From IMG/VR virus record IMGVR_UViG_3300013125_000006, positions 1-64,000 of that record: a DNA stretch of 64,000 bases. The stretch is one strand, 5' to 3'. How positions within the stretch are numbered: the first letter of the stretch is position 1; each line of letters begins with the position of its first letter. Made by a program: the position numbers and the translations under genes. Positions 1 to 64,000 of this stretch are shown one piece after another. The stretch is from a virus. The notes under the pieces are model-generated. The model made no database searches and had not been told where the DNA came from. It was given only the letters and a program-made list of their open reading frames with translations.

Positions 1-903
1 ATTTCAGATCCATTTAAATATGCTATAGGATTAATATTTAATGATATACTAGATAATAGAAATAGATTTATAGTTCCTGGAGTTCCAGAAACATATATAG
101 ATTTTGAAATGGTTGATGGAGATAAATTCACTTACCAAAGACAATGTGGAAGATTTCAAAATATAGACTTTATAGAGTCTGATTTTACTGGATATGCTCT
201 TAGATATTATTATAAGTCAAAGGCATATCAAAAAAACTACCAAATCTATTTAGGAGGAGAATTAAAGGAAAAATTTTTAAATGGTATAAACTCTGGGATA
301 AAATATTATACTATAAAAGATACTAAATTAGAAGATTTTTTGCCAAAAATTTATGAAAAATTTTCTGAACTTTCACAATATGAAGTGAAAAAATTGATAT
401 TACATGGGTTTAGACGAATGCACAGCTCTTTAAAATATGGTTGTGCGGTATCACTCAACACAAAAAAATATTTTAACTGTGTGGCTCATATAGGTGCAAT
501 ATACCTTGAACCCTCAAAACAGTTGAAAGAGTATAGTATACGAAGAGACAAGAAACTAAGAAAGATTGAGGCTTGAAAAAGAACTCCTTTTGATGGATAT
601 TATTATATAGGATTAAATGAAAGTGCATTTGAACAATTTATTGAAGATAACAAAACTTCAAGAGTACTTTTATATTTTAGAAATATAATGGTTAGAAAAA
701 TTAAAGAAGAAATATATTATAAAGACAAACATTTATATATATTTAGGATTAAAGAAGAAAAATTTAGAGGCTGACTATATCTTTTAAAAGATGTAAAGCT
801 GAGAAATGTAGAATATATAGGAGAATCTATTGACCGTAAATTCTCGCCATCTAATATTACTTGAAAAGAATTAATAAAAAAATATGAAAAAGGAAAGTGT
901 TAA
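1..903 (+). CDS. Partial virion protein of unknown function (5' end outside window)
   Basis: The frame is open from the first base and runs through three in-frame TGA codons (574, 772, 862) to TAA at 901-903, giving the last 300 residues of a protein when TGA is read as tryptophan. The product is rich in Tyr, Lys and Phe, with no motif I can name. It overlaps the next gene by 20 bases, as expected inside a tightly packed late operon, and sits just upstream of the tail-protein genes, so a head-tail connector or other structural role is plausible by position only. Under the standard code it would look like a 155-residue fragment followed by debris. Confidence 0.7.
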
Positions 904-3154
904 TACTTTTAACGAGGGAATAAATTTAGATTTAAACCCAATAACAACTCCAAGTAATGTATTAACTGATTGTATAAATGGAACATTTATAACTTTTAAT
1001 GGAGACGAATTAGCATTACAAACAGATGCTGGAAATACTACTGTAAATGTAGTAAAAAAGGTAATTCAAGGAGATACAATAGAAACTGTAAGATTGAGTG
1101 ATGGATTCTATCCTTTAGGAGTAGAGGAGTATGGAGGAGTATTATACATAATATCTGGAAAAGAACCTGATAAAAATGTATTAGAATTTAATGATGCTAA
1201 TATATATTCAAAAGGAGAAATAGTATACACAACTAGAAATGGTGTAGATTATTACTTTGAAAGTTTATCAGATAATAATTTAAATACATTACCATATCAA
1301 AGTACTAAAAATTGATTATTTATAGGAATAAGAAAAGATTTTATAAATAAGTATGGACAAGTTGAATTTGGAAGTTATCCAAGCCCAGAGATAATAGATT
1401 CAGAAAAATTTGATTCTTCTAAAGTATTTCAAATATACAACTATTCTGGGAAACTTCCTGAGAATTTTAAAACAGAGTTATATTCTCCATCAGTAATAAG
1501 TGACTCTATATTTCAGGCGGGAGTATATGTAACATTTTACCAGAATGAAAATGAGGATTTAGATACTGATAACATATCATATTATGCATTTGATAATATG
1601 TATGGATTTATTTTTCCAAAGAAAAATTTAGATACTTCTCAAAGAAAAATATATAAAGTAAAATTATATCAACAACTTACCAATGGATTCATAGATTTAA
1701 CAGAGGACGTGTGGCTTAAATATGCCAGATTTGTTCAATTAAATTACGATCAAGAATTAAATTCAGAATCTATAATAAGATTTTGGTTTAATGATTCTAA
1801 TTTTAAATATTATTGTCCACATAACTATAAAGGAAAACTATTAATGTCTATAGAATTAGAAGAGTTAGATGTATTTAGACTAAATCCAATAGTAATAGAA
1901 TCTGGAATTACTGATTATGTAGTAACTTTTCCAATAACATTAACTGAAAATTGCGACTGATTTAATGTGTTATCTCCAGTAGTAACTGTAGCTTATACAA
2001 TAGATGGAACAGAACCAAATACAGAGATACCAACTAACGGATCTAATTTTAGGGAATTGCATTTACCAATAGGAGGAGTATTTTTAGAACTTCCAATAGA
2101 TGAATATTCTGGAAAAATATTAAAATATAAAATAATACCAGAATTTACTAGTGGAGGTTCAACATTTTGGCCAGCTTCAATGTATTTTCCACAACAATTT
2201 ATTGATAAACATACAATAAATGGAAGTGTATTAGTAACTGGACAATATGGAGATTATGCTTTAAAAGTAGAATATGAAGAATGTTATCCAACAGGTTCAG
2301 GATATAAAATTATTACTGAATTATCTTTAACTGATATAGATGGAAATTATGTAGATAATACATTGAGTCCTTCAGTAGATGTATATAGTTTTATAGAAGA
2401 ATCGGCATCTCCATCCGGAGAATGAGTTGGAAAATATATAGTTGATTCTAATAATAGAGCAAAAATAACAGAGTATAATCCACTACTTCCATTGACAGCA
2501 CAAGAATATATTTCTTCATTAGTAGAAAATACAACAGTAAGATTCTACGATGGAAGTTGTTTAACAAATCCAACTGCATATATAACTATACAAGTAAATA
2601 GAGACTTTAATGTTGATATACCAGTAGTTGTTTATCAAGGCTCATCACAGATATATGGAACTAAAGTAGGAAATCTCACATATAGATTTGAAGTATTAAC
2701 AGGAATAAACTTCTCAGTACTTGCTAAAGAAGGAATAGGAGCTTATGATACTCTTTCTTACATAGATAATATATCTTCTGATAAAACTATAAAATTTGGA
2801 TTAATAACTGTATTCTATATAAAATCCTATCATACTGGACTACAATACACAGATTATATACATACAAATGTTAGTTCAGAAGTATTTGGGGCTAGAATAT
2901 TAAGAAGTAGATTTACTATTGATCATTCATCTGGTTCTTCATATTCAGCAGAAACACTACTTCCAGTAGATATAGAATCAGGAGATAGTTCACTACTATG
3001 TGAATATACTTACAATGAAACATCTTTCCCAAGATATGATTTAATATTTAATAATATAGCAACAAATGACTATGATAATCTTGTTGGAGTTAATATTTCA
3101 ATAGAGGGAGATAATCACATCTTTTATACAGAAAATTTAAATATAGGAAATTAA
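884..3154 (+). CDS. Phage tail (muzzle/stabilisation-like) protein, 756 aa, TGA read as Trp
   Basis: Reading TGA at 1313, 1958 and 2423 as tryptophan joins four fragments into one 756-residue frame ending in TAA. The N-terminus has the pattern FNEGINLDLNP, then DCINGTF and a D-A-G-N segment. This resembles the start of tail-tube or tail-stabilisation proteins of podoviruses, where a chain begins by listing N-G-G-x-N-x-D and N-G-x-F motifs. The rest is rich in beta-strand-like Thr, Ile, Tyr and Val residues, as expected for a beta-rich tail protein. The start ATG at 884 overlaps the previous gene, and the stop is one base from the next ATG. The assignment to the crAss-like muzzle assembly is an inference from position and composition. 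Confidence 0.65.
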
Positions 3155-3155
3155 T

Positions 3156-6100
3156 ATGCCATTACCAACAATAGGGCTTTATATAAATAATGGTATGTTC
3201 GGACTCCCAAAAAAAGGGAGTCTGAAATATCAATATAGTCCTTTTATAAATTTGCAAAACCCACTTCCGGATGCAGATAATCCACTTATTGGACTTACTA
3301 TAAATAGTGAGCTTGCTAATATAAATATAACGGAGCCTGTAGATTTGAAGGCGGAAGTCTCATATGATGATTCAGTAAATTTGACAGTAATTGATAGAAA
3401 TAATTCCTTGAAAATAGTAAACTCAAGATTTTATCAAACTTCATCTACTACATATGAAATAGCGGATAGAAAAGGAAATTTAGATACAAATATATATTCT
3501 GAGGAAAATTTTAAAATAGAGGCAGGACTAATAAAATCAGTTAGAACAATTTCTACTTTAGATTTTCTTGGATTAAAAGATGGTGGACGTCTTCCTGTTG
3601 GAAGTTATACTTTTTACTTTAAGGTTGCTGATGCTGATGGAAATGAATCTGATTTTATAGCGGAATCCGGGAAAGTAGTTTGTCATATAGGAGCAGTAAA
3701 TCACCCTCAATCAATTAGGGGAGGACTTATGGATGAGGTAAGTAATAAATTAATTAAATTTAAATTAAATAATTTAGACTTAGCCTATGATTATATAAAT
3801 ATATACTATACTAGAACTTCAGGATCCTCAGAAGAAGAAATAACAAAAGCATACAGAATAAAAGATAAATATAAAATAACTAATAACAATGTAGATTTAT
3901 CTATAACTGGATATGAAGAACACATAGAAATAGATATATCAGAAATAAATACTAGTTATACAAACTTTGACTCTGTACAAACTTTAGAAAATTGCCAAAA
4001 CATTTCATTTGCAGGAAACATTACAAATAATTATGATCTATTTAAAACATTGGAAAAGTATAGTCTATTTGTAATTCCAGAGTTAGCATATGATGAAGTT
4101 GGAATTGGTAATTTAGATCATTTATATAATGAATCTGATATATCTAATGGATACGAATATTATAATACAAAAAATATTTATTATAAACTTGGAAATTGGG
4201 ATGATGAAATATATAGATATGGAATTGTTTATATATTAAATAATTATACACTATCACCAGTATTTAATATAAGAGGAAGAAAGATAGTAGGACTAACAAA
4301 TGATTACACTCATTATAATTTATATGATGATATCAATTATTCAGAAGATTATATATTGGAAGGAACAAAAGATAAAAATAATCCAGAAAATATTAAAGGA
4401 GTATTTAAAATATCTGCGGAAGAAAAAAATACTTTTAATAACCTTGATTCTATAAAACCATTAGGAATAAAATTTAAATTTGTAAATAGTATTGTAGATG
4501 GAGATGGATTGTTTATAAAAGGATTAAAAGATCTTACAAAAGGATTCTTTATAGTAAGACAAAAAAGAATCCCAACTATTTTAGCTCAATCTATTGGAAT
4601 TGCCACAAGTGAAAAAGCAAAAATACCAGTAATTAAAGCTGTTTCTAGGACAGAAAAAATTGGATATGAATATTTAACGCAGGGATTTTTAAATAAACGA
4701 AGTGGGGAAGATTTACCAATACTTTCACCAAAATTATTTAAAGTAGACTCAGTTATAAAAAATGCTCTATTGTGTCCAGAAGCAAATCTAAGAAGAAATA
4801 TATTCAATACTTTTTTTAACTCTTCTCAATATATATTAAAAGAATTCAACTACAGTCCTTCAAATCAAACATTTCTAGAATATGAAGGTTCTGCGCCTAA
4901 TAGTTTTACATTAAAAGGATTGAAGGAAAATGCTAACGATGTTTCGTTTAGTGCAGAATTAACATTAGTAGAGCCAGAAATTGATTTAATAAGAAATTCT
5001 CAGTATGAATTTTCTTCAAAGGCTGGGGATAAAAACATAGCATATAAACATTTAGACCCAAATCTAGGAAGTTATGAAGATGTAGAAAATGAACAAACTG
5101 ATTGAAATACTACTACATCAAAAGTAAGAGGAGTTTATAATACCTTTGTAGGAACAAGTATAGCAAGCCTATCCCACGGAAAATATTATAATATTTTAGA
5201 GAAGGATTATAATTTTGAAGAAAGATGGCAAGATTACTTCAGGGTAAGATATAATGATGCTAATTCATTTTATCCTGTAGGAGATAGAACTTCTTGAGAT
5301 AATATGGGGAATTATTACATAGAAGAATTTGGGTATAATGAATATATTACAGGAACTTTATTTAGAGGAGATTGTTATATAAACACAATAACCCATAGAA
5401 TTAACTGAAATTTTATAGATCCAGAAATGACTACAAATAAAAAGATTGTAGATCCGTATACTTGGGCAAAGAATTTTAGAATTAAAAGAAAAGCTTCTAA
5501 AACTATTGAGGAAAGCTTAGGATCAGTTGTGGTTACCAATACTTTATCCTATAATAAATTATTAGATTTATTTACATATAAAGATATTTATGAACCAGAA
5601 TTTAGTGTTGGTGAGTCAGATCCTGGAACAAGTCATGAAATAGCATCAGGACTATTAGAACCAGATGATAAAAAGTTTAAAAAATATTCAGTAATAAATG
5701 GATTATTTGGAGCAGAGAAAATAAATAGACCTGATGTAAATGCAGTGCCACTTGGACAATGGGTAACTTTTAAAATTTGTAGTAATGTAAATTTAGCATT
5801 AAGAGATTTAGATTTTTCAAATCCACAAGAAGAGGCAATCCATAGAATGAAAAGAGGATTCTATCCACTACAAAATATGGATCCAAACAATTCTTTACCA
5901 GAATCAAGTGTAATAAATAGTGGAATAAGTAAAACTATTGGAGAAAAGAATTATTATGAAATTCCAGATGTTCCATTTATAAAAACAAATTTTTCAACAA
6001 GGATTTATTACTCAAATACTTTGCAATCATCTGCTTTCACAAATGGAAATAGGATTTTTAAATCAGTTAATTTTAAAGACTATAGTAAAGAATATGGTTC

Positions 6101-7436
6101 AATAATAAAACTAGTTGAATGATTCAATTCTTTAATAGTTGTTCTTGAACACGGAGTATTTATAATACCAGTAAATGAAAGAGCAGCTATGGCAAATGCT
6201 TCTGGCCAGACTGTTTATATTAATACAAACAATGTACTACCAGAAAATCCAATAGTTTTATCACATACTTATGGTTCTTTATGGGAGGATTCTGTAATTA
6301 AAACAACTAGATATGTTTATGGAATTGATACAGTAGGAAAAAAGATTTGGAGAACAAACGGAAAAACATTTGAAATTTTGTCTGATCTAAAAATTCAAAA
6401 ATTCTTAAATGATAATATAAAATTAAGAGAAAGTGATACTGATAAAACTGTAAACATTAATTTTGTAAAATCACATTATAACGCATTCAAACAAGATGTT
6501 ATGTTTATTTTTAAATATAATGATGTAAAATGAAATTTATGCTGAAATGAACTTACAAATAAATGGGTAACACAATATACATGATTTCCTGAATTTTCAG
6601 AAAATATTAATAATATTTTTTATACCTTTGCAAATCGAGATAGTCATAAATTAGCAGACAATAAATTATATAAACATGGTTTTGCAGGACTGGAAGAAGA
6701 ACAAGGAGATATTAAACCTGCGTTTTGATACGATACTCAATATCCATTTGAATATGAATTTATAGTTGGAACTGTTCCAGGAGTTCAAAAAATATTTGAT
6801 ACTTTAAAAATAATATCAAACTTTGCAGAACCTGATTCTTTCTACTATGAAGTTGTAGGAGAAGGATTTGATTGGATGATGTATAAAGATTTAATATTGA
6901 AATTAAATGATACTACATTATATAGTATTGAAGATATAACTATGTCTGGAATCCCAACTGAAAAGAATGAAACAAATGTTATGCTAAGATATGCCAGATA
7001 TTTGGATAATACAACAACCGTAAAAAAATTACCTTATATTTATATACAATCATTTAATGTTGATGATGCGGATTCTTTTTATAGAGACAGGGGTACAATA
7101 GTTCCTCCAGTAAATATGTCTGTTTTAAGAGATGTTTCTATAAGAGAATATAATAAAACAAAAGAAAAACTGGTAAATAGCTATCAAAAAGGTGCTAATA
7201 TAAAATCCTTTGGAAGAATGAGGGGAAATATGCAATATTTAGAAGATGCATGGACTATACAAATTCAACCGATAATTTTTAAATATGCTTATATGGTAAA
7301 TAATACATTAACATTTTCAAATAATGTAGAAATGAAGATAAGGGACAAATATTTAAAAGTTAGAGTAAAATATGATGGCACTCAATATGCTATAATAAAT
7401 GCAATAAAAACATTATTTACAATAAGTTATGCATAA
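3156..7436 (+). CDS. Large tail protein, probable muzzle component, 1426 aa, TGA read as Trp
   Basis: The frame starts at the ATG two bases after the previous TAA and continues through eight in-frame TGA codons (5103, 5295, 5406, 6120, 6531, 6543, 6582, 6726) to TAA at 7434. The 1426-residue product is beta-rich and dominated by Asn, Tyr, Ile, Asp and Gly, with no catalytic motif and no signal peptide. Around residue 150 it has the pattern YTFYFKVADADGNESDF, typical of an immunoglobulin-like or fibronectin-like beta domain. In crAss-like phages a protein of this size lies between the ring proteins and the cargo proteins and forms the tail muzzle. I infer the same role here from order and size, not from a diagnostic motif. 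Together with the preceding gene it may represent a split version of one tail protein. Confidence 0.6.
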
Positions 7437-8685
7437 AATAAGTAAATATCAAAATCCGTGAGGAACATTGAGTCCAGAAGGATATTTAAATGGATTTATT
7501 CCAAATTCAGATGTTTTAAAAAGTCTTTTTCCAATTAATATTACTGAGAATTCTTTAAATACTCCACAGCAAGACTTAAATACCTTTTTTAACTTTAGTC
7601 AAAAATTGGCTGCATCTAATTTTAAGCCTATAGATTATCAATTCGGAAAAAACACTAAAGAAAAACTTGGAGAAAAATCACTGGTTCCTGACTTAACAAA
7701 AAGGTCAGGAACTGGTACTTATCCAGGATTAGAACCAGGAAATACATTACAATCTTTTTTGGGAAAAGAAGGAGTATTGAATGTTCTTGGGAATGCTCCG
7801 GAAGTAATAGATGCAGGACTCAATTTAGCAGGAGCAAAACAAGCTACTATAAAAGGTTTGGGAGATGATCTTTTTTCAAAAGGAACAACTGCTTTATGGA
7901 AAGGAGCATTACAAACTGGAAATCCATATGCAATAGCAGCAGCTGGAGTATTAAAAGGAGTAGATTATTTAAATAGATATGCAGGAAAAAATACTAAAAA
8001 ACAAGGAACTGATCAAACATTAAACACTGGAGGATATAATTTTCAACTAAGTGAAAATGCAGGACAAAAAACTACTCTATCAAAAAGAAAGTGAGCAAAG
8101 AATATAAATAGTACAACAAATAGAGTTGATACACAAAATTTATTAGCGGCTAATGCTGCATATAAAGATTTAACAAATCAAATATCTGCATCTAATACTT
8201 ATGGAGATATTGTTACAAAAAATCAAAAAAATCTACTTGGAGGAAATAGTTTAAATTTACTCTCATCAAAAAAAGGTGGTAACATACCATATGCTAAAAA
8301 TGGAACCAAAATTAATAAAGTAAGATTAGGTATCATTAAAGATAAAGTAAGAAGAAATATTGAAAAAATGAATGTTATACCAGAAGGAGCTTTACATGCT
8401 AGAAAAAATAATTATGATGGGGATCTTGGAGAACAAGTAACTAATAAAGGTATTCCAGTAATAACATACGAAAAGGATGGAAAGATACTTCAACACGCAG
8501 AGATAGAAAACTCTGAAATAATATTTCATAAAGAAGCTACAAACAAATTTGAGGAACTTTTTGATAAATATAAGAATTCTGACTCAGAGGAAGGTAAGAA
8601 AAAATTAGCATTAGAATGTGGAAAATTACTTGCAGAAGAAATTATTGAAAATACTAAAGATAATGTTGGACTATTAAATGATTAA
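7429..8685 (+). CDS. crAss-like virion protein with GALHARKN domain, 418 aa
   Basis: I start the gene at ATG 7429, overlapping the previous stop by 8 bases; the frame passes TGA at 7459 and 8092 and ends in TAA. The N-terminal 280 residues are Gly/Ala/Leu rich, with hydrophobic stretches around positions 130-185. The C-terminal 110 residues contain EGALHARKN, then GEQVTNKGIPVITYE and HAEIENSEIIF. I recognise this as a segment that recurs in structural proteins of crAss-like and related Bacteroides phages. A Gly-Gly motif (KKGGNIPYAKNGTKI) precedes that domain and resembles motifs in the neighbouring virion genes. Its exact role is unknown; a capsid cargo or tail-associated protein is likely. 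Confidence 0.65.
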
Positions 8686-8687
8686 CA

Positions 8688-9230
8688 ATGAAGTACGATA
8701 TTAAAAAAGCGAAATCTGGGATTCATATAAAGCCAGAAAATAAAGGAAAATTCACAGAAACTAAGAAAAGGACTGGAAAATCTACAGAAGAATTGACCCA
8801 TTCAAAGAACCCTTTAACAAGAAAGAGAGCAATTTTTGCACAAAATGCTAAAAAATGAAAACATCAGCAAGGTGGAAAATTAGAGGAACAAAAAAAGCTT
8901 AAAATAGAGTATGATAATTTGAAGAAATTTTATTTAGAAGCTAGAGAAGCAATAGGTAAAAATGATACAGAAAAGTTAAAAACTTTAGGTAATTTTGCTA
9001 AACCATATTCTTCTAATGATTTAACTAGGGATTATAATACTTTACAAAGTATAAGAAAAAAATTGGATTTTAGTCCAATTGAAAATTTTTTAGAAGAATT
9101 CAGCTTAACAATTCCACATGCTGGACAGCAGATAAGAGGAACAGTAAACGAAATTACTGGACTACATCTAAAAGAAGGCGGCAAAATAAATTATGATATT
9201 TCTAAAATTTTAGACCTGTGGAAAAAATAA
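8688..9230 (+). CDS. Small crAss-like virion protein (SGIHIKP family), 180 aa
   Basis: The ATG at 8688 follows the previous TAA by two bases. The frame includes one TGA (8856, in the sequence NAKKWKHQQGG) and ends in TAA. The N-terminus reads KSGIHIKPENKGKFT and is followed by a basic segment with RKRAIFAQNAKKW. This N-terminal pattern is widespread among Bacteroidales phage structural genes, though I know no assigned function. The C-terminal half is helical and ends close to a LKEGGKI motif. The stop overlaps the start of the DUF192 gene. The conserved W of the A-x-x-A-K-K-W pattern being TGA-encoded supports the recoding. Confidence 0.65.
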
Positions 9231-9796
9231 ATATAAGTATAAAAGATAAAATTTATACTGTAGAGGTAGCAAGTACTCAGGAAGAAAAAGAAGTAGGTTT
9301 ACAAAATAGAGATTCTCTCAAACCTAATGAAGGAATGTTATTTATATTTGAGAGTGAGCAGCCTGTTTCATTTTGAATGAAGGATACTAAAATTCCACTT
9401 GATATAATTTTTTTAGACGAAGATTTAGAAGTAATATTAATAAAAGAAGGAGTTCCTACTTCAGAAGAGCCATTATCAGAAATTGCTAATTATGTATTAG
9501 AATTAAACAAAGATTCTGGCGTAGAGATAGGAGACAGTGTAATTATAAAATATGATAAAAATACAAAAACAGATAGTAAGATGCTAGTACTAGATTCAAA
9601 TGGAGAAGTTCAAATGAAGTTAGAAGGTGGAGAAAGAATATTTTCAAGAAAACACACAAAGACATTAATACAATTTGCAAAAAAAGCATCTATTACAAAT
9701 AAGGATAATGATTATGTAGCATTAGGAAAAAGAATGTTTAAATTTTTAGAGGCTCAGCAAAATGCTGAACCTGAGTATGTTAAATCCAAAAATTAA
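9218..9796 (+). CDS. DUF192-domain protein, 192 aa
   Basis: The frame begins at GTG 9218, overlapping the previous stop by 13 bases. No ATG exists in frame upstream of the conserved domain, so the start is a best guess. Residues about 1-95 match the DUF192 family: E-x-G-L-Q-N-R-D, then EGMLFIFE, then SFWMKDTKIPLDIIFLDE. The tryptophan of the F-W-M-K motif is encoded by TGA at 9374, and that residue is strongly conserved in the family, so this is one of the best single pieces of evidence for TGA meaning Trp. DUF192 proteins have no firm biochemical role. The C-terminal part (KLEGGERIFSRKHT and following) is helical and phage-specific. Location inside the virion cluster suggests a structural or packaged protein. 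Confidence 0.75.
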
Positions 9797-9807
9797 ATTA
9801 AGTAAAA

Positions 9808-10062
9808 ATGAAAGTTTTAAAATTTCAAGAAGGTGGAGCAGCACCAGCAGCACCAGCAGCTCCTGCACAACAGGGTGGTCCAGAAGAACAGATAGTACAA
9901 ATGGCTCAGCAGATTATACAGCAATTAGGACCAGAAGCAGCAGCTATGCTTGCACAAGTGTTGGTTCAAATGCTACAAGAAATGTCTGGACAACAGGGAC
10001 AACAGGGACAACCAGTTTATGCTAGAAAAGGAACTAAATTGGTTCTATTGGGCAGGAAATAG
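9808..10062 (+). CDS. Small Ala/Gln/Gly-rich virion protein, 84 aa
   Basis: An 84-residue frame starts at ATG 9808 and ends in TAG, one of the TAG stops showing that TAG is still a terminator here. The N-terminus is MKVLKFQEGG, followed by an Ala-Pro repeat, an amphipathic Gln-rich helix (about residues 27-58) and QGQQGQP. It closes with YARKGTKL, similar to the YAKNGTKI of the gene at 7429. The KFQ-x-GG opening recurs in other virion proteins of this operon. The overlapping frame at 9762-10025 is a low-complexity shadow. A terminator follows directly. Confidence 0.6.
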   Translation: MKVLKFQEGGAAPAAPAAPAQQGGPEEQIVQMAQQIIQQLGPEAAAMLAQVLVQMLQEMSGQQGQQGQPVYARKGTKLVLLGRK

Positions 10063-10070
10063 CCTACCTT

Positions 10071-10110
10071 TAAAGGGAAGCAGGTAAGTTCTGTCTTCCC
10101 TTTATTTTTA
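10071..10110 (+). terminator. Rho-independent terminator inside late region
   Basis: A perfect 10-base stem (TAAAGGGAAG at 10071-10080 pairing with CTTCCCTTTA at 10095-10104) has a 14-base loop and is followed by a T-rich tail. It ends the small-virion-gene block (7429-10062). The next gene starts at 10143, so a promoter for the downstream block should lie in 10105-10142. I see no clear TAnnTTTG-type Bacteroidales element there. Confidence 0.75.
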
Positions 10111-10142
10111 TTAATCTTACATAAACAAAATAAAATTATAAT

Positions 10143-13100
10143 ATGTCACTAATCAGAAAACTACAAGACGGTAATAAAATATTACCTGATTTAGATACAA
10201 TCTTAAATGAAGAGCTTGGAAAATTTGCATTAAAAAGCAAAGACGAAAGAAAAGTAAGGGATGCATTAGCAGAATTAAGAACTTACGATTCTGAAAACAA
10301 TGGAGCATTTAGGGCTGATCAGGTATCTAGAAGATACACAGTAACAGGTACTGGTGGTGAAAAATTTGAAGGAAGTCCAGACGATATTCACACAAATTGA
10401 TTTACTGGGAATCTAAAAATAAAAAATGATCAAGATGCAATGTCTGTAGCAGCTGCTATTTATAATAATGCATTAAAAAGGTCTGAACAAACAGTACCAA
10501 CTCAACAAAATATGACTAAATCTAAAGTTAGTCTAAGAAATTTAAGAGATTATATAGTAGACGCATATGGAACTGAAGATATATTCCAAAAAGAATTCAA
10601 TGATAAAATAAAAAATAATGATGAGAGAAAGCGTAAAGTATTAGACTATACTAAACGATATTTAGAAGAATATGGTGGAAATGCTGAAAAGAATAAAGAT
10701 CTTGCAGAATATGAATACTCTGATGATGTAAAAAATATATTAGAAAATTTCCCTAATCTTAGTTGGGATCAATTAAATGAAAGAGTACATAAATTTAAAT
10801 GGAATTTAAATGATTTCTTAATGGGAGATAGTGAAATATCTTCTATAAATGAAGAACAGAAAAAAGCAAATGTTGAAAGAGAGAAAGCTAATGAACTAAA
10901 TACATGGACAAGTAGGGGAATTTCTGCAGAAATTGCTCAGAATTTATTTGGATTAGGATATAATAAATTATTAGATCAAGTATCTTTCCCTGATTTTACA
11001 GAGGAACAAAATAAAGCAATTAATGAATATATAAAAAAGAAAAATGGTCTAATAACTACTAATGCTCAAGATAAATATTTTGTATTTGATAGATATGGAA
11101 ATCCAATAAATGCCACAGGGGAAGACTTTAATCAATTTCATCCTTTATATGGAAAAGCATGAAATAATACATTAGAGAATGGAATGACTTTTCTACAGGG
11201 TAAATATCAAGCAATTGATTATGGTGATGTTGGTAAAGGACTAAATATTCCATCATATCCAGGTTGGATAACTACAGGATGGACTAAAAATTCACCAGAA
11301 GAAGAAAGGGCAGTAGATTTTTTAGGGAATCCAGATTATACTAAATATATAACTTTAAAAAGACCAGGTTTTTCTACTATAAAATTAAGTAAAACTCCTC
11401 AGGGAAACTATATGGATTCTGAGGGTAAATTATATCCAGATATAAAAATAACTGGATTTAAGGAAATGGAATCTAATGGAAAAGTAATAAATCCCTTTGA
11501 TTTTAATGTTAAATATTGGGAAGTACCATCAGAATTTAAATCTATAATTCCAGATAAAAAATCTCTATATAATCCTGCAGAACATGAAGACGAAATAATA
11601 AATTTAATAACAAATAATGAATCTGCAGAGATAAAAGAATGGCAAAAAGATTCAATAAAAGAATTTATTGCAGCTTTAAAACATCAAGCAGCAACTGGAT
11701 CAGAAAAAGAAAAAGTTGAGGCTCTTAGAAAACTTTCTGGATTAAATGAATTAATAAAGAAATATACAGATATAAAATTTAAAAAAGGTGGAATTTTAAA
11801 AGCTCAATCTGGAGTAAAATTAGAAAATTTTGCAAAACCATTAGATGCACCAACTAAAATCAATGTAAATAAAGAAGTTCCAAAGGTAAAAGATATTTCA
11901 TCATTAGTAAGAGGGGCCTCAACTGAAACATTAGCAGAATTAGGATTAAATGCTGGAGCATTACTTCCTGGATTTATTGGGGCAGGAAGTGCTCTTGCAG
12001 CAACTGTATTAGAAACAATAAATGATGCAAATGATGATGATGGATGGACTTGAAAAGATACAGGAAATCTGGCATTAAATTTAGGATTAGTAGGAGCATC
12101 ATTTGTAGGTTTAGGAGGATTGAGAGGAGTAGTAAAAGGTGCTAAAATAGGTACTGAAGTTGCAAAAGGACTTAAGGAAGCTTCAACTATTGCAGACTTA
12201 ACAAAAATATCAAAATATGCAAAAGGAGAAAAGGAAATATTAGGAGCTTTAGAGGTAGTTGGAAAATTTTCAAAAGAAAATTATGGTATTTCTAGCTTAA
12301 AAGAAATAAAGACTTTGGCCTCTTCAAAAGAACAAAAAGAAGTAATAGAAGCACTTGGAACCTTAGAGGGATTTACCAAAGCTGTTGCAGGAGCGCCAAA
12401 ATTAGCCCCAACTATTGCAGGAGAAAAGCTACTAAAAGGAGCAGATTGAACATCTAGAAATCTGGCTTATGGAATGGCAGCAATGAATATTCCAAATGCA
12501 GTTCAGGCATCTAATAAAATTATACATGGAGATTTTAAAGATTTAAGTGTTGATGATATTAGTTCTTTAACAGCTGTAGCATTTGGAGCAAAAGTAGCTA
12601 CTCATAGAAGTAAGATAAAAATTGGTAGAAAATATGGAGTTGTTCAAGAAAATGGAAAAGTAAAGTCTATTTCAGCAGAAATAAATGGAAAAACAATAGA
12701 AATAACAGATCCGGAAATTATAAAAGAATTTAAATCTTTTAATATCAGACCTTCATCAAAAAAAGAATCATCAAATAAAATTAAATCTGCATTTGTTAAT
12801 GAGTATAACAAAACAGCAGGTGAAGATGGAAAACTTAAAGTTGAGGATTTAAAAGAATTTTCTCCAGAATTAAATAAAGAAATATTAGGAACAGATGTAT
12901 TAAGAGACAAGTTTGACCTGAGTAAAAATCTAATGTTGCAAGAAAAAGGTATGAAATGGGCTAAAAAATATAAATTAGCTGGAGAAAAACCTAAAGCAAC
13001 TATAGCAAAAGAAAATGAAGCGCCTACTCAAAAAACTGTTGAAAATGTAGATACTGAACAAATTCTAAAACCAGGAGAAGCACCACAAAATCCTATTTCT

Positions 13101-14402
13101 ACTATAAATCTAGGACAGAAGGGTAAGTATTTAATTGCATCTAAAGAAAATGAAGTTGCAAAATGGGAAAAATCATATAAAGATCAAGTAGATAAATTAA
13201 TGAAAACCATAGAAAATACAAAACCAAAGTCAAATAAAGTAAAGGACTCTAAAGCAGCAAATAAAACTGTAGAAGAATTGTGGGGTAAAATATTAAAATT
13301 AGAACAGGAGAGAATTAATAGAATGGCCCAATTTAAAAAACTTAAATTTGGGGGAATTTTTAAATTCCAAGCAGGAAGTAGTTTTAATATACTAGGTGAA
13401 AAATCTATAAAGGATCTTATAAAAGAATTGCCAAAAGGATTAGATAGAACCGGTTTGGCAAATCTTACAATGTATGCTAATACTATAAATACAAATAGAT
13501 ATATTGGAGATCAACAAAGAAAAGCAACTGCAAATTCGATTTATAAAATACCATATTTAGAAAAAGTAAATATGAGAATTGGTAGTGAGCCTTTAATAGA
13601 GGCTAATTCCCAAGCAAATAAAATGAGGTCTCAAGGAGCTAGAATTGCTACTACAACTTCTGATATTGATAAGGGAAATGCTGTTAGATTAGAAGCTGAA
13701 AATAAAGCTTCTGATATAATGACTAAAGGAAATTTAATAAACACTGATAGAATTGATAAATTAAGAAATTATCAAATTGATAACAACCAGAAAGTAGATC
13801 AAACAAATTTATCTATAGCAGGTAAAAACAGAGGAATTGTTGCAGAAGCTATGAAGAATATCAATTTAATAAACTCTAATCAAGCCCTAGCACAAAATGC
13901 AGCATTTACTAATTTAGTGAGAGGAATTGATAAAAATGCATCTGTAAGAGATTATAAAACTGCATTGGAGGAATATACTAACTTATCAAATAGTGATGTA
14001 TTAAAAGCAAAGATTAAAGAGTATGAAAATTTAAGTGGTCAAAAAGGTTTAGAAGAAGTTCAAGCTAAGTATGATAATTTGAAAAATACTTTAGGTAAAG
14101 ACTTTACTACTCCTTTAGAAGAATCTACTCCATATCTAGAAAGAAAGAAAAAGCTTGAAGACTTACAAAAAGAACTTGAAATACTTTACGAGCCTATAAA
14201 AAAAGCTCAGATAAATTTACAAGGAAAACAAGCTTTATTATATATGAAGAAAGGCGGAGGCCTTACAAAAGAAGATAAAATTGAATTAGAAAATATAAAG
14301 TTCAATCACAAAAAAGCTTTGGATGAACTAAGATCTTTCTATAAAACAATTTTACAAAATAATGAGTTAATGCAAAAAGCTTTAATAAAAGTATTTAAGT
14401 AA
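10143..14402 (+). CDS. Large virion (cargo-type) protein, 1419 aa, TGA read as Trp
   Basis: The frame runs from ATG 10143 through TGA at 10398, 11160, 12051 and 12447 to TAA at 14400-14402. The opening MSLIRKLQDGN is similar to the K-x-Q-x-G openings of nearby virion genes. The middle holds Ala/Gly-rich, possibly membrane-interacting segments (for example AGALLPGFIGAGSALAAT near residue 615) and Gly-Gly motifs KKGGILKAQSG and FGGIFKFQAGS. The C-terminal 350 residues are strongly helical and probably coiled. No enzymatic motif is visible. In crAss-like phages a protein of this size and place is packaged in the capsid or tail, and I infer that here. The stop overlaps the next ATG by one base. 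Confidence 0.65.
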
Positions 14403-16309
14403 TGAAGAAAAAAATTAAAAGATTGGCAGATGGGGGTGGATTCGCAGCATTCACCCCTATTATTCATTCAGCCCCAACTCCACAAATTTCACAACCTGCA
14501 AAACAGACTGGCAGTACTGAGCCAGAATCAAATTCAATTATAGATGAAAAAATGTTGGAATACCTATATAAGAATAGGGGACTTGTAAATGATGTTAACA
14601 AGTTAGTATCTGATTTAATTAAATTAGAATCATCTTCTACTACACCATATTTAAATAAACAGAACAGGATTGCAGCACTACAAATAACAGCTAGAATAAA
14701 TGAAGTAAGTCAAAATAAAGAGAGTTGGAATGATGCAATAAAAATAGCTAAAGAAGCCGGAGGGTTAAGTGAGATAGCAGTTGATACATATGGAAGAATA
14801 TTCTCAAAAACTCCTGATAATCAAATAAAATCTTATTCTCTTGAAGAATATAAAACTAAAAAAGATAAAATAAGACCATTAAGCGTACAAGAATTAATGT
14901 ATGAAAGACAGTATAATCCAAATCTTACTGGTAAGAATGAAGTATTTACTGTAGCTGAAAATGCAATAGGAATAAACAATATTACAGATCATATAAAAAA
15001 TATAGTAACATCATTAGCAATAGAATCTGATGAATCTGAAAAATTCTATGAAAAAGAGAAAGTAATTAATTACTTACAATCAAAAAATATTAAAAATCCA
15101 ACTAAACAGGAAATAGAAGGATTAGTTGTTTTAAATGAAATAGCAAATTCTCCTGGAGATTATGTATCTGTAAATAAAAAAATAACCTCACAAAGAGGAA
15201 ATATAGAAAAAGCATTGGGATATATTTGGAGTACTTTAGGAACTCCGGCACAACAAAAATTAAGAGCAGTATCTATAACAAATAATATAGATAATCCCTT
15301 ACAACTAATTTATGATATGCTTAATGTTCATACAGACCATTCAGAATCATTATCTATAACACCAAAGACATTACCAAAATCAAAAGAAGAATCTAAGAAT
15401 TCAGATAAATCTATAAGTTTATCTGTCCCAGAATTATTTCATGGAGATAGGTTGCATACACCAGGAATGTTTTATGAAATAAATAATCCATCAGCAAAAG
15501 TATCTTTAAAAGTAACTGCAACAGGAATAGGATCATTATTTAGTCTTACTAAAAATGGAGAAATCTTAGGTCCAGAAACTTTAAATAGAGTGCTAATATC
15601 TGATAATTATCAATCAATACTTAATCAAGAAAAAGTATATTTAGGAGATGAAAAAGTAGACCCAATGCTATTAAGAGAGTTAGCTTATACAGGACAACAA
15701 GTTGCAAAGGTATATATGCCAGTAAGAGCAGATGGATCTCCAGATTTAGGACAAATGGAAAAATTTAACACTATTTTCCAGGAATTTTCAAAAAATAAAA
15801 ATTCATGAACAAAAGAACAGGCTGAAAAATACTTTAAGCAAAATGGATTTTCTAATGTTATAATAAAACAAATCTCTAATCAAGATGGAACCGTAGATAA
15901 AGTAATTGCAGAATCTGGAAATGTAAGACCTTTCTTGGCAATACCTGTAATAACTAGTTCATCATCTGATTTATCAGATAATCCTTGAATGACTAAAATT
16001 ATTGGACCAGGACTAGATGCAGCAGAGCTATTATTAGAAGAAGCTTTTACAGTTTATGGAGGAACTCCTTCAAAACCAACAAAAAAACTACAAATACCAC
16101 ACTCAACTTTTGGAGGAAAAGATCCATATCAAGGTGTGGCATTTATAGCATATAGACCAGAAGCAAATGCTATATTAAGTGCAACACAAAGACACTTAAT
16201 TGGTACAGCCCCAACAGATGAAGACTTATATAGAAATTTAAACTTTAGTACAGCATCACAAAATCCGTCTGGAATAAATTCATCTTCTGATGTACTTAAG
16301 GATAATTAA
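14402..16309 (+). CDS. Virion protein of unknown function, 635 aa
   Basis: ATG 14402 shares a base with the preceding TAA. TGA at 15806 and 15986 are read as Trp and the gene ends in TAA at 16307. The N-terminus MKKKIKRLADGGGF carries another Gly-Gly motif. The protein is mainly helical in the first 300 residues. A beta-rich stretch around residues 340-460 contains VPELFHGDRLHTPGMFYEI and a segment with KVTATGIGSLFSLTKNGE. No catalytic signature was recognised. It sits between the cargo-type protein and the four giant genes and is presumably co-transcribed with them. Confidence 0.6.
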
Positions 16310-16324
16310 AAATAATAATGTAAT

Positions 16325-19300
16325 ATGGAAATATCAAAACCTAATGATATATTAATTGCTACGATAAATAGTCCAGGATCTACTCCGTATGATTTTTTAT
16401 CAAATAATATAAGAGGTGATAATACATCATTTTTTACAAAAGATGAGTATAAACAAACAAGTTATATACAAGATGCATTTAAGGATGATAAAGGAAAATT
16501 TGATGAAATAGCTTTTGATAAAGCTTATGATTTGGCAAAAAATAATTTTTACTTAATAACTAATGCAGAATATTTAAAATCTCTCAATGAAATAGAATAT
16601 AGTCCATTTGATGTTACTAGACCAAAAGAGGCTAAAACTATTAAAGTAGGAGCTTCTTTTGAGAAGGAATATAATCCTTTTGAAGAGAAAAAAGGATGGA
16701 CTGGAATAGGCTCAGTAGATTTGAGTAATTTATCAATGAGAGAATTGGCTCAAAAAGGAAAAATATATGATCCAACAACAAAGACATGGTCAGAAGAATC
16801 AATTAATGATTTATCATTAGTAGATAAATTATTTGGAGATACTTATGTATATGCACAATATGATGAAGATGGACAACATTTAGATCTATCTTCTGGGATG
16901 ATTGTATCTCATAAAAAAGGAGACTGGAAAATAAATGAAGAAGGAAATCTATTTATTGAAAAATTAGCCGGAAGAGAAATATATGGAAAACAGGTTGTAA
17001 ATCCGATGGATGTTTTAACTACTGATGGATCTATAGTTAATAATTTTGATTTCCTAGATTCAGATGGAAGAGAAAAGTCAATTGGAGGAACAATATTAAA
17101 AACAGCTGTTGAAATAGCACCATTACTAATACCAGAAATTGGTATATTTAGAGGAGCTATGTCGATACCAGCTTTATACGGAGGATTAAGAGCTTCTATA
17201 GGACTAGCAACTGCTATGCCAACCTTATATAAATCAATGGAAGGATTGTTAGTAGGAGATAGTAATACTACTGTTACTCAAGGTGCAACACAGCTAGAGG
17301 GATGACTATCTAAGTATGCTCAATCTAGTGTGTCAGATGAAGGCTCAGAATCTTTATTTGGAGTTGAGCAAATGACACAAATGGTTTCTAGTATATTTTC
17401 ACAAATATATGAACAAAGAGCTGCTGCAAGTTTATCTAAACTAATATACAGAGGAGATAAATTAGTAGAGGGAGAAACAAAAAGACTTGCTAATGAAATA
17501 AATCAAAAATTAGTATCAGAAGCTTTAGAAGGTAAGATAAAATTTGAGGATATAGGAGCATTGTCTCAAGCTGCAATGGAAAAAATCCCAACATTACAAT
17601 CAGTAATAAAAAAACAAAGTGATTTATCAAAGGCTCTTTCTCTTGGTTATATGGCAATTGTATCAACCAGTGATATTTATGGTCAAGCAATAGAAGGTGG
17701 ATATGATAGAAGGACAGCTGGTTTTGCAGCTTTAGCAGCAGCAGCTGGACAATATGGTATAATGATGAATAACAGAATGGGAACATGGTTTTTAGATAAA
17801 ACTACAGGATATTCAGAAGAAACCAACAAAGCCCTTATGAGAAAATCAGTATTGCCATGATTAAAAGACATAGAAACAGGATTTAAATCTGTAAAAGTAA
17901 ATGTAACTGAAGGTAAAAAAGAACTTGGAAATGTATTTGGAAAAATAAAAAATTCAATGCAAGGCATATTTATGAATCCAGCAGTAGTTGGAGAAGCAAT
18001 GTGGAAAAATGCTTTAGTAGAAGGTGTCGAAGAGGTTACAGAACAAGTTGTACTAGATGCAACTAAAGGAATAGTAGATACTATGTCTTATCTTGGATTA
18101 ACAAAGAAACAAGGTTCGTTAGGTGGATGGAATAATATATTTAGTAAACAAGGCTTTGAAAATTACTTAGCTAACTTTGTTGGAGGTATTGTAGGTGGTG
18201 GATTATTTGAATTCCATAGATCGGTATTAGCTCCCTGGATTGATCCGTCTATTATGAATAAAGAAACACAAAAGTCTTTATATGAACTTATTGCTGCTGG
18301 ACATAAGGATGATATTATAGATATTATTAATTCAAAGAAATCAAGTTTTGGAAATAATTATGTTACTCCAGTATCTGAAAATGGAGAATTTAAAGAAGCT
18401 GGAAAAGATAATATATCTCAAGCCGATTTAATAGCTGAAAAAGCAATTGAAATGGTTAATATAATTGATGGAATATTAAATAGCCATGATTTGATAAAAG
18501 ACGATTCTGAAATAATAAATAAAGCAATTAGAGATAAAATAATTATAGATCAGTTAAATGCTACAAAGCCTGAAAATTCTACAATAGGATTAGAAGGATT
18601 AGTTCTAGAGGACTATAAGTCAAATATGGTAAAAATAGTAGAACTAGAATCACAAATGAAAAATTTAACTGATTCAGTAGAGGATACTAAAATAAAGTCA
18701 TTACTTAAATCAGAATTAAAGAATTATGTAGATAATGTAAATTTAATATTAGAAGGTAAAAAAGGAGTAGAATATTTAACTAAATCTTTATTATATTTGG
18801 TAAAAGACGTACATTCTCCATTTTTAAAAATAAGTAAGCCAGATTTTGTAAAAGAAACATATAATGTAAATTACTTCGATCTGCCAACATCAGGAATAGG
18901 ACTTACAAAAGAAAGAATGGATAAAGAATGAGATGAATATATTACATCAAAAGACCTTAAAAAGGATTTAAATACAATTTATAAAGTATATACTGGTTTA
19001 GAGCAGATTTTAAATGATCCGATAGCAAAATATTCTGAAACAGGTTATGATGTAGAAAGGTTAAAAACCATACAAAATATCTTTGATTTAAAAAAGACAA
19101 TAGACTTGTTTAATACAGAATCTTCTCCTGAACAAAAGACTTTAGCATTACAGAGGTTTATAAAAATAAATGAAGAATTACAAAATAGCAAGATAGTAGC
19201 TCCTTGGACTGTATATCATAATGATATGTATAATCAGTTAAATAATTTAGGACTTATAAAGAAAGCTACTATTAATGTTGATGAAAATGGAGAAGAAACA

Positions 19301-22300
19301 TATGAGTTAAGTAATTTTGATGATTCTGAATTAAATACAAATACTGAAGAGGGAATAACTGTAAAACAGAAATTACAATCTATTATAGAATCTTATTTTA
19401 AATTATTTAATATAAATCCTTTAAATGCTGAATCAGTAATAGAAAAATTAAATACTCAAATAACTTTAGAAAATAAAGAAGTACTAAATCAGATTTCAAA
19501 TATACAGAAAAAAGGAATATTATCAGAAGAAGATTTGAATAAAATAGAGGAATTAAAGTCTAAATTATATAACTTTAAAATAGGTAATATAAATGAAACT
19601 CCAAGAATTAAAGAATTATTAGAGATATCCAATTTAAAAATTACTAACAAATTAGGAGAGTTAGGAATAACCATGGATGAATATAATAAGTATTTATTCA
19701 ATAAGAGCAATGAGAATGTATTTTCTAAAACTTTTGAAGAATTATTATCCAAGTTTGAAACAAAAGATTGAACCGATTTAAACAAAGATCAATTACTTGA
19801 ATTTTTAACAGAATTAAATACTCTTGGAATAATTGACTTTTCTTTAACAGAGATGTCTTCAATTTCTTCAAATGCAAGAGAAATTATAGAAAATGAAGTG
19901 TCAAAACTTAATAACTCTGAATTATCTGAATCTGAACTTTTTGACATAAAAATTTTATTAGAACCATTTATAAATACAATTAAAAATATTATAGATTCTA
20001 ATAATTCAATGCTTAATAATGACTCCTCCAAATCTTTTGAGGAATTTATTAATGATGAAGTAAATTCAGTTAATGAACAGAAAGAAAAATTAAAGCCAGA
20101 AATATTTAAATTACATAATTATGCATTAGATTTATTAATAAAAGAATTGGAATCAGGCAATGCGGATAAAGAAGTTTTTCTGGAGACAGAAAAACTAATT
20201 AATGATGAAAAAATAGATTTAATAGCAAGAATATTTCCCAATATAAAAGATTTTGAATATTCAAAATTAGAGGAAACTATAGATTCTATAGTTCTTTTAC
20301 AAAGTAACTTACTAAATGAATTTGAAGACTTTGAAAATGACATAGGAACATATTCAGAGCTTAGTGAAATAAGAAAGTTAATTGAAGGAGAGGAAGAGGC
20401 TTTTAAGAATGATTCAAATTATAAAGGAATTTTTCCAAATATAGAAACATTAAACTTCATTAAAAATAATTATGATTTGGGATTATCTTTAGCATCACTA
20501 AATGTTGCCCTTAAAGATTCTATTAAATCACTTAGTGATAATAAAATTGTTATTGATAAAATAAATAAATTTAATGATTTAGTCTCCAAAGGAATATCTT
20601 TGAAATCAAATCCTTTATATGATTTTATTAGGAATTTTGTATTAACTTTGTCATCTGGTTCGGAAAGCAAAACTACTAAAATTTTTGATATACTTGAAAG
20701 AGAGGAAACTATGTTAAAATCTTTATCAAGTGTAACTAATTACTTGGCAGAGGATATTAAAACTCAGGATTTTTTACAGGCTATTGATTATTTAAAAATG
20801 ATTAAGGCAGTAATAAATGCCATGTCTACAACTAAAGTAAGTTTTGGTGAACCTTATGGATTTATTCAGAGTAGAATAAATTATGCAAATAAATATGATA
20901 AAGAGAATGATGTTTTAAAATTAAAAACAATTTCTTCTGATTTAGCATCATTAATGGCGCAAGATGTAGATATACTAATTACTAAACTTGGATTCTTAAA
21001 AGAATTATCAATGTTTAATAAGGGAAAAATGACACTTGAACAAGAAGAAATAAGATCAAGAGTCGAAAATCTCCTAGTTGATAATTGGAGAATATCAATG
21101 TCTAAAATAAATCCATCATTTTTACCACTTGAAAAAATAAAAGAAATATTAGCATCTACTGAAAGTAATTCAAAAAAATTAATGCAAATAGAAAATGTAG
21201 TATTTTTGCATAATGTAAACAACAAAGAAAAAGCTTTAGAGGAGTTTATAAAAAATCTTGATTTTGCAGATTCTGATGAATTTTCTCAGATGGATAGAAA
21301 TATATCTAAATTAGAACAGTGAGATTTGGCTGTTTATTATGCCACTACTCTTGCAATGAAATCTGAGGATTTTAGTATAAGATCTTTTATTACAGTAAAT
21401 AGTGAATTTAATAAAGCACCATTCTTTACACAAGAATTTGCAGCAAAAGTAGTAAAAGCAAGTACTATTAATCCCGAATTATTTGCTAAAATTTTAGAAT
21501 TAAAGAAAAATTCAGCAAAAACTACAACAGATTTTATTACAATAGTACTTGGAGGAGCTGGAACAGGAAAAACATCTGCAATATTTGGAATGGATATTGA
21601 CAATTTTAGACAAACAAATAATAATACAAATATATGAATTTCAGCTCCGGCTGATTTACAAAAAAATAATTTAGTAAAAACATTAGAAAATTCTGTTGGA
21701 AAAAATAAGCTTACAATAGAAGATTTTAATAAAGCTAAACTATTTGAAAAATTAGGCATTTCAGAAATAGCAGAAAAAATAATATCTGAAATTTCTCAAA
21801 TAGAAGATGATAAGGTAGTTAAGGAATATGTTAAACTTGAAAATGGTATTATTACTTTAACTGATAAAGTATTAAGTAATGAATGAATTACTGATATAGA
21901 GGAAAATTTAAAAAATCTACCTAATTTATTATTAATTGACGAAGTAACCCATTTCTCATCTTTTGAACTATATTTATTAAATGCTATATCTAAACATTCT
22001 TATTATAATAAGAATTTAGGTTTTATGAAAATAATTGCAGCTGGAGATCCGACTCAATTAGGATATCTTGCTAATGTTAATAAGAATTTCTATAGTTATA
22101 ATGTAGACGCAATAAATGCTATTTTTACCCCAAGATTATGGTCAAGTGTCAGATCTTCAAATGGACAAAAGAGACTAAATAATGATAGATATATAAGAAT
22201 AGTAAGAGAAATTGAAAAAATATATAAAAATAGTAAGGGATATTATGATAAAGCTGCAGAAGATTCTTTAAGATATTTAAGGAACAATGTCGAATTAAAT

Positions 22301-25300
22301 ACTCTTTCATATTTTGAGGCTCAAAATGATTTTGCTGGAGATAAGATAGTAACAGCGCTTAATAAAGAAATAGTAACTACAATAAAGAGTCAGATGGATA
22401 AAAATCCTGAATTTACTTTAGGAGTACTTACTGAAGATGGAAAGCTTCCAGAAGATTGGAATACTTTATTAAGTGAAGTTGGGTTAATAACACCAGAAGA
22501 CACATCAAGAATAAAAATATTTACCCCAAGTAATATACAGGGAAGTGAAGTAGATTATTTTATTTTTGATGCAAATCTAATTAAAAAATATGACAAAATA
22601 AGAGACCAATTAAAAGCATTTTATACCTTTATGTCGAGATCTAAAGTTGGGTCTTTTATAATTGACAGTAGTAATATACTAAGTAATTTAAATATATTCA
22701 ATGGAAAGAAAGATTTATTTCCTTCTAACTTTGAATTAATGACACCTGAGGTAATAAAAAATGCAAAAGAGAAAAGAATAGAAGATCTTAAAAAACTTCT
22801 TGGAGAAAATCTACAAGTATCAGATTATGATAATTTTAAGTGAGATATTGGAGAATTATCTGATCAAGAATTTACAGACTCAAGATTTGTAACTAGTGAT
22901 ATTCCAGAGCCATTGGATTTAAATGAAAATTCAGACGTATCTAAAGGAGAAAATTTAACACCAGAAGATTTAAAAAATGGCTTTAAAATATTAATGCATA
23001 GTTTTTACAATAATCCTAATGCAATAGTAGATACTAAGACTAAGACTATCAAAACTAATTCTAATGCTATAAATTCAGACTTAAATTTTATTTCTGATAT
23101 AGGCAGTGATAAATTTAATGGGGTGATTTCTAGTTGGATAAAATTAAAGAATTATGTATTAAATAACCTATCACAAAAACAAATTAGAAGTAATGATTTT
23201 GAAGAATTCTTTAAGGAGGCTTTTAAAGGAGATGTAGATTCATCTGAATTAATTTCAATAGAACCTATTTTAACTGCAACTAAGTATAATAAAAATATAA
23301 ATACACCATTTGCTAAACATGGATTTAAAGAAGACAAAACCTTAGGAAATGGTAAAACATTTATAACCTTATCTGCAAAATTAATATTAGGTCAAAAAGT
23401 ACATTATATTACATTAGCTGCTTTTGGTACAGAGGAACAAATACTTAAGAAAGCTACAGAATATAATGTTGACAATGTTAAAATTGAGGAAAAATTTAGA
23501 GAAATAGAAAAACTTCTTGAAGCTTCTCAAAATAATTTCTTAGAATTACCAATAGATGATATTGAAAATATAAAAATAATAACTAGTACAAGATTAGAAA
23601 AAGTATTTACTAACAGTAACAAAAGAGTTACTTATGACTTAAGTTCTCTAGAAGAAAATTTCCCAGGAATGAATATAAGTGAAATTAGATTTTTCCCAAG
23701 AAGTTTAGAAGAATTTAAAAAACTACTCAAAAAATATACTTTTGGGCCTGAGAGATTTTCAAATCAAGGATTATCAGACAGTGAGATAGAAAAGAAGATA
23801 AAAGTTCTTTTTGAGGGAAATAGAGACAAAAATGGGAAATTAATAAAAGATGCTGATGGTAAAACAAATTCAGGATTAAAAAATAAACCTTATATAGTAG
23901 TTTCAACTAAGGAAGATTTAGATGGAAACGAAAATGTAAACACAACACAAGCAGTTTTAATTCCAATAGGTTCAAATCAAAGAAATTTAGATACCTTAAC
24001 AAAAGAGGTAGAAGATTTACTAGAAGAGAGAAGATTGGATATGGAAAATGGGTATACTAATAACAAAAAAATAAGTCCAGAAATAAATGCAAAAACTGAA
24101 ATTTTATTAAATAGATCAGATATATTAAGTGTATTGATAAAATGGGGAAAAACAAAGTATGATAATGGAACATTATTAGATTTGTTAACTAAAGAAATAG
24201 AATTTTCATTGAGTGATACAGTAACAGGAAATAAAACTTCAGTATTTGATATCTTTTCTAGATTTAAAAATAGCAATGCAGAAACTTCTGTAGCCTCTAG
24301 GGAAAATATGAAAAAAGTTATAGACTTTGTAAAAGAAGCTCTGGCTAAAAATGAAAATGCAACAGTTGCAGAGATAAAAGAATCTGTAGTATCTAAAATG
24401 GATAAAATGACTGGATGGCATTGAACATTTTTCAATATTTTTGGATATGAAAAGATCATATCAGATTTAGAGGATGAGAAATTTTTAGAGCTAATGTTAA
24501 AAGGAGAAATTAATGACAAAGTTTTAGAAGTCTTTAATAATTCTAAAGGCCATGAAGAAATGAAAACTATCCTGAGTACTTTGGTACAAAGTTTAACTGG
24601 ATTTAAATTCTATTATTCAATCCCAATTAAGCCAGCAAAAATAGAAGGAGGACCATTTATTGTAAATCCTGCCATTGATGGCTCTAATGGATTTAAGAAA
24701 GAATTATTTGCTGATAAATTTTTCATAAATGTAGCCCCAGAAGGACCAAGATTGTTATTAAATATAAATACATTTTTAACGGCAGTTCCAATAGACCAAT
24801 CACAAGTTATTTCTACTCCGCCTGCTCCGCCTGCTTCAAAAACTACTAAAAAAGCGACTAAAAATAAAGTAGTTCCAGAAGTATTGGATCAAACTTTAGT
24901 CTCTGATGTTAAGTTAAATTCTTCTCTAAATGAAGATTTAAAATTAGCAAATTCTTTAGTAAAAGAATATGAGAAAATAGTAGGAGTAGTTAATCCTATG
25001 GATACTATGACTAGAATAGCAAATTTCTTAAATAAAAATTTCAAATGAGGAATTTCAGAAATAGTTAGTGATGGTGAAAATTTCAAATTTACTACTCCAA
25101 ATGGAGACTTTGAAATTAAGGCAGAAATTGTTGGAAATAAAATTAATAATTTATTAGATCAATTTGTAACTGCATATTTCGTAGGAAAGCATATTAATCC
25201 ATCTGAGAATTTTGAAGACTTTGTATATAAAATAGGAAGTCAAATAATATCAGAAGATATTAGAGAAAATCTAAGTTTGGTATTAAAATCAATTAGTAAA

Positions 25301-25537
25301 ATAGTTGGAGAAGAAAAACTTATTAAATTAATAGAAGATAATGTATCTAATTCAGCATATGATATGTTAGATGATGTATCTAAAATAGAAGTATTAATAA
25401 ATGGATTAGGATTATCTGTTTCAAAAAGTGGAATTTCAATCAAAGAGTTATGGGAATTTCTACAAATAAGTAAAACTGATCCTCAATTAAAAGCAATAAA
25501 AGAACAAATTAATAATTTGTTAGAAACCTGTAAATAA
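16325..25537 (+). CDS. Giant virion protein with SF1 helicase domain, 3070 aa, TGA read as Trp
   Basis: A single frame of 3071 codons starts at ATG 16325, passes ten in-frame TGA codons (for example 17303, 18929, 21635, 24422) and ends in TAA. About residues 1735-2125 form a superfamily 1 helicase: Walker A LGGAGTGKT (near 1742), Walker B LLIDEVTH (near 1868), motif III IIAAGDPTQLGY (near 1903), and motif V/VI-like QGSEVDYFIF and YTFMSRSK. The N-terminal part has hydrophobic segments near residues 260-300 and 455-480 and a GVEEVTEQ helix; the remainder is long Lys/Glu/Asn-rich helical sequence. It lies directly before the RNA polymerase gene, so I infer a protein packaged and injected with the genome, perhaps helping DNA entry or early transcription. 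Other members of this phage group also encode giant virion proteins in this place. Confidence 0.75.
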
Positions 25538-25546
25538 ATATTATAA

Positions 25547-28500
25547 ATGAGTAAATGTGATGTAAAATATATAGGAAAAATAATTAGTCAAATAGACGAT
25601 TTCTTTCTTATAGAAGAAGACAAAAGCCTAGAAAATTTAGAATCATATGTCAAAGAAGGGATTCCTGGGTTACACCAGGACTTCTCTTTGGAGACCTATA
25701 TTAAAAATTCAAAAGACTTTAGTGATATGTTTTCTGGATTAGTTGAATTATATGATCTATCTTTAGACACCTATATAAAAGGAATAGATTCAAAATTTAT
25801 AAACACAAAAAGTAATGTATCAAGAAATTTTTCAACAGATAGAATAGTTGATTTATTCCATACCTTACCATTAGCAAAAGCAAGATTTGAAAACTTTTCA
25901 ATTAAAAAGATTTTAACTGCCTTTTTAATAGGACAAAAGTCATCAAATAAATTCGTATCTTCTAATTCAGAAATTTCTAAAAATTTTACTGCATTAAAGA
26001 ATGATTTGTTTTTAAAAATACAAGATTTTTTAAGTAGTAAGAATATTATTAAAAAATCTGAAATACAGGATTTATACAATAGTAATGGAGATATAATAGA
26101 CTATAATCATTATAAAAAAATAATGAATCTTATAGATGATTATTTCTTCTCGGATGAATCAAAGTTAATTAAGACATATTCAAATAAAAAAGGTATTCCA
26201 AACTTATCCATGGATACAGTAGAAAATTCAGATTTATTTGATTCCTACAATGCTAGTATATTATTATCTAATTTTGACTCTGTATTACAGGAATATTTTA
26301 GTGGAATAGTGGATATAAATTATAACTTATTTAATAATCTAAGAAGTAATTTAGAATCAGGAGACAAATATTCTAAGAAAATAGAAGGAATAAAAACAGA
26401 GTATTGGAGAAAAGATACTCATGAGACTGAAAGCAGTGAAGAGGGAGAAAGTAAACTTATAAAGCTACTTGTTTCCACAATTCCAATATATAATAAGAAA
26501 GGTATTGATAGCGGAGTAACTATGGAAATGAAAGATCTATATCTTATAGCTGCAATGATTTCTGATTTTGAAATTGTAAACGGAAATAGATTAAAAAATA
26601 AAGAAGGAAGCAATTTTATATATTTCAATGAATCTCCTAAAAAAGCATTGTTACAGTATTTGGATAATGTGGATAAAGCTTTTAATGGTTTAGATGGGGA
26701 TACTTTATATAAAGAACATTTTCAATATAATTATGAGTTTATACTATCACTAAAAAAGTTTATAGAATCAGAAGAATTAAATATATTATCTAAAGAAGAT
26801 AATTCTAAGGAATCTATTATAGAAATGATAGCCCAAGTTATAAATAATAATTTTGGAGCATCCTATCTCACATATAATTCTAATGGTAAATATACTATTA
26901 GAGAAATGTATAAACAAAATTTTAATACAATTCATTTGCAAGATTCTGTATTTGAGAAAATCTTAAGATCTAAAAATGAAAAATTATATGATGTAGAGAA
27001 GAATAAAGATGAAATAGATGAACTTTTTAAAAATATAAATGATGGAACAAATTTACTGCTAATTCCAAAAGAAGCTAAGATTGCAATAAATAGTTATATT
27101 GGAAAAAGGACAGGAATATATTTATCTTATCTAGGATTTGACGATTTAATAGTAGATATTAGAAAACATCAAGAGAACCTTACAGTAACAGGATTCAAAA
27201 ATATGCTTACAAATTTTAGTAATGCTGTCATTGAAGATAGGGCAAGAATAAAAAAAGCAGTAGAAAATAAACAAATAACTGATACTAGTAAAGATATAAA
27301 TTCTGGGGATTACATACAATCTCTAAATAATAATTCTTTATTTAAAGGACATATAAATGCATTTCTAATAAATTATCCAGTAAAAGCAGTTATGAATATT
27401 AATTTATTAAGTGGTGAGAAATTACCAACTTTTAAACTGGCTAATCTTACTCAAAAAGATACAGAAATATTTGAATTACAGAGAGATTTTGAAAAATCTG
27501 GAACTTCGTTATTTAAGAGTCTTCTAATAAAAGATACTCCAGCTATATTAGGAACAGGAACTAAATTAGAGCTGATAAATGGAGAAGACAATAAATCTGC
27601 ATCAAAATTTAATATTCAAGAAAATTTTACATCAGACTTTCAATTGGATTTCTTAAAAAATATAGAGAGTAATGGAAACTTTTCAATAATGCTAGGGAAT
27701 TACTCTGATAAAAATACTATATTGACAAAAATAATCAATGGAAGTTTTAAAATTCAAGGTAATTCAAAGACTATTTTACAATATTCTCAAAAAGAATTAT
27801 TAAATATTGTAAAATTACAAGGAGGAAGTTTTTATAAAAATACGTTAGTAAATGTATTAGCTGATTTAAATTTCTTATTAGGAAGAACTGATAAAAGAGT
27901 AGTAGAAACCAATGTTAAGAAAATAGAATCTGATATAAAAGAATTGAATATAATATTAGAAAATACTGATGTAAGAACATTATCAAAAAAAGCATCAGAT
28001 AATGGTATTAAAATATTAGAAGAACTACATTTTTCAAAATATGAAGGAAAATTTAAATTAAATCAGTTACTTGTTGACAACTATAGAATATTTAATGATG
28101 ATGATTTATTTAATGATTTTGTAAAATTACAAGAAAATGAAGTAATAAGGAAATTTAAAAAATATAATAAATCATCAGAAATTAAATTTCTTAAAGATAT
28201 TGACTTAAAAAAAATATCTGAGAAATTAGGAATAGAAGAAAAAGAATTTCCAAAGAAGGAAACAAATGGAAAGGAAAATATAGATTATACACAAATAGAA
28301 TCTTCTGGAGAACTTAATCCATTACTTAAAAAATGGTTATGAACAAATGCTTTATTTAGAAATGAATATTTATTTGTAACAGGAAAAGGTGAATATATGC
28401 ATCCTCATAAAGTCAAGAGTTTATCTTTTAGAGGAAATTCTAATGGATTATTATCAAAAAATGATAAAGAAAAAACCGCATATTGGAAAAATTTCCAAGA

Positions 28501-31500
28501 AGAAATGAGTGGAAGATTATCTTCTATGGCTAAACGTAATGTAATTTATACAGCAACAATAGAATCACCAGTAAGAAATAGCAAGTTAGGAGTTCCTGAT
28601 GATATAAATATGGCTGTAATAGATGATCACAGAGATGAATTATTTAATATAACTGGAAATACAAAAAATCAGGAAGTACATGATGGTTCTTCTTATATAA
28701 ATTATATATACAGTTTAATGCTCGATAATTCTTTTCCAGGAAAAGGATATAATGGAACAAAAAAACAATTTGCAACATTTGTTACTGAGTCTGGAGTAAC
28801 CATAAAGAAAGACGCAGAAAGTGTAATAACAAATAGAAAAATACTTGATTCAAGAAATTCAAAGATATCTTTTTTAGGAAAGCAAAAACAAATGCTTGGA
28901 ATTGATGTTCAATTACCAGCTTCTTTTAAATTTAACGAATCTTTTAAAAATGAATTCTTCTTTAATAAATTAGGAGTTATATATAGAATAGAAACTATAG
29001 ATATTACTAAAAATAACTATGCAATGGTTGTATCAAGGAAAAATGGAAATAAATGGACATTAGAACAGGAGCCAATTTCTGGAAAATTTAATAATTTATA
29101 TCAATTATGGGAATTATTTGGAGCACAATATTCAACTGATATAGACAATAATTTTAATGAGGGTTCAAATGAACTATTGTATAGAATAGTAACTACTCAG
29201 AATGGGGAAGGAAAATATCCATTAAAAAATGCAATGATTCATGTATTATCAAATATCTCAGCTGTAAAAGCAGGAGCTGCAAATGTTAATGATAGAAAAC
29301 TATGAACATCAGATGAACCATTAGCCTATACATCATTTAAAAATAGATTTATGGGACCTCAGCTTGATGCTTCTCATGATGCTAATGATTCAAGAATTAA
29401 AGAAATTACTCAGGTAATATCTTCCTTAGCTCAAAATTCTGATACAGCACATTTAGCACAAGAAGCATATGAGGATATAGCAACTGTAATAAAGAATGCA
29501 GCTAAACCATATGTAAAATATATGAAATTTGGCAAGGATATAAATAAATCTGATTTATATAAATATTTATCAGAGAAATTTGTAAAAACAATAGAAAATT
29601 CTAAAGGAGATAATATAGCAAAAATACTTGTTCAATCTTTTTCTCAAGATACTATAATACCTTTTAGTAACCAAAATTTCTTTATTCCTTTTGTAAGAGA
29701 TGTAATAACAAGAATGAATAATGAGTTTATTTCAAGGTACTATTCTGGAATAGGGGCTGTTTTAATTCCATCACATGGTATTATACAAGTATATGATATT
29801 CCACAGGCAGATGGTACAGTAAAAATAATGACTCAAGCAGATATAACTAAGGAAGCTTTAAGTGCAGGTATATTTGAAGGAGTAGCTTCAAATGATGAAC
29901 TTATAGAAGCCCACATAAGAAAAATAGCTCCACCACAAGACATAACTTGGGGCGAAATAATGCTTGGAGATACTGTAGAAGTACCAAAAGAACCAAGAGC
30001 TGAAGCCAGAGAATTATTAAAAAATAATTTGGGTTTATTACAATCATTAAAAGATCAATATGGAGACAATGAATTATATATAAATCAATTAGTTTCTAGA
30101 TATTTAGATTGAAATTTTGGAAATAATAAAATACCGAAAGAAATAGATTTTAATAATTTTAACATTTTCTTAGCAGAAGATGCTTTATCAAATGATACGA
30201 GTATTGAAATGCAGGAAGTAACCTTGAGTAATCCTGATATATATTATTATTATAAAGAATTACATAGTGGAAATGAACCTGTAAGAAAATTAACTAGACC
30301 AAGAGACTTAAAACCAAGTGAAATAACTTTTACATGAAATGGAAGAAAAAATCTATTTGATTTGGATTCTATAAGGCTTAGATATAAGTTCGAGAAGATG
30401 TATAAAAATAAAATGCTTAATGAATCTGACAAAGAGTTTATTCATTTAAGTAATTTTTATACTAAAGTTTCAAATGGCAGAAATCTTATTGAGGACTTTA
30501 AAACTGATAGCACTCAAGCAAGTAATATATTAATTAAGTACCTAAATCTATGAACAAAAAGAAATTTAAACTTATTAGAACTTAATAGGGTAATGAAATC
30601 TGTAAATACTTCCACAATGGATGAAATTTTCGGGGAAGATAATTTAGTAAAATTATTTAGGGAAGTTAAAGATAGTTACATGAATATAACAGAAGAAATA
30701 TCTGATTATGATTTTAAAGCTGCAGAATTAATACTAGGTAATTTATATAATTCTAAATTCAACACTGATAGTAATAGTTCAATATATGAAATAAAATCTA
30801 AAGGAAGTGAATACTTTAAAGAATCTTTAGAAAAATTATTTGAAGAGGATTCATTTAAAGCAGATATGAAGTTAATAGTAGAAGGAGTAGATCATCCAAT
30901 ATATATAAAATATACTGATAAACTTCCAGGAAATGATTATAAATTAAATATAAAACTAGAAAGACCTCTTGATAATGGGGATATTACTAGAAAATTTGTT
31001 AGACTTAATGAAAAGGGAGAAAAAATATATGTAATTCCAGACCATAATTATGTAAGAGCTATAGAGCAAGACGGAAGAGAAGTTATTTATGTAAAAGCTG
31101 CCTCATCAGTTAAATCTAAAGAAGGTAAAATTCTAAATATTGAAGAACCCTTTAAAGAAAATTTAGCTAATCTTATAAATTCTTTTGAAGGATCTATAAG
31201 AACTATAGTTCCATTAATGGGTTCTGACAGTGATATAGTTGATAAACTTAAATTAAATAAAGTTACTTTAAATGAATTTTCAAAATTTTCTAATTATGTT
31301 CCAATAGATAAAAATAATTTAGATACTGAATGATTTGAATTACATAAAAAACATATAATAGATAAATTGAGTAAAAAAATGTATGCTTCTTGAGAAAAAT
31401 CTCATGAATTTGTAGTTGCACGTATCCCTGCTCAATCTATGCAATCATTTATGCAAATGCAAAATATTGCTTATATGCAAGGAAATTCAAATGATGCATT

Positions 31501-31540
31501 TGTATCAGTTTGGCAAATATGATTACAAGGCAGTGACTTT
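25547..31540 (+). CDS. Putative virion RNA polymerase, exon 1 (residues 1-1998)
   Basis: The frame opens at ATG 25547 and reads through eight TGA codons (28340, 29303, 30110, 30335, 30551, 31331, 31391, 31520). It reaches the sequence R-I-P-A-Q-S-M followed by QIWLQGSDF, where a group I intron interrupts it after GACTTT. Joined to exon 2 the motif becomes GSDFDIDKAYMLG, with Asp 1997, 1999 and 2001 forming a D-x-D-x-D triad. An Asp triad of this kind binds the catalytic magnesium in single-chain RNA polymerases, including the crAss-like virion enzyme (phi14:2 gp66 family). The W of QIWLQ is a TGA codon. The long N-terminal helical part is probably structural or an injection domain. The enzyme would transcribe early genes after injection. 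Confidence 0.75.
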
Positions 31541-32583
31541 AGATAATATTGGAGTCACTATAATAAATCTCGTTAACTGCGGGGAACTCCTGAGAGTTTT
31601 TACTACAAACTTAGACTAGTAATAGATCTAAGGGCTATAATTAACTATTATAGATATTGTAAAAAGGTAAAAAATTGGACAATCCGCATCCAAGCGTCCT
31701 AGATAAAATTTATAAAAATATAGACTTTTAAATGGATAAAATTTTATAAATTTGTATTTAGGATGAAGGTTCATCGACTATCCCGGAGGGGAGTAGAAAC
31801 TTTCATTTAGTATTAATTATTAAATGAATTCATTATGTTTAAAAGAAAAATTACTAAAAAGTTAAATGTAGAACAAAAGCAATTACTTATTGCTTTATTA
31901 TTAGGAGATGGAACTATTTCATCTAATTATGTTTTTAAACTTTCTCATGGAGAGGATCAATTAGAATATTTAAATTGGAAGATACTACTTCTAGATAGTT
32001 TAAATATAAAAAATAATGGTTTAAAAACATATATATCAAATTCAGGATATAATACTGGTAAAAAAGTTTTATATTCGCAAATGTCTTTAAATGCTACTAT
32101 AAAAGCATTAAGAAGATCTGTTTATTTACCCAAAAAGACTTTATCAAGAAATCTTTTAAATTGGTTAAATACTCAGGGACTTGCAATTTGGTATATGGAT
32201 GATGGACATATTAATGTTAATACTTCTAAGCAAAGGACTACTATCCAACATACAATAAAGTTTGCAACTTGTGTAAAGCTAGAAATAGCAACTATAATTA
32301 TTCAATATTTTTTAGAAAAATGGGATATAAAATTTAGACTTTTAAATGAAGGGAAAAATACATATTCTATTGCTTCTAGTACGGAAGCTGATGCTGAAAA
32401 ATTTTGTAAAATTGTAAAACCTTACATACAACAAGTTCCTAGTTTATTATATAAAATAAGAAAAGATTTAACTAAAGAAGAATTTATTCAAAAACAAAAT
32501 GAAGGTTTCGAAATGCGAGACATTATATATTAAATATAATGAAGATATAGTCAGTCTTTGTATGAAAGTATAAAGGTTAAACG
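31541..32583 (+). ncRNA. Group I intron in RNA polymerase gene (with LAGLIDADG ORF)
   Basis: The polymerase frame is lost after GACTTT (31540) and resumes at GATATTGAT (32584), restoring DFDIDKAY. The exon ends in U and the intron ends in G, as group I introns require. Core elements are visible: the AACTGCGGGGAAC segment near 31574, AATCCGCATCCAAG (31681-31694), a P7-like GGTTCATCGACTATCCC (around 31768) and its partner GATATAGTC (near 32543). The 1043-base intron carries a homing endonuclease gene at 31835-32533. A 21-base stretch (31674-31694) is identical to one in the helicase-gene intron on the other strand. Confidence 0.85.
31835..32533 (+). CDS. LAGLIDADG homing endonuclease (intron-encoded), 232 aa
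   Basis: The protein has two LAGLIDADG-like helices: LLIALLLGDGTIS (about residues 18-30) and LAIWYMDDGHIN (about residues 115-126), the pattern of a single-chain enzyme whose two active sites each contribute an acidic residue. It lies wholly within the group I intron and ends in TAA before the P7 3' strand. It would cleave the intron-less polymerase allele near the DFDID codons and so spread the intron. It has no in-frame TGA and uses TGG for its three visible tryptophans, unlike the host gene around it. Confidence 0.85.
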   Translation: MFKRKITKKLNVEQKQLLIALLLGDGTISSNYVFKLSHGEDQLEYLNWKILLLDSLNIKNNGLKTYISNSGYNTGKKVLYSQMSLNATIKALRRSVYLPKKTLSRNLLNWLNTQGLAIWYMDDGHINVNTSKQRTTIQHTIKFATCVKLEIATIIIQYFLEKWDIKFRLLNEGKNTYSIASSTEADAEKFCKIVKPYIQQVPSLLYKIRKDLTKEEFIQKQNEGFEMRDIIY

Positions 32584-35538
32584 GATATTGATAAAGCTTA
32601 TATGCTTGGATCTGGATTTAGTTCTAATGGACAATTTGAAGCTATATCTAAGATAAGTAATTATTCTAGTATAGATCAATTAAATGTGCTGGAAAAATTT
32701 CCAATACCAACCAATAAGAAAATAGAATTATCTACAGATGGTCTAGATTTAACAAACGAAACCAAAGAATTTTTTACTTATAGTAAAGAAGAGTCATTAA
32801 CAGATGTCATAGATAATATTGAAGAAACAATTGCAATGAATGAATTATCTGTAAAGCAATTAAATTTACTAAATATTATAATAAGAAAAGTTAATGATTA
32901 TGTAAAAAATACTGGAAATAGAAATGTTTTTACAACTGATAATAATAAGGATGCAAAAATATTAATAAATTTAATAAATAAGCATAATCTAGATAATGGG
33001 TATGTAAAAAATAAACACTCTGTAAAAAATTCCATTGTATCAAAAATAAAACAAATCATATCTTCTCCAAGTAATCAAATTTTAGCAAATATTCCAGTAG
33101 ATGTTGAAGTTTGGCAAAATGCTGCTAATGCAGCAATAGCCTCAAAAAACATAGAAAAAGAATTTTTGTCTTCATATGATATGTTTAGTTATTATAAACA
33201 ACAAAGAGACGCATCAGTAGGTAAGGATGATGTTGGTATAGCTGCTAATGGACTTAAAGTACTGTTTGCATTAACTAGTTATTATAACAATTACTTCAAT
33301 AATTTTTCTTCAAATAATTCAGAGGATATAAGAAGAAGTAATAAAACATTTATAAAAGAATTTAAATTCTCAAATGGAAAAACTTACAAAATTGGTGCTA
33401 TTAGTGATGTAGGTATGGATGATTCTCAAAAAGCTGCAATAGAAAAAGCTATTGGTAATTTTGATGCATTTAGAAATGATGCAGCAATTTCTTTATCTAG
33501 TTTTACATCTGCAGCAACTGATAATGCTAAAGAATTACTTATGGCAAAAATTAATGCAACAGTAGAATTAGCTTCAATGCATATCTATTTACTTACATTA
33601 GGATTTACTCCTGGTCAAGTTTCTGAAATAATGACATCTGAAATAATAGATGATGTAATCAGTTCATTAGAAAGTAACTCTTTACTAGGTGAAAATAGTA
33701 GTATTATACCAGTTATATTTAAGAACTTAGAAGGGACATATAAAAACAATGAATCAAAATCAAATGACTTAGCAGTACTAAAAGATATATATGATGGAGC
33801 ACAGGAAATTAAATTCTTAGCAAAAATCTTAGGAGCCAATCAAAAGAGATCTGCAAATGTAGAAAAAATAAATGACTTTTTAACATCTTTAGAAACTACT
33901 CTATATGCTAGAGAAAATAATGTGTTTGGCAATGATTTAAGACTTCTTAATGAGTGAAATAAATATAAAGATTCTCCAGATAAAGGAAAAGCTAAGGAAG
34001 TAAGAGAAGTATTTAAGGGATTGGTTGATAAAATTATGCAACATAATAAAGCATTAAATTCAAAACTGGATAGAAAATATGTAGAAGATTTACTTGAAAA
34101 AGCTAGCAATGTATCAGTAAGTTATGTAGATGAACAGGGGAAAAGACATTCTAAGTATGTAAGTATTATAGGAGGAAATTTTGATTTTAGATATTTTGTA
34201 GATGGATCAAAAGAGAATGATGAATACAGAAAATTAACAAAACAATATTATAATTTAATAAAAAATACTTATAATATATTTGATGTAATTGATGAAGTCC
34301 CACATTTTAAAGAAATGATAAATGGAATAATGCTTTCTCATAATATCTTAATGAATACTTCTATTAAATATGCAACTGCATTTACAGTAGTAAAAGATGT
34401 ATTAAGGGAAAATTCTCATAGAGTAGTATTTAGTGGTAAGGAGGATAATCCTAACCCAAGTATAAAAAATCAAATGGGAAATCCAGGATTATATCCACGT
34501 ATAAGTGATCAAATGATAACTAAATCATTATCTGGTATAGATGTTATGTTAAAATCAAAGTGGTTAAAAAGTGAAGCTACTTCTAAATTAACTTTTAATG
34601 TAACTAGTTTAATAAAACAATTAAATGATTATAATAGAGAAGCTAAAAAAGATGTAATAAAAAATTATTTAGTATATACGTCTGACGAAGCTTGGAGTAA
34701 TGATAATGTATCAAACTTTTCAAAGAAAGTAAATGAAGAAGATGCAGAAGATACAATAATAACATTAGACACTAATTATGGCATTGCAAATTTCAAAAGA
34801 TTAATGGAAGATATATTACTCCCATTATTACAAAAAAATTCTAATATATTATTAGACTCCTTAAAAATACAAGAAGTAAAAAATATATTTGGATTAAGAA
34901 CTTCTGGAATAGTGTCTACATTTTCATTAGGAGAATTAAACAATGCAGTAGTTAGAGATAAAGCCCAAAAATTAATAAAAGCATTTAATGATTTAGACAA
35001 CAACTCAAGTACTAAAAATTTAGTAAAAAATTCAGCAAATGAATTATTAAGATGAAAGGATTTATTCTATGTGTATAATTTATTATTAAATAATGAAAAA
35101 TATGGAAGTTTAAGATTAACCCCACTATTTGAGGATTATATAAAAGAAAAAGATTCTTTAGGATATGATTATGTGATGTTTTCTTCAAAGATAGATTCAG
35201 GAGAAATAAATTTATTTAGCATAGAGGATATTATGAACGAATATCCTGAATACAAGACAGCTTTAGAATCTGGGGATACTGAAACAGTAGAAATCATAAA
35301 AAGAAAAGCATTTAAACAACTTTCAAATGATATATTATTCTACGCTTTACAAAGTGGAGGAAAATTAACTATAAACAATGGGGCAAGGACTAATGAGAAA
35401 TTATCTGTTACAAATGGAGATTTCTTAGTAGTAACATCAATTACAGAAAGTCAAGATGCTAAGAAAACACAATCTGAATTTAGTGAGGTACTAAGATTAC
35501 TAAAAAGCAGAGGATTTATAATTAAATTTGAATGTTAA
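32584..35538 (+). CDS. Putative virion RNA polymerase, exon 2 (residues 1999-2982)
   Basis: After the intron the frame resumes with DIDKAYMLGSGFSSNG and continues through TGA at 33955 and 35053 to TAA at 35536-35538. This exon supplies the second and third Asp of the DFDID motif, so neither exon alone can be active and splicing is essential. The spliced product is about 2982 residues. The remainder is helical and Lys/Asn/Glu-rich, with a conserved-looking patch RISDQMITKSLSGIDVMLKS around residue 2640. The next gene starts three bases after the stop. Confidence 0.72.
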
Positions 35539-35541
35539 ATA

Positions 35542-38500
35542 ATGGGAAAGTGTAAGTATATTTTAGAATTACCTGGAGGGGGAGTCATAACACTCCCCTC
35601 AGGTTTTGAAACTTTGGAAAAAAGTAAAACAATAGATAAATTATATGATAAATATTTTTCATCTAATAATGATGAAGAACAGCAGGAAGTGTTAAGAGAA
35701 TTATCTGGGTCAATAAAAGCTGAAACTAAATATAAAATAACCCCTGAAAAAATAAAAACTATTATATTAAAAAATAAAGACAAAGAAACCTTCTATAAAG
35801 AAATAAATAATATAATAGAAAATTCAGGTTCTTTTGATTCTCTTGGATCTGTATTATATGATTATTTATCAGAGGATAAAGGAAAGAACTATAATAAAAG
35901 GTTATCAGAACTAAAGCAGAAATTACAGAAACCTAGAAAATTAAGTTACTTTCAAAATATAGGAGCTTCTGGAACATTAGGTTTAACAAATTTAGTACAA
36001 GAAAGATATAGAGTAAATTCCAAAAATGAAGAAAATAAAATATTTGGATTTTACAATGATACTACTAAAAATCTATTAACTTTCTTAAAAATTCTTGCTG
36101 ACACCTATAAAAATAAAAATAGAGAGAATACTATATATGGAATACAGGGACAATTTCTAGTAAATGCATGGTCCATGGATGATATAGTATTATATGAACT
36201 TAACAATGATTTGTCTCTATTCTTAGGACTGTTTAAAAGAGAAGCATTAAAAGTAGATAAATCAAAACTTATGCCAATCTTAAAAGAAATAAATAAGATT
36301 ATAAAGTTTAAAAAGTATGGAAAAATAGACATTAATGAAGAAGATTTTGATATAAATAAATTTTTTATAGGGGAATTGGAAAATAATAAAGTGCAGCAGT
36401 CACAATTAGAAAAATTATTGGCATTAAGTACTGATAAAGATATATCAAAACAAATTGATCAAATACTTAATTTAGTTGCATTAACAATAAATCCAGAAAG
36501 TTTGGGATTAATAAAATCAATTAAAAATTTATTCTGGCAATTATTTCCAGAGACATATGGAAAGAACAATATATTAAAAGCTGTTGAAACTGAGAAATTT
36601 ATAAGTAAAGAATTAGAAATAGAAAAGGTATACAAGAATGATTTACTTCCATTTGATAGAATGAGTTCTCAAGTCAGAGATCATAACTATTCAATAATAC
36701 AAACAATAGAGGGAGACTTATATGAGAATAGTGTAAAAAATATTATACCATATCAGGATATAGTAAAGTTTCCTAGTGGTGACAAGGGTGTATTTGCATT
36801 AGTAACTCATATTTTTAAAAGAGGAGAAAATGTAATAGTCTATGGTAAATTTAGAAATCAATATGGGGAAATAGAAAGAATTGATAATGTTTTTAAACCG
36901 GGAGAACTTCAATATAGAAAACTGGAAGATCCAATATCACCAATGATAGAGGATGAAATAGTATTACCAAATGATGGGATGATGATAATATCAAAAGCTG
37001 AAATGAATCCAAAGATAGTAAAAGAAATAATATCTAAAGGAGATTTGGTAAATGGAAATCTAGTAGTAGGAATATATCCAAATGTAATATATGTGCAGAC
37101 TCCAGATAAAAAAATAAAATCAATTGGGTATGGAAAAATAAAATCAATGAAAGCTCTCAAAGCTTCCCAACTAAATAATGATAAAAAAATAGAACCAAAT
37201 AAATTTGTACAAATAAATGATGGAACTCAGTTAACAAAAGGAGATTATTTTTTATTTGAGTTAGATGGAAAAAAATTCTATAAGAAAATACTATTGGCGG
37301 ATGATACATATGTATACTCAATTGTAAAAGGTACAAAAGGAGCCGCGATAATGCAGACTGAAAAGAAGAATTTAATAGGCTTAAAGGATGCAGAAGGTAA
37401 ACTTACTATTGAGGATATATTAAGATTAAAAGAGGAAGTTAAAAATATTACTAGAAGTACAGCAACAATGTCTTCTTTCAGCAATAAAGAGCAAGCTAGA
37501 CCAGGAGATTTTTTCTTTTTTATGGATGGAAATACAAAAAAATATGGGGAAGTCTTGGAAGATAATAAAGTAATAACATATAATGAAGATATTACTGATA
37601 AAATAATTCTAAACTTAGATAAATTACCAGAAGTATTATTTTTTACTGATAGAGATATTTCTACAGATTATTTTTTATTTACTATAAGAAGTAACCAATT
37701 TGAAATTTCATTTAAAGAATATCCTGATAATGTAGCACTTGAAAAACAAGTTATATATGTAATACCAAAAAATTCAGATTTAAATAGTATTAAATTATTA
37801 ACAGGAGGATATGCAAATATAGGAAGTTACATAGAACCAGAATATTTTAACCCAGAAAAACATATAGATATTACAGATCTAATGAAAGAAAAATTAGGGC
37901 TGGATAAAAATCAAAATATGTGAGTTACTAAAAAATCTTCGGAAAGTAATAAATTCAAAAGAAATTTAGAATCTTTAATGGAAATAAAATATTTTGATTC
38001 TCTAGATTTACAAACTAAAAAAGAACTAGGAGTATTATTTCCTGGAGTATATTTTTCTTTATATAAAGCTAATGAAATAGATTCAAAAATTTATAGAGTA
38101 ACTTCAGTTAATGAAGACAAAGTAATTGCTCATTTTAATAGTATAAGTCCAACTGGAAAAATAATAACAGTTGAAAAAGAATTTAATATTGATGATCTTT
38201 TAAATAGGGGAAATGATAAAAATGCAATAGTAGGAAGTATAGCAAATTTATACATACAAGAAGGAAATAGAAAAATAGGAGCAGTATTAAAAGAAGTAAA
38301 TAAAGTGTCTGAAGAGGCAAAATTGGAATCTAGACCAGCTACTAATAAAGCAATAAATAAACTAATTAAAAGTTTATCAAAAATATCTAAGAAATTAGAT
38401 ATGGAAGTTTCTTTAGTAGAGGAAAAAGAAGGAAATTTTAAATCAAACCAAAAAGCAAAAATAGAGACAAATAAAAAGGGAGAAACAAGAATATTAATAA

Positions 38501-38946
38501 ATAAAAATATAGGACAAACAGAAGATGTTGTGCACGAATTTTTACACTTATTTTTAACTCCTTTAAGATATAAACATCCAGAAATATATCATTCTCTTAT
38601 TCAAACTGTGATTAAAAATCCAGATATGAACATAACTGATGCAGAAGAAATATTTGTTTCATATGTAGCATCAAAACTAGAAAGTCAGGAAGATTTTTTA
38701 GAAAGTTTCCAGGACATGGAATCTTTTGTAAATGGATTAAAAGTGGCATTAGGAGAAGTAAATGATGATTATATAGTAAGCTTTGAAGAAGATCCTATAG
38801 AATTATTAAAAACCCCATTAATGGACCTATTTCAAATAGATAGGAATGATATAAGCAGTGAATTAATGAATTTAGGAATGGTTACAACTGAGCCAATGAT
38901 GAGAGAATGAATGAAAAATAATAATATAATCTTAAATTGTAGTTAA
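35542..38946 (+). CDS. Giant-cluster virion protein with zincin metalloprotease motif, 1134 aa
   Basis: The frame starts at ATG 35542, reads TGA at 37921 and 38908 as Trp and ends in TAA at 38944. Residues 998-1002 are HEFLH inside DVVHEFLHLFLTPLRYKHPE, an HExxH zincin signature in which the two His bind zinc and the Glu is catalytic; a downstream Glu in EEIFVSYVASKLE could be the third ligand. The region before it is a mix of helices and small beta domains. Zincin-like domains next to the virion polymerase have been noted in crAss-like phages. A role in processing the packaged giant proteins is an inference. Without recoding it would appear as two separate proteins plus a tail. Confidence 0.75.
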
Positions 38947-38947
38947 A

Positions 38948-41900
38948 ATGGGACAATGTTTTTATTATAAAAATGGCGAAAAAGTAGAAAATATTCAGGA
39001 TATAATAAAAAGTTTTTTCAAAGACAACTTTCAATTAAAAAATGCCGCAATATTTAGTAGTACAGAAATTCAGTCAAGTACAATAGATGCTATAAAGAAA
39101 ATAAAAGACACAAATTCATTTTCTAATAACGAAGAATTATCTGTTACTGATTTAATTACAAAACAAAATGTTGGTCTTTTTAATTTGTTAGGAATATCCA
39201 CAAAAGGAGGAAGATTGGCCCCAGAATATATTGAAGAAAATAGAATTTACAGTTATGTGAAAGAAAAATTAGATTCTATAAAAGATGATGTTGATATAAC
39301 AGGATTAGAATATACTCAAAATAAATTAGAAACTTTAAAGAATACCCCTGAGTTTTCAGGAGTTTCAGAAAATAAATTAGTATACTTATTAAGTCAAATA
39401 GAATCTGATATTAAATATGAAGAGGAAACTAAGAACTTCGGAATATTATTGCATGATGTAATATCTTCAAAAATAAGAGATACTGGCTATAAGAATAAGG
39501 TGTTAAAATATATAAAGGATAATAAAGGGAATAGCATATTAGGAGACTATTCAGATGAAGAATGAGTAAATAAAATTGATGAAATTTCTGATTCAATAGT
39601 AGAGAAAATAAAAAACATAGAAAAATCTGGGGCTTTTATAACTGAAATTTTTCTATCAAGTCTACCAAATACTCCTATAAATACATATTCAAAAGGATTA
39701 AAGGGTAAAATAGACTTAATAGCTGTAGACTCAAATGGAGATCCTCATATCTTTGAAATAAAAGTATCCAAAACAAATTACGATGATTGGGACGCAGCAA
39801 AAACATTAACATTAGATTGGCAGCTTGCTTTATATAGACAATTGCTTGGACAACACGTAAATATAAACAAAACAATGCTATACGTTATTCCTGTTTGACT
39901 AAGTGTAAAAGGTAATCCAAATGGAATTATTGTTCAAAATATTGTAAATAGAAAGTCAATAAGAAATAGTGGATTGAACGATACTGGAAGCATAACAGTA
40001 GCAGCTAATAAAATAATTCCAAGGGCAGTAATAGCAGATTATGATCCAGAAAGAATGGATATTTTAACAGATCAATTACATAAATTAATCCCAAATTATG
40101 AAGTTAAGACTGGGATAGAGGATTATGATGTAGATTCAATAATTGAAGCAGCAAGGAAAAGGTATGACAAAGAAAAAGTTTGAAGAAAATGGAACAATTT
40201 TGATGATGCACCTGGACTCAAAAAAGGTTATATAGAGGCTGCAACAGAAGAGGAATTTAGAGATCAAATTGAAAAATATGTAGCACATGTAAAGACTCAA
40301 GTAAATAGAAATGTATCTATATTAAAAGATGCTATTATATCAGCTATAAAAACTAATAATCCTATTCAAACAAGTTCTTATAATTCTGAGAAAGACATCA
40401 CGACTAATCACCTACTCAAAGAATATTTAAACGAAGAGTGGTCTGTAATTGATAGTATTCCTGAGGCATTAGCTATGGGATTAATAGTATTGAAAAATAA
40501 TAAGAATGGAAACATAAATTTAATTAGTTTATCAGCAAATCAATTTTATGCAACTGCATTAGAAAATGATTTACCAAATGTGAATTATGGAGATTTAGAG
40601 TTTTTAAAATCATTTTTATTTATAAATACTTTTAAAGATATGCTGATGCCACTTGGTAGTGGAAAATTAGCTCAAATAATAATATATAATCCATTAAATA
40701 ATCAAGTATATTCTAGGAATACCTATAATAAATTTGATGAATTTGTAGATAGAATGTATACTATAGGGTTTAGGGAGGAATTAAAACTAGATAAAGAAAA
40801 GCACATAGCTGGAATAACAGATATTGCTTTGTATAATCTAGATGCAAATTTAAGAAAATTTGATGGCTCTAATAAAGATGAAATAAATGAAATTTTTGCA
40901 AAGTTTAGAGAAACTAGTTTAGATGAAATAGATTTGGAACAGTTGATTGATATACAAAGAACTTTGTATGAAAAATTTCCAGACTATAAATTAAAAACTA
41001 TAAATCCAACTTTAAACTTTGATGATCCAAAAGAAGTTTTATTGGCATTGTTACAAGTAGCAATAGTATCAAAATCTCAAATGGATTTAACAGGGGATTT
41101 TCAAAGACTTTCAAAGTTCAGCTTTGGATTTTCAGATTTTAAAAGTTTAATAGCTGCATTATATACTGATAATTTAGAGAAATATAATAGAGAAGGAAAA
41201 AGAATACAAGGAATTGTTCAAGGGCTTATATGAACAACTCCAGATTGAGTTGCTTCAAAAGACTTAAAAAACATAAATAAAATAATGTCCACTGCGAATC
41301 AGCATATAGGAGAATCTATGGTAGCAATATCAGAAATTATATATGGGCATACAAAAAAATATTATAAAGAGATAGGATTTAAAGAATTTAACCGAGGAGT
41401 TATCGGAGAAACACAAAGTAAATACAAAGATTTGTGGCTTCAAAAAGACGGAAAAGTATCAAATGAATTCAAAACCAAGAATCCATATGTAGTTGATAAT
41501 GAAAATATACTTACTGATGCTCAACGAGAATATTTAAAAAATATATTGTTTATAATAAATGTATTTCAATATCACATACCAGATTCTGAGGCAAAAAAAT
41601 TAGACCCTAATAAATTAGAGTCTTTAATGGAAAATGCCACACTTAAAGAAGCTATTGAAAGTGGTGAGTATTTTGAAATGCCTGTAATAAGGAGGGAAGA
41701 AATTTCTAGAGTCGGCGGGATTGTAGAATCTCCTGGAAAGTTATGGCAAGATAAAATAAAGCCATTTATGGGAGAGATAAACGATTTAGTAGATCCAAGA
41801 GAACTTCTTCCAGATCAATTGGATATTATTGAAAAACAAAAGATGGGATTTTATGAAATGTATGATGTATATGGTAGGCAAGATAGTAACTATATTGCAA

Positions 41901-43552
41901 AAGCAATTGAAAAACATACAGTAAATTATTTTGAATGGAACTTAGATACAATTGCACATAGAGTTGCATTTAATAAAATCAGAAAATTTACTATGGATAA
42001 AAAACTTCCTATTATAAATGCTTACATATGATGGATTAAATTTTTAGCTGGAAAAGAAAATGAAGATATATCAAATCAATTGGAGTATATCTCAAATCAG
42101 ATGAGTCTGTCTATATATGATGAACCAATAATTGATGATGAATTTAAAGATTATGCAAAAGTAACAGCAACTTTGAAAAGATTATCTACTGCAATGTTAT
42201 TAGCCTTTAGACCTGCGTTATTTGTAAAGGAAATGACCATAGGATTATTTAAAGGAATGTCTTTAGCAGCTACTCAAATATATGGAAAAGATCAATTTAC
42301 AGTGCAGGATTTAAGTTCAGCATATGCAAAACTATTAGCAATAGACCATAAATTCTCTGAAGAATTTAATTTAATTGATAGACTAAATCACTATTACAGA
42401 TTTGCGAATATGGATGTTAATACAATATCTAAAAAATTGCAAACTGATAGACATGGACTATTCAGAGGAGTTGGAAGATATATGTATATGTGTAATACAA
42501 TTCCAGATTATTATAATAGGTTATCTATATTTTTAGCTAAAATGATTCATGATGGAAGTTATGAAGCACATAATTTAATTGATGGAAAATTTATATATGA
42601 TGCTACTAAAGATAAGAGATTTGAATATTATCTTGCTAATAGAAAAAACCATATGAAGAATGGAAAATATATTGCTGCTCAAAGTGATAAAAAATACAAT
42701 GAGCAAAGGCAGAGATATCTAATTCTCCAAGATCAATTAAATAAGGAATATAGCGGAGAAAGAGTGTTTACAGAATATGATGAAGAATTAGTTCCAAAAG
42801 CATATTCAGAAATAGAAAGAACAAGTTTAAAATCTTTCTCTGATATGGCTTATGGATATTATGATAAAGATGCTCAATCACAAGCAAATAATACTTGGTG
42901 AGGAATGACATGATTACAGTTCATGCAATTCTGGCCAGGTAAAATGAAAATGTGATTTGCTACTCCATCAGAAGAAAGTCCAATGGGAAAAATTCAACAC
43001 AAATATATAGTAGATAAAGATGGTACTAAAATATACCAATACCATAAAACAATAGAATCAGAAAATGGAAATATATATACAGAAGAAACTGAGGAAGATA
43101 CTGGTGATCCAGTATTAGAATGGGTGGGAACTCCTTATGAAGGATTATATTATTCTGTCGTAGGAACTTTAAAAGATATATTTACATTAAATTTTTCACA
43201 CATAAAGAATTCAGAAGAAAGAAATAGAAGAGCTTTAATGGCACTTGCTGATGCTGGATTAATATTTATGTTATTTAAATTTGTTCAAATACTACTTGAT
43301 TCTTTTATAGAAGAAAATGGAACAGATGGAATATCTGGAAGTTTAGCTTCAATGTCTAGCTCCATAAATAAGAAGGTAACAAATGAATATAATGTATATC
43401 AGAGTACACTTGGAGGAGTTAGTTCAGAGCCTGTATTTTTATCTTGAGGAAAGAAAACAGCTAGTGATGTATGATCTGCATTGAATGGGGATAAAGATAT
43501 CACTGAGGTAATGACTAGAAATGTCGGTGCTGCAGAAGTATTCAAATGGTAA
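38948..43552 (+). CDS. Large virion protein with PD-(D/E)xK nuclease motif, 1534 aa
   Basis: One frame from ATG 38948 through eleven TGA codons (for example 39563, 39896, 41231, 42911, 43445) to TAA at 43550. Residues 253-273 read GKIDLIAV then HIFEIKVS: Asp256, Glu270 and Lys272 match the G-x-x-D-(x)n-E-x-K core of PD-(D/E)xK nucleases, followed by a QLALYRQLL helix typical of the fold. The C-terminal 800 residues have no recognised enzyme motif. Near the end a hydrophobic segment (ADAGLIFMLFKFVQILL) could enter a membrane. As the last gene of the late operon it ends just before a strong terminator. It may be injected with the polymerase; whether the nuclease acts on host or phage DNA is unknown. 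Confidence 0.72.
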
Positions 43553-43560
43553 TGTAAAAA

Positions 43561-43600
43561 AAAATAGCCCTACTGCGCAATTGCGGTAGGGCTATTTTTA
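43561..43600. terminator. Bidirectional terminator between converging operons
   Basis: A perfect inverted repeat, AAAATAGCCCTAC (43561-43573) against GTAGGGCTATTTT (43585-43597), is flanked by A and T runs on both sides, so it can terminate transcription from both directions. It lies between the TAA of the last late gene and the stop of the lysozyme gene on the other strand. Confidence 0.85.
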
Positions 43601-44245
43601 TATTAAGGAATTTGCATAATATTCTCTTATTGGAGAATAAAGTTTCATCCTTTCAAAATGTGTTGCAAAACTTTTTGCTGCGTCTTTTGCAGTAGAAGTT
43701 TTAAGAAGTTCTTTTAATGCCTTATTTTCATAAGTTTGTAATTCCTCCCAAATAAAATCAAGTTGAATTTTTGGGTCTGAATAATCTGCACCATTATTTT
43801 TAGCAAATTGTATTAAATTATTAAATCTATTATTATGCCATTGAGCAAGTCCATAAGAAGTTTTATTGTCTCCATAAACTGATGGATTAAAATTAGATTC
43901 TGCCTGTAAATTTCCAGCAATTCCTGCTGCTTGTTCTTTAGATAATCCCTTAGAAACAAAATAATTTACTACATATTTCCCAAATTCATTTATAGGTATC
44001 TTAGTAGTATTAGATGATTTTTTTGGAATAGTAGGAATATTTAATCCAATAAAATTTATAGATTCTTTAGTTTCATCTGGAGGTTCTGGAATACTTTCAG
44101 ATTTAGCTTCCTCAAATTGTAAAAAATTTGATATAGCTGGATTTTCAGGAGTTATATCATTATCTAGATAATATTTAACAATATCCTCTTTATCAGGATT
44201 AGGCGTAAGTTCAATTGGTTTAAAGGTTGCAAAATTTGATTCCAT
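43598..44245 (-). CDS. Phage tail-type lysozyme, 215 aa
   Basis: The C-terminal 140 residues match the phage tail lysozyme family (Phage_lysozyme2): GLSKEQAAGIAGNLQAESNF, then YGLAQWHNNR, then QLDFIWEEL and FERMKLY. The first Glu of the QAESNF segment is the likely general acid. The N-terminal 75 residues are acidic and Pro-rich and may be a linker. I start at the ATG at 44245 (MESNFATF); a 27-residue upstream extension has a hydrophobic but unlikely leader and overlaps the putative promoter. It would degrade peptidoglycan for entry or lysis. It is the last gene of the - strand block and is isolated from the gene upstream by a terminator. Confidence 0.8.
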   Translation of the reverse strand: MESNFATFKPIELTPNPDKEDIVKYYLDNDITPENPAISNFLQFEEAKSESIPEPPDETKESINFIGLNIPTIPKKSSNTTKIPINEFGKYVVNYFVSKGLSKEQAAGIAGNLQAESNFNPSVYGDNKTSYGLAQWHNNRFNNLIQFAKNNGADYSDPKIQLDFIWEELQTYENKALKELLKTSTAKDAAKSFATHFERMKLYSPIREYYANSLI

Positions 44246-44264
44246 TTTATGTAATTTTAAAACG

Positions 44265-44272
44265 CAAAAATA
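44265..44272 (-). promoter_or_regulatory. Possible Bacteroidales-type -7 element for lysozyme gene
   Basis: On the - strand the sequence TATTTTTG matches the Bacteroidetes -7 consensus TAnnTTTG, 20 bases upstream of the lysozyme ATG and downstream of a terminator. I do not see a clear -33 TTG at the usual distance, so support is modest. Confidence 0.3.
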
Positions 44273-44310
44273 ATACAAATAAATTAAAATAATTGTATAA
44301 TTAATGTAAA

Positions 44311-44354
44311 AAAAATTTGGGGACAAACGATTACTCGTAAGTCCCCAAATTTAA
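44311..44354 (-). terminator. Terminator upstream of lysozyme gene
   Basis: A 12-base perfect stem (AAATTTGGGGAC at 44313-44324 with GTCCCCAAATTT at 44341-44352) has a 16-base loop. On the - strand it runs into eight T residues, the expected polarity for ending the transcript of the upstream genes. Confidence 0.75.
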
Positions 44355-44387
44355 AAATACAAAAAAAAAATAAACAAAACACAAAAA

Positions 44388-44648
44388 TTAATACACATAG
44401 GTATTAATAATTATTCCTTTCTTATCAAATGCAGTAAGAACAGTCAAATCAACTGAATTTGCTGCATCTATAAGAGCTCTTCTAAGATCAAAGATTCCAT
44501 TATTAATTAGAGTCAAGATCCCATTTAATTCTTCAGCAGAAATATTTTTATTCTTTTTAAATAAAACGTAGTCTACTATGAATTTATTAACATCTTCTAA
44601 TTCTACTTTCTTTGATGTAAGTATTTTTTTAATTAAATTCTTGTCCAT
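44388..44648 (-). CDS. Hypothetical protein, 86 aa
   Basis: A small lysine-rich, mostly helical protein starting MDKNLIKKILTSKK and ending in TAA, with no motif I recognise. It starts 10 bases after the polynucleotide kinase stop and is followed by a terminator, so it is probably the last gene of that transcript. Confidence 0.55.
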   Translation of the reverse strand: MDKNLIKKILTSKKVELEDVNKFIVDYVLFKKNKNISAEELNGILTLINNGIFDLRRALIDAANSVDLTVLTAFDKKGIIINTYVY

Positions 44649-44658
44649 TAAAAATATT

Positions 44659-45075
44659 CTAAAGTTCTATTTTAACGTACTTTTCATACATATTCATTAT
44701 AACATCAATTCCAACCGATTTCTCGCGCTCAGAATCTCTTCTAATACATTCTTCAACTGGGGTATCAAAATACTTCTCCGTGAAGGAAATACCTTTTATA
44801 TCAGAAATCCTTTTCCAATATTTATAGTGAATTTTTGAAAAATTCGTATCATCAACAATAAGAGATTTTCCAGTCCACAAAATTGCTAGACCCATTTCTC
44901 TTTCTATGTTTAATACCAGATCTTCAAAATCTCTAGAATATTTAGGATTGCCTAATAATATTCTTAAATCATCTTTATTTATTCTTACATAATTTGGATT
45001 ATCTAAACAAAATTGCTTAGCCCAAGTTGTTTTTCCACTTCCAGGTAATCCAACACAAAAAATTATTTCTTGCAT
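44659..45075 (-). CDS. pnk: Polynucleotide 5'-kinase (kinase domain only), 138 aa
   Basis: The protein begins with a P-loop, CVGLPGSGKTTWA (about residues 7-19), followed by RINKDDLR and the VDDTNFS segment characteristic of the T4 Pnk kinase domain, and the conserved E-K-Y-F-D-T-P-x-E-x-C-x-x-R-D pattern. T4 Pnk is about 300 residues with a C-terminal phosphatase; this one stops after the kinase. It would phosphorylate 5'-OH ends, probably of RNA, preparing them for the RNA ligase encoded at 49064-51675. The start overlaps the end of the 72-residue gene upstream. The stop is TAG, so TAG still terminates in this region. Confidence 0.85.
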   Translation of the reverse strand: MQEIIFCVGLPGSGKTTWAKQFCLDNPNYVRINKDDLRILLGNPKYSRDFEDLVLNIEREMGLAILWTGKSLIVDDTNFSKIHYKYWKRISDIKGISFTEKYFDTPVEECIRRDSEREKSVGIDVIMNMYEKYVKIEL

Positions 45076-45281
45076 ATCACAAAATGTTCTATTATCATGT
45101 CTCCTTTATTAGGGCCAAAATAAGCTATTTCTCCTTTAATATAATCAACTAAAATAGCTTTATAAATTTTGCCTCTTTTAAATTTACCAAAATTTTCTAA
45201 GAATTTGCATCCATAATATACAAAAATATGATTTGTATTATTTGAAATTAATTCTTCATATGTTATAGGAAGGATGTTCAT
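45063..45281 (-). CDS. Hypothetical protein, 72 aa
   Basis: A short frame starting MNILPITYEELI and ending in TAA, overlapping both neighbours (the dNMP kinase end and the Pnk start). It contains a small beta-rich section with KRGKIYKAILVDYIKGEIAY, without a recognised family. The overlaps suggest translational coupling in one operon. Confidence 0.5.
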   Translation of the reverse strand: MNILPITYEELISNNTNHIFVYYGCKFLENFGKFKRGKIYKAILVDYIKGEIAYFGPNKGDMIIEHFVICKK

Positions 45282-46083
45282 TAGATATAATATTTAATAA
45301 TTCATAAGTCTTTCCTAGTAAATCCTCCATAGAACCATTATTTATAATATCATAATCAAATTTATAGTTATTCAGCTCATTTTCAGAAATATGTTTACTA
45401 GAAAAATTTTCAGGGACATCAGTCCTAATTATCTTGATTATAATGCCTTCAACTCTTTTAATAGCCTGCACTTCATTTTTAAATCTAACATCAGTTATAA
45501 TCCAATCTGGGGAAATATCTTCATAATCTGGAGATTCTACTCCTCCTTCATAGAAAATTGGATTATTATAAGCATATTTATTCATTAGAGCATTTACCCA
45601 AATATCTGGATGTATGACATTTCTCATTGCATTAGTGCCAATTTCCTGCAAAAAAGATCTGATTGTAGGAAATTCAGCACGAATAGCTCCATCAGTAATA
45701 TAATTATGGGCGTAATCCGCATCTTCAATTGAGGAAAAAATAAATTTTTTAAAATACAAATTATGGTCTGCATCTGTGTATTGTCTTTCAAAATAATATC
45801 TGTACCAGCTAGGATTCAAAAATTTAGCCTTAACTTCTGGAAGTTCTAAGTCCTCTATAGAAATATTAAATATTATAGAGCATACCTGTTTCAATGCATA
45901 GGCAAATTTTTTAATAGCCCACCCACATTTTAAATCATGTCCATTATTTATATAACTATTGAAATCTTCTAAAGAAGATGGATTAGTATATCCATTTCTT
46001 TTTCTATCAATATGATATTGAAACATTTTACCTACAGTATCCTTTCCAGATCCTATTTTTCCATGTATTCCTATTATTGCCAT
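45256..46083 (-). CDS. Deoxynucleoside monophosphate kinase (T4 gp1-like), 275 aa
   Basis: A Walker A motif (GKIGSGKDTVG, residues 8-18) opens a P-loop kinase. Later segments HPDIWVNALMNKY and DWIITDVRFKNEVQAIK match phage dNMP kinases of the T4 gene 1 type, which phosphorylate dNMPs for phage DNA synthesis. The frame stops at TGA (45256-45258). If that TGA were read as Trp, the protein would gain only W-R-I-N-F-K before TAA at 45238, so the true end is uncertain. It sits with thyX, dut and the ribonucleotide reductase on the same strand. Confidence 0.8.
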   Translation of the reverse strand: MAIIGIHGKIGSGKDTVGKMFQYHIDRKRNGYTNPSSLEDFNSYINNGHDLKCGWAIKKFAYALKQVCSIIFNISIEDLELPEVKAKFLNPSWYRYYFERQYTDADHNLYFKKFIFSSIEDADYAHNYITDGAIRAEFPTIRSFLQEIGTNAMRNVIHPDIWVNALMNKYAYNNPIFYEGGVESPDYEDISPDWIITDVRFKNEVQAIKRVEGIIIKIIRTDVPENFSSKHISENELNNYKFDYDIINNGSMEDLLGKTYELLNIISNEHPSYNI

Positions 46084-46112
46084 ATTAATAAATATTAACT
46101 GAAAGATTATTA

Positions 46113-46286
46113 CTATACATATAATAGCAGGCAGTTAGAAGGATTAAAGTAAACAGAATATTCTTTATTTATATATTCATATAATTCGTATTCATCCATA
46201 TCAATTATAATATTTTTATCTATACTGAATATACTTACATTTTCATTCTCATAATCTAAGATTACAACTTTAAATCTATTCTCCAT
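46113..46286 (-). CDS. Small acidic hypothetical protein, 57 aa
   Basis: A 57-residue frame begins MENRFKVVILDYENENV and ends in TAG. It is acidic and Tyr/Asn-rich with no known motif. Its start overlaps the stop of the zinc-ribbon gene upstream and it fills the gap before the dNMP kinase, which supports it as a real gene. Confidence 0.45.
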   Translation of the reverse strand: MENRFKVVILDYENENVSIFSIDKNIIIDMDEYELYEYINKEYSVYFNPSNCLLLYV

Positions 46287-46461
46287 ATTTTATCCTTTCC
46301 TCACATTCATCACAATATTGTGCAGGGATCTTTATATTACCTTTAGATGCTTCAATTTCTTCTGGAGTAAAAAACTCTTCTTCCTTAATTACTATATTAC
46401 ATTTAGAGCATATCAATACTCTAACATTTTTTATAGATTTAAATTTAGCTTTGTGCTTCAC
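46276..46461 (-). CDS. Small zinc-ribbon protein, 61 aa
   Basis: Two CxxC pairs (Cys18/Cys21 in CSKC and Cys50/Cys53 in CDEC) separated by 28 residues form a likely zinc ribbon. The protein is basic at its N-terminus. It ends in TAG and overlaps both neighbours by a few codons. Its partner is unknown; nucleic-acid or protein binding is likely. Confidence 0.55.
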   Translation of the reverse strand: MKHKAKFKSIKNVRVLICSKCNIVIKEEEFFTPEEIEASKGNIKIPAQYCDECEERIKYGE

Positions 46462-46759
46462 TTTTTTCTAATTGAAATTTTAGATTTAATATTGATTCAT
46501 ATGTAGACATCCCACCTTCAAATGGATATTTATTTTTCCATTCATTTTCTATATATGTTTTTTCTGAAGAATTAGTTGGTAGCATAGTAGCAAGCCTTTC
46601 AGATTCAACAATAATATAATCAATTACATCTTCATAATATCTTTTTTCTGGAATAAAAAAAGCACTAGATTCAGAAGATAATATAGCCTCTTTTTCAAAC
46701 CAATCTTCTTCCATATAAGCCTGAACCTCAGGCCATTCAATCAAAATATATTTTTCCAT
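46445..46759 (-). CDS. Hypothetical acidic protein, 104 aa
   Basis: The frame starts MEKYILIEWPEVQAYME, has several TGG tryptophans and ends in TAA. The pattern of Trp/Glu-rich N-terminus and FIPEKRY is seen in small early proteins of Bacteroides phages, but I cannot name a function. It overlaps the zinc-ribbon gene downstream and follows directly the remnant at 46762-46959. Confidence 0.55.
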   Translation of the reverse strand: MEKYILIEWPEVQAYMEEDWFEKEAILSSESSAFFIPEKRYYEDVIDYIIVESERLATMLPTNSSEKTYIENEWKNKYPFEGGMSTYESILNLKFQLEKSEAQS

Positions 46760-46761
46760 AA

Positions 46762-46959
46762 TTATTTAATAATTTTTAAAAGGTACTCCTCCAAAAGTTC
46801 TGATAAACAAGTTCCCCCATTATAAAAACTGATATTCTGTGTAACTCATAATTCCATTAAAAATTTATATAACTCATAATTCCATCTAGCATCTGCAAGA
46901 GCATTATGTTCATTAATTTGTTTTGGGTAATTAGTGGTACTCTTAATAGTTTCTACCAT
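46762..46959 (-). pseudogene. Remnant of a DEDD 3'-5' exonuclease C-terminus (with in-frame TGA)
   Basis: From ATG 46959 the frame reads about 17 residues and then NEHNALADARWNYELYKFL, matching the Exo III motif (H-x-A-L-x-D-A) and the following helix of DEDDh exonucleases such as oligoribonuclease. The catalytic N-terminal part (Exo I and II) is absent. A TGA follows at 46846-46848; if it is Trp the frame continues to TAA at 46762, three bases before the next ATG. The TGA arises beside a 16-base direct repeat, so duplication may have shifted the frame. I treat it as a truncated, probably non-functional gene. Confidence 0.5.
46842..46885. repeat. Short direct repeat, 2 x 16 bp
   Basis: The sequence TAACTCATAATTCCAT occurs at 46842-46857 and again at 46870-46885, 28 bases apart. 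It lies within the exonuclease remnant and repeats the W-N-Y-E-L codons out of frame. Confidence 0.8.
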
Positions 46960-47065
46960 CTGTAATTAGATCTACTTTTTCTGATGCAAGGAATAGATCC
47001 AATTTATCTAATTTTTCTTCTAATTCGACTTGTTCGTCAATTAGTCTCCTTTTAAAATCACTCAT
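46943..47065 (-). CDS. Small coiled-coil protein MSDFKRRLI, 40 aa (possibly truncated)
   Basis: From the ATG sharing bases with the thyX stop (TAATG), the frame encodes MSDFKRRLIDEQVELEEKLD and about 20 more residues before TAA. This start resembles a common small Bacteroidales-phage protein that has a helical hairpin and is usually longer, so the copy may have lost its second helix where it meets the exonuclease remnant. The overlap with thyX favours translation. Confidence 0.45.
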   Translation of the reverse strand: MSDFKRRLIDEQVELEEKLDKLDLFLASEKVDLITDGRNY

Positions 47066-48165
47066 TATTTTTCTTTATTTTCTAAAAAGAATCTGTATTG
47101 AACAAATCCTCTTAAATTATTACACCAACCATAACGATTTCCGTTATTAGGATTTTCTCCAATTAATTCTTCTTCAAACATTTTTTTATGAACTATAGGA
47201 TAGTTTTCATAGTTTACTATTCCCCACTGATCTAGTGTTGTTGGATATTTACCTTTAATAAAAGAATAATATTCTAATTCAGTCATACATTTAGCTACAT
47301 GCTCAAATGGAGACATATGTTTATTCTTTAGCAGAGTGTGAAATAGTTCAATGTCTTTCTTATAATTTATTTCGTCGTCAAAAGTCATATAAGATAAACG
47401 AGCACATCTAGCAACAGCTACTGCTACTTTCAGTTCATCTATATCATAACAATTATCAAGTTCAACAATATCATAATCATGTAAAGCATTACTATCCATT
47501 TGATCTCCAAATGGTATATGCCATTCACCAGCTTGAAGTATCTGTGGAGTAGACTCATTACGAGCATCCCACATAGCTTCTGCTAATGCTTGAATATGAA
47601 TTTCTGCTTGAGATTTATTAATACTTCTAAAACCTTCTTCAGATAATACACCAGCTAAACCATGAGTATTAAGATAATCTTTTTTACTTTTAAAGACATT
47701 TTCTTGATTATCTGTATATTTAGGACACCTTAATTCAAAAAAGTTTTCCCACTCTGTAGCCGTTACTAAAGTAGTATGCCACATAAAAGGCTCTAATAAT
47801 CTATTACAGAGTTGTTTGGTAACAAATTCTTCTTTATTGAGAATTTTAGCGGCTCTTACAGCGTCTTTTCTTGCGTATAACCATTCCTCTTTTGCAACAT
47901 CAACCATAGTTTCATCAAGATATTCAACTCCTTGCATACCTTTATGATCTTTTTGCCAAGCTATTGGTATAAAAGGGTCTTCTTCAACCATTTTAACCAT
48001 TTTCTCAAATGGTATAGCCCTACTACTTGCAGAGTTTCTAGAAAATAATCTATGAGTCATTACTTCTCCATGAATGAATCTAGGATAAGTCAATAAAAAC
48101 GTAGTTATCCTATGTCCTTGAGGTGAGATACTGTCTGCTACAATTTTAGCTTCTATTTTTTTCAT
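47065..48165 (-). CDS. thyX: Flavin-dependent thymidylate synthase ThyX, 366 aa
   Basis: The N-terminal region contains THRLFSRNSASSR (residues 37-49), a variant of the ThyX signature R-H-R-x-x-S-x-N-x-x-S-x-R, with further family segments such as VARCARLSY and HMSPFEHVA. ThyX makes dTMP from dUMP using methylenetetrahydrofolate, FAD and NADPH. It is longer than the usual 220-280 residues, having an internal insertion (about residues 50-200) as in other phage versions. It pairs functionally with the dUTPase and ribonucleotide reductase in this strand. All its tryptophans are TGG. Confidence 0.9.
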   Translation of the reverse strand: MKKIEAKIVADSISPQGHRITTFLLTYPRFIHGEVMTHRLFSRNSASSRAIPFEKMVKMVEEDPFIPIAWQKDHKGMQGVEYLDETMVDVAKEEWLYARKDAVRAAKILNKEEFVTKQLCNRLLEPFMWHTTLVTATEWENFFELRCPKYTDNQENVFKSKKDYLNTHGLAGVLSEEGFRSINKSQAEIHIQALAEAMWDARNESTPQILQAGEWHIPFGDQMDSNALHDYDIVELDNCYDIDELKVAVAVARCARLSYMTFDDEINYKKDIELFHTLLKNKHMSPFEHVAKCMTELEYYSFIKGKYPTTLDQWGIVNYENYPIVHKKMFEEELIGENPNNGNRYGWCNNLRGFVQYRFFLENKEK

Positions 48166-48176
48166 TATAATAAAAA

Positions 48177-48425
48177 TTAAGAAATATCTTCACTCATATT
48201 ATTGATGGGATTTGTTAAATCATTTTTAACACTTCCAATAAAAGGATTGTACGTTCTTCTAAATCCAAATAATTTATTAATATCATTTTCATGATATAAT
48301 ATTTCACTAGATAGATAATATAATTTTCCCTTTAAATAATTTTTAATATATTTATTTTGTAGAATAAGATGCTCTCTATATTCTTCAAAAGACATATTTT
48401 CTGATCTCTTAGTTATTATCTCCAT
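48177..48425 (-). CDS. Hypothetical protein, 82 aa
   Basis: A basic, helical protein starting MEIITKRSENMSFEEYREHL and ending in TAA, overlapping the acidic gene upstream by 17 bases. No known motif. It lies just upstream of thyX and is probably co-transcribed. Confidence 0.5.
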   Translation of the reverse strand: MEIITKRSENMSFEEYREHLILQNKYIKNYLKGKLYYLSSEILYHENDINKLFGFRRTYNPFIGSVKNDLTNPINNMSEDIS

Positions 48426-48636
48426 CTAAAATCTCTATTTTAAATTTATCAGAATCAAATTCATAAAAAATCTCTTCAATAGCATCACTGTCTGTTAAAG
48501 CTTTGATTATTAGTTCTTTTGAACAACTTTCTAAACTAGTAACTTCATCTAAATAATTGTAATTTAAGTACTCATTTACAATTTCTAATATAATTGAATC
48601 AGAAATATTAGTTTCACTTGTATACTTTATTTTCAT
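48409..48636 (-). CDS. Hypothetical acidic protein, 75 aa
   Basis: A small acidic protein (MKIKYTSETNISDSIILEIV start, rich in Asp, Glu, Ser and Ile) ending in TAA. No family recognised. It is the first intact gene after the decayed stretch at 48644-49045. Confidence 0.5.
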   Translation of the reverse strand: MKIKYTSETNISDSIILEIVNEYLNYNYLDEVTSLESCSKELIIKALTDSDAIEEIFYEFDSDKFKIEILDGDNN

Positions 48637-48643
48637 AATTTGT

Positions 48644-48829
48644 TTACTTTAAATTATGTTTAATTTTTAACTTTTCTTTATCTGCATTTGTTATAGTAGT
48701 TTTATTTCTGCCTATATGCCAAAAGCCACATTTACTACATTTATATGCTATTCTTTTATGAATGGTCTCAGGTTTAATATTATAAAGAATAGCTGCATGA
48801 ATTGCAGCTTTATCAGTTTCATATTTTAC
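48644..48829 (-). pseudogene. Zinc-finger protein fragment lacking a start codon
   Basis: A frame without any ATG, GTG or TTG start reads KYETDKAAIHAAILYN, then HKRIAYKCSKCGFWHIGRNK and ends in TAA. The CSKCGFWH segment looks like half of a zinc finger. The opening suggests the 5' part was lost or frameshifted. It abuts another broken frame upstream, so this 400-base stretch appears to be decaying. Confidence 0.35.
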
Positions 48830-49045
48830 CTTATTTTATAAAACACTTCGCCAGAATTAACATCTTTATGAAAAAATGTTTTACATTCAAAAGCACCTGT
48901 TTCTATATCAGATGAATAACATTTAAAAGTATATTTCTTAGAATCGGAGGTTAAAATCAGAGACCCATTTATTATTTCTGCATGATTAATTGAATCAATA
49001 CTTCCAGGAAGAATTGATATAATTTAAAAAAGTGTTTTTATCCAT
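48826..49045 (-). pseudogene. Frameshifted hypothetical gene
   Basis: ATG 49045 opens MDKNTFLNYINSSWKY and stops, while a neighbouring frame overlaps it and continues LPGSIDSINHAEIINGS to FYKIR and TAA at 48826. Joining the two needs a single frame change near 49000. This may be a real mutation, programmed shifting or an assembly error. No family recognised. Confidence 0.35.
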
Positions 49046-49063
49046 AAAAGAATCATTTAAATT

Positions 49064-49855
49064 TTAATTTTCAGATTCGATATCTTCAACTCCTTCGTCA
49101 AGAAGTTTAGTTTCTCTTTCATAAAATCTGTTAGATTTTTGTTTATATGCCTCAAAATCAAGTCTCTCAATTCTTAGAACTATACCTTCCTCAGGAACTT
49201 TATTTTTACACATAAAACAATCCCTTTCATTATAAGTTTGTTTTATTTCTGTTAAGAACTCTTCATTCCATTTTTGATCAGGAAAATTATGAGGCTCTTC
49301 TGCTAAATGATAGATGTAAGTAAAGCAGTCTTTAGCGAAACCATAATATAATTCAGGAACAGCATTTAATCCATTCTTTTTACAGAAATCTTGTACTTGT
49401 TTAGCACTAAATTCTATAACTTTACCATCCACATTTGTAGAAGTAATACGATAGATATAAATAGCATGTTTATTAGCTTCACAACCATAGTCATAATCCT
49501 TTTGAATAGCTCCTCCGTTAGGTAAAAATCCAACAATCTCATAATACAGAGTCATTCCTTTTGTAAGAAATGGTTCTAATTCTTTATGAGCAATTCCCCA
49601 AATATCTTCTCCATAATAATGTTGAGCATTTGGATTGAGTTCTTCGTTCTTTATAACCTTGCGACTTGAGTATAGATAATCGTAATTTTCAGTTCTTATA
49701 TTTACTTTAAATTTCGATAATAATTTTTCAAACCAATTAAGTTTTCTCTTACATAAAACATAGGAAGAAATTCCACTCGTACCATGAAGTTTAAAGCTGA
49801 TTTGAATTAAATCAGTTGGATTAATTCGATGTAAGTTTTTGTAAAGCATACTTGT
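49064..49855 (-). CDS. RNA ligase, exon 2 (nucleotidyltransferase domain)
   Basis: This exon begins with TSMLYKNLHRINPTDLIQIS and contains the catalytic motif I FKLHGTS (Lys forms the AMP adduct), motif III TLYYEIVGF, motif IV EEGIVLRIE and a final AYKQKSNRFYERE matching motif V. These identify an ATP-dependent RNA ligase of the type with an N-terminal OB-like domain (DraRnl-like). It is joined to the exon at 51106-51675 by removing the intron, giving about 453 residues. The apparent start MITILTSM is intron sequence. With polynucleotide kinase nearby it makes an RNA repair pair. Confidence 0.85.
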   Translation of the reverse strand, partial: TSMLYKNLHRINPTDLIQISFKLHGTSGISSYVLCKRKLNWFEKLLSKFKVNIRTENYDYLYSSRKVIKNEELNPNAQHYYGEDIWGIAHKELEPFLTKGMTLYYEIVGFLPNGGAIQKDYDYGCEANKHAIYIYRITSTNVDGKVIEFSAKQVQDFCKKNGLNAVPELYYGFAKDCFTYIYHLAEEPHNFPDQKWNEEFLTEIKQTYNERDCFMCKNKVPEEGIVLRIERLDFEAYKQKSNRFYERETKLLDEGVEDIESEN

Positions 49856-51105
49856 CAGTATTGTTATCATAAAGGCTTTTTATCCTTTATTTCTAGGAAT
49901 TTCTTCCTTACTATAGATTGCTTCAGATCTATAGATATTCTGATTTATTCATCAGATAGCTCAGCGTACATTTTCACCTACGACTTTACGTTTAGGTGTT
50001 GGATACTCTTGGAGGAATTATATTCTATTTCTAGATTCATCCTCTACGCGTTACACTACTTAACTTTATTAAAGGTTAAGTTAGTTCGGTATTTCCAATA
50101 TTTCTTTAAATTTATTATATTTTCTATTCATAAAAATTGTAGAATTTTTATATAAAAGATTAAAAATAGATTCAATTTCAGATTTTTGATGTATAGATAT
50201 AGTTAAACAATTTTTATCAATTCTTTTACTTATAGTAAAATTAAATTTTTCTAAAAAGTTTGAAATTTCTAATAATATACTATGATCTAAACTAATAATA
50301 CTAAAATTATAATTAATATAATTATAAATTTTTTCTTCATCTTGTTTAGCAACATGTTTTTTAGATACTTTACTATATCCTATATGTCCATCTCCATCAA
50401 AATAGCCTCTGATAAAATGAAACATTAGTTCTTCTGGAACAATATTAATTATAGATTTAGTTAAATAAGTCTTATTTTCACCTAAACCAAAATCACATAA
50501 AGTGTTAACTATATCTTTAGAAGATATACTTAATTTACACATTGTATTAGTTTTTATTCCATAATTATTAATCCTTTCATCAGAAAAATTTATATTCGCA
50601 TTAGGAGATAATATATCTCGAATTTTTTCAAGAATATCTATATCTAATGTAGATATTCCTATACTAAATTTATAACCTTGATGAGAATCACCTTTATATA
50701 CACTACCATCAGCAATGTAAAAACCTAAAATATAAGCTTTTTCTTCTGAATCTATTTTATTAAAAAAATCATGTTTAATTGATTCTTTGACTATATTTAA
50801 TCTTCTTTTTATTCCAAATTTATTAAAATATTTATACATTGTAGGTACAGATACTTGATAAATTTCACACAATTCTTTGAATTTTAATTCTCCGGAATAA
50901 TATTTTTCTATTAATTCAGGATCAAATGATTTAATTTTTTCTTTTGCCATTTTTATATATTTTATAAGTAATATACAAATATACTATATAAAAATCAATA
51001 AAAATATTAAATCATAAAATATTTTAAATATTAAAGCAAACTTAGGATTCACCGAGTTTACCCAATAAAACTTTCTACATTTCTGTAAAAATCGACACAC
51101 AATGT
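49856..51105 (-). ncRNA. Intron in RNA ligase gene (probable group I, carries homing endonuclease)
   Basis: Protein continuity places the breaks after GAAGAT (51106) and before ACAAGTATG (49855), restoring FRFHED-TSMLYKNLH. The exon ends in U and the intron ends in G, matching group I rules. The 5' part has CTCGGTGAATCCTAAG, a plausible group I segment. I could not trace a full P7 pairing, so the class is less certain than for the other introns. The 1250-base element contains an LAGLIDADG gene at 50081-50950. Confidence 0.7.
50081..50950 (-). CDS. HTH plus LAGLIDADG homing endonuclease (intron-encoded), 289 aa
   Basis: The N-terminal 60 residues form a helix-turn-helix (KFKELCEIYQVSVPTMYKYF) and are followed by two LAGLIDADG motifs, YILGFYIADGSV (about residues 73-84) and HFIRGYFDGDGHI (about residues 156-168). 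It is fully inside the RNA ligase intron and ends in TAA. Upstream of its start is a very AT-rich stretch. It has no in-frame TGA. It probably targets the uninterrupted ligase gene next to motif I. Confidence 0.85.
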   Translation of the reverse strand: MAKEKIKSFDPELIEKYYSGELKFKELCEIYQVSVPTMYKYFNKFGIKRRLNIVKESIKHDFFNKIDSEEKAYILGFYIADGSVYKGDSHQGYKFSIGISTLDIDILEKIRDILSPNANINFSDERINNYGIKTNTMCKLSISSKDIVNTLCDFGLGENKTYLTKSIINIVPEELMFHFIRGYFDGDGHIGYSKVSKKHVAKQDEEKIYNYINYNFSIISLDHSILLEISNFLEKFNFTISKRIDKNCLTISIHQKSEIESIFNLLYKNSTIFMNRKYNKFKEILEIPN

Positions 51106-51675
51106 ATCTTCATGAAATCTAAATTGATTTTCTATCAATTTACTTTCATATTTCTTCGCTCTCTTATTACCTTTACCACTTCCAGGAAGTCCAGGAGTTT
51201 TAGATTTTTTGATTACATATTTTCTACAAATCTCAATCCCATTAAGTTCATCGAAAGTATCACCAATATTAATATTGACTTCTTTTGGATACCATAATCC
51301 TGTTTTAGATGGATTGAAAGTATCTGGGAAAATATAAGCTAAACAACCTATAGGCATAAATAATCCTTCAGATTTATGACCTCTAAATTTTACGCATCTT
51401 ATTCTTCCATTTTCTTCAAAATAACCTTTCTTAGTATTGTCAGCATTTAATTCTGGTTTTCTATAAAGATTATTTGCCTTTAAGAAAGACTCAGTTAACT
51501 GAGTTTCTAAAGGAAAGTATAATCCTATATCACCCTCTTTCGTACTTCTATCTACTATTACTTGGTTACCCATAATAATAGCAGCTTGTACAAAGTCACA
51601 GCCCGCTAATGGCACTAAAGTCTTAATCTCTACAACTACAGCTGCGTAATTATCATTTTTTGGCTTGTTTAACAT
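51106..51675 (-). CDS. RNA ligase, exon 1 (N-terminal OB-like domain)
   Basis: 190 codons from ATG 51675 encode LVPLAGCDFVQAAIIMGNQV, GLYFPLETQLTESFL, NNLYRKPELN and GRIRCVKFRGHKSEGL, typical of the N-terminal domain of the DraRnl-like RNA ligases found in phages. The exon ends FRFHED at 51106. Beyond it the reading frame runs into the intron and stops. The intron sits roughly 20 residues before the catalytic lysine. Confidence 0.83.
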
Positions 51676-51685
51676 TTTATTAATT

Positions 51686-51787
51686 TTAATCTTGTTCTTC
51701 TAATCTATTTTCTATTAACCCAGCTACAAATCTTAAATCTAGTAGACCATAAGTTTCACCAAATGATTTTAATAGGTTCAGTGCCAT
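51686..51787 (-). CDS. Possible micro-ORF, 33 aa
   Basis: A frame starting MALNLLKSFGETYGLLDLRF and ending in TAA overlaps the end of the preceding gene by 32 bases and fills the gap before the RNA ligase start. It has plausible amino-acid composition but no known family, so support is limited. Confidence 0.3.
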   Translation of the reverse strand: MALNLLKSFGETYGLLDLRFVAGLIENRLEEQD

Positions 51788-51947
51788 TATACTTAGAAAT
51801 AAATTCTTCAACTTTTGATTCATCAAAAATATATAATAGTATTCCACGATGGCCAGCTCCTAGTGTTTCTACTGAAAAGTTTAAATTACAATCTTTAAGC
51901 CAATCTTTTACATAGTCTTTATTATTCCAAAATTTCGTCTTTTCCAT
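51756..51947 (-). CDS. Hypothetical protein, 63 aa
   Basis: I choose ATG 51947 (MEKTKFWNNKDYVKDWLKD) rather than the upstream ATG, whose extension is a hydrophobic shadow of the previous gene. The short protein has a C-terminal beta-rich part with GAGHRGILLYIF. No family recognised. Confidence 0.5.
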   Translation of the reverse strand: MEKTKFWNNKDYVKDWLKDCNLNFSVETLGAGHRGILLYIFDESKVEEFISKYNGTEPIKIIW

Positions 51948-52554
51948 AATATAATAAAGTTGTACCAGACTTATGAATATCAGTAGGTTGTTTACATTGA
52001 AAAGGCTCAAATTCTTTAACATTAAAAGGGATAGTAATTAAATGGCAGCCATTTATAGTTTTAATTATGTCTATAACATTGGCACCAATCTTTTCTGTTT
52101 TAGTATTTAATTTAGAAGAACATAATTCTATATGATGAATAACATTCTCTATTATATGAGCATCTTCAGTATCAATATCTACTATCCATAATTTCTCTGC
52201 ATCTGTAGAAGTCTGTCCACAAGCAGAATTATATACACTAGAAACTGATTGATATGTTTCACTTATCAAACAATCTGTTACTTTCTTAAGTGTAAGAAAA
52301 GCAACTTTTTTAAAACTTTTTCTATTTAAATCTATATATGCTCTAGCATTATAGAATTTACAAAGTTTTTGTATGCTTGAAAATCTTTCTTCCAATTGTT
52401 CATAAGATGTAGTATAATAGGTTTTAATTATTCTATCACAAACTGGCAAGTCAGGATTTTCTTTTCTTCTTTGAATTATTTGAAGAAAATAAAATTCATC
52501 TGAATTATTAATTCTTATATATGGAGAAAGTGATTTCAAATTATTAATTTCCAT
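51922..52554 (-). CDS. Conserved early protein, possibly primase-like fold, 210 aa
   Basis: The middle of the protein reads ARAYIDLNRKSFKKVAFLTL, then KLWIVDIDTED, and near the end NGCHLITIPFN. The pattern of a basic N-R-x-S-F-K-K motif, a hydrophobic strand ending D-I-D, and a later strand resembles archaeo-eukaryotic primase-type active sites, but I cannot confirm all the required residues. It stands in a replication gene block beside DNA ligase. The stop is TAA. Confidence 0.5.
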   Translation of the reverse strand: MEINNLKSLSPYIRINNSDEFYFLQIIQRRKENPDLPVCDRIIKTYYTTSYEQLEERFSSIQKLCKFYNARAYIDLNRKSFKKVAFLTLKKVTDCLISETYQSVSSVYNSACGQTSTDAEKLWIVDIDTEDAHIIENVIHHIELCSSKLNTKTEKIGANVIDIIKTINGCHLITIPFNVKEFEPFQCKQPTDIHKSGTTLLYYGKDEILE

Positions 52555-52558
52555 TTCT

Positions 52559-53002
52559 TTAATATAATTGTTCTATAAATGTATCTTGAAATTCAAATAA
52601 TGAATATGAAATAAGCTGTTGTAGAATTGCTTCATGATAATCTTCTTTGTTCCATTCATTCCATTCAACATAGTCAAATATATAATCTCTATACTCATGA
52701 TTTATATAATGATAAAGAATATCTTCTGGGGTTGTCTCAATTGTCACCCAAAGTTCATCATTTCTATAATTATACGATGGAGGACAATTTAATTCCCATT
52801 TAATAATCTTAAATGGAGTATGTTGATTTACAAGACTTACTATATACTCACAAAATCTATCAGTATATTCTTTATATTGTTCTTCTGTAAATTCTTCTTC
52901 TAAATTCCCATCATTATCATATCGCTCAATATTTCCTGGGTCATAATCAGTATTATAAAACCCAGGAAATATTTCGTCTATTATACTAACTGTATATTCC
53001 AT
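52559..53002 (-). CDS. Hypothetical acidic protein, 147 aa
   Basis: A strongly acidic, Tyr/Trp-rich protein (MEYTVSIIDEIFPGFYNTDY start) with five or more TGG tryptophans, no recognised motif and a TAA stop. Stops and starts of neighbours lie within a few bases, so it belongs to the same operon as DNA ligase. Confidence 0.5.
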   Translation of the reverse strand: MEYTVSIIDEIFPGFYNTDYDPGNIERYDNDGNLEEEFTEEQYKEYTDRFCEYIVSLVNQHTPFKIIKWELNCPPSYNYRNDELWVTIETTPEDILYHYINHEYRDYIFDYVEWNEWNKEDYHEAILQQLISYSLFEFQDTFIEQLY

Positions 53003-53003
53003 A

Positions 53004-54179
53004 TTAGTCTAAATCATAACGCACTGATTGGAATACGGGTTGTAATGGAATACCTTCTTTAGACATCTCAAAGTACTTTATAGTTCCTTTTTTACCTATT
53101 ATTTCATCAATATTTTCTAGATACTCTGCTTTATGTTCTCTGGTTCCAACAGGTTTTGCTTCAAATAATTTTCCATCCTCTGTTTGACATATAAAACAAA
53201 AATCTTCCTCTCTTAGTTTTTTAGAATAGTCAACAATCAAAAATTCATCATCTTGATACATCTTAACTTTTATCATATCAGAGCCCCTTTTACCAAATTG
53301 ATATTCTTTATCAGGTTTTCTGGCAACTACTCCTTCAAATCCTTCTGAAACCCAGGCATCATGTAATTTCTGTATTTCTAGCCAACTATTAGTAAGAACA
53401 TGTTCTAAAACTTTTATTTTCTTAGAATCATTAAATTCAATTTCAATGCTAGTCAATTCATTTAGACGATTAGTAAACACCATATTAGGAATAGCTAAAT
53501 CATAAATCCAATACTCTAACTGCTCACATTTTGGAGACCAAGTTTCCAATCTTGCCAAACCAGAAATAACTTGTAGATATTGACCATGTATATATAATTC
53601 ACCATCTAAAACTAGCTCAGGATGGTTTCTTAAATATGGAGTTAATTCATTAATTATATGTCTTGCTGCAATATTATAATTTTTACCACCTCGACTAATA
53701 GTAATGCAAGAATCTATTTCTGGAGAATACTTTATCATACATCTAACTCCATTCAATTTTCTACTATTAAATAATGGTTTTTCAAAAATAGAATTTTGAC
53801 ATTTGTCGAATGATTTAGCAAGCATTGGTTTTAAATTTCCTTCTTGATCTGTTTTTAAACTTGGAACTAATTCGTCTAATTCAGAGGAAGTAATATTTTC
53901 AAACTTCTTTTTAGATAATAGCTCAAATTTTTTATAACCCTTATCTAAATACTTATTTATTATACTATTAAATTCTAAAGTAGCTTGTTGTAGTACAGTT
54001 CTTTTAGCCTTTCCCCGATTTATTAACAATTCAGGTTGAGAAGTCATTTTACCACCATATTGTCCAGTTCTTCTGGATATTAAAAATGAATTTCCATCTT
54101 GTTTTAAAGAAGCTATAGCTACCTGAACTTTATCTCTGGCATTTCTAGTTACTAGAACTATTTCGTAAATTAAGGTCAT
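53004..54179 (-). CDS. ATP-dependent DNA ligase, 391 aa
   Basis: Residues around 125-150 read KPMLAKSFDK then NSRKLNGVR, where K-L-N-G is the nucleotidyltransferase motif I with the adenylated lysine. Further motifs are LVLDGELYIHG (III), EGFEGVVARK (IV) and GSDMIKVKMYQDDEF (V), followed by a C-terminal OB-type region. The N-terminal 110 residues are phage-type additions. It would seal nicks in phage DNA. The start at 54179 overlaps the gene upstream by 35 bases. Confidence 0.88.
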   Translation of the reverse strand: MTLIYEIVLVTRNARDKVQVAIASLKQDGNSFLISRRTGQYGGKMTSQPELLINRGKAKRTVLQQATLEFNSIINKYLDKGYKKFELLSKKKFENITSSELDELVPSLKTDQEGNLKPMLAKSFDKCQNSIFEKPLFNSRKLNGVRCMIKYSPEIDSCITISRGGKNYNIAARHIINELTPYLRNHPELVLDGELYIHGQYLQVISGLARLETWSPKCEQLEYWIYDLAIPNMVFTNRLNELTSIEIEFNDSKKIKVLEHVLTNSWLEIQKLHDAWVSEGFEGVVARKPDKEYQFGKRGSDMIKVKMYQDDEFLIVDYSKKLREEDFCFICQTEDGKLFEAKPVGTREHKAEYLENIDEIIGKKGTIKYFEMSKEGIPLQPVFQSVRYDLD

Positions 54180-54591
54180 TGTTTTTATATTTTTCTTGGC
54201 AAGATATACATAAATTTCTTACCCAACTTTTTATTGTTACTTTATCTGTATTATGTGTTCCACAAAATTCACAGGTATTATTGCATTCTGCAGTAGCATT
54301 ATCTACAAGAAAAGTAAAGCATTTGAAGTCTCCTTTAATTCTTAAGGATGCAAATTTTTGCTTTATATCTTCAATAAATAATCCTTTTTTTATATCAAAT
54401 AAGAGAAATTCTAGAAATGAAAAATACTTATTTTTAGATAAATCATATAAAAGATTATAATACCATAGCGGTATGAAAGAAGGTCTTATTATATAATCAA
54501 TTGATTTAAACATATCATTTATAATTGGAATCCAAGGATCTGGAATAGTTAATTCTCCATCATAAAGATATCTATATTTAAGCAACTTCAT
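54145..54591 (-). CDS. Zinc-finger early protein, 148 aa
   Basis: The C-terminus contains CEFCGTHNTDKVTIKSW and CISC, two CxxC pairs forming a likely zinc finger. The N-terminal part (KLLKYRYLYDGELTIPDPW) recalls conserved early proteins of Bacteroidales phages with no assigned role. It starts at the ATG touching the dut stop and ends in TAG inside the ligase start. Confidence 0.55.
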   Translation of the reverse strand: MKLLKYRYLYDGELTIPDPWIPIINDMFKSIDYIIRPSFIPLWYYNLLYDLSKNKYFSFLEFLLFDIKKGLFIEDIKQKFASLRIKGDFKCFTFLVDNATAECNNTCEFCGTHNTDKVTIKSWVRNLCISCQEKYKNNDLNLRNSSSN

Positions 54592-55076
54592 TATTTTCCA
54601 GTATGTCCAAACCCACCTAAACCTCTATCTGTTTCTGATAATGATTCAACTTCATTCCATATTGCATTCTCAAATTTATTAAATACAACTTGAGCAATCC
54701 TATCACCATCTAGTACTTGGTAAGAGGTATTAGACGTATTCATAAGAATGACTCCCCATAAATTTCTATAGTCAGAATCTATTGTTCCTGGGGAATTTAA
54801 AACTGTTATTCCATGTTTTAGTGCAAGACCACTTCTAGGTCTTATTTGAGCCTCATATCCAACTGGAATAGCAGTAGATATGCCAACAGGAATAAGAGCT
54901 CGTCCACCAGGAAAAATTACTAAAGTTTTAAATTCTGCATCAAAATTAGCATTATATAAATTATTACTATTTTTAATGCTTTTTAAATCCGCTCTTAAAT
55001 CCATTCCAGCAGAAAACTCAGTTTCATACTTTGGTAATTCATTACTAGAATGGTTTATTATTTCTATATTTATCAT
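54591..55076 (-). CDS. dut: dUTPase (dUTP diphosphatase), 161 aa
   Basis: All five trimeric dUTPase motifs can be seen: AGMDLRA (1), [10 protein letters not shown] (2), [14 protein letters not shown] (3, with the catalytic Asp), GDRIAQVVF (4) and [10 protein letters not shown] (5). It hydrolyses dUTP to dUMP, the substrate of ThyX encoded downstream, and prevents uracil incorporation. Family-typical length. The stop and the next ATG overlap. Confidence 0.93.
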
Positions 55077-55077
55077 A

Positions 55078-55404
55078 TTAAATTAAATTCATTTCATTTT
55101 CTACTTCAAGTATCTTTATTTCTTCAATTGTATGGAATCCATATTCAGTTGAAGGGAGATAATTTAAAAAAGTTTTATAACCATCTAAATGGCCATATAA
55201 TTCTTCCGCATTTTCATCTAAATAATCTCCATAAGGAAAATTATTATAATGAGTAGCTCCTCTAACAGTATATGGCTTAAAATTAGAAATTTCATTGATT
55301 ACTGGAAGAATTAAGCTAAGATCTAGTTCAGAAATTTTATTTAATTCTCCTATATAATCACCATCATTTACATCAACTTTTATATAAATATATTTTACAC
55401 TCAT
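55078..55404 (-). CDS. Hypothetical acidic protein, 108 aa
   Basis: A frame starting [19 protein letters not shown] and ending in TAA one base from dut. It is acidic with a central [20 protein letters not shown] segment and no family that I recognise. It follows the short last exon of the helicase gene. Confidence 0.5.
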
Positions 55405-55407
55405 ATT

Positions 55408-55539
55408 TTACTGTAATATATGTACATTATTTTTAGTTCTTGACAAAGCTACATATTGTAGCTGTCTTTTTTCTACATCATTTCTACATTGAGAAATGCT
55501 CCTCATATCTATTAACACATTATTTATCGAAGAACCTTG
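55408..55539 (-). CDS. Dda/RecD-like helicase, exon 2 (C-terminal 43 residues)
   Basis: This short exon reads QGSSINNVLIDMRSIS to YVALSRTKNNVHILQ and ends in TAA. It holds helicase motif VI (Y-V-A-L-S-R-T-K) and completes motif V when joined to IHKS of exon 1, giving TIHKSQGSS. It has no start codon of its own and overlaps no other gene, so splicing is the natural explanation. Confidence 0.8.
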   Translation of the reverse strand, partial: QGSSINNVLIDMRSISQCRNDVEKRQLQYVALSRTKNNVHILQ

Positions 55540-56286
55540 CTATTCTTCATTATTAGAAATATTTTCATATTTCATGTGGACTATATCTTGTATTTGTTTT
55601 GAACATGAATTTAAGGTTTTAAATAAATATCCTTTGCTGTTTATTTTCCCTTTATTTTTAAGAGCTTTAGTAATATTTCCAGTTTGAGCTGCATTTTTTT
55701 TATGCAATTCAACTCCAAAAATTATGTCTAAAAATTCAGTAATTTCATAAGGATAATTTACAACCTTAATAATATTATCATCTCCATCAAATATAACAGA
55801 TTTTTCCATAATTGATTTGCCCGCCATGGGATTATTTTTTCCCATTCTAGTTTTACTTAGATTCTCAGCAAATCCTCTTGGTTTAGATTTGGAATTTTTC
55901 ATTGCAATTAATTCTGAAATTCTATCTTTATCAATAGTATCTTGTAAAGAAAATGTATCTCCTCCATTACCTCCTAAAGTTTGATTAGTTAAATTATATA
56001 ATTTAGAAAATTTCTCTATATATTCAATTTCTTTATTATATAATGATTCTCCTTGAATTATCTCTAATAATTCTATTTTAGCAATTTCTGGTCATAAATT
56101 TTCAAAGTACTTAAATCTATTGTTTAGATTTCTAAGTCCTTTTAAATACTCCCTAAAATGAGCATAATGCATTTTAAGTCTGTCTTTAGGAGCAGATTCT
56201 GTCGCTCCTATATAAAAAATTTCATCATTAAGTGGATTTTTTAAGCAATAAATAAATCCTAAATCAACTATTCTATTATTTTCCAT
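55540..56286 (-). CDS. GIY-YIG homing endonuclease with in-frame TGA (Trp), 248 aa
   Basis: The N-terminus reads GFIYCLKNPLNDEIFYIGATE, a GIY-YIG variant (the F-I-Y and F-Y-I-G pair), followed by PKDRLKMHY. The frame then meets TGA at 56092-56094 and continues without interruption to E-x-E-Y-I-E-K-F, GGNGGD, and a C-terminal NUMOD-like region with NPMAGKS. Reading TGA as Trp gives one 248-residue enzyme; standard reading breaks it into two pieces. It therefore uses the late-gene code although it sits in an early, opposite-strand gene. The stop TAG coincides with the intron 3' end. Confidence 0.78.
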
Positions 56287-56586
56287 ATTTTATAAATTTT
56301 AATTAATACTATACAAATGTACTAAAAATTATTCATAAAACATAACAAATACCCAACCTTTTCCAAATAGCTTATTAAAAGCTAAATGTACTCCTTTGCA
56401 GGATAGTCTCTGATCCTTTTTCCTAATTTAGGAAACTTGGATGCGGATTGTCCAATCTTATTTAATTTTTACTATACTCTAAATAATTACTTTAGACCCT
56501 ATATTATGTTACCATATATAGTTAGTATAAATAAGCTCTTAGGATATTCCCGCAGTTAAATTGGTTTTACAAGAGCCAAGATTTCA
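55540..56586 (-). ncRNA. Group I intron in helicase gene (with GIY-YIG endonuclease)
   Basis: Exon 1 ends CATAAGAGT (56587) and exon 2 starts CAAGGTTCT (55539), restoring H-K-S-Q-G-S-S. The exon ends in U and the intron ends in G. Core elements on the - strand are AACTGCGGGAATATCC, AATCCGCATCCAAG (within 56436-56456) and GGATCAGAGACTATCC. The 5' 300 bases hold the core, and the rest is the GIY-YIG gene, whose TAG stop is the last three bases of the intron. The 21 bases at 56436-56456 are identical to a stretch of the RNA polymerase intron. Confidence 0.85.
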
Positions 56587-57825
56587 ACTCTTATGTATTG
56601 TTACTGCATATCCATAGTCAATAGATTTCTTTCTTATTAATCTGTTTTCATAATATAAATTATTAGGAGTAGTAAAACTACTCAGAATTCTATAATATTC
56701 TTTCCAAAGCATACTAGACTTTCTAGACCCACGCATTTTATAATTAATAGCCTCAAGTCTAAATGCTTCTATAGTTAACCCAAGTCTTTTCGTATCATTG
56801 TAAGATAATTCATTAGATAATATATTAAAATCTAAATTAACATTATCAGTAGAATCAAAAACAGTTAGATTAAATCCTGGAAAAATTCCAACATTTGGGA
56901 TATTAATATTAATCTTCTTTGGCTCTTCAATAATTATATAATCCATTCCATTCCAAAAATTACCATAGCCAAATTCAAAATTATCATAACAAGTTAGAAT
57001 TTCATTTTTTCCATACTCTTCATTATTAAAATAGTAATTATGAAGTTTTTTATTAAATAATTCAACTCTGTCATTAGTATATGATAGTATTTTTGTCTCC
57101 ATAATATCAGTATTTTTTGTGGCTTCGTCTATATATTTTATACCCTCCCTAAGAAATTCTATAGGATTATTTGTAACATAAATAGAACCAAATTCTGATT
57201 CTCTAGTTTCAAAATTATTAATATAATTTTCTCTACTTAACAAGAGTATTTCAGATAATGCAGAATCTTCCTTTTGTCTAAAAATATGTGTTAAATAAAA
57301 TATATCTTCAGTATCAAAAACCTTGGAAAAGTAATCAGAATTTACAGGTCTTAACTGTGCAATATCTCCTATAAATAATATCTTAGAATTATGTTTAACA
57401 CACCTATCAATTAACAAATCATATAAATAATCATTAACCATAGACGCCTCATCAACAATTACTAAAGAATTGGATGGAAATTCCTCAGATGTTTTATGGA
57501 TAAGAAATTTTAAATCATTAAAATCTAAATCTATTAATTCAATATTAGGAGCAAGAGAAAGAAGTTTATGTATTGTCAAGGCAGTACTCTGGGTAAAATT
57601 TTGAAGCACATTTTTAGCTTTGTGTGTAGGAGCACATAAAACATAATTCTTTCTAATTTTATATAAAATATCTATTAATTCTGTGGTTAAAAAGCTTTTA
57701 CCAGTTCCGGCAAATCCAGAAATGGTAAAAGCTATTTTTGTTTTGGATTCTAAAAACTCTAGTATTAATTCCAAAGCTTTTTTTTGATCATCACTTAACA
57801 TATTATCCACATTTACTTGACCCAC
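56587..57825 (-). CDS. Dda/RecD-like SF1 helicase, exon 1
   Basis: Motif I is ISGFAGTGKSF, followed by CAPTHKAKNVL (Ia), TIHKLL, LVIVDEASM (II), ILFIGDIAQLRPV (III) and HIFRQ, the order and wording of Dda/RecD2-type 5'-3' helicases. The exon ends YAVTIHKS. The full protein is about 456 residues after splicing. The start could also be ATG 57801 (MLSDDQKKAL), which touches the end of the ribonucleotide reductase gene at TAATATG. A replication or repair helicase role is expected, as for T4 Dda. Confidence 0.85.
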
Positions 57826-58400
57826 AATCTCTGCATATCATACAACCTCCTTCATAGATAATATTATGACTTCCACAGTTATCACATACTGCTCCTGTTG
57901 CTTCAGTTCCATCAGGCACAAACAGCTTCAAAGATCTTATTAATCCAGCTTGAAAGCTATTCATACCTTTATTGGTAAAAGTTAGTCCATCAACTACTTT
58001 AATAACCTTTTCAGTCGGAGTACCTTCACGTAATAATGCAGAAACAAATCTTGCATAATTCCAATATTCTTTATTGAACACACGATTCAATCCTCCAACA
58101 GTATTTACATAACCATACTTATCAAGATATGAGAAATCATATCTAGAACCTTCTGGTAATGAGACTTTAATGATTTTACCACTTTCTATATAAGAAGGAA
58201 TTGGTAATTCATCTAGGTCATTTATTCCTGTAAAGATTTCATAAGCCTTATCTCCATAAACTCCAACAAAAGAAATCCAGTTCTTTTTATCTTCATTCTT
58301 GAATCTTAAGACTTTGCAATCTAATTCATCAGGTCTATGGTCACTCATTTTTGGGGTTTCTTCTTTTACAAGAATACCACTCCTACTTCCATCACGATAG
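57803..58400 (-). CDS. nrdJ: Class II ribonucleotide reductase, exon 3 (C-terminus, zinc finger)
   Basis: This exon starts with a single base completing Val, then YRDGSRSGILVKEE and about 180 more residues, ending with CDNCG and CMICRDCGSSKCG. The Cys-rich end is the C-terminal redox and zinc module typical of NrdJ-type reductases. The apparent start at the ATG at 58348 is internal. It ends in TAA at 57803 next to the helicase start. Confidence 0.85.
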
Positions 58401-59480
58401 CAATCGTTCTTATACTTTCATATAAGTTTGGACTATACCATAATCCTAGTGTCTAGGATTCTTCCATTATAGTCTCTGAACGTCTTGTAATCCATTTATA
58501 TTTATAACAAGATACGGGACATTCTCCAATATAATCTAATAATTTATTTAATGATTGATTATTAAAATAATATTTATAACTCATATTTCCTCGTTTATCA
58601 CAATGAGTAGTAACACTATTATCAATATTTTCTTTTAGTCAATTTAAAATAAATGGATTTAAATGTTTACAAGTAATTGCTCCTGCATTATTTAATGTTC
58701 CATTTTGTTTTTTAACTCCTCCATCGCCAATATACCACCACAATAAATTTATATTAGTTAATACAATATTTGGTAGTATTTTTCTATTTTGAGATTGAGT
58801 ATCCATTATTTCTTTTGGATAAAATAAATTATATAAATCTAAAAATTCGGGCCGAGTTTCTGTTTGAAAACTATAACAACCTGATTGTCTATTTATTTGG
58901 ATATTTCCACACTTAATTCCATTTTCAGAAAATAAGTTCATTATATATTCAATAACTTCTTTATGTTTATCAGTATATTGGAAATATGGATTAATTCCTT
59001 TTGGAACTAAACGTAATCCACCATCACCTAATAACATTCCTATTAATTGTTGTGTAAAAATTCCAGAAAAATTAATTTCATTCTTTTTATTAAATTTTTT
59101 CACGCTTTCTTTAACAGACCTTGGAGTAATACCTAACTTAATAAGTTCCCTTCGTATTGTCCCAATATTTAATGAATATTCTTGGGAAAGTTTATTCATA
59201 CTCTCTCCATTTTCATATTTTGTTTTAATTTCTTCTAATAGATTAGAATTTCGCTGCTGATTGTCCATTTTATAAAATTTAAAGGTTTAACATAATTGAC
59301 AAAGATACTAATAATCTTTGAATAAAATATTAAAAAATTTAAATTTTAACTATTACTATAATTTTCCTACCTTCACACTTATCCTCTCAGATTATGTTGT
59401 GGTTTATAGTATTTTAGGAGATTCCAGCAATTTAGAAAGTTTTCATTTGTTTGTTACCAAACAAAGCCGCCTATCTTTCG
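58401..59480 (-). ncRNA. Group I intron 2 in ribonucleotide reductase gene
   Basis: Exon 2 ends ATAACCGT (59481) and exon 3 begins CTATCGTGAT (58400), restoring CKGITVYRDGSR. The exon ends in U and the intron ends in G. The - strand shows AATTGCTGGAATCTCC, a P7-like CGTTCAGAGACTA (near 58470-58483) and the partner TATAGTCC close to the 3' end. Its 1080 bases carry an LAGLIDADG gene whose end overlaps P7. Confidence 0.87.
58453..59268 (-). CDS. HTH plus LAGLIDADG homing endonuclease with in-frame TGA (Trp), 271 aa
   Basis: Residues about 10-45 are a helix-turn-helix (NKLSQEYSLNIGTIRRELI). The LAGLIDADG motifs are QLIGMLLGDGGLR and NLLWWYIGDGGVK. The frame meets TGA at 58639-58641 and continues as a further 62 residues ending with DYIGECPVSCYKYKW and a tail to TAG at 58453. 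The C-P-V-x-C-Y-x-Y-K-W ending is typical for this enzyme type, so the TGA is read through, most simply as Trp. Its 3' end lies in the intron core. Confidence 0.78.
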
Positions 59481-59936
59481 ACGGTTATTCCTTTACAATT
59501 CATTTCATGAGCAAATTGATAGATATCTGAAATTGTCTTTTTTTCAGTATCTTTTGCCACATTAACAGTTGAGCTTATAGAATGTGTAGTATATTTTTGT
59601 AACATAGACTGCACCATGACTCTTTCTTCTGCACTAAGATCTTGTGCAGTATTATTATGCCATGGAGATTGTTTAATTAATTCATCCAATTCCTCTTTAG
59701 AGAATTCAGATAAATCTCCTGTATCTGGGTTAGATGTTATTAATCTATTTTCATTATACCAAACTTTTAATTTTGGATGAACAACATTATAGTTTTTAAA
59801 TCCAACTCCATTTTGATCAACAAAATCTGGAATTTCTCCAACATTACACTTCTTTCTTCTAATATAATATAAACTAAATACAGGTTCACAACCACTAGTA
59901 GTTCCTGCCATTATACTTATAGTTCCAGTTGGAGCG
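59481..59936 (-). CDS. nrdJ: Class II ribonucleotide reductase, exon 2
   Basis: 152 codons read (with the first base completing Ile) APTGTISIMAGTTSGCEPVF through NVAKDTEKKTISDIYQFA to NCKGITV. This is the conserved barrel end of class II reductases, including P-T-G-T-I-S and G-C-E-P-V-F. The apparent start at ATG 59911 is internal. Confidence 0.85.
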
Positions 59937-60245
59937 CATATGTTTTGTGTAAGTTCTTTATCTTACACTCTCCTCATTTCTAAGGAGTATCGGACTATAT
60001 CATCATCCTGATAATTAGGATGTTGGATTTTCGTGCGGGAGATTATTGTTAGGCTCACTCCCGTAGTCTCTGAACCTTCTAAACTCTTTTAACCTAAGTT
60101 TAGGTTGGCTGCTGATTAACTTGAACAATTTTTTTACAAAAATCAATAAAAATTTAAAAATTATTAAAATATTGAATTGTTTTTAGCTTTCCAGCAATTT
60201 ATCCAATTTTTCAAAACCTATTACTAGGTTAAGCCACCAAAATTA
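59937..60245 (-). ncRNA. Group I intron 1 in ribonucleotide reductase gene (no ORF)
   Basis: A 309-base interruption lies between AGTACCAT (exon end at 60246) and CGCTCCAACTGG (exon start at 59936). Removing it gives STIAPTGTISI. Exon end U and intron end G agree with group I splicing. Visible core: AATCAGCAGCCAACC, GGTTCAGAGACTACGGG (60060-60076) and GATATAGTCC (59992-60001). It lacks an endonuclease gene and is a minimal intron. Confidence 0.88.
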
Positions 60246-62731
60246 ATGGTACTCCATGAAATATTTCTTCTTCCGAATATTCTCATTCTCTGCCATTCAG
60301 AAGGAAATTCCTGCATTAAGAAATTAAAAAATTTATTATTACCAATATAGTTAACTTCATCTAGTTCCTCATTATTATTGGAATATTCTTTATTTCCATC
60401 ATAATCTGGAAAAGGAGAATTTAATATAGCTAAATCTATAGTAGCATCTAACTCTGCCTTCATTTTTAATTTCATAAGTTCCCCAATAATAGGAGAATTA
60501 TAGTTAAGATTAAGAGCAGCCATCATATCTCCTAATGCTGTTATTCCAGTACCAGTTCTTCTACCAGCTTTTCCAATTTCATTAACTTTTTCCCAAAATT
60601 CTTTTTCTTTATTTTGTGAAATAGAAATTATTCTATTTATAGCCTCAATCTCTAAATCAACTAAAATATCAGCTATAATCTGTGCTTCATAAAACACTCT
60701 ATATGCTAAGTCCTTATTAATTTTTGCAAGAGGTGTAAAAGGAGATTGAACAAGGGAGTATAAATTAGAAGCTATTAACCTACAACTATCATATGGAGAT
60801 AAGGGTATTTCTCCGCATTGAGCAGTCATGACATGATTAAATAAGGCGGAATGATTTTTATTATCAGTTACACAATAAACATCACTATTTCCAATTAATT
60901 CTATAGATTCTATTTGAATAAATCTACTTGCATCTCTATTTGGATTTGCAATTAAAGGTATTCTATGAGTAATTAAACCTAATTCAATTAATTGTTTAAC
61001 ATAATAAGCAGAAATTACCAGTCTATAACAAGTTTGACAAGCATAAATTTCTCCTTTAATTTCTTTCTGCTGTTCTTCTTTAATAATACCAATAGTACTT
61101 CTAATACCCAAGGTTATTAACATAGATTTAACATTTGTTAAAAATTCTTTATTAATGGATGTTATTGCTAAAGATCCACCAGAATCATTTAATGTTCCAT
61201 CAGAATCTAATAAACCTGCCAACCATGCTAATCTAGTTTCTTTACAAACTTGAGTAGGAACAAAAGTCTTTAATGGAGACATTTGATTAACAATAATAGT
61301 TCTAATTTTATTATTAACTAAATCTAAAGTTCCATATTCTTTTACATTTAGATATGGGATTAAATCAATTTTTTCTCCATATAAATCTATAAAATACCTA
61401 GTATCTCTTCCTTTTTCTATGGAAATAGTGCCATCTCCTGCAAAAAATCCTTGAGTATATGCATTTTTATCTACACCATAAGAATCAGAAAATTCTATCA
61501 AGGGGTATACAAATTTAGACAATTTATCTCCAATTTTACAATCTTTTAATTGTTTTCTAATACCATCTTTTAAAATAAATTCATGATAATTGGTACAAGT
61601 TAAATCAGTACCATCAGAAAAAACAACTTTAAAAACTTGCTCATTATCAGAAGTTTGAAAGGGGGTTACTAAAGTCCATTCTTTGCCATTCCAAATTTCA
61701 ATTTCCTGATTAAGTAAAGTTACAATTGATTTAAATCCCTCTTTGGTTAATAAAGTTGTTTCTGGTGTAACACAAGGATTTGTAGATACAGCCCTAAATT
61801 TATCATAGACAGAAGCTGGATCATTTTCAATTATATTATCCCAGAATAATATTCCAGGTTCTGCGCTAGACCAAGCACAATGAATTATAGAATCCCACAA
61901 TTCTTTAGCTCTAACTTTTTTAATATATATTATTGAGTTATCTGTATGATCCTCAATATAAGTAAGTTCATTATAATTTACATTTAAATATTCTTCACTA
62001 AATATAGACAGGTCTTTCTCACAAGGCCATCTTAATATATAGTCTCTGTCATTTTCTACTGCATCCATAAAATCTTTAGAGATCCTAACAGATACATTAG
62101 CTCCTGTTACTTTAGTTAAATCCTGTTTAATTTTAATAAATTCAGGACTATCAGGATGTTTTATATCAATGCTCAACATTAATGCACCTCTTCTACCATC
62201 TTGACCAATAGTATTTGTTACCTGACTATAAAGTTCCATAAAAGGAACTACACCGCCTGTCGTTTTAGCAGCATTATTAACAAAAGCACCAGCAGGTCTA
62301 AGATTAGATAAATCAGTTCCATTGCCACCTCTTCTTTTATAAATTTCTGACATTTCTCTTGCAGTATCAAAAATTTGTTCTATGGAATCTCCTGTTTTAG
62401 TAACAAAACAATTTGATAGTGAAACAGGTTTTCCACTACCTATACCAGCTAGAACAGAACCTCCTGGAATGATATATTTAAAATCTTTAAATAAATCTAA
62501 GAAAGATTCATATCTATCTTTATTAGAAAGTCTTTCTCTACCATATTCACTTAATGATTTCCAGGCATAGTCAGTTAATTGTTCTGAATTTTTTTTAAAA
62601 TTATCTAGCCTTGCAAATTCAGAAGCTATTCTCCCAAAGAATTCATCCAATGTCTCTTTATTATGTTGATATTTAGATACCCAAGCATCATATGCTAAAT
62701 CATCCCCTAAAAAATAATTATTATTTTCCAT
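60246..62731 (-). CDS. nrdJ: Class II (adenosylcobalamin-dependent) ribonucleotide reductase, exon 1 with intein
   Basis: The chain begins MENNNYFLGDDLAYDAW and includes SLSNCFV (redox Cys), RRGGNGTDLSNLRP, GRRGALMLSID, AEPGILFWDNI, then STNP interrupted by an intein, then CGEIPLSPYDSCRL (active-site Cys and Glu). The exon ends FGRRNISWST, and the remaining sequence up to the local stop is intron. Extein length is about 860 residues over three exons. The enzyme makes deoxynucleotides with a B12 cofactor and needs no oxygen, consistent with a gut phage. The precursor must lose two introns and one intein to be active. Confidence 0.9.
60818..61774 (-). other. Intein in ribonucleotide reductase (LAGLIDADG type), 319 aa
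   Basis: The intein starts at Cys of CVTPETTLLTKEGF directly after STNP and ends ...HSALFNHVMTAQ just before CGEIPL, the active-site Cys serving as the +1 residue. The splicing domain blocks are visible at both ends. The inner part carries LAGLIDADG motifs FFAGDGTIS and WLAGLLDSDGTLN, so it is also a homing endonuclease. The last two residues are Ala-Gln instead of His-Asn; terminal Gln is known in some reductase inteins, but the lack of the penultimate His is less common. Confidence 0.85.
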
Positions 62732-62733
62732 TT

Positions 62734-63000
62734 TTATTCTTTCAGTATTTTATTTATTTCTTCCAACCAATTTGGGTTACTTTCAGACCATATTGCAGCA
62801 TATTCTTCTAAATTTTCATTTTCAAATACTATTAATGGAACAGCTTTTGTACCATGCCTAGTCATAATTGGAATCGCTTTCTTAAGATCTTTTAAATAAG
62901 TGATATTATATTTTTCAACATATATTTTTTCATCTATTTTATTTACAATATCTAATATAAAATCAACATCATCATCATAGATTACTTTAAGAATTTTCAT
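62734..63000 (-). CDS. Thioredoxin-fold protein lacking CxxC, 88 aa
   Basis: A small alpha/beta protein with pattern MKILKVIYDDDVDFIL and then RHGTKAVPLIVFENENLEEY, the cis-Pro region (A-V-P) of thioredoxin/glutaredoxin folds. No CxxC pair is present in the usual place, so it may not be a redox enzyme itself. It lies two bases upstream of the ribonucleotide reductase gene, suggesting a related role or a vestigial reductant. Confidence 0.55.
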   Translation of the reverse strand: MKILKVIYDDDVDFILDIVNKIDEKIYVEKYNITYLKDLKKAIPIMTRHGTKAVPLIVFENENLEEYAAIWSESNPNWLEEINKILKE

Positions 63001-63023
63001 ATTAATTAATTACAATTATAGAT

Positions 63024-63362
63024 TTATTCATATACTGTAATTGTTCCCTGCTTTGGAAATACCTCAGTAATAAAGCCAGGATAATCAAATCCAGTGTATG
63101 GACTATAATTATATTTAGCTTCAAAATACTTATTATCACTGATCCTTTTAAAGACTGATAAATTAGTAGTATATCCCTTTTCTAAGTCAACATAAATTTT
63201 ATCTGAAATAATTGCAAAATCATCTGAAAAGTGATTTTTTATTTGATTTCCATTTAAGTCAAAATACTCATTATATATTTCTTCTGAGCAATTATCAAAA
63301 TAATACTCATTGATTAATGGCCCTATTTCAAATTCAGAAACTTTGATACGCTCTCTTTCCAT
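63024..63362 (-). CDS. Hypothetical acidic protein, 112 aa
   Basis: Frame MERERIKVSEFEIGPLINEY to a beta-rich end (FITEVFPKQGTITVYE) with a TAA or TAG-type stop close to the next gene. Acidic, aromatic-rich, no family recognised. It precedes the thioredoxin-fold gene. Confidence 0.5.
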   Translation of the reverse strand: MERERIKVSEFEIGPLINEYYFDNCSEEIYNEYFDLNGNQIKNHFSDDFAIISDKIYVDLEKGYTTNLSVFKRISDNKYFEAKYNYSPYTGFDYPGFITEVFPKQGTITVYE

Positions 63363-63419
63363 TATTATACTTTTAATAAACGATTAATAATCATAGTTTT
63401 TTCAAACTTTATCTTATTT

Positions 63420-63839
63420 TTAATAATTTTCTTCTTTTATCCATTTATATCCTTTATATATCTCATATCTTCCGTTATAACAATTTCTAATCATAGTAAT
63501 AGAATATCCTAATTCTTGATGTATTTCAACAGCACAACTCCATCTTTTAACTATATCTCCTTTTAAATCTAATTGTAAGATTGGAATAGATCTTGGGTTC
63601 TTTTCTAAAGTTTTTCCATACATGGAATTTCCCTCTCCTTTTCTAGATTCACTCATTTTCTTTCTAGTTTTCTCTGAAAATTTAATACCTACTATACCAT
63701 CTCCTCCATCAGTTGTATTATATCCAAATTGAGAATTAGTTGAATCAAATTTTTCGATAAATTCAACTTCTTTATCACAAATTATAGATAATTTTATGAA
63801 AAAACTATATTTTGAAAAAATTATAACATTAAAGATATA
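63420..63839 (-). pseudogene. GIY-YIG/HNH-type homing endonuclease remnant (N-terminus lost)
   Basis: The frame reads EVEFIEKFDSTNSQFGYNTTDGGDGIVG, then KMSESRKGEGNSMYGK and a NUMOD1-like DNA-binding end with CAVEIHQELGYS. This matches the back half of GIY-YIG homing endonucleases. Upstream the frame stays open for about 30 codons but has no GIY-YIG motif and no plausible start, so the catalytic part is missing. It stands free next to the end of another gene. Confidence 0.55.
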
Positions 63840-63850
63840 AATGTGTTTTA

Positions 63851-64000
63851 TTAAATAATTCCTAGTAATCTTCCAATTAATAGGGTCTTTTCTGGTTTAT
63901 TAAGGATATCCTTTTTATCATCAGTAATAATTTGTGTAAAAGCATTATATACATCATATAAAGATGGATCTATTCCTTCTGGAATAAAATAACTGCTTTC
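63851..64000 (-). CDS. C-terminal 49 residues of an unidentified gene (continues beyond window)
   Basis: The frame is open from the right edge and reads ESSYFIPEGIDPSLYDVYNA to LLIGRLLGII before TAA at 63851. It is helical and not recognised. The endonuclease remnant follows after a few bases. Confidence 0.5.
   Translation of the reverse strand, partial: ESSYFIPEGIDPSLYDVYNAFTQIITDDKKDILNKPEKTLLIGRLLGII

Follow-up and report, generated by a model that had tools for sequence, protein, structure and literature searches.

Our analysis of a 64,000-nucleotide stretch of phage DNA (the window) indicates that P0001, a giant cargo-type protein encoded directly upstream of a crAss-type RNA polymerase, holds what sequence motifs and a modelled fold identify as a genuine and intact SF1 helicase of predicted activity. 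In motifs Q, I, II, III, IV and VI, the key residues are retained by 25 of 25 divergent relatives sharing a mean identity of 25%, and the glutamine of motif V (24/25) and the proline of motif Ia (22/25) are only slightly less strictly kept, so that the catalytic residues are intact and under strong constraint.

The helicase domain and its recoded frame

A sequence-only reading of the window had placed four motifs, GGAGTGKT, LLIDEVTH, IIAAGDPTQLGY and TFMSRSK, within a 3070-residue frame containing ten TGA codons read as tryptophan; the frame is borne out, being open under translation table 4 but interrupted under table 11, and all four motifs are located in P0001 in the order claimed (Table 1). 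It was likewise correct that the standard code cuts the domain in three, since TGA codons 1771 and 1854 lie inside the core, and that the helicase is then missed. Recoding can hide functional domains in this way, standard-code annotation leaving the P0001 motor below every Pfam cut-off (0 table-11 pieces reach one); a domain search of the joined, full-length table-4 protein yields a match to Pfam AAA_19 with E=7e-6, better than the curated cut-off. Conserved tryptophan was considered as a proof of TGA=Trp decoding and set aside: across the relatives it is clear at some sites (1771, 869, 2173), and the other TGA sites show aromatic or variable residues. Hence, it is chiefly the open frames that support this code. 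The late genes of the plus strand contain 57 TGA codons versus 2 in the genes of the minus strand, and this heavy use fits late synthesis of P0001.

A profile of ten relatives retrieved UPF1, NAM7, RecD and other SF1 helicases from the PDB with E-values down to 1.8e-9. The single P0001 sequence gave no match in the PDB, a PHROGs search returned no meaningful family for P0001, and neither NCBIfam nor PADLOC matched the window's own helicase domain. The AlphaFold model of the domain (pTM 0.76) matches SF1 helicases across some 300 residues, with Z-scores reaching 19.5, and resembles T4 Dda, Pif1, UvrD and RecD2, with scores (Dda, Z 19.4 over 295 residues; UvrD, Z 18.5) that do not separate SF1A from SF1B by fold. 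Matches to UvrD_C_2 and AAA_30 both favour SF1B, and the domain is most likely a RecD/Dda-like member of this subgroup, presumably with 5'-3' polarity. A chance occurrence of the motif set is ruled out by the Pfam match, the 25/25 conservation and the match to the SF1 fold.

Table 1. Features of the window referred to in the text (positions are those of the window; residues are those of P0001)
Feature	Position	Strand	Remarks
Muzzle/stabilisation protein homologue of crAss phages (crAss001 gp44)	3156-7436	+	fixes synteny
Large late protein in cargo protein C1 position	10143-14402	+	homology not detected
Late protein in cargo protein C2 position	14402-16309	+	homology not detected
P0001, giant cargo-type protein	16325-25537	+	3070 aa under table 4, ten TGA=W
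Conserved N-terminal module	16325-18424	+	residues 1-700; mostly helical by prediction; segments EGVEEVTEQ and GGIVGGG
SF1 helicase domain, both RecA-like halves	21350-22711	+	residues about 1676-2129
Q-motif glutamine Q1703	21431-21433	+	conserved 25/25
Motif I (Walker A) GGAGTGKT	21551-21574	+	residues 1743-1750
TGA codon W1771	21635-21637	+	within helicase core; W in most relatives
TGA codon W1854	21884-21886	+	within helicase core, variable loop
Motif II (Walker B) LLIDEVTH	21929-21952	+	residues 1869-1876
Motif III IIAAGDPTQLGY	22031-22066	+	residues 1903-1914
Motif IV arginine R1943	22151-22153	+	conserved 25/25
Motif V QGSE	22538-22549	+	SF1B-like QGxE
Motif VI TFMSRSK	22625-22645	+	residues 2101-2107; arginine finger R2105
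RNA polymerase exon 1	25547-31540	+	ends ...WQIWLQGSDF
Group I intron	31541-32583	+	between F and D codons of catalytic DFDID motif
LAGLIDADG endonuclease ORF	31835-32533		inside group I intron
RNA polymerase exon 2	32584-35538	+	starts DIDKAYMLG...
Stand-alone Dda/RecD-like SF1 helicase	56584-57825	-	replication block, without TGA codons

Gene order and virion status

The helicase gene does stand just before the polymerase gene, as had been read from the sequence: the next gene encodes a crAss-type RNA polymerase that is interrupted by a group I intron, its joined exons read DFDIDK, and it matches the crAss virion RNA polymerase across DxDxD (hhalign, local mode; probability 98.5, E 1.5e-15). 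The muzzle homologue is recognised with an hhalign E-value of 1.7e-12 plus a second colinear segment, and crAss001 TerL was matched in 7 of 11 relatives' records, the window's own 77 kb record lying outside that search. Judged by these sequence comparisons, the phage is related to Crassvirales, and TGA/TAG recoding, introns and a disrupted RNAP, all described in PMC7886860, suggest that it is a Zeta-like crAss relative. A protein neighbouring P0001 carries a zincin-like HEFLH motif.

By analogy in gene order, P0001 may well be a virion protein. At the syntenic position, crAss001 gp47 (PMC10172136) and phi14:2 gp078 (KC821624 annotation) are virion proteins by mass spectrometry; like P0001, they are giant and late and are encoded behind two genes of cargo type, close to the virion RNA polymerase, but unlike P0001 they are devoid of Walker A and the SF1 motifs. 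Comparisons of single sequences and of profiles detected no significant homology of P0001 to either protein. The profile comparison with the gp47 family, in which the N-terminal module was included, likewise gave no significant match, the resemblance being confined to short EGxxE...Q / GGxxG segments. Comparisons of P0003 and P0004 with the crAss cargo proteins C1 and C2, and of P0005 with gp49, also revealed nothing significant.

The N-terminal module, partly hydrophobic and helical by prediction, accompanies the helicase in all complete relatives found, whichever genetic code they use; depending on the relative, the two share a gene or are encoded by adjacent ones, and in MT835492 and one IMG/VR contig they are separate genes. 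Their distances correlate (Mantel r 0.79; 0/2000 permutations), which argues that module and helicase are co-inherited. An AlphaFold model of the module (pLDDT 49, pTM 0.26) was too poor for a structure search.

This arrangement could also be taken to mean that P0001 is an unpackaged replication or recombination helicase in a fusion gene, perhaps part of a polyprotein that undergoes processing once translated: the fold matches lead to RecD/Dda-like enzymes, which usually serve replication and repair, module and helicase are encoded separately in the two genomes just named, and the HEFLH motif next door makes processing conceivable. We consider this improbable, however, since the replication block of the phage already supplies a separate, stand-alone SF1 helicase of the Dda-like kind and since P0001 belongs to a late, strongly TGA-recoded operon, in which it lies between the cargo-position genes and the RNA polymerase.

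Helicases in related phages and in other systems

The sequence-only reading had proposed a comparison with the equivalent giant proteins of other crAss-like phages: the divergent relatives have the domain, whereas no helicase was found in the giant proteins of crAss001, phi14:2, DAC17, cr106_1, cr1_1 and Carjivirus. Hence, crAss polymerases do not generally require a helicase. Two Suoliviridae phages, cr50_1 and cr118_1, resemble ours in that their giant crAss transcription proteins (annotated 'DNA helicase, VOG0377') include an SF1 helicase of the RecD/Dda-like kind. In these phages, however, the Dda-like helicase is located C-terminal to the polymerase motif in a single chain of 4.8-4.9 kaa rather than in the upstream protein, and is canonical RecD/Dda-like in sequence (AAA_30, E 2e-21 in cr50_1). 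Rather than as the same insertion as in P0001, we provisionally treat the cr50_1 helicase as a separate one, because it escapes detection by the A1 profile and because its position differs.

The closest structural matches, A0A8S5RTY8 ('RecD-like protein', Siphoviridae sp. gcode 4; E 4.5e-27, 20% identity) and A0A8S5TKT5 ('Helicase', Podoviridae sp. ctz6O13; E 7.8e-19, 20% identity), probably represent this very protein in further metagenomic phages, and the literature searched held no study of their function or genome context. With homologues labelled in this way, and with the cr50_1/cr118_1 records reading 'DNA helicase', the helicase cannot be called previously unrecognised; of note are its universal presence across the relatives and the separate polymerase fusion.

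T4 Dda, Pif1 and RecD2 share with the P0001 domain the fold, the motif set, the QGxE of motif V and a UvrD_C_2-type motif VI, but are separate phage-replication or cellular enzymes with 15-17% identity in structural alignment. HelD, an SF1 protein binding RNA polymerase (PMC7749160), matches in the SF1 core (Z 15.7) and offers a parallel for the role proposed below, that of a helicase acting on RNA polymerase; it is, however, bacterial, binds a multisubunit polymerase with its own arms, and shows evident homology at the SF1 level only.

Phage P1 DarB is likewise a giant injected protein with a helicase domain (PMC5512222), as P0001 would be, but combines an SWI2/SNF2 SF2 helicase with a methylase in an anti-restriction role. 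A polyvalent-type function of P0001, that is, protecting the incoming DNA from host nucleases or restriction, or processing DNA ends, would accord with giant injected multi-domain helicase proteins being a known class, with DarB being a virion head component (PMC5512222), and with the ART-PolyVal domain in a neighbouring giant protein of crAss phage cr1_1. Yet the pair of SWI2/SNF2 SF2 helicase and adenine methylase that marks DarB-type proteins is absent from P0001, which has an SF1 helicase and for which a Pfam search revealed neither a methylase nor a polyvalent-type domain; moreover, universal conservation across the relatives is more readily explained by a core function than by one specific to defence, and we regard such a function as improbable too.

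A putative partner of the virion polymerase

We lean, at slightly less than an even chance, to the view that P0001 is a packaged and injected SF1B-like translocase which makes DNA accessible to the virion polymerase by opening or clearing it. P0001, in which a DNA translocase of the SF1 type, presumably active and driven by ATP, stands between a helical N-terminal module and a large C-terminal part, would be made late, as a cargo protein of a Zeta-like crAss phage, would be packaged together with the neighbouring two-barrel virion RNA polymerase, and would be ejected along with it into the host. There it would translocate on the phage DNA, melting it, displacing bound proteins or recycling stalled complexes, and the polymerase would transcribe the early genes from the DNA so opened or cleared. 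While packaging, injection and partnership with the polymerase are steps that we infer, the catalytic residues kept in the relatives suggest a motor that is carried into the host and helps the polymerase to start work.

Of the two roles envisaged in the sequence-only reading, serving the polymerase is somewhat favoured over pulling DNA during ejection, because the polymerase chains of cr50_1 and cr118_1 carry a different SF1 helicase and because the cultured crAss phages crAss001, phi14:2 and DAC17 infect without such a domain in their giant proteins. An injected translocase at the inner membrane side that pulls the genome in by ATP hydrolysis appears unlikely, if a shade less so than the alternatives discussed above: the incoming genome is double-stranded, and known SF1B enzymes (Dda, Pif1, RecD2) move along single strands rather than along intact duplex; the crAss phages sampled, whose tail genes are equivalent, are devoid of the domain; and the cr50_1/cr118_1 helicase is tied to the polymerase chain. 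Such a motor would nevertheless suit P0001 as a giant protein of cargo type whose N-terminal module is helical and partly hydrophobic, as in ejection proteins, and the DEV study proposes that the ejected vRNAP itself draws DNA in (PMC10925440), while the P23-45 authors suggest a coupling of translocation and transcription (PMC10770324).

For a helper of the polymerase, it is relevant that in vitro the N4 vRNAP works on N4 DNA once this is denatured and fails on the native form, which suggests that supercoiling is required (PMC10925440); its inactivity on native DNA makes template opening a real problem for a virion polymerase. The cr50_1/cr118_1 fusion lends support as a separate tie of an SF1 helicase to a crAss polymerase. 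It is then tempting to speculate, with somewhat more reserve, that some crAss phages package and inject a two-part early transcription machine composed of a two-barrel RNA polymerase and a dedicated helicase, that this pairing arose at least twice (within the upstream protein in the Zeta-like group and as a C-terminal polymerase fusion in Suoliviridae), and that opening of promoters or clearing of the template on incoming DNA would be ATP-driven rather than left to host supercoiling. For the virion RNA polymerase of crAss-like phages, which has to begin work on double-stranded DNA entering the cell, the helicase provides a concrete candidate partner, which comes in two forms: a conserved helicase in an adjacent, probably co-injected protein, and another helicase fused to the polymerase itself in a different crAss family.

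Helicase domain of a recoded giant protein

The sequence-only reading placed an SF1 helicase domain in the middle of one long recoded frame, just ahead of the polymerase gene, and predicted that the standard code would hide it. Under translation table 4, the window (the first 64,000 positions of a virus record of 77,264 bases) exhibits a row of very long late genes on the plus strand which table 11 breaks apart, and P0001, the giant cargo-type protein, indeed forms a single 3070-residue frame with ten TGA codons. The helicase motifs named in that reading are all present, in order and place, as are motifs Q, IV and V, and the domain search of the table-4 protein yields Pfam AAA_19 above its curated cut-off (E=7e-6). 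The table-11 pieces all fall below the Pfam cut-off, with AAA_19 (E=0.035) and UvrD_C_2 (E=0.0078) as best helicase matches, so that standard annotation would indeed miss the domain.

Searched against the PDB, a profile built from ten relatives matches UPF1, NAM7, RecD and SMUBP-2 (best E=1.8e-9), and each of the ten also hits AAA_30 and AAA_19, Pfam models of the RecD type. An AlphaFold2 model of the helicase, based on an alignment of eight relatives (pLDDT 71.7, pTM 0.76), aligns with T4 Dda (Z-score 19.4, 295 residues, 3.9 Å), UvrD (18.5), Pif1 (17.9), HelD (15.7) and RecD2 (15.2). In 25 lineages that average 25% identity, no change occurs in (i) the Walker A glycines and lysine, (ii) the motif II DE, (iii) the motif III GD and Q, or (iv) the motif IV and motif VI arginines, which is the signature of a predicted enzyme kept active. 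BFVD already carries structural neighbours of the helicase under the labels 'RecD-like protein' and 'Helicase', so database annotation has recognised the domain itself before. We found no paper on a helicase within crAss cargo or transcription proteins in the literature searched, which did not extend to the PMC7886860 domain figure or to every key paper. What we regard as new is thus an SF1 motor embedded in a giant cargo-type protein of crAss phages and universally conserved in one lineage, the helicase itself being known.

Genomic setting and relatives

As proposed, the gene directly following P0001 encodes the polymerase, which is of the crAss type: a profile of this type matches the Crassvirales polymerase profile across the catalytic motif (probability 98.5, E=1.5e-15). 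With its two exons joined, the frame runs from ...WQIWLQGSDF directly into DIDKAYMLG...; unspliced, the polymerase would stop just past GSDF. The group I core matches of the intervening intron are weak but ordered, and the polymerase of a compared locus, L009, seems to be interrupted at the same place. The Zeta group is described as recoding TGA or TAG and as having introns and interrupted polymerase genes (PMC7886860), and from these traits we infer that the phage probably belongs there; crAss TerL was found in 7 of 11 relatives' records. No tRNA genes of any kind were found across the 77-kb record.

Features in the window and in compared crAss phage records
Feature	Record	Coordinates	Strand	Remarks
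Muzzle/stabilisation-like protein	window	3156-7436		two colinear segments match the crAss protein, E=1.7e-12 and 2.5e-6
P0001	window	16325-25537	+	giant cargo-type protein
Group I intron	window	31541-32583		splits the polymerase's catalytic DFDID codons
LAGLIDADG endonuclease ORF	window	31835-32533		within the intron
1134-aa protein	window	35542-38946		zincin-like HEFLH, by eye
1534-aa protein	window	38948-43552		residues around 250-300 look PD-(D/E)XK-like by eye
Stand-alone Dda-like helicase	window	56584-57825
Ribonucleotide reductase gene	window	59970-62731	-	contains a LAGLIDADG intein; a confident group I intron (RF00028, 80.9 bits) comes straight after the gene
Polymerase-helicase chain	L023 (MT774375, cr50_1)	9231-23555		single chain, about 4,800-4,950 aa; zincin-type HEAFH, GSDFDIDK polymerase motif, C-terminal Dda-like SF1 helicase
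Polymerase-helicase chain	L034 (MT774379, cr118_1)	1705-16545		as for L023, same length range
2007-aa protein	L025 (MT774380, cr1_1)	21840-27863		ART-PolyVal, polyvalent-type ADP-ribosyltransferase domain, E 5.8e-10; immediately downstream of the polymerase giant

The PD-(D/E)XK-like and HEFLH parts are known from crAss giant proteins; here they lie in separate genes.

When IMG/VR was scanned three times, querying with the complete protein, its N-terminal module and the helicase, 30 contigs emerged; grouping near-identical loci by eye puts these at about 22 distinct viruses. A tblastn search added MT835470 and MT835492, two phage records from human faeces that lack annotation. Module and helicase are both present in every sufficiently complete relative, either as one gene or, in MT835492 (L019) and IMGVR 3300001528_000174 (L070), which read TAG as Gln, as two adjacent genes. 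Codes vary among relatives (TGA=Trp, TAG=Gln, or standard) while the architecture is constant, and helicase and N-terminal distances are strongly correlated (Mantel r 0.79, 0/2000 permutations). Scans seeded with conserved peptides, which distant exceptions could escape, revealed neither a helicase of this family outside the module context nor a module devoid of the helicase.

Possible packaging and proposed role

The gene order of the window (muzzle, small genes, large, medium, giant, RNA polymerase) parallels gp44, gp45, gp46, gp47 and then gp49/gp50 of crAss001, and gp082 to gp076 of phi14:2, whose proteins in corresponding positions were detected in virions by mass spectrometry (crAss001: PMC10172136). 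This parallel suggests that P0001, taken as a virion protein in the sequence-only reading, is a candidate for one. Profile comparison with the gp47 family, the RNA-polymerase-associated virion cargo, gave no significant match; an EG..E...Q segment followed by GGxxG is common to both and only suggestive. In-frame TGA codons number 57 in 14,009 codons of the late plus-strand genes (109-43552) versus 2 in 4,774 of the replication-type minus-strand genes (45256-63362), and such strong recoding of the late operon is compatible with late synthesis of P0001 for use in the following infection. P0001 might instead be a replication helicase that is not packaged, a reading weakened by the separate stand-alone Dda-like helicase of the phage.

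P0001 is best read as a putative injected translocase that would serve the virion polymerase, mainly because in cr50_1 and cr118_1 (Suoliviridae) a different, canonical Dda-like SF1 helicase is fused C-terminally within a polymerase-motif chain of 4.8-4.9 kaa, labelled 'DNA helicase' by its depositors. SF1 motors acting on RNA polymerase have cellular precedents in HelD and PcrA/UvrD, and the N4 virion polymerase is reportedly active in vitro on denatured DNA and inactive on native N4 DNA (PMC10925440). Rival readings would make P0001 a motor pulling DNA during ejection, or a protective polyvalent protein like DarB (PMC5512222). No helicase was found in the other crAss giant proteins sampled, from crAss001, phi14:2, cr106_1, DAC17, cr1_1 and Carjivirus, or in those of phi17:2, so the helicase is an accessory and not a universal requirement. 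With a helicase inside the polymerase chain in cr50_1 and cr118_1, and beside the polymerase here, the polymerase system of these phages thus appears to be coupled to a helicase in two arrangements.
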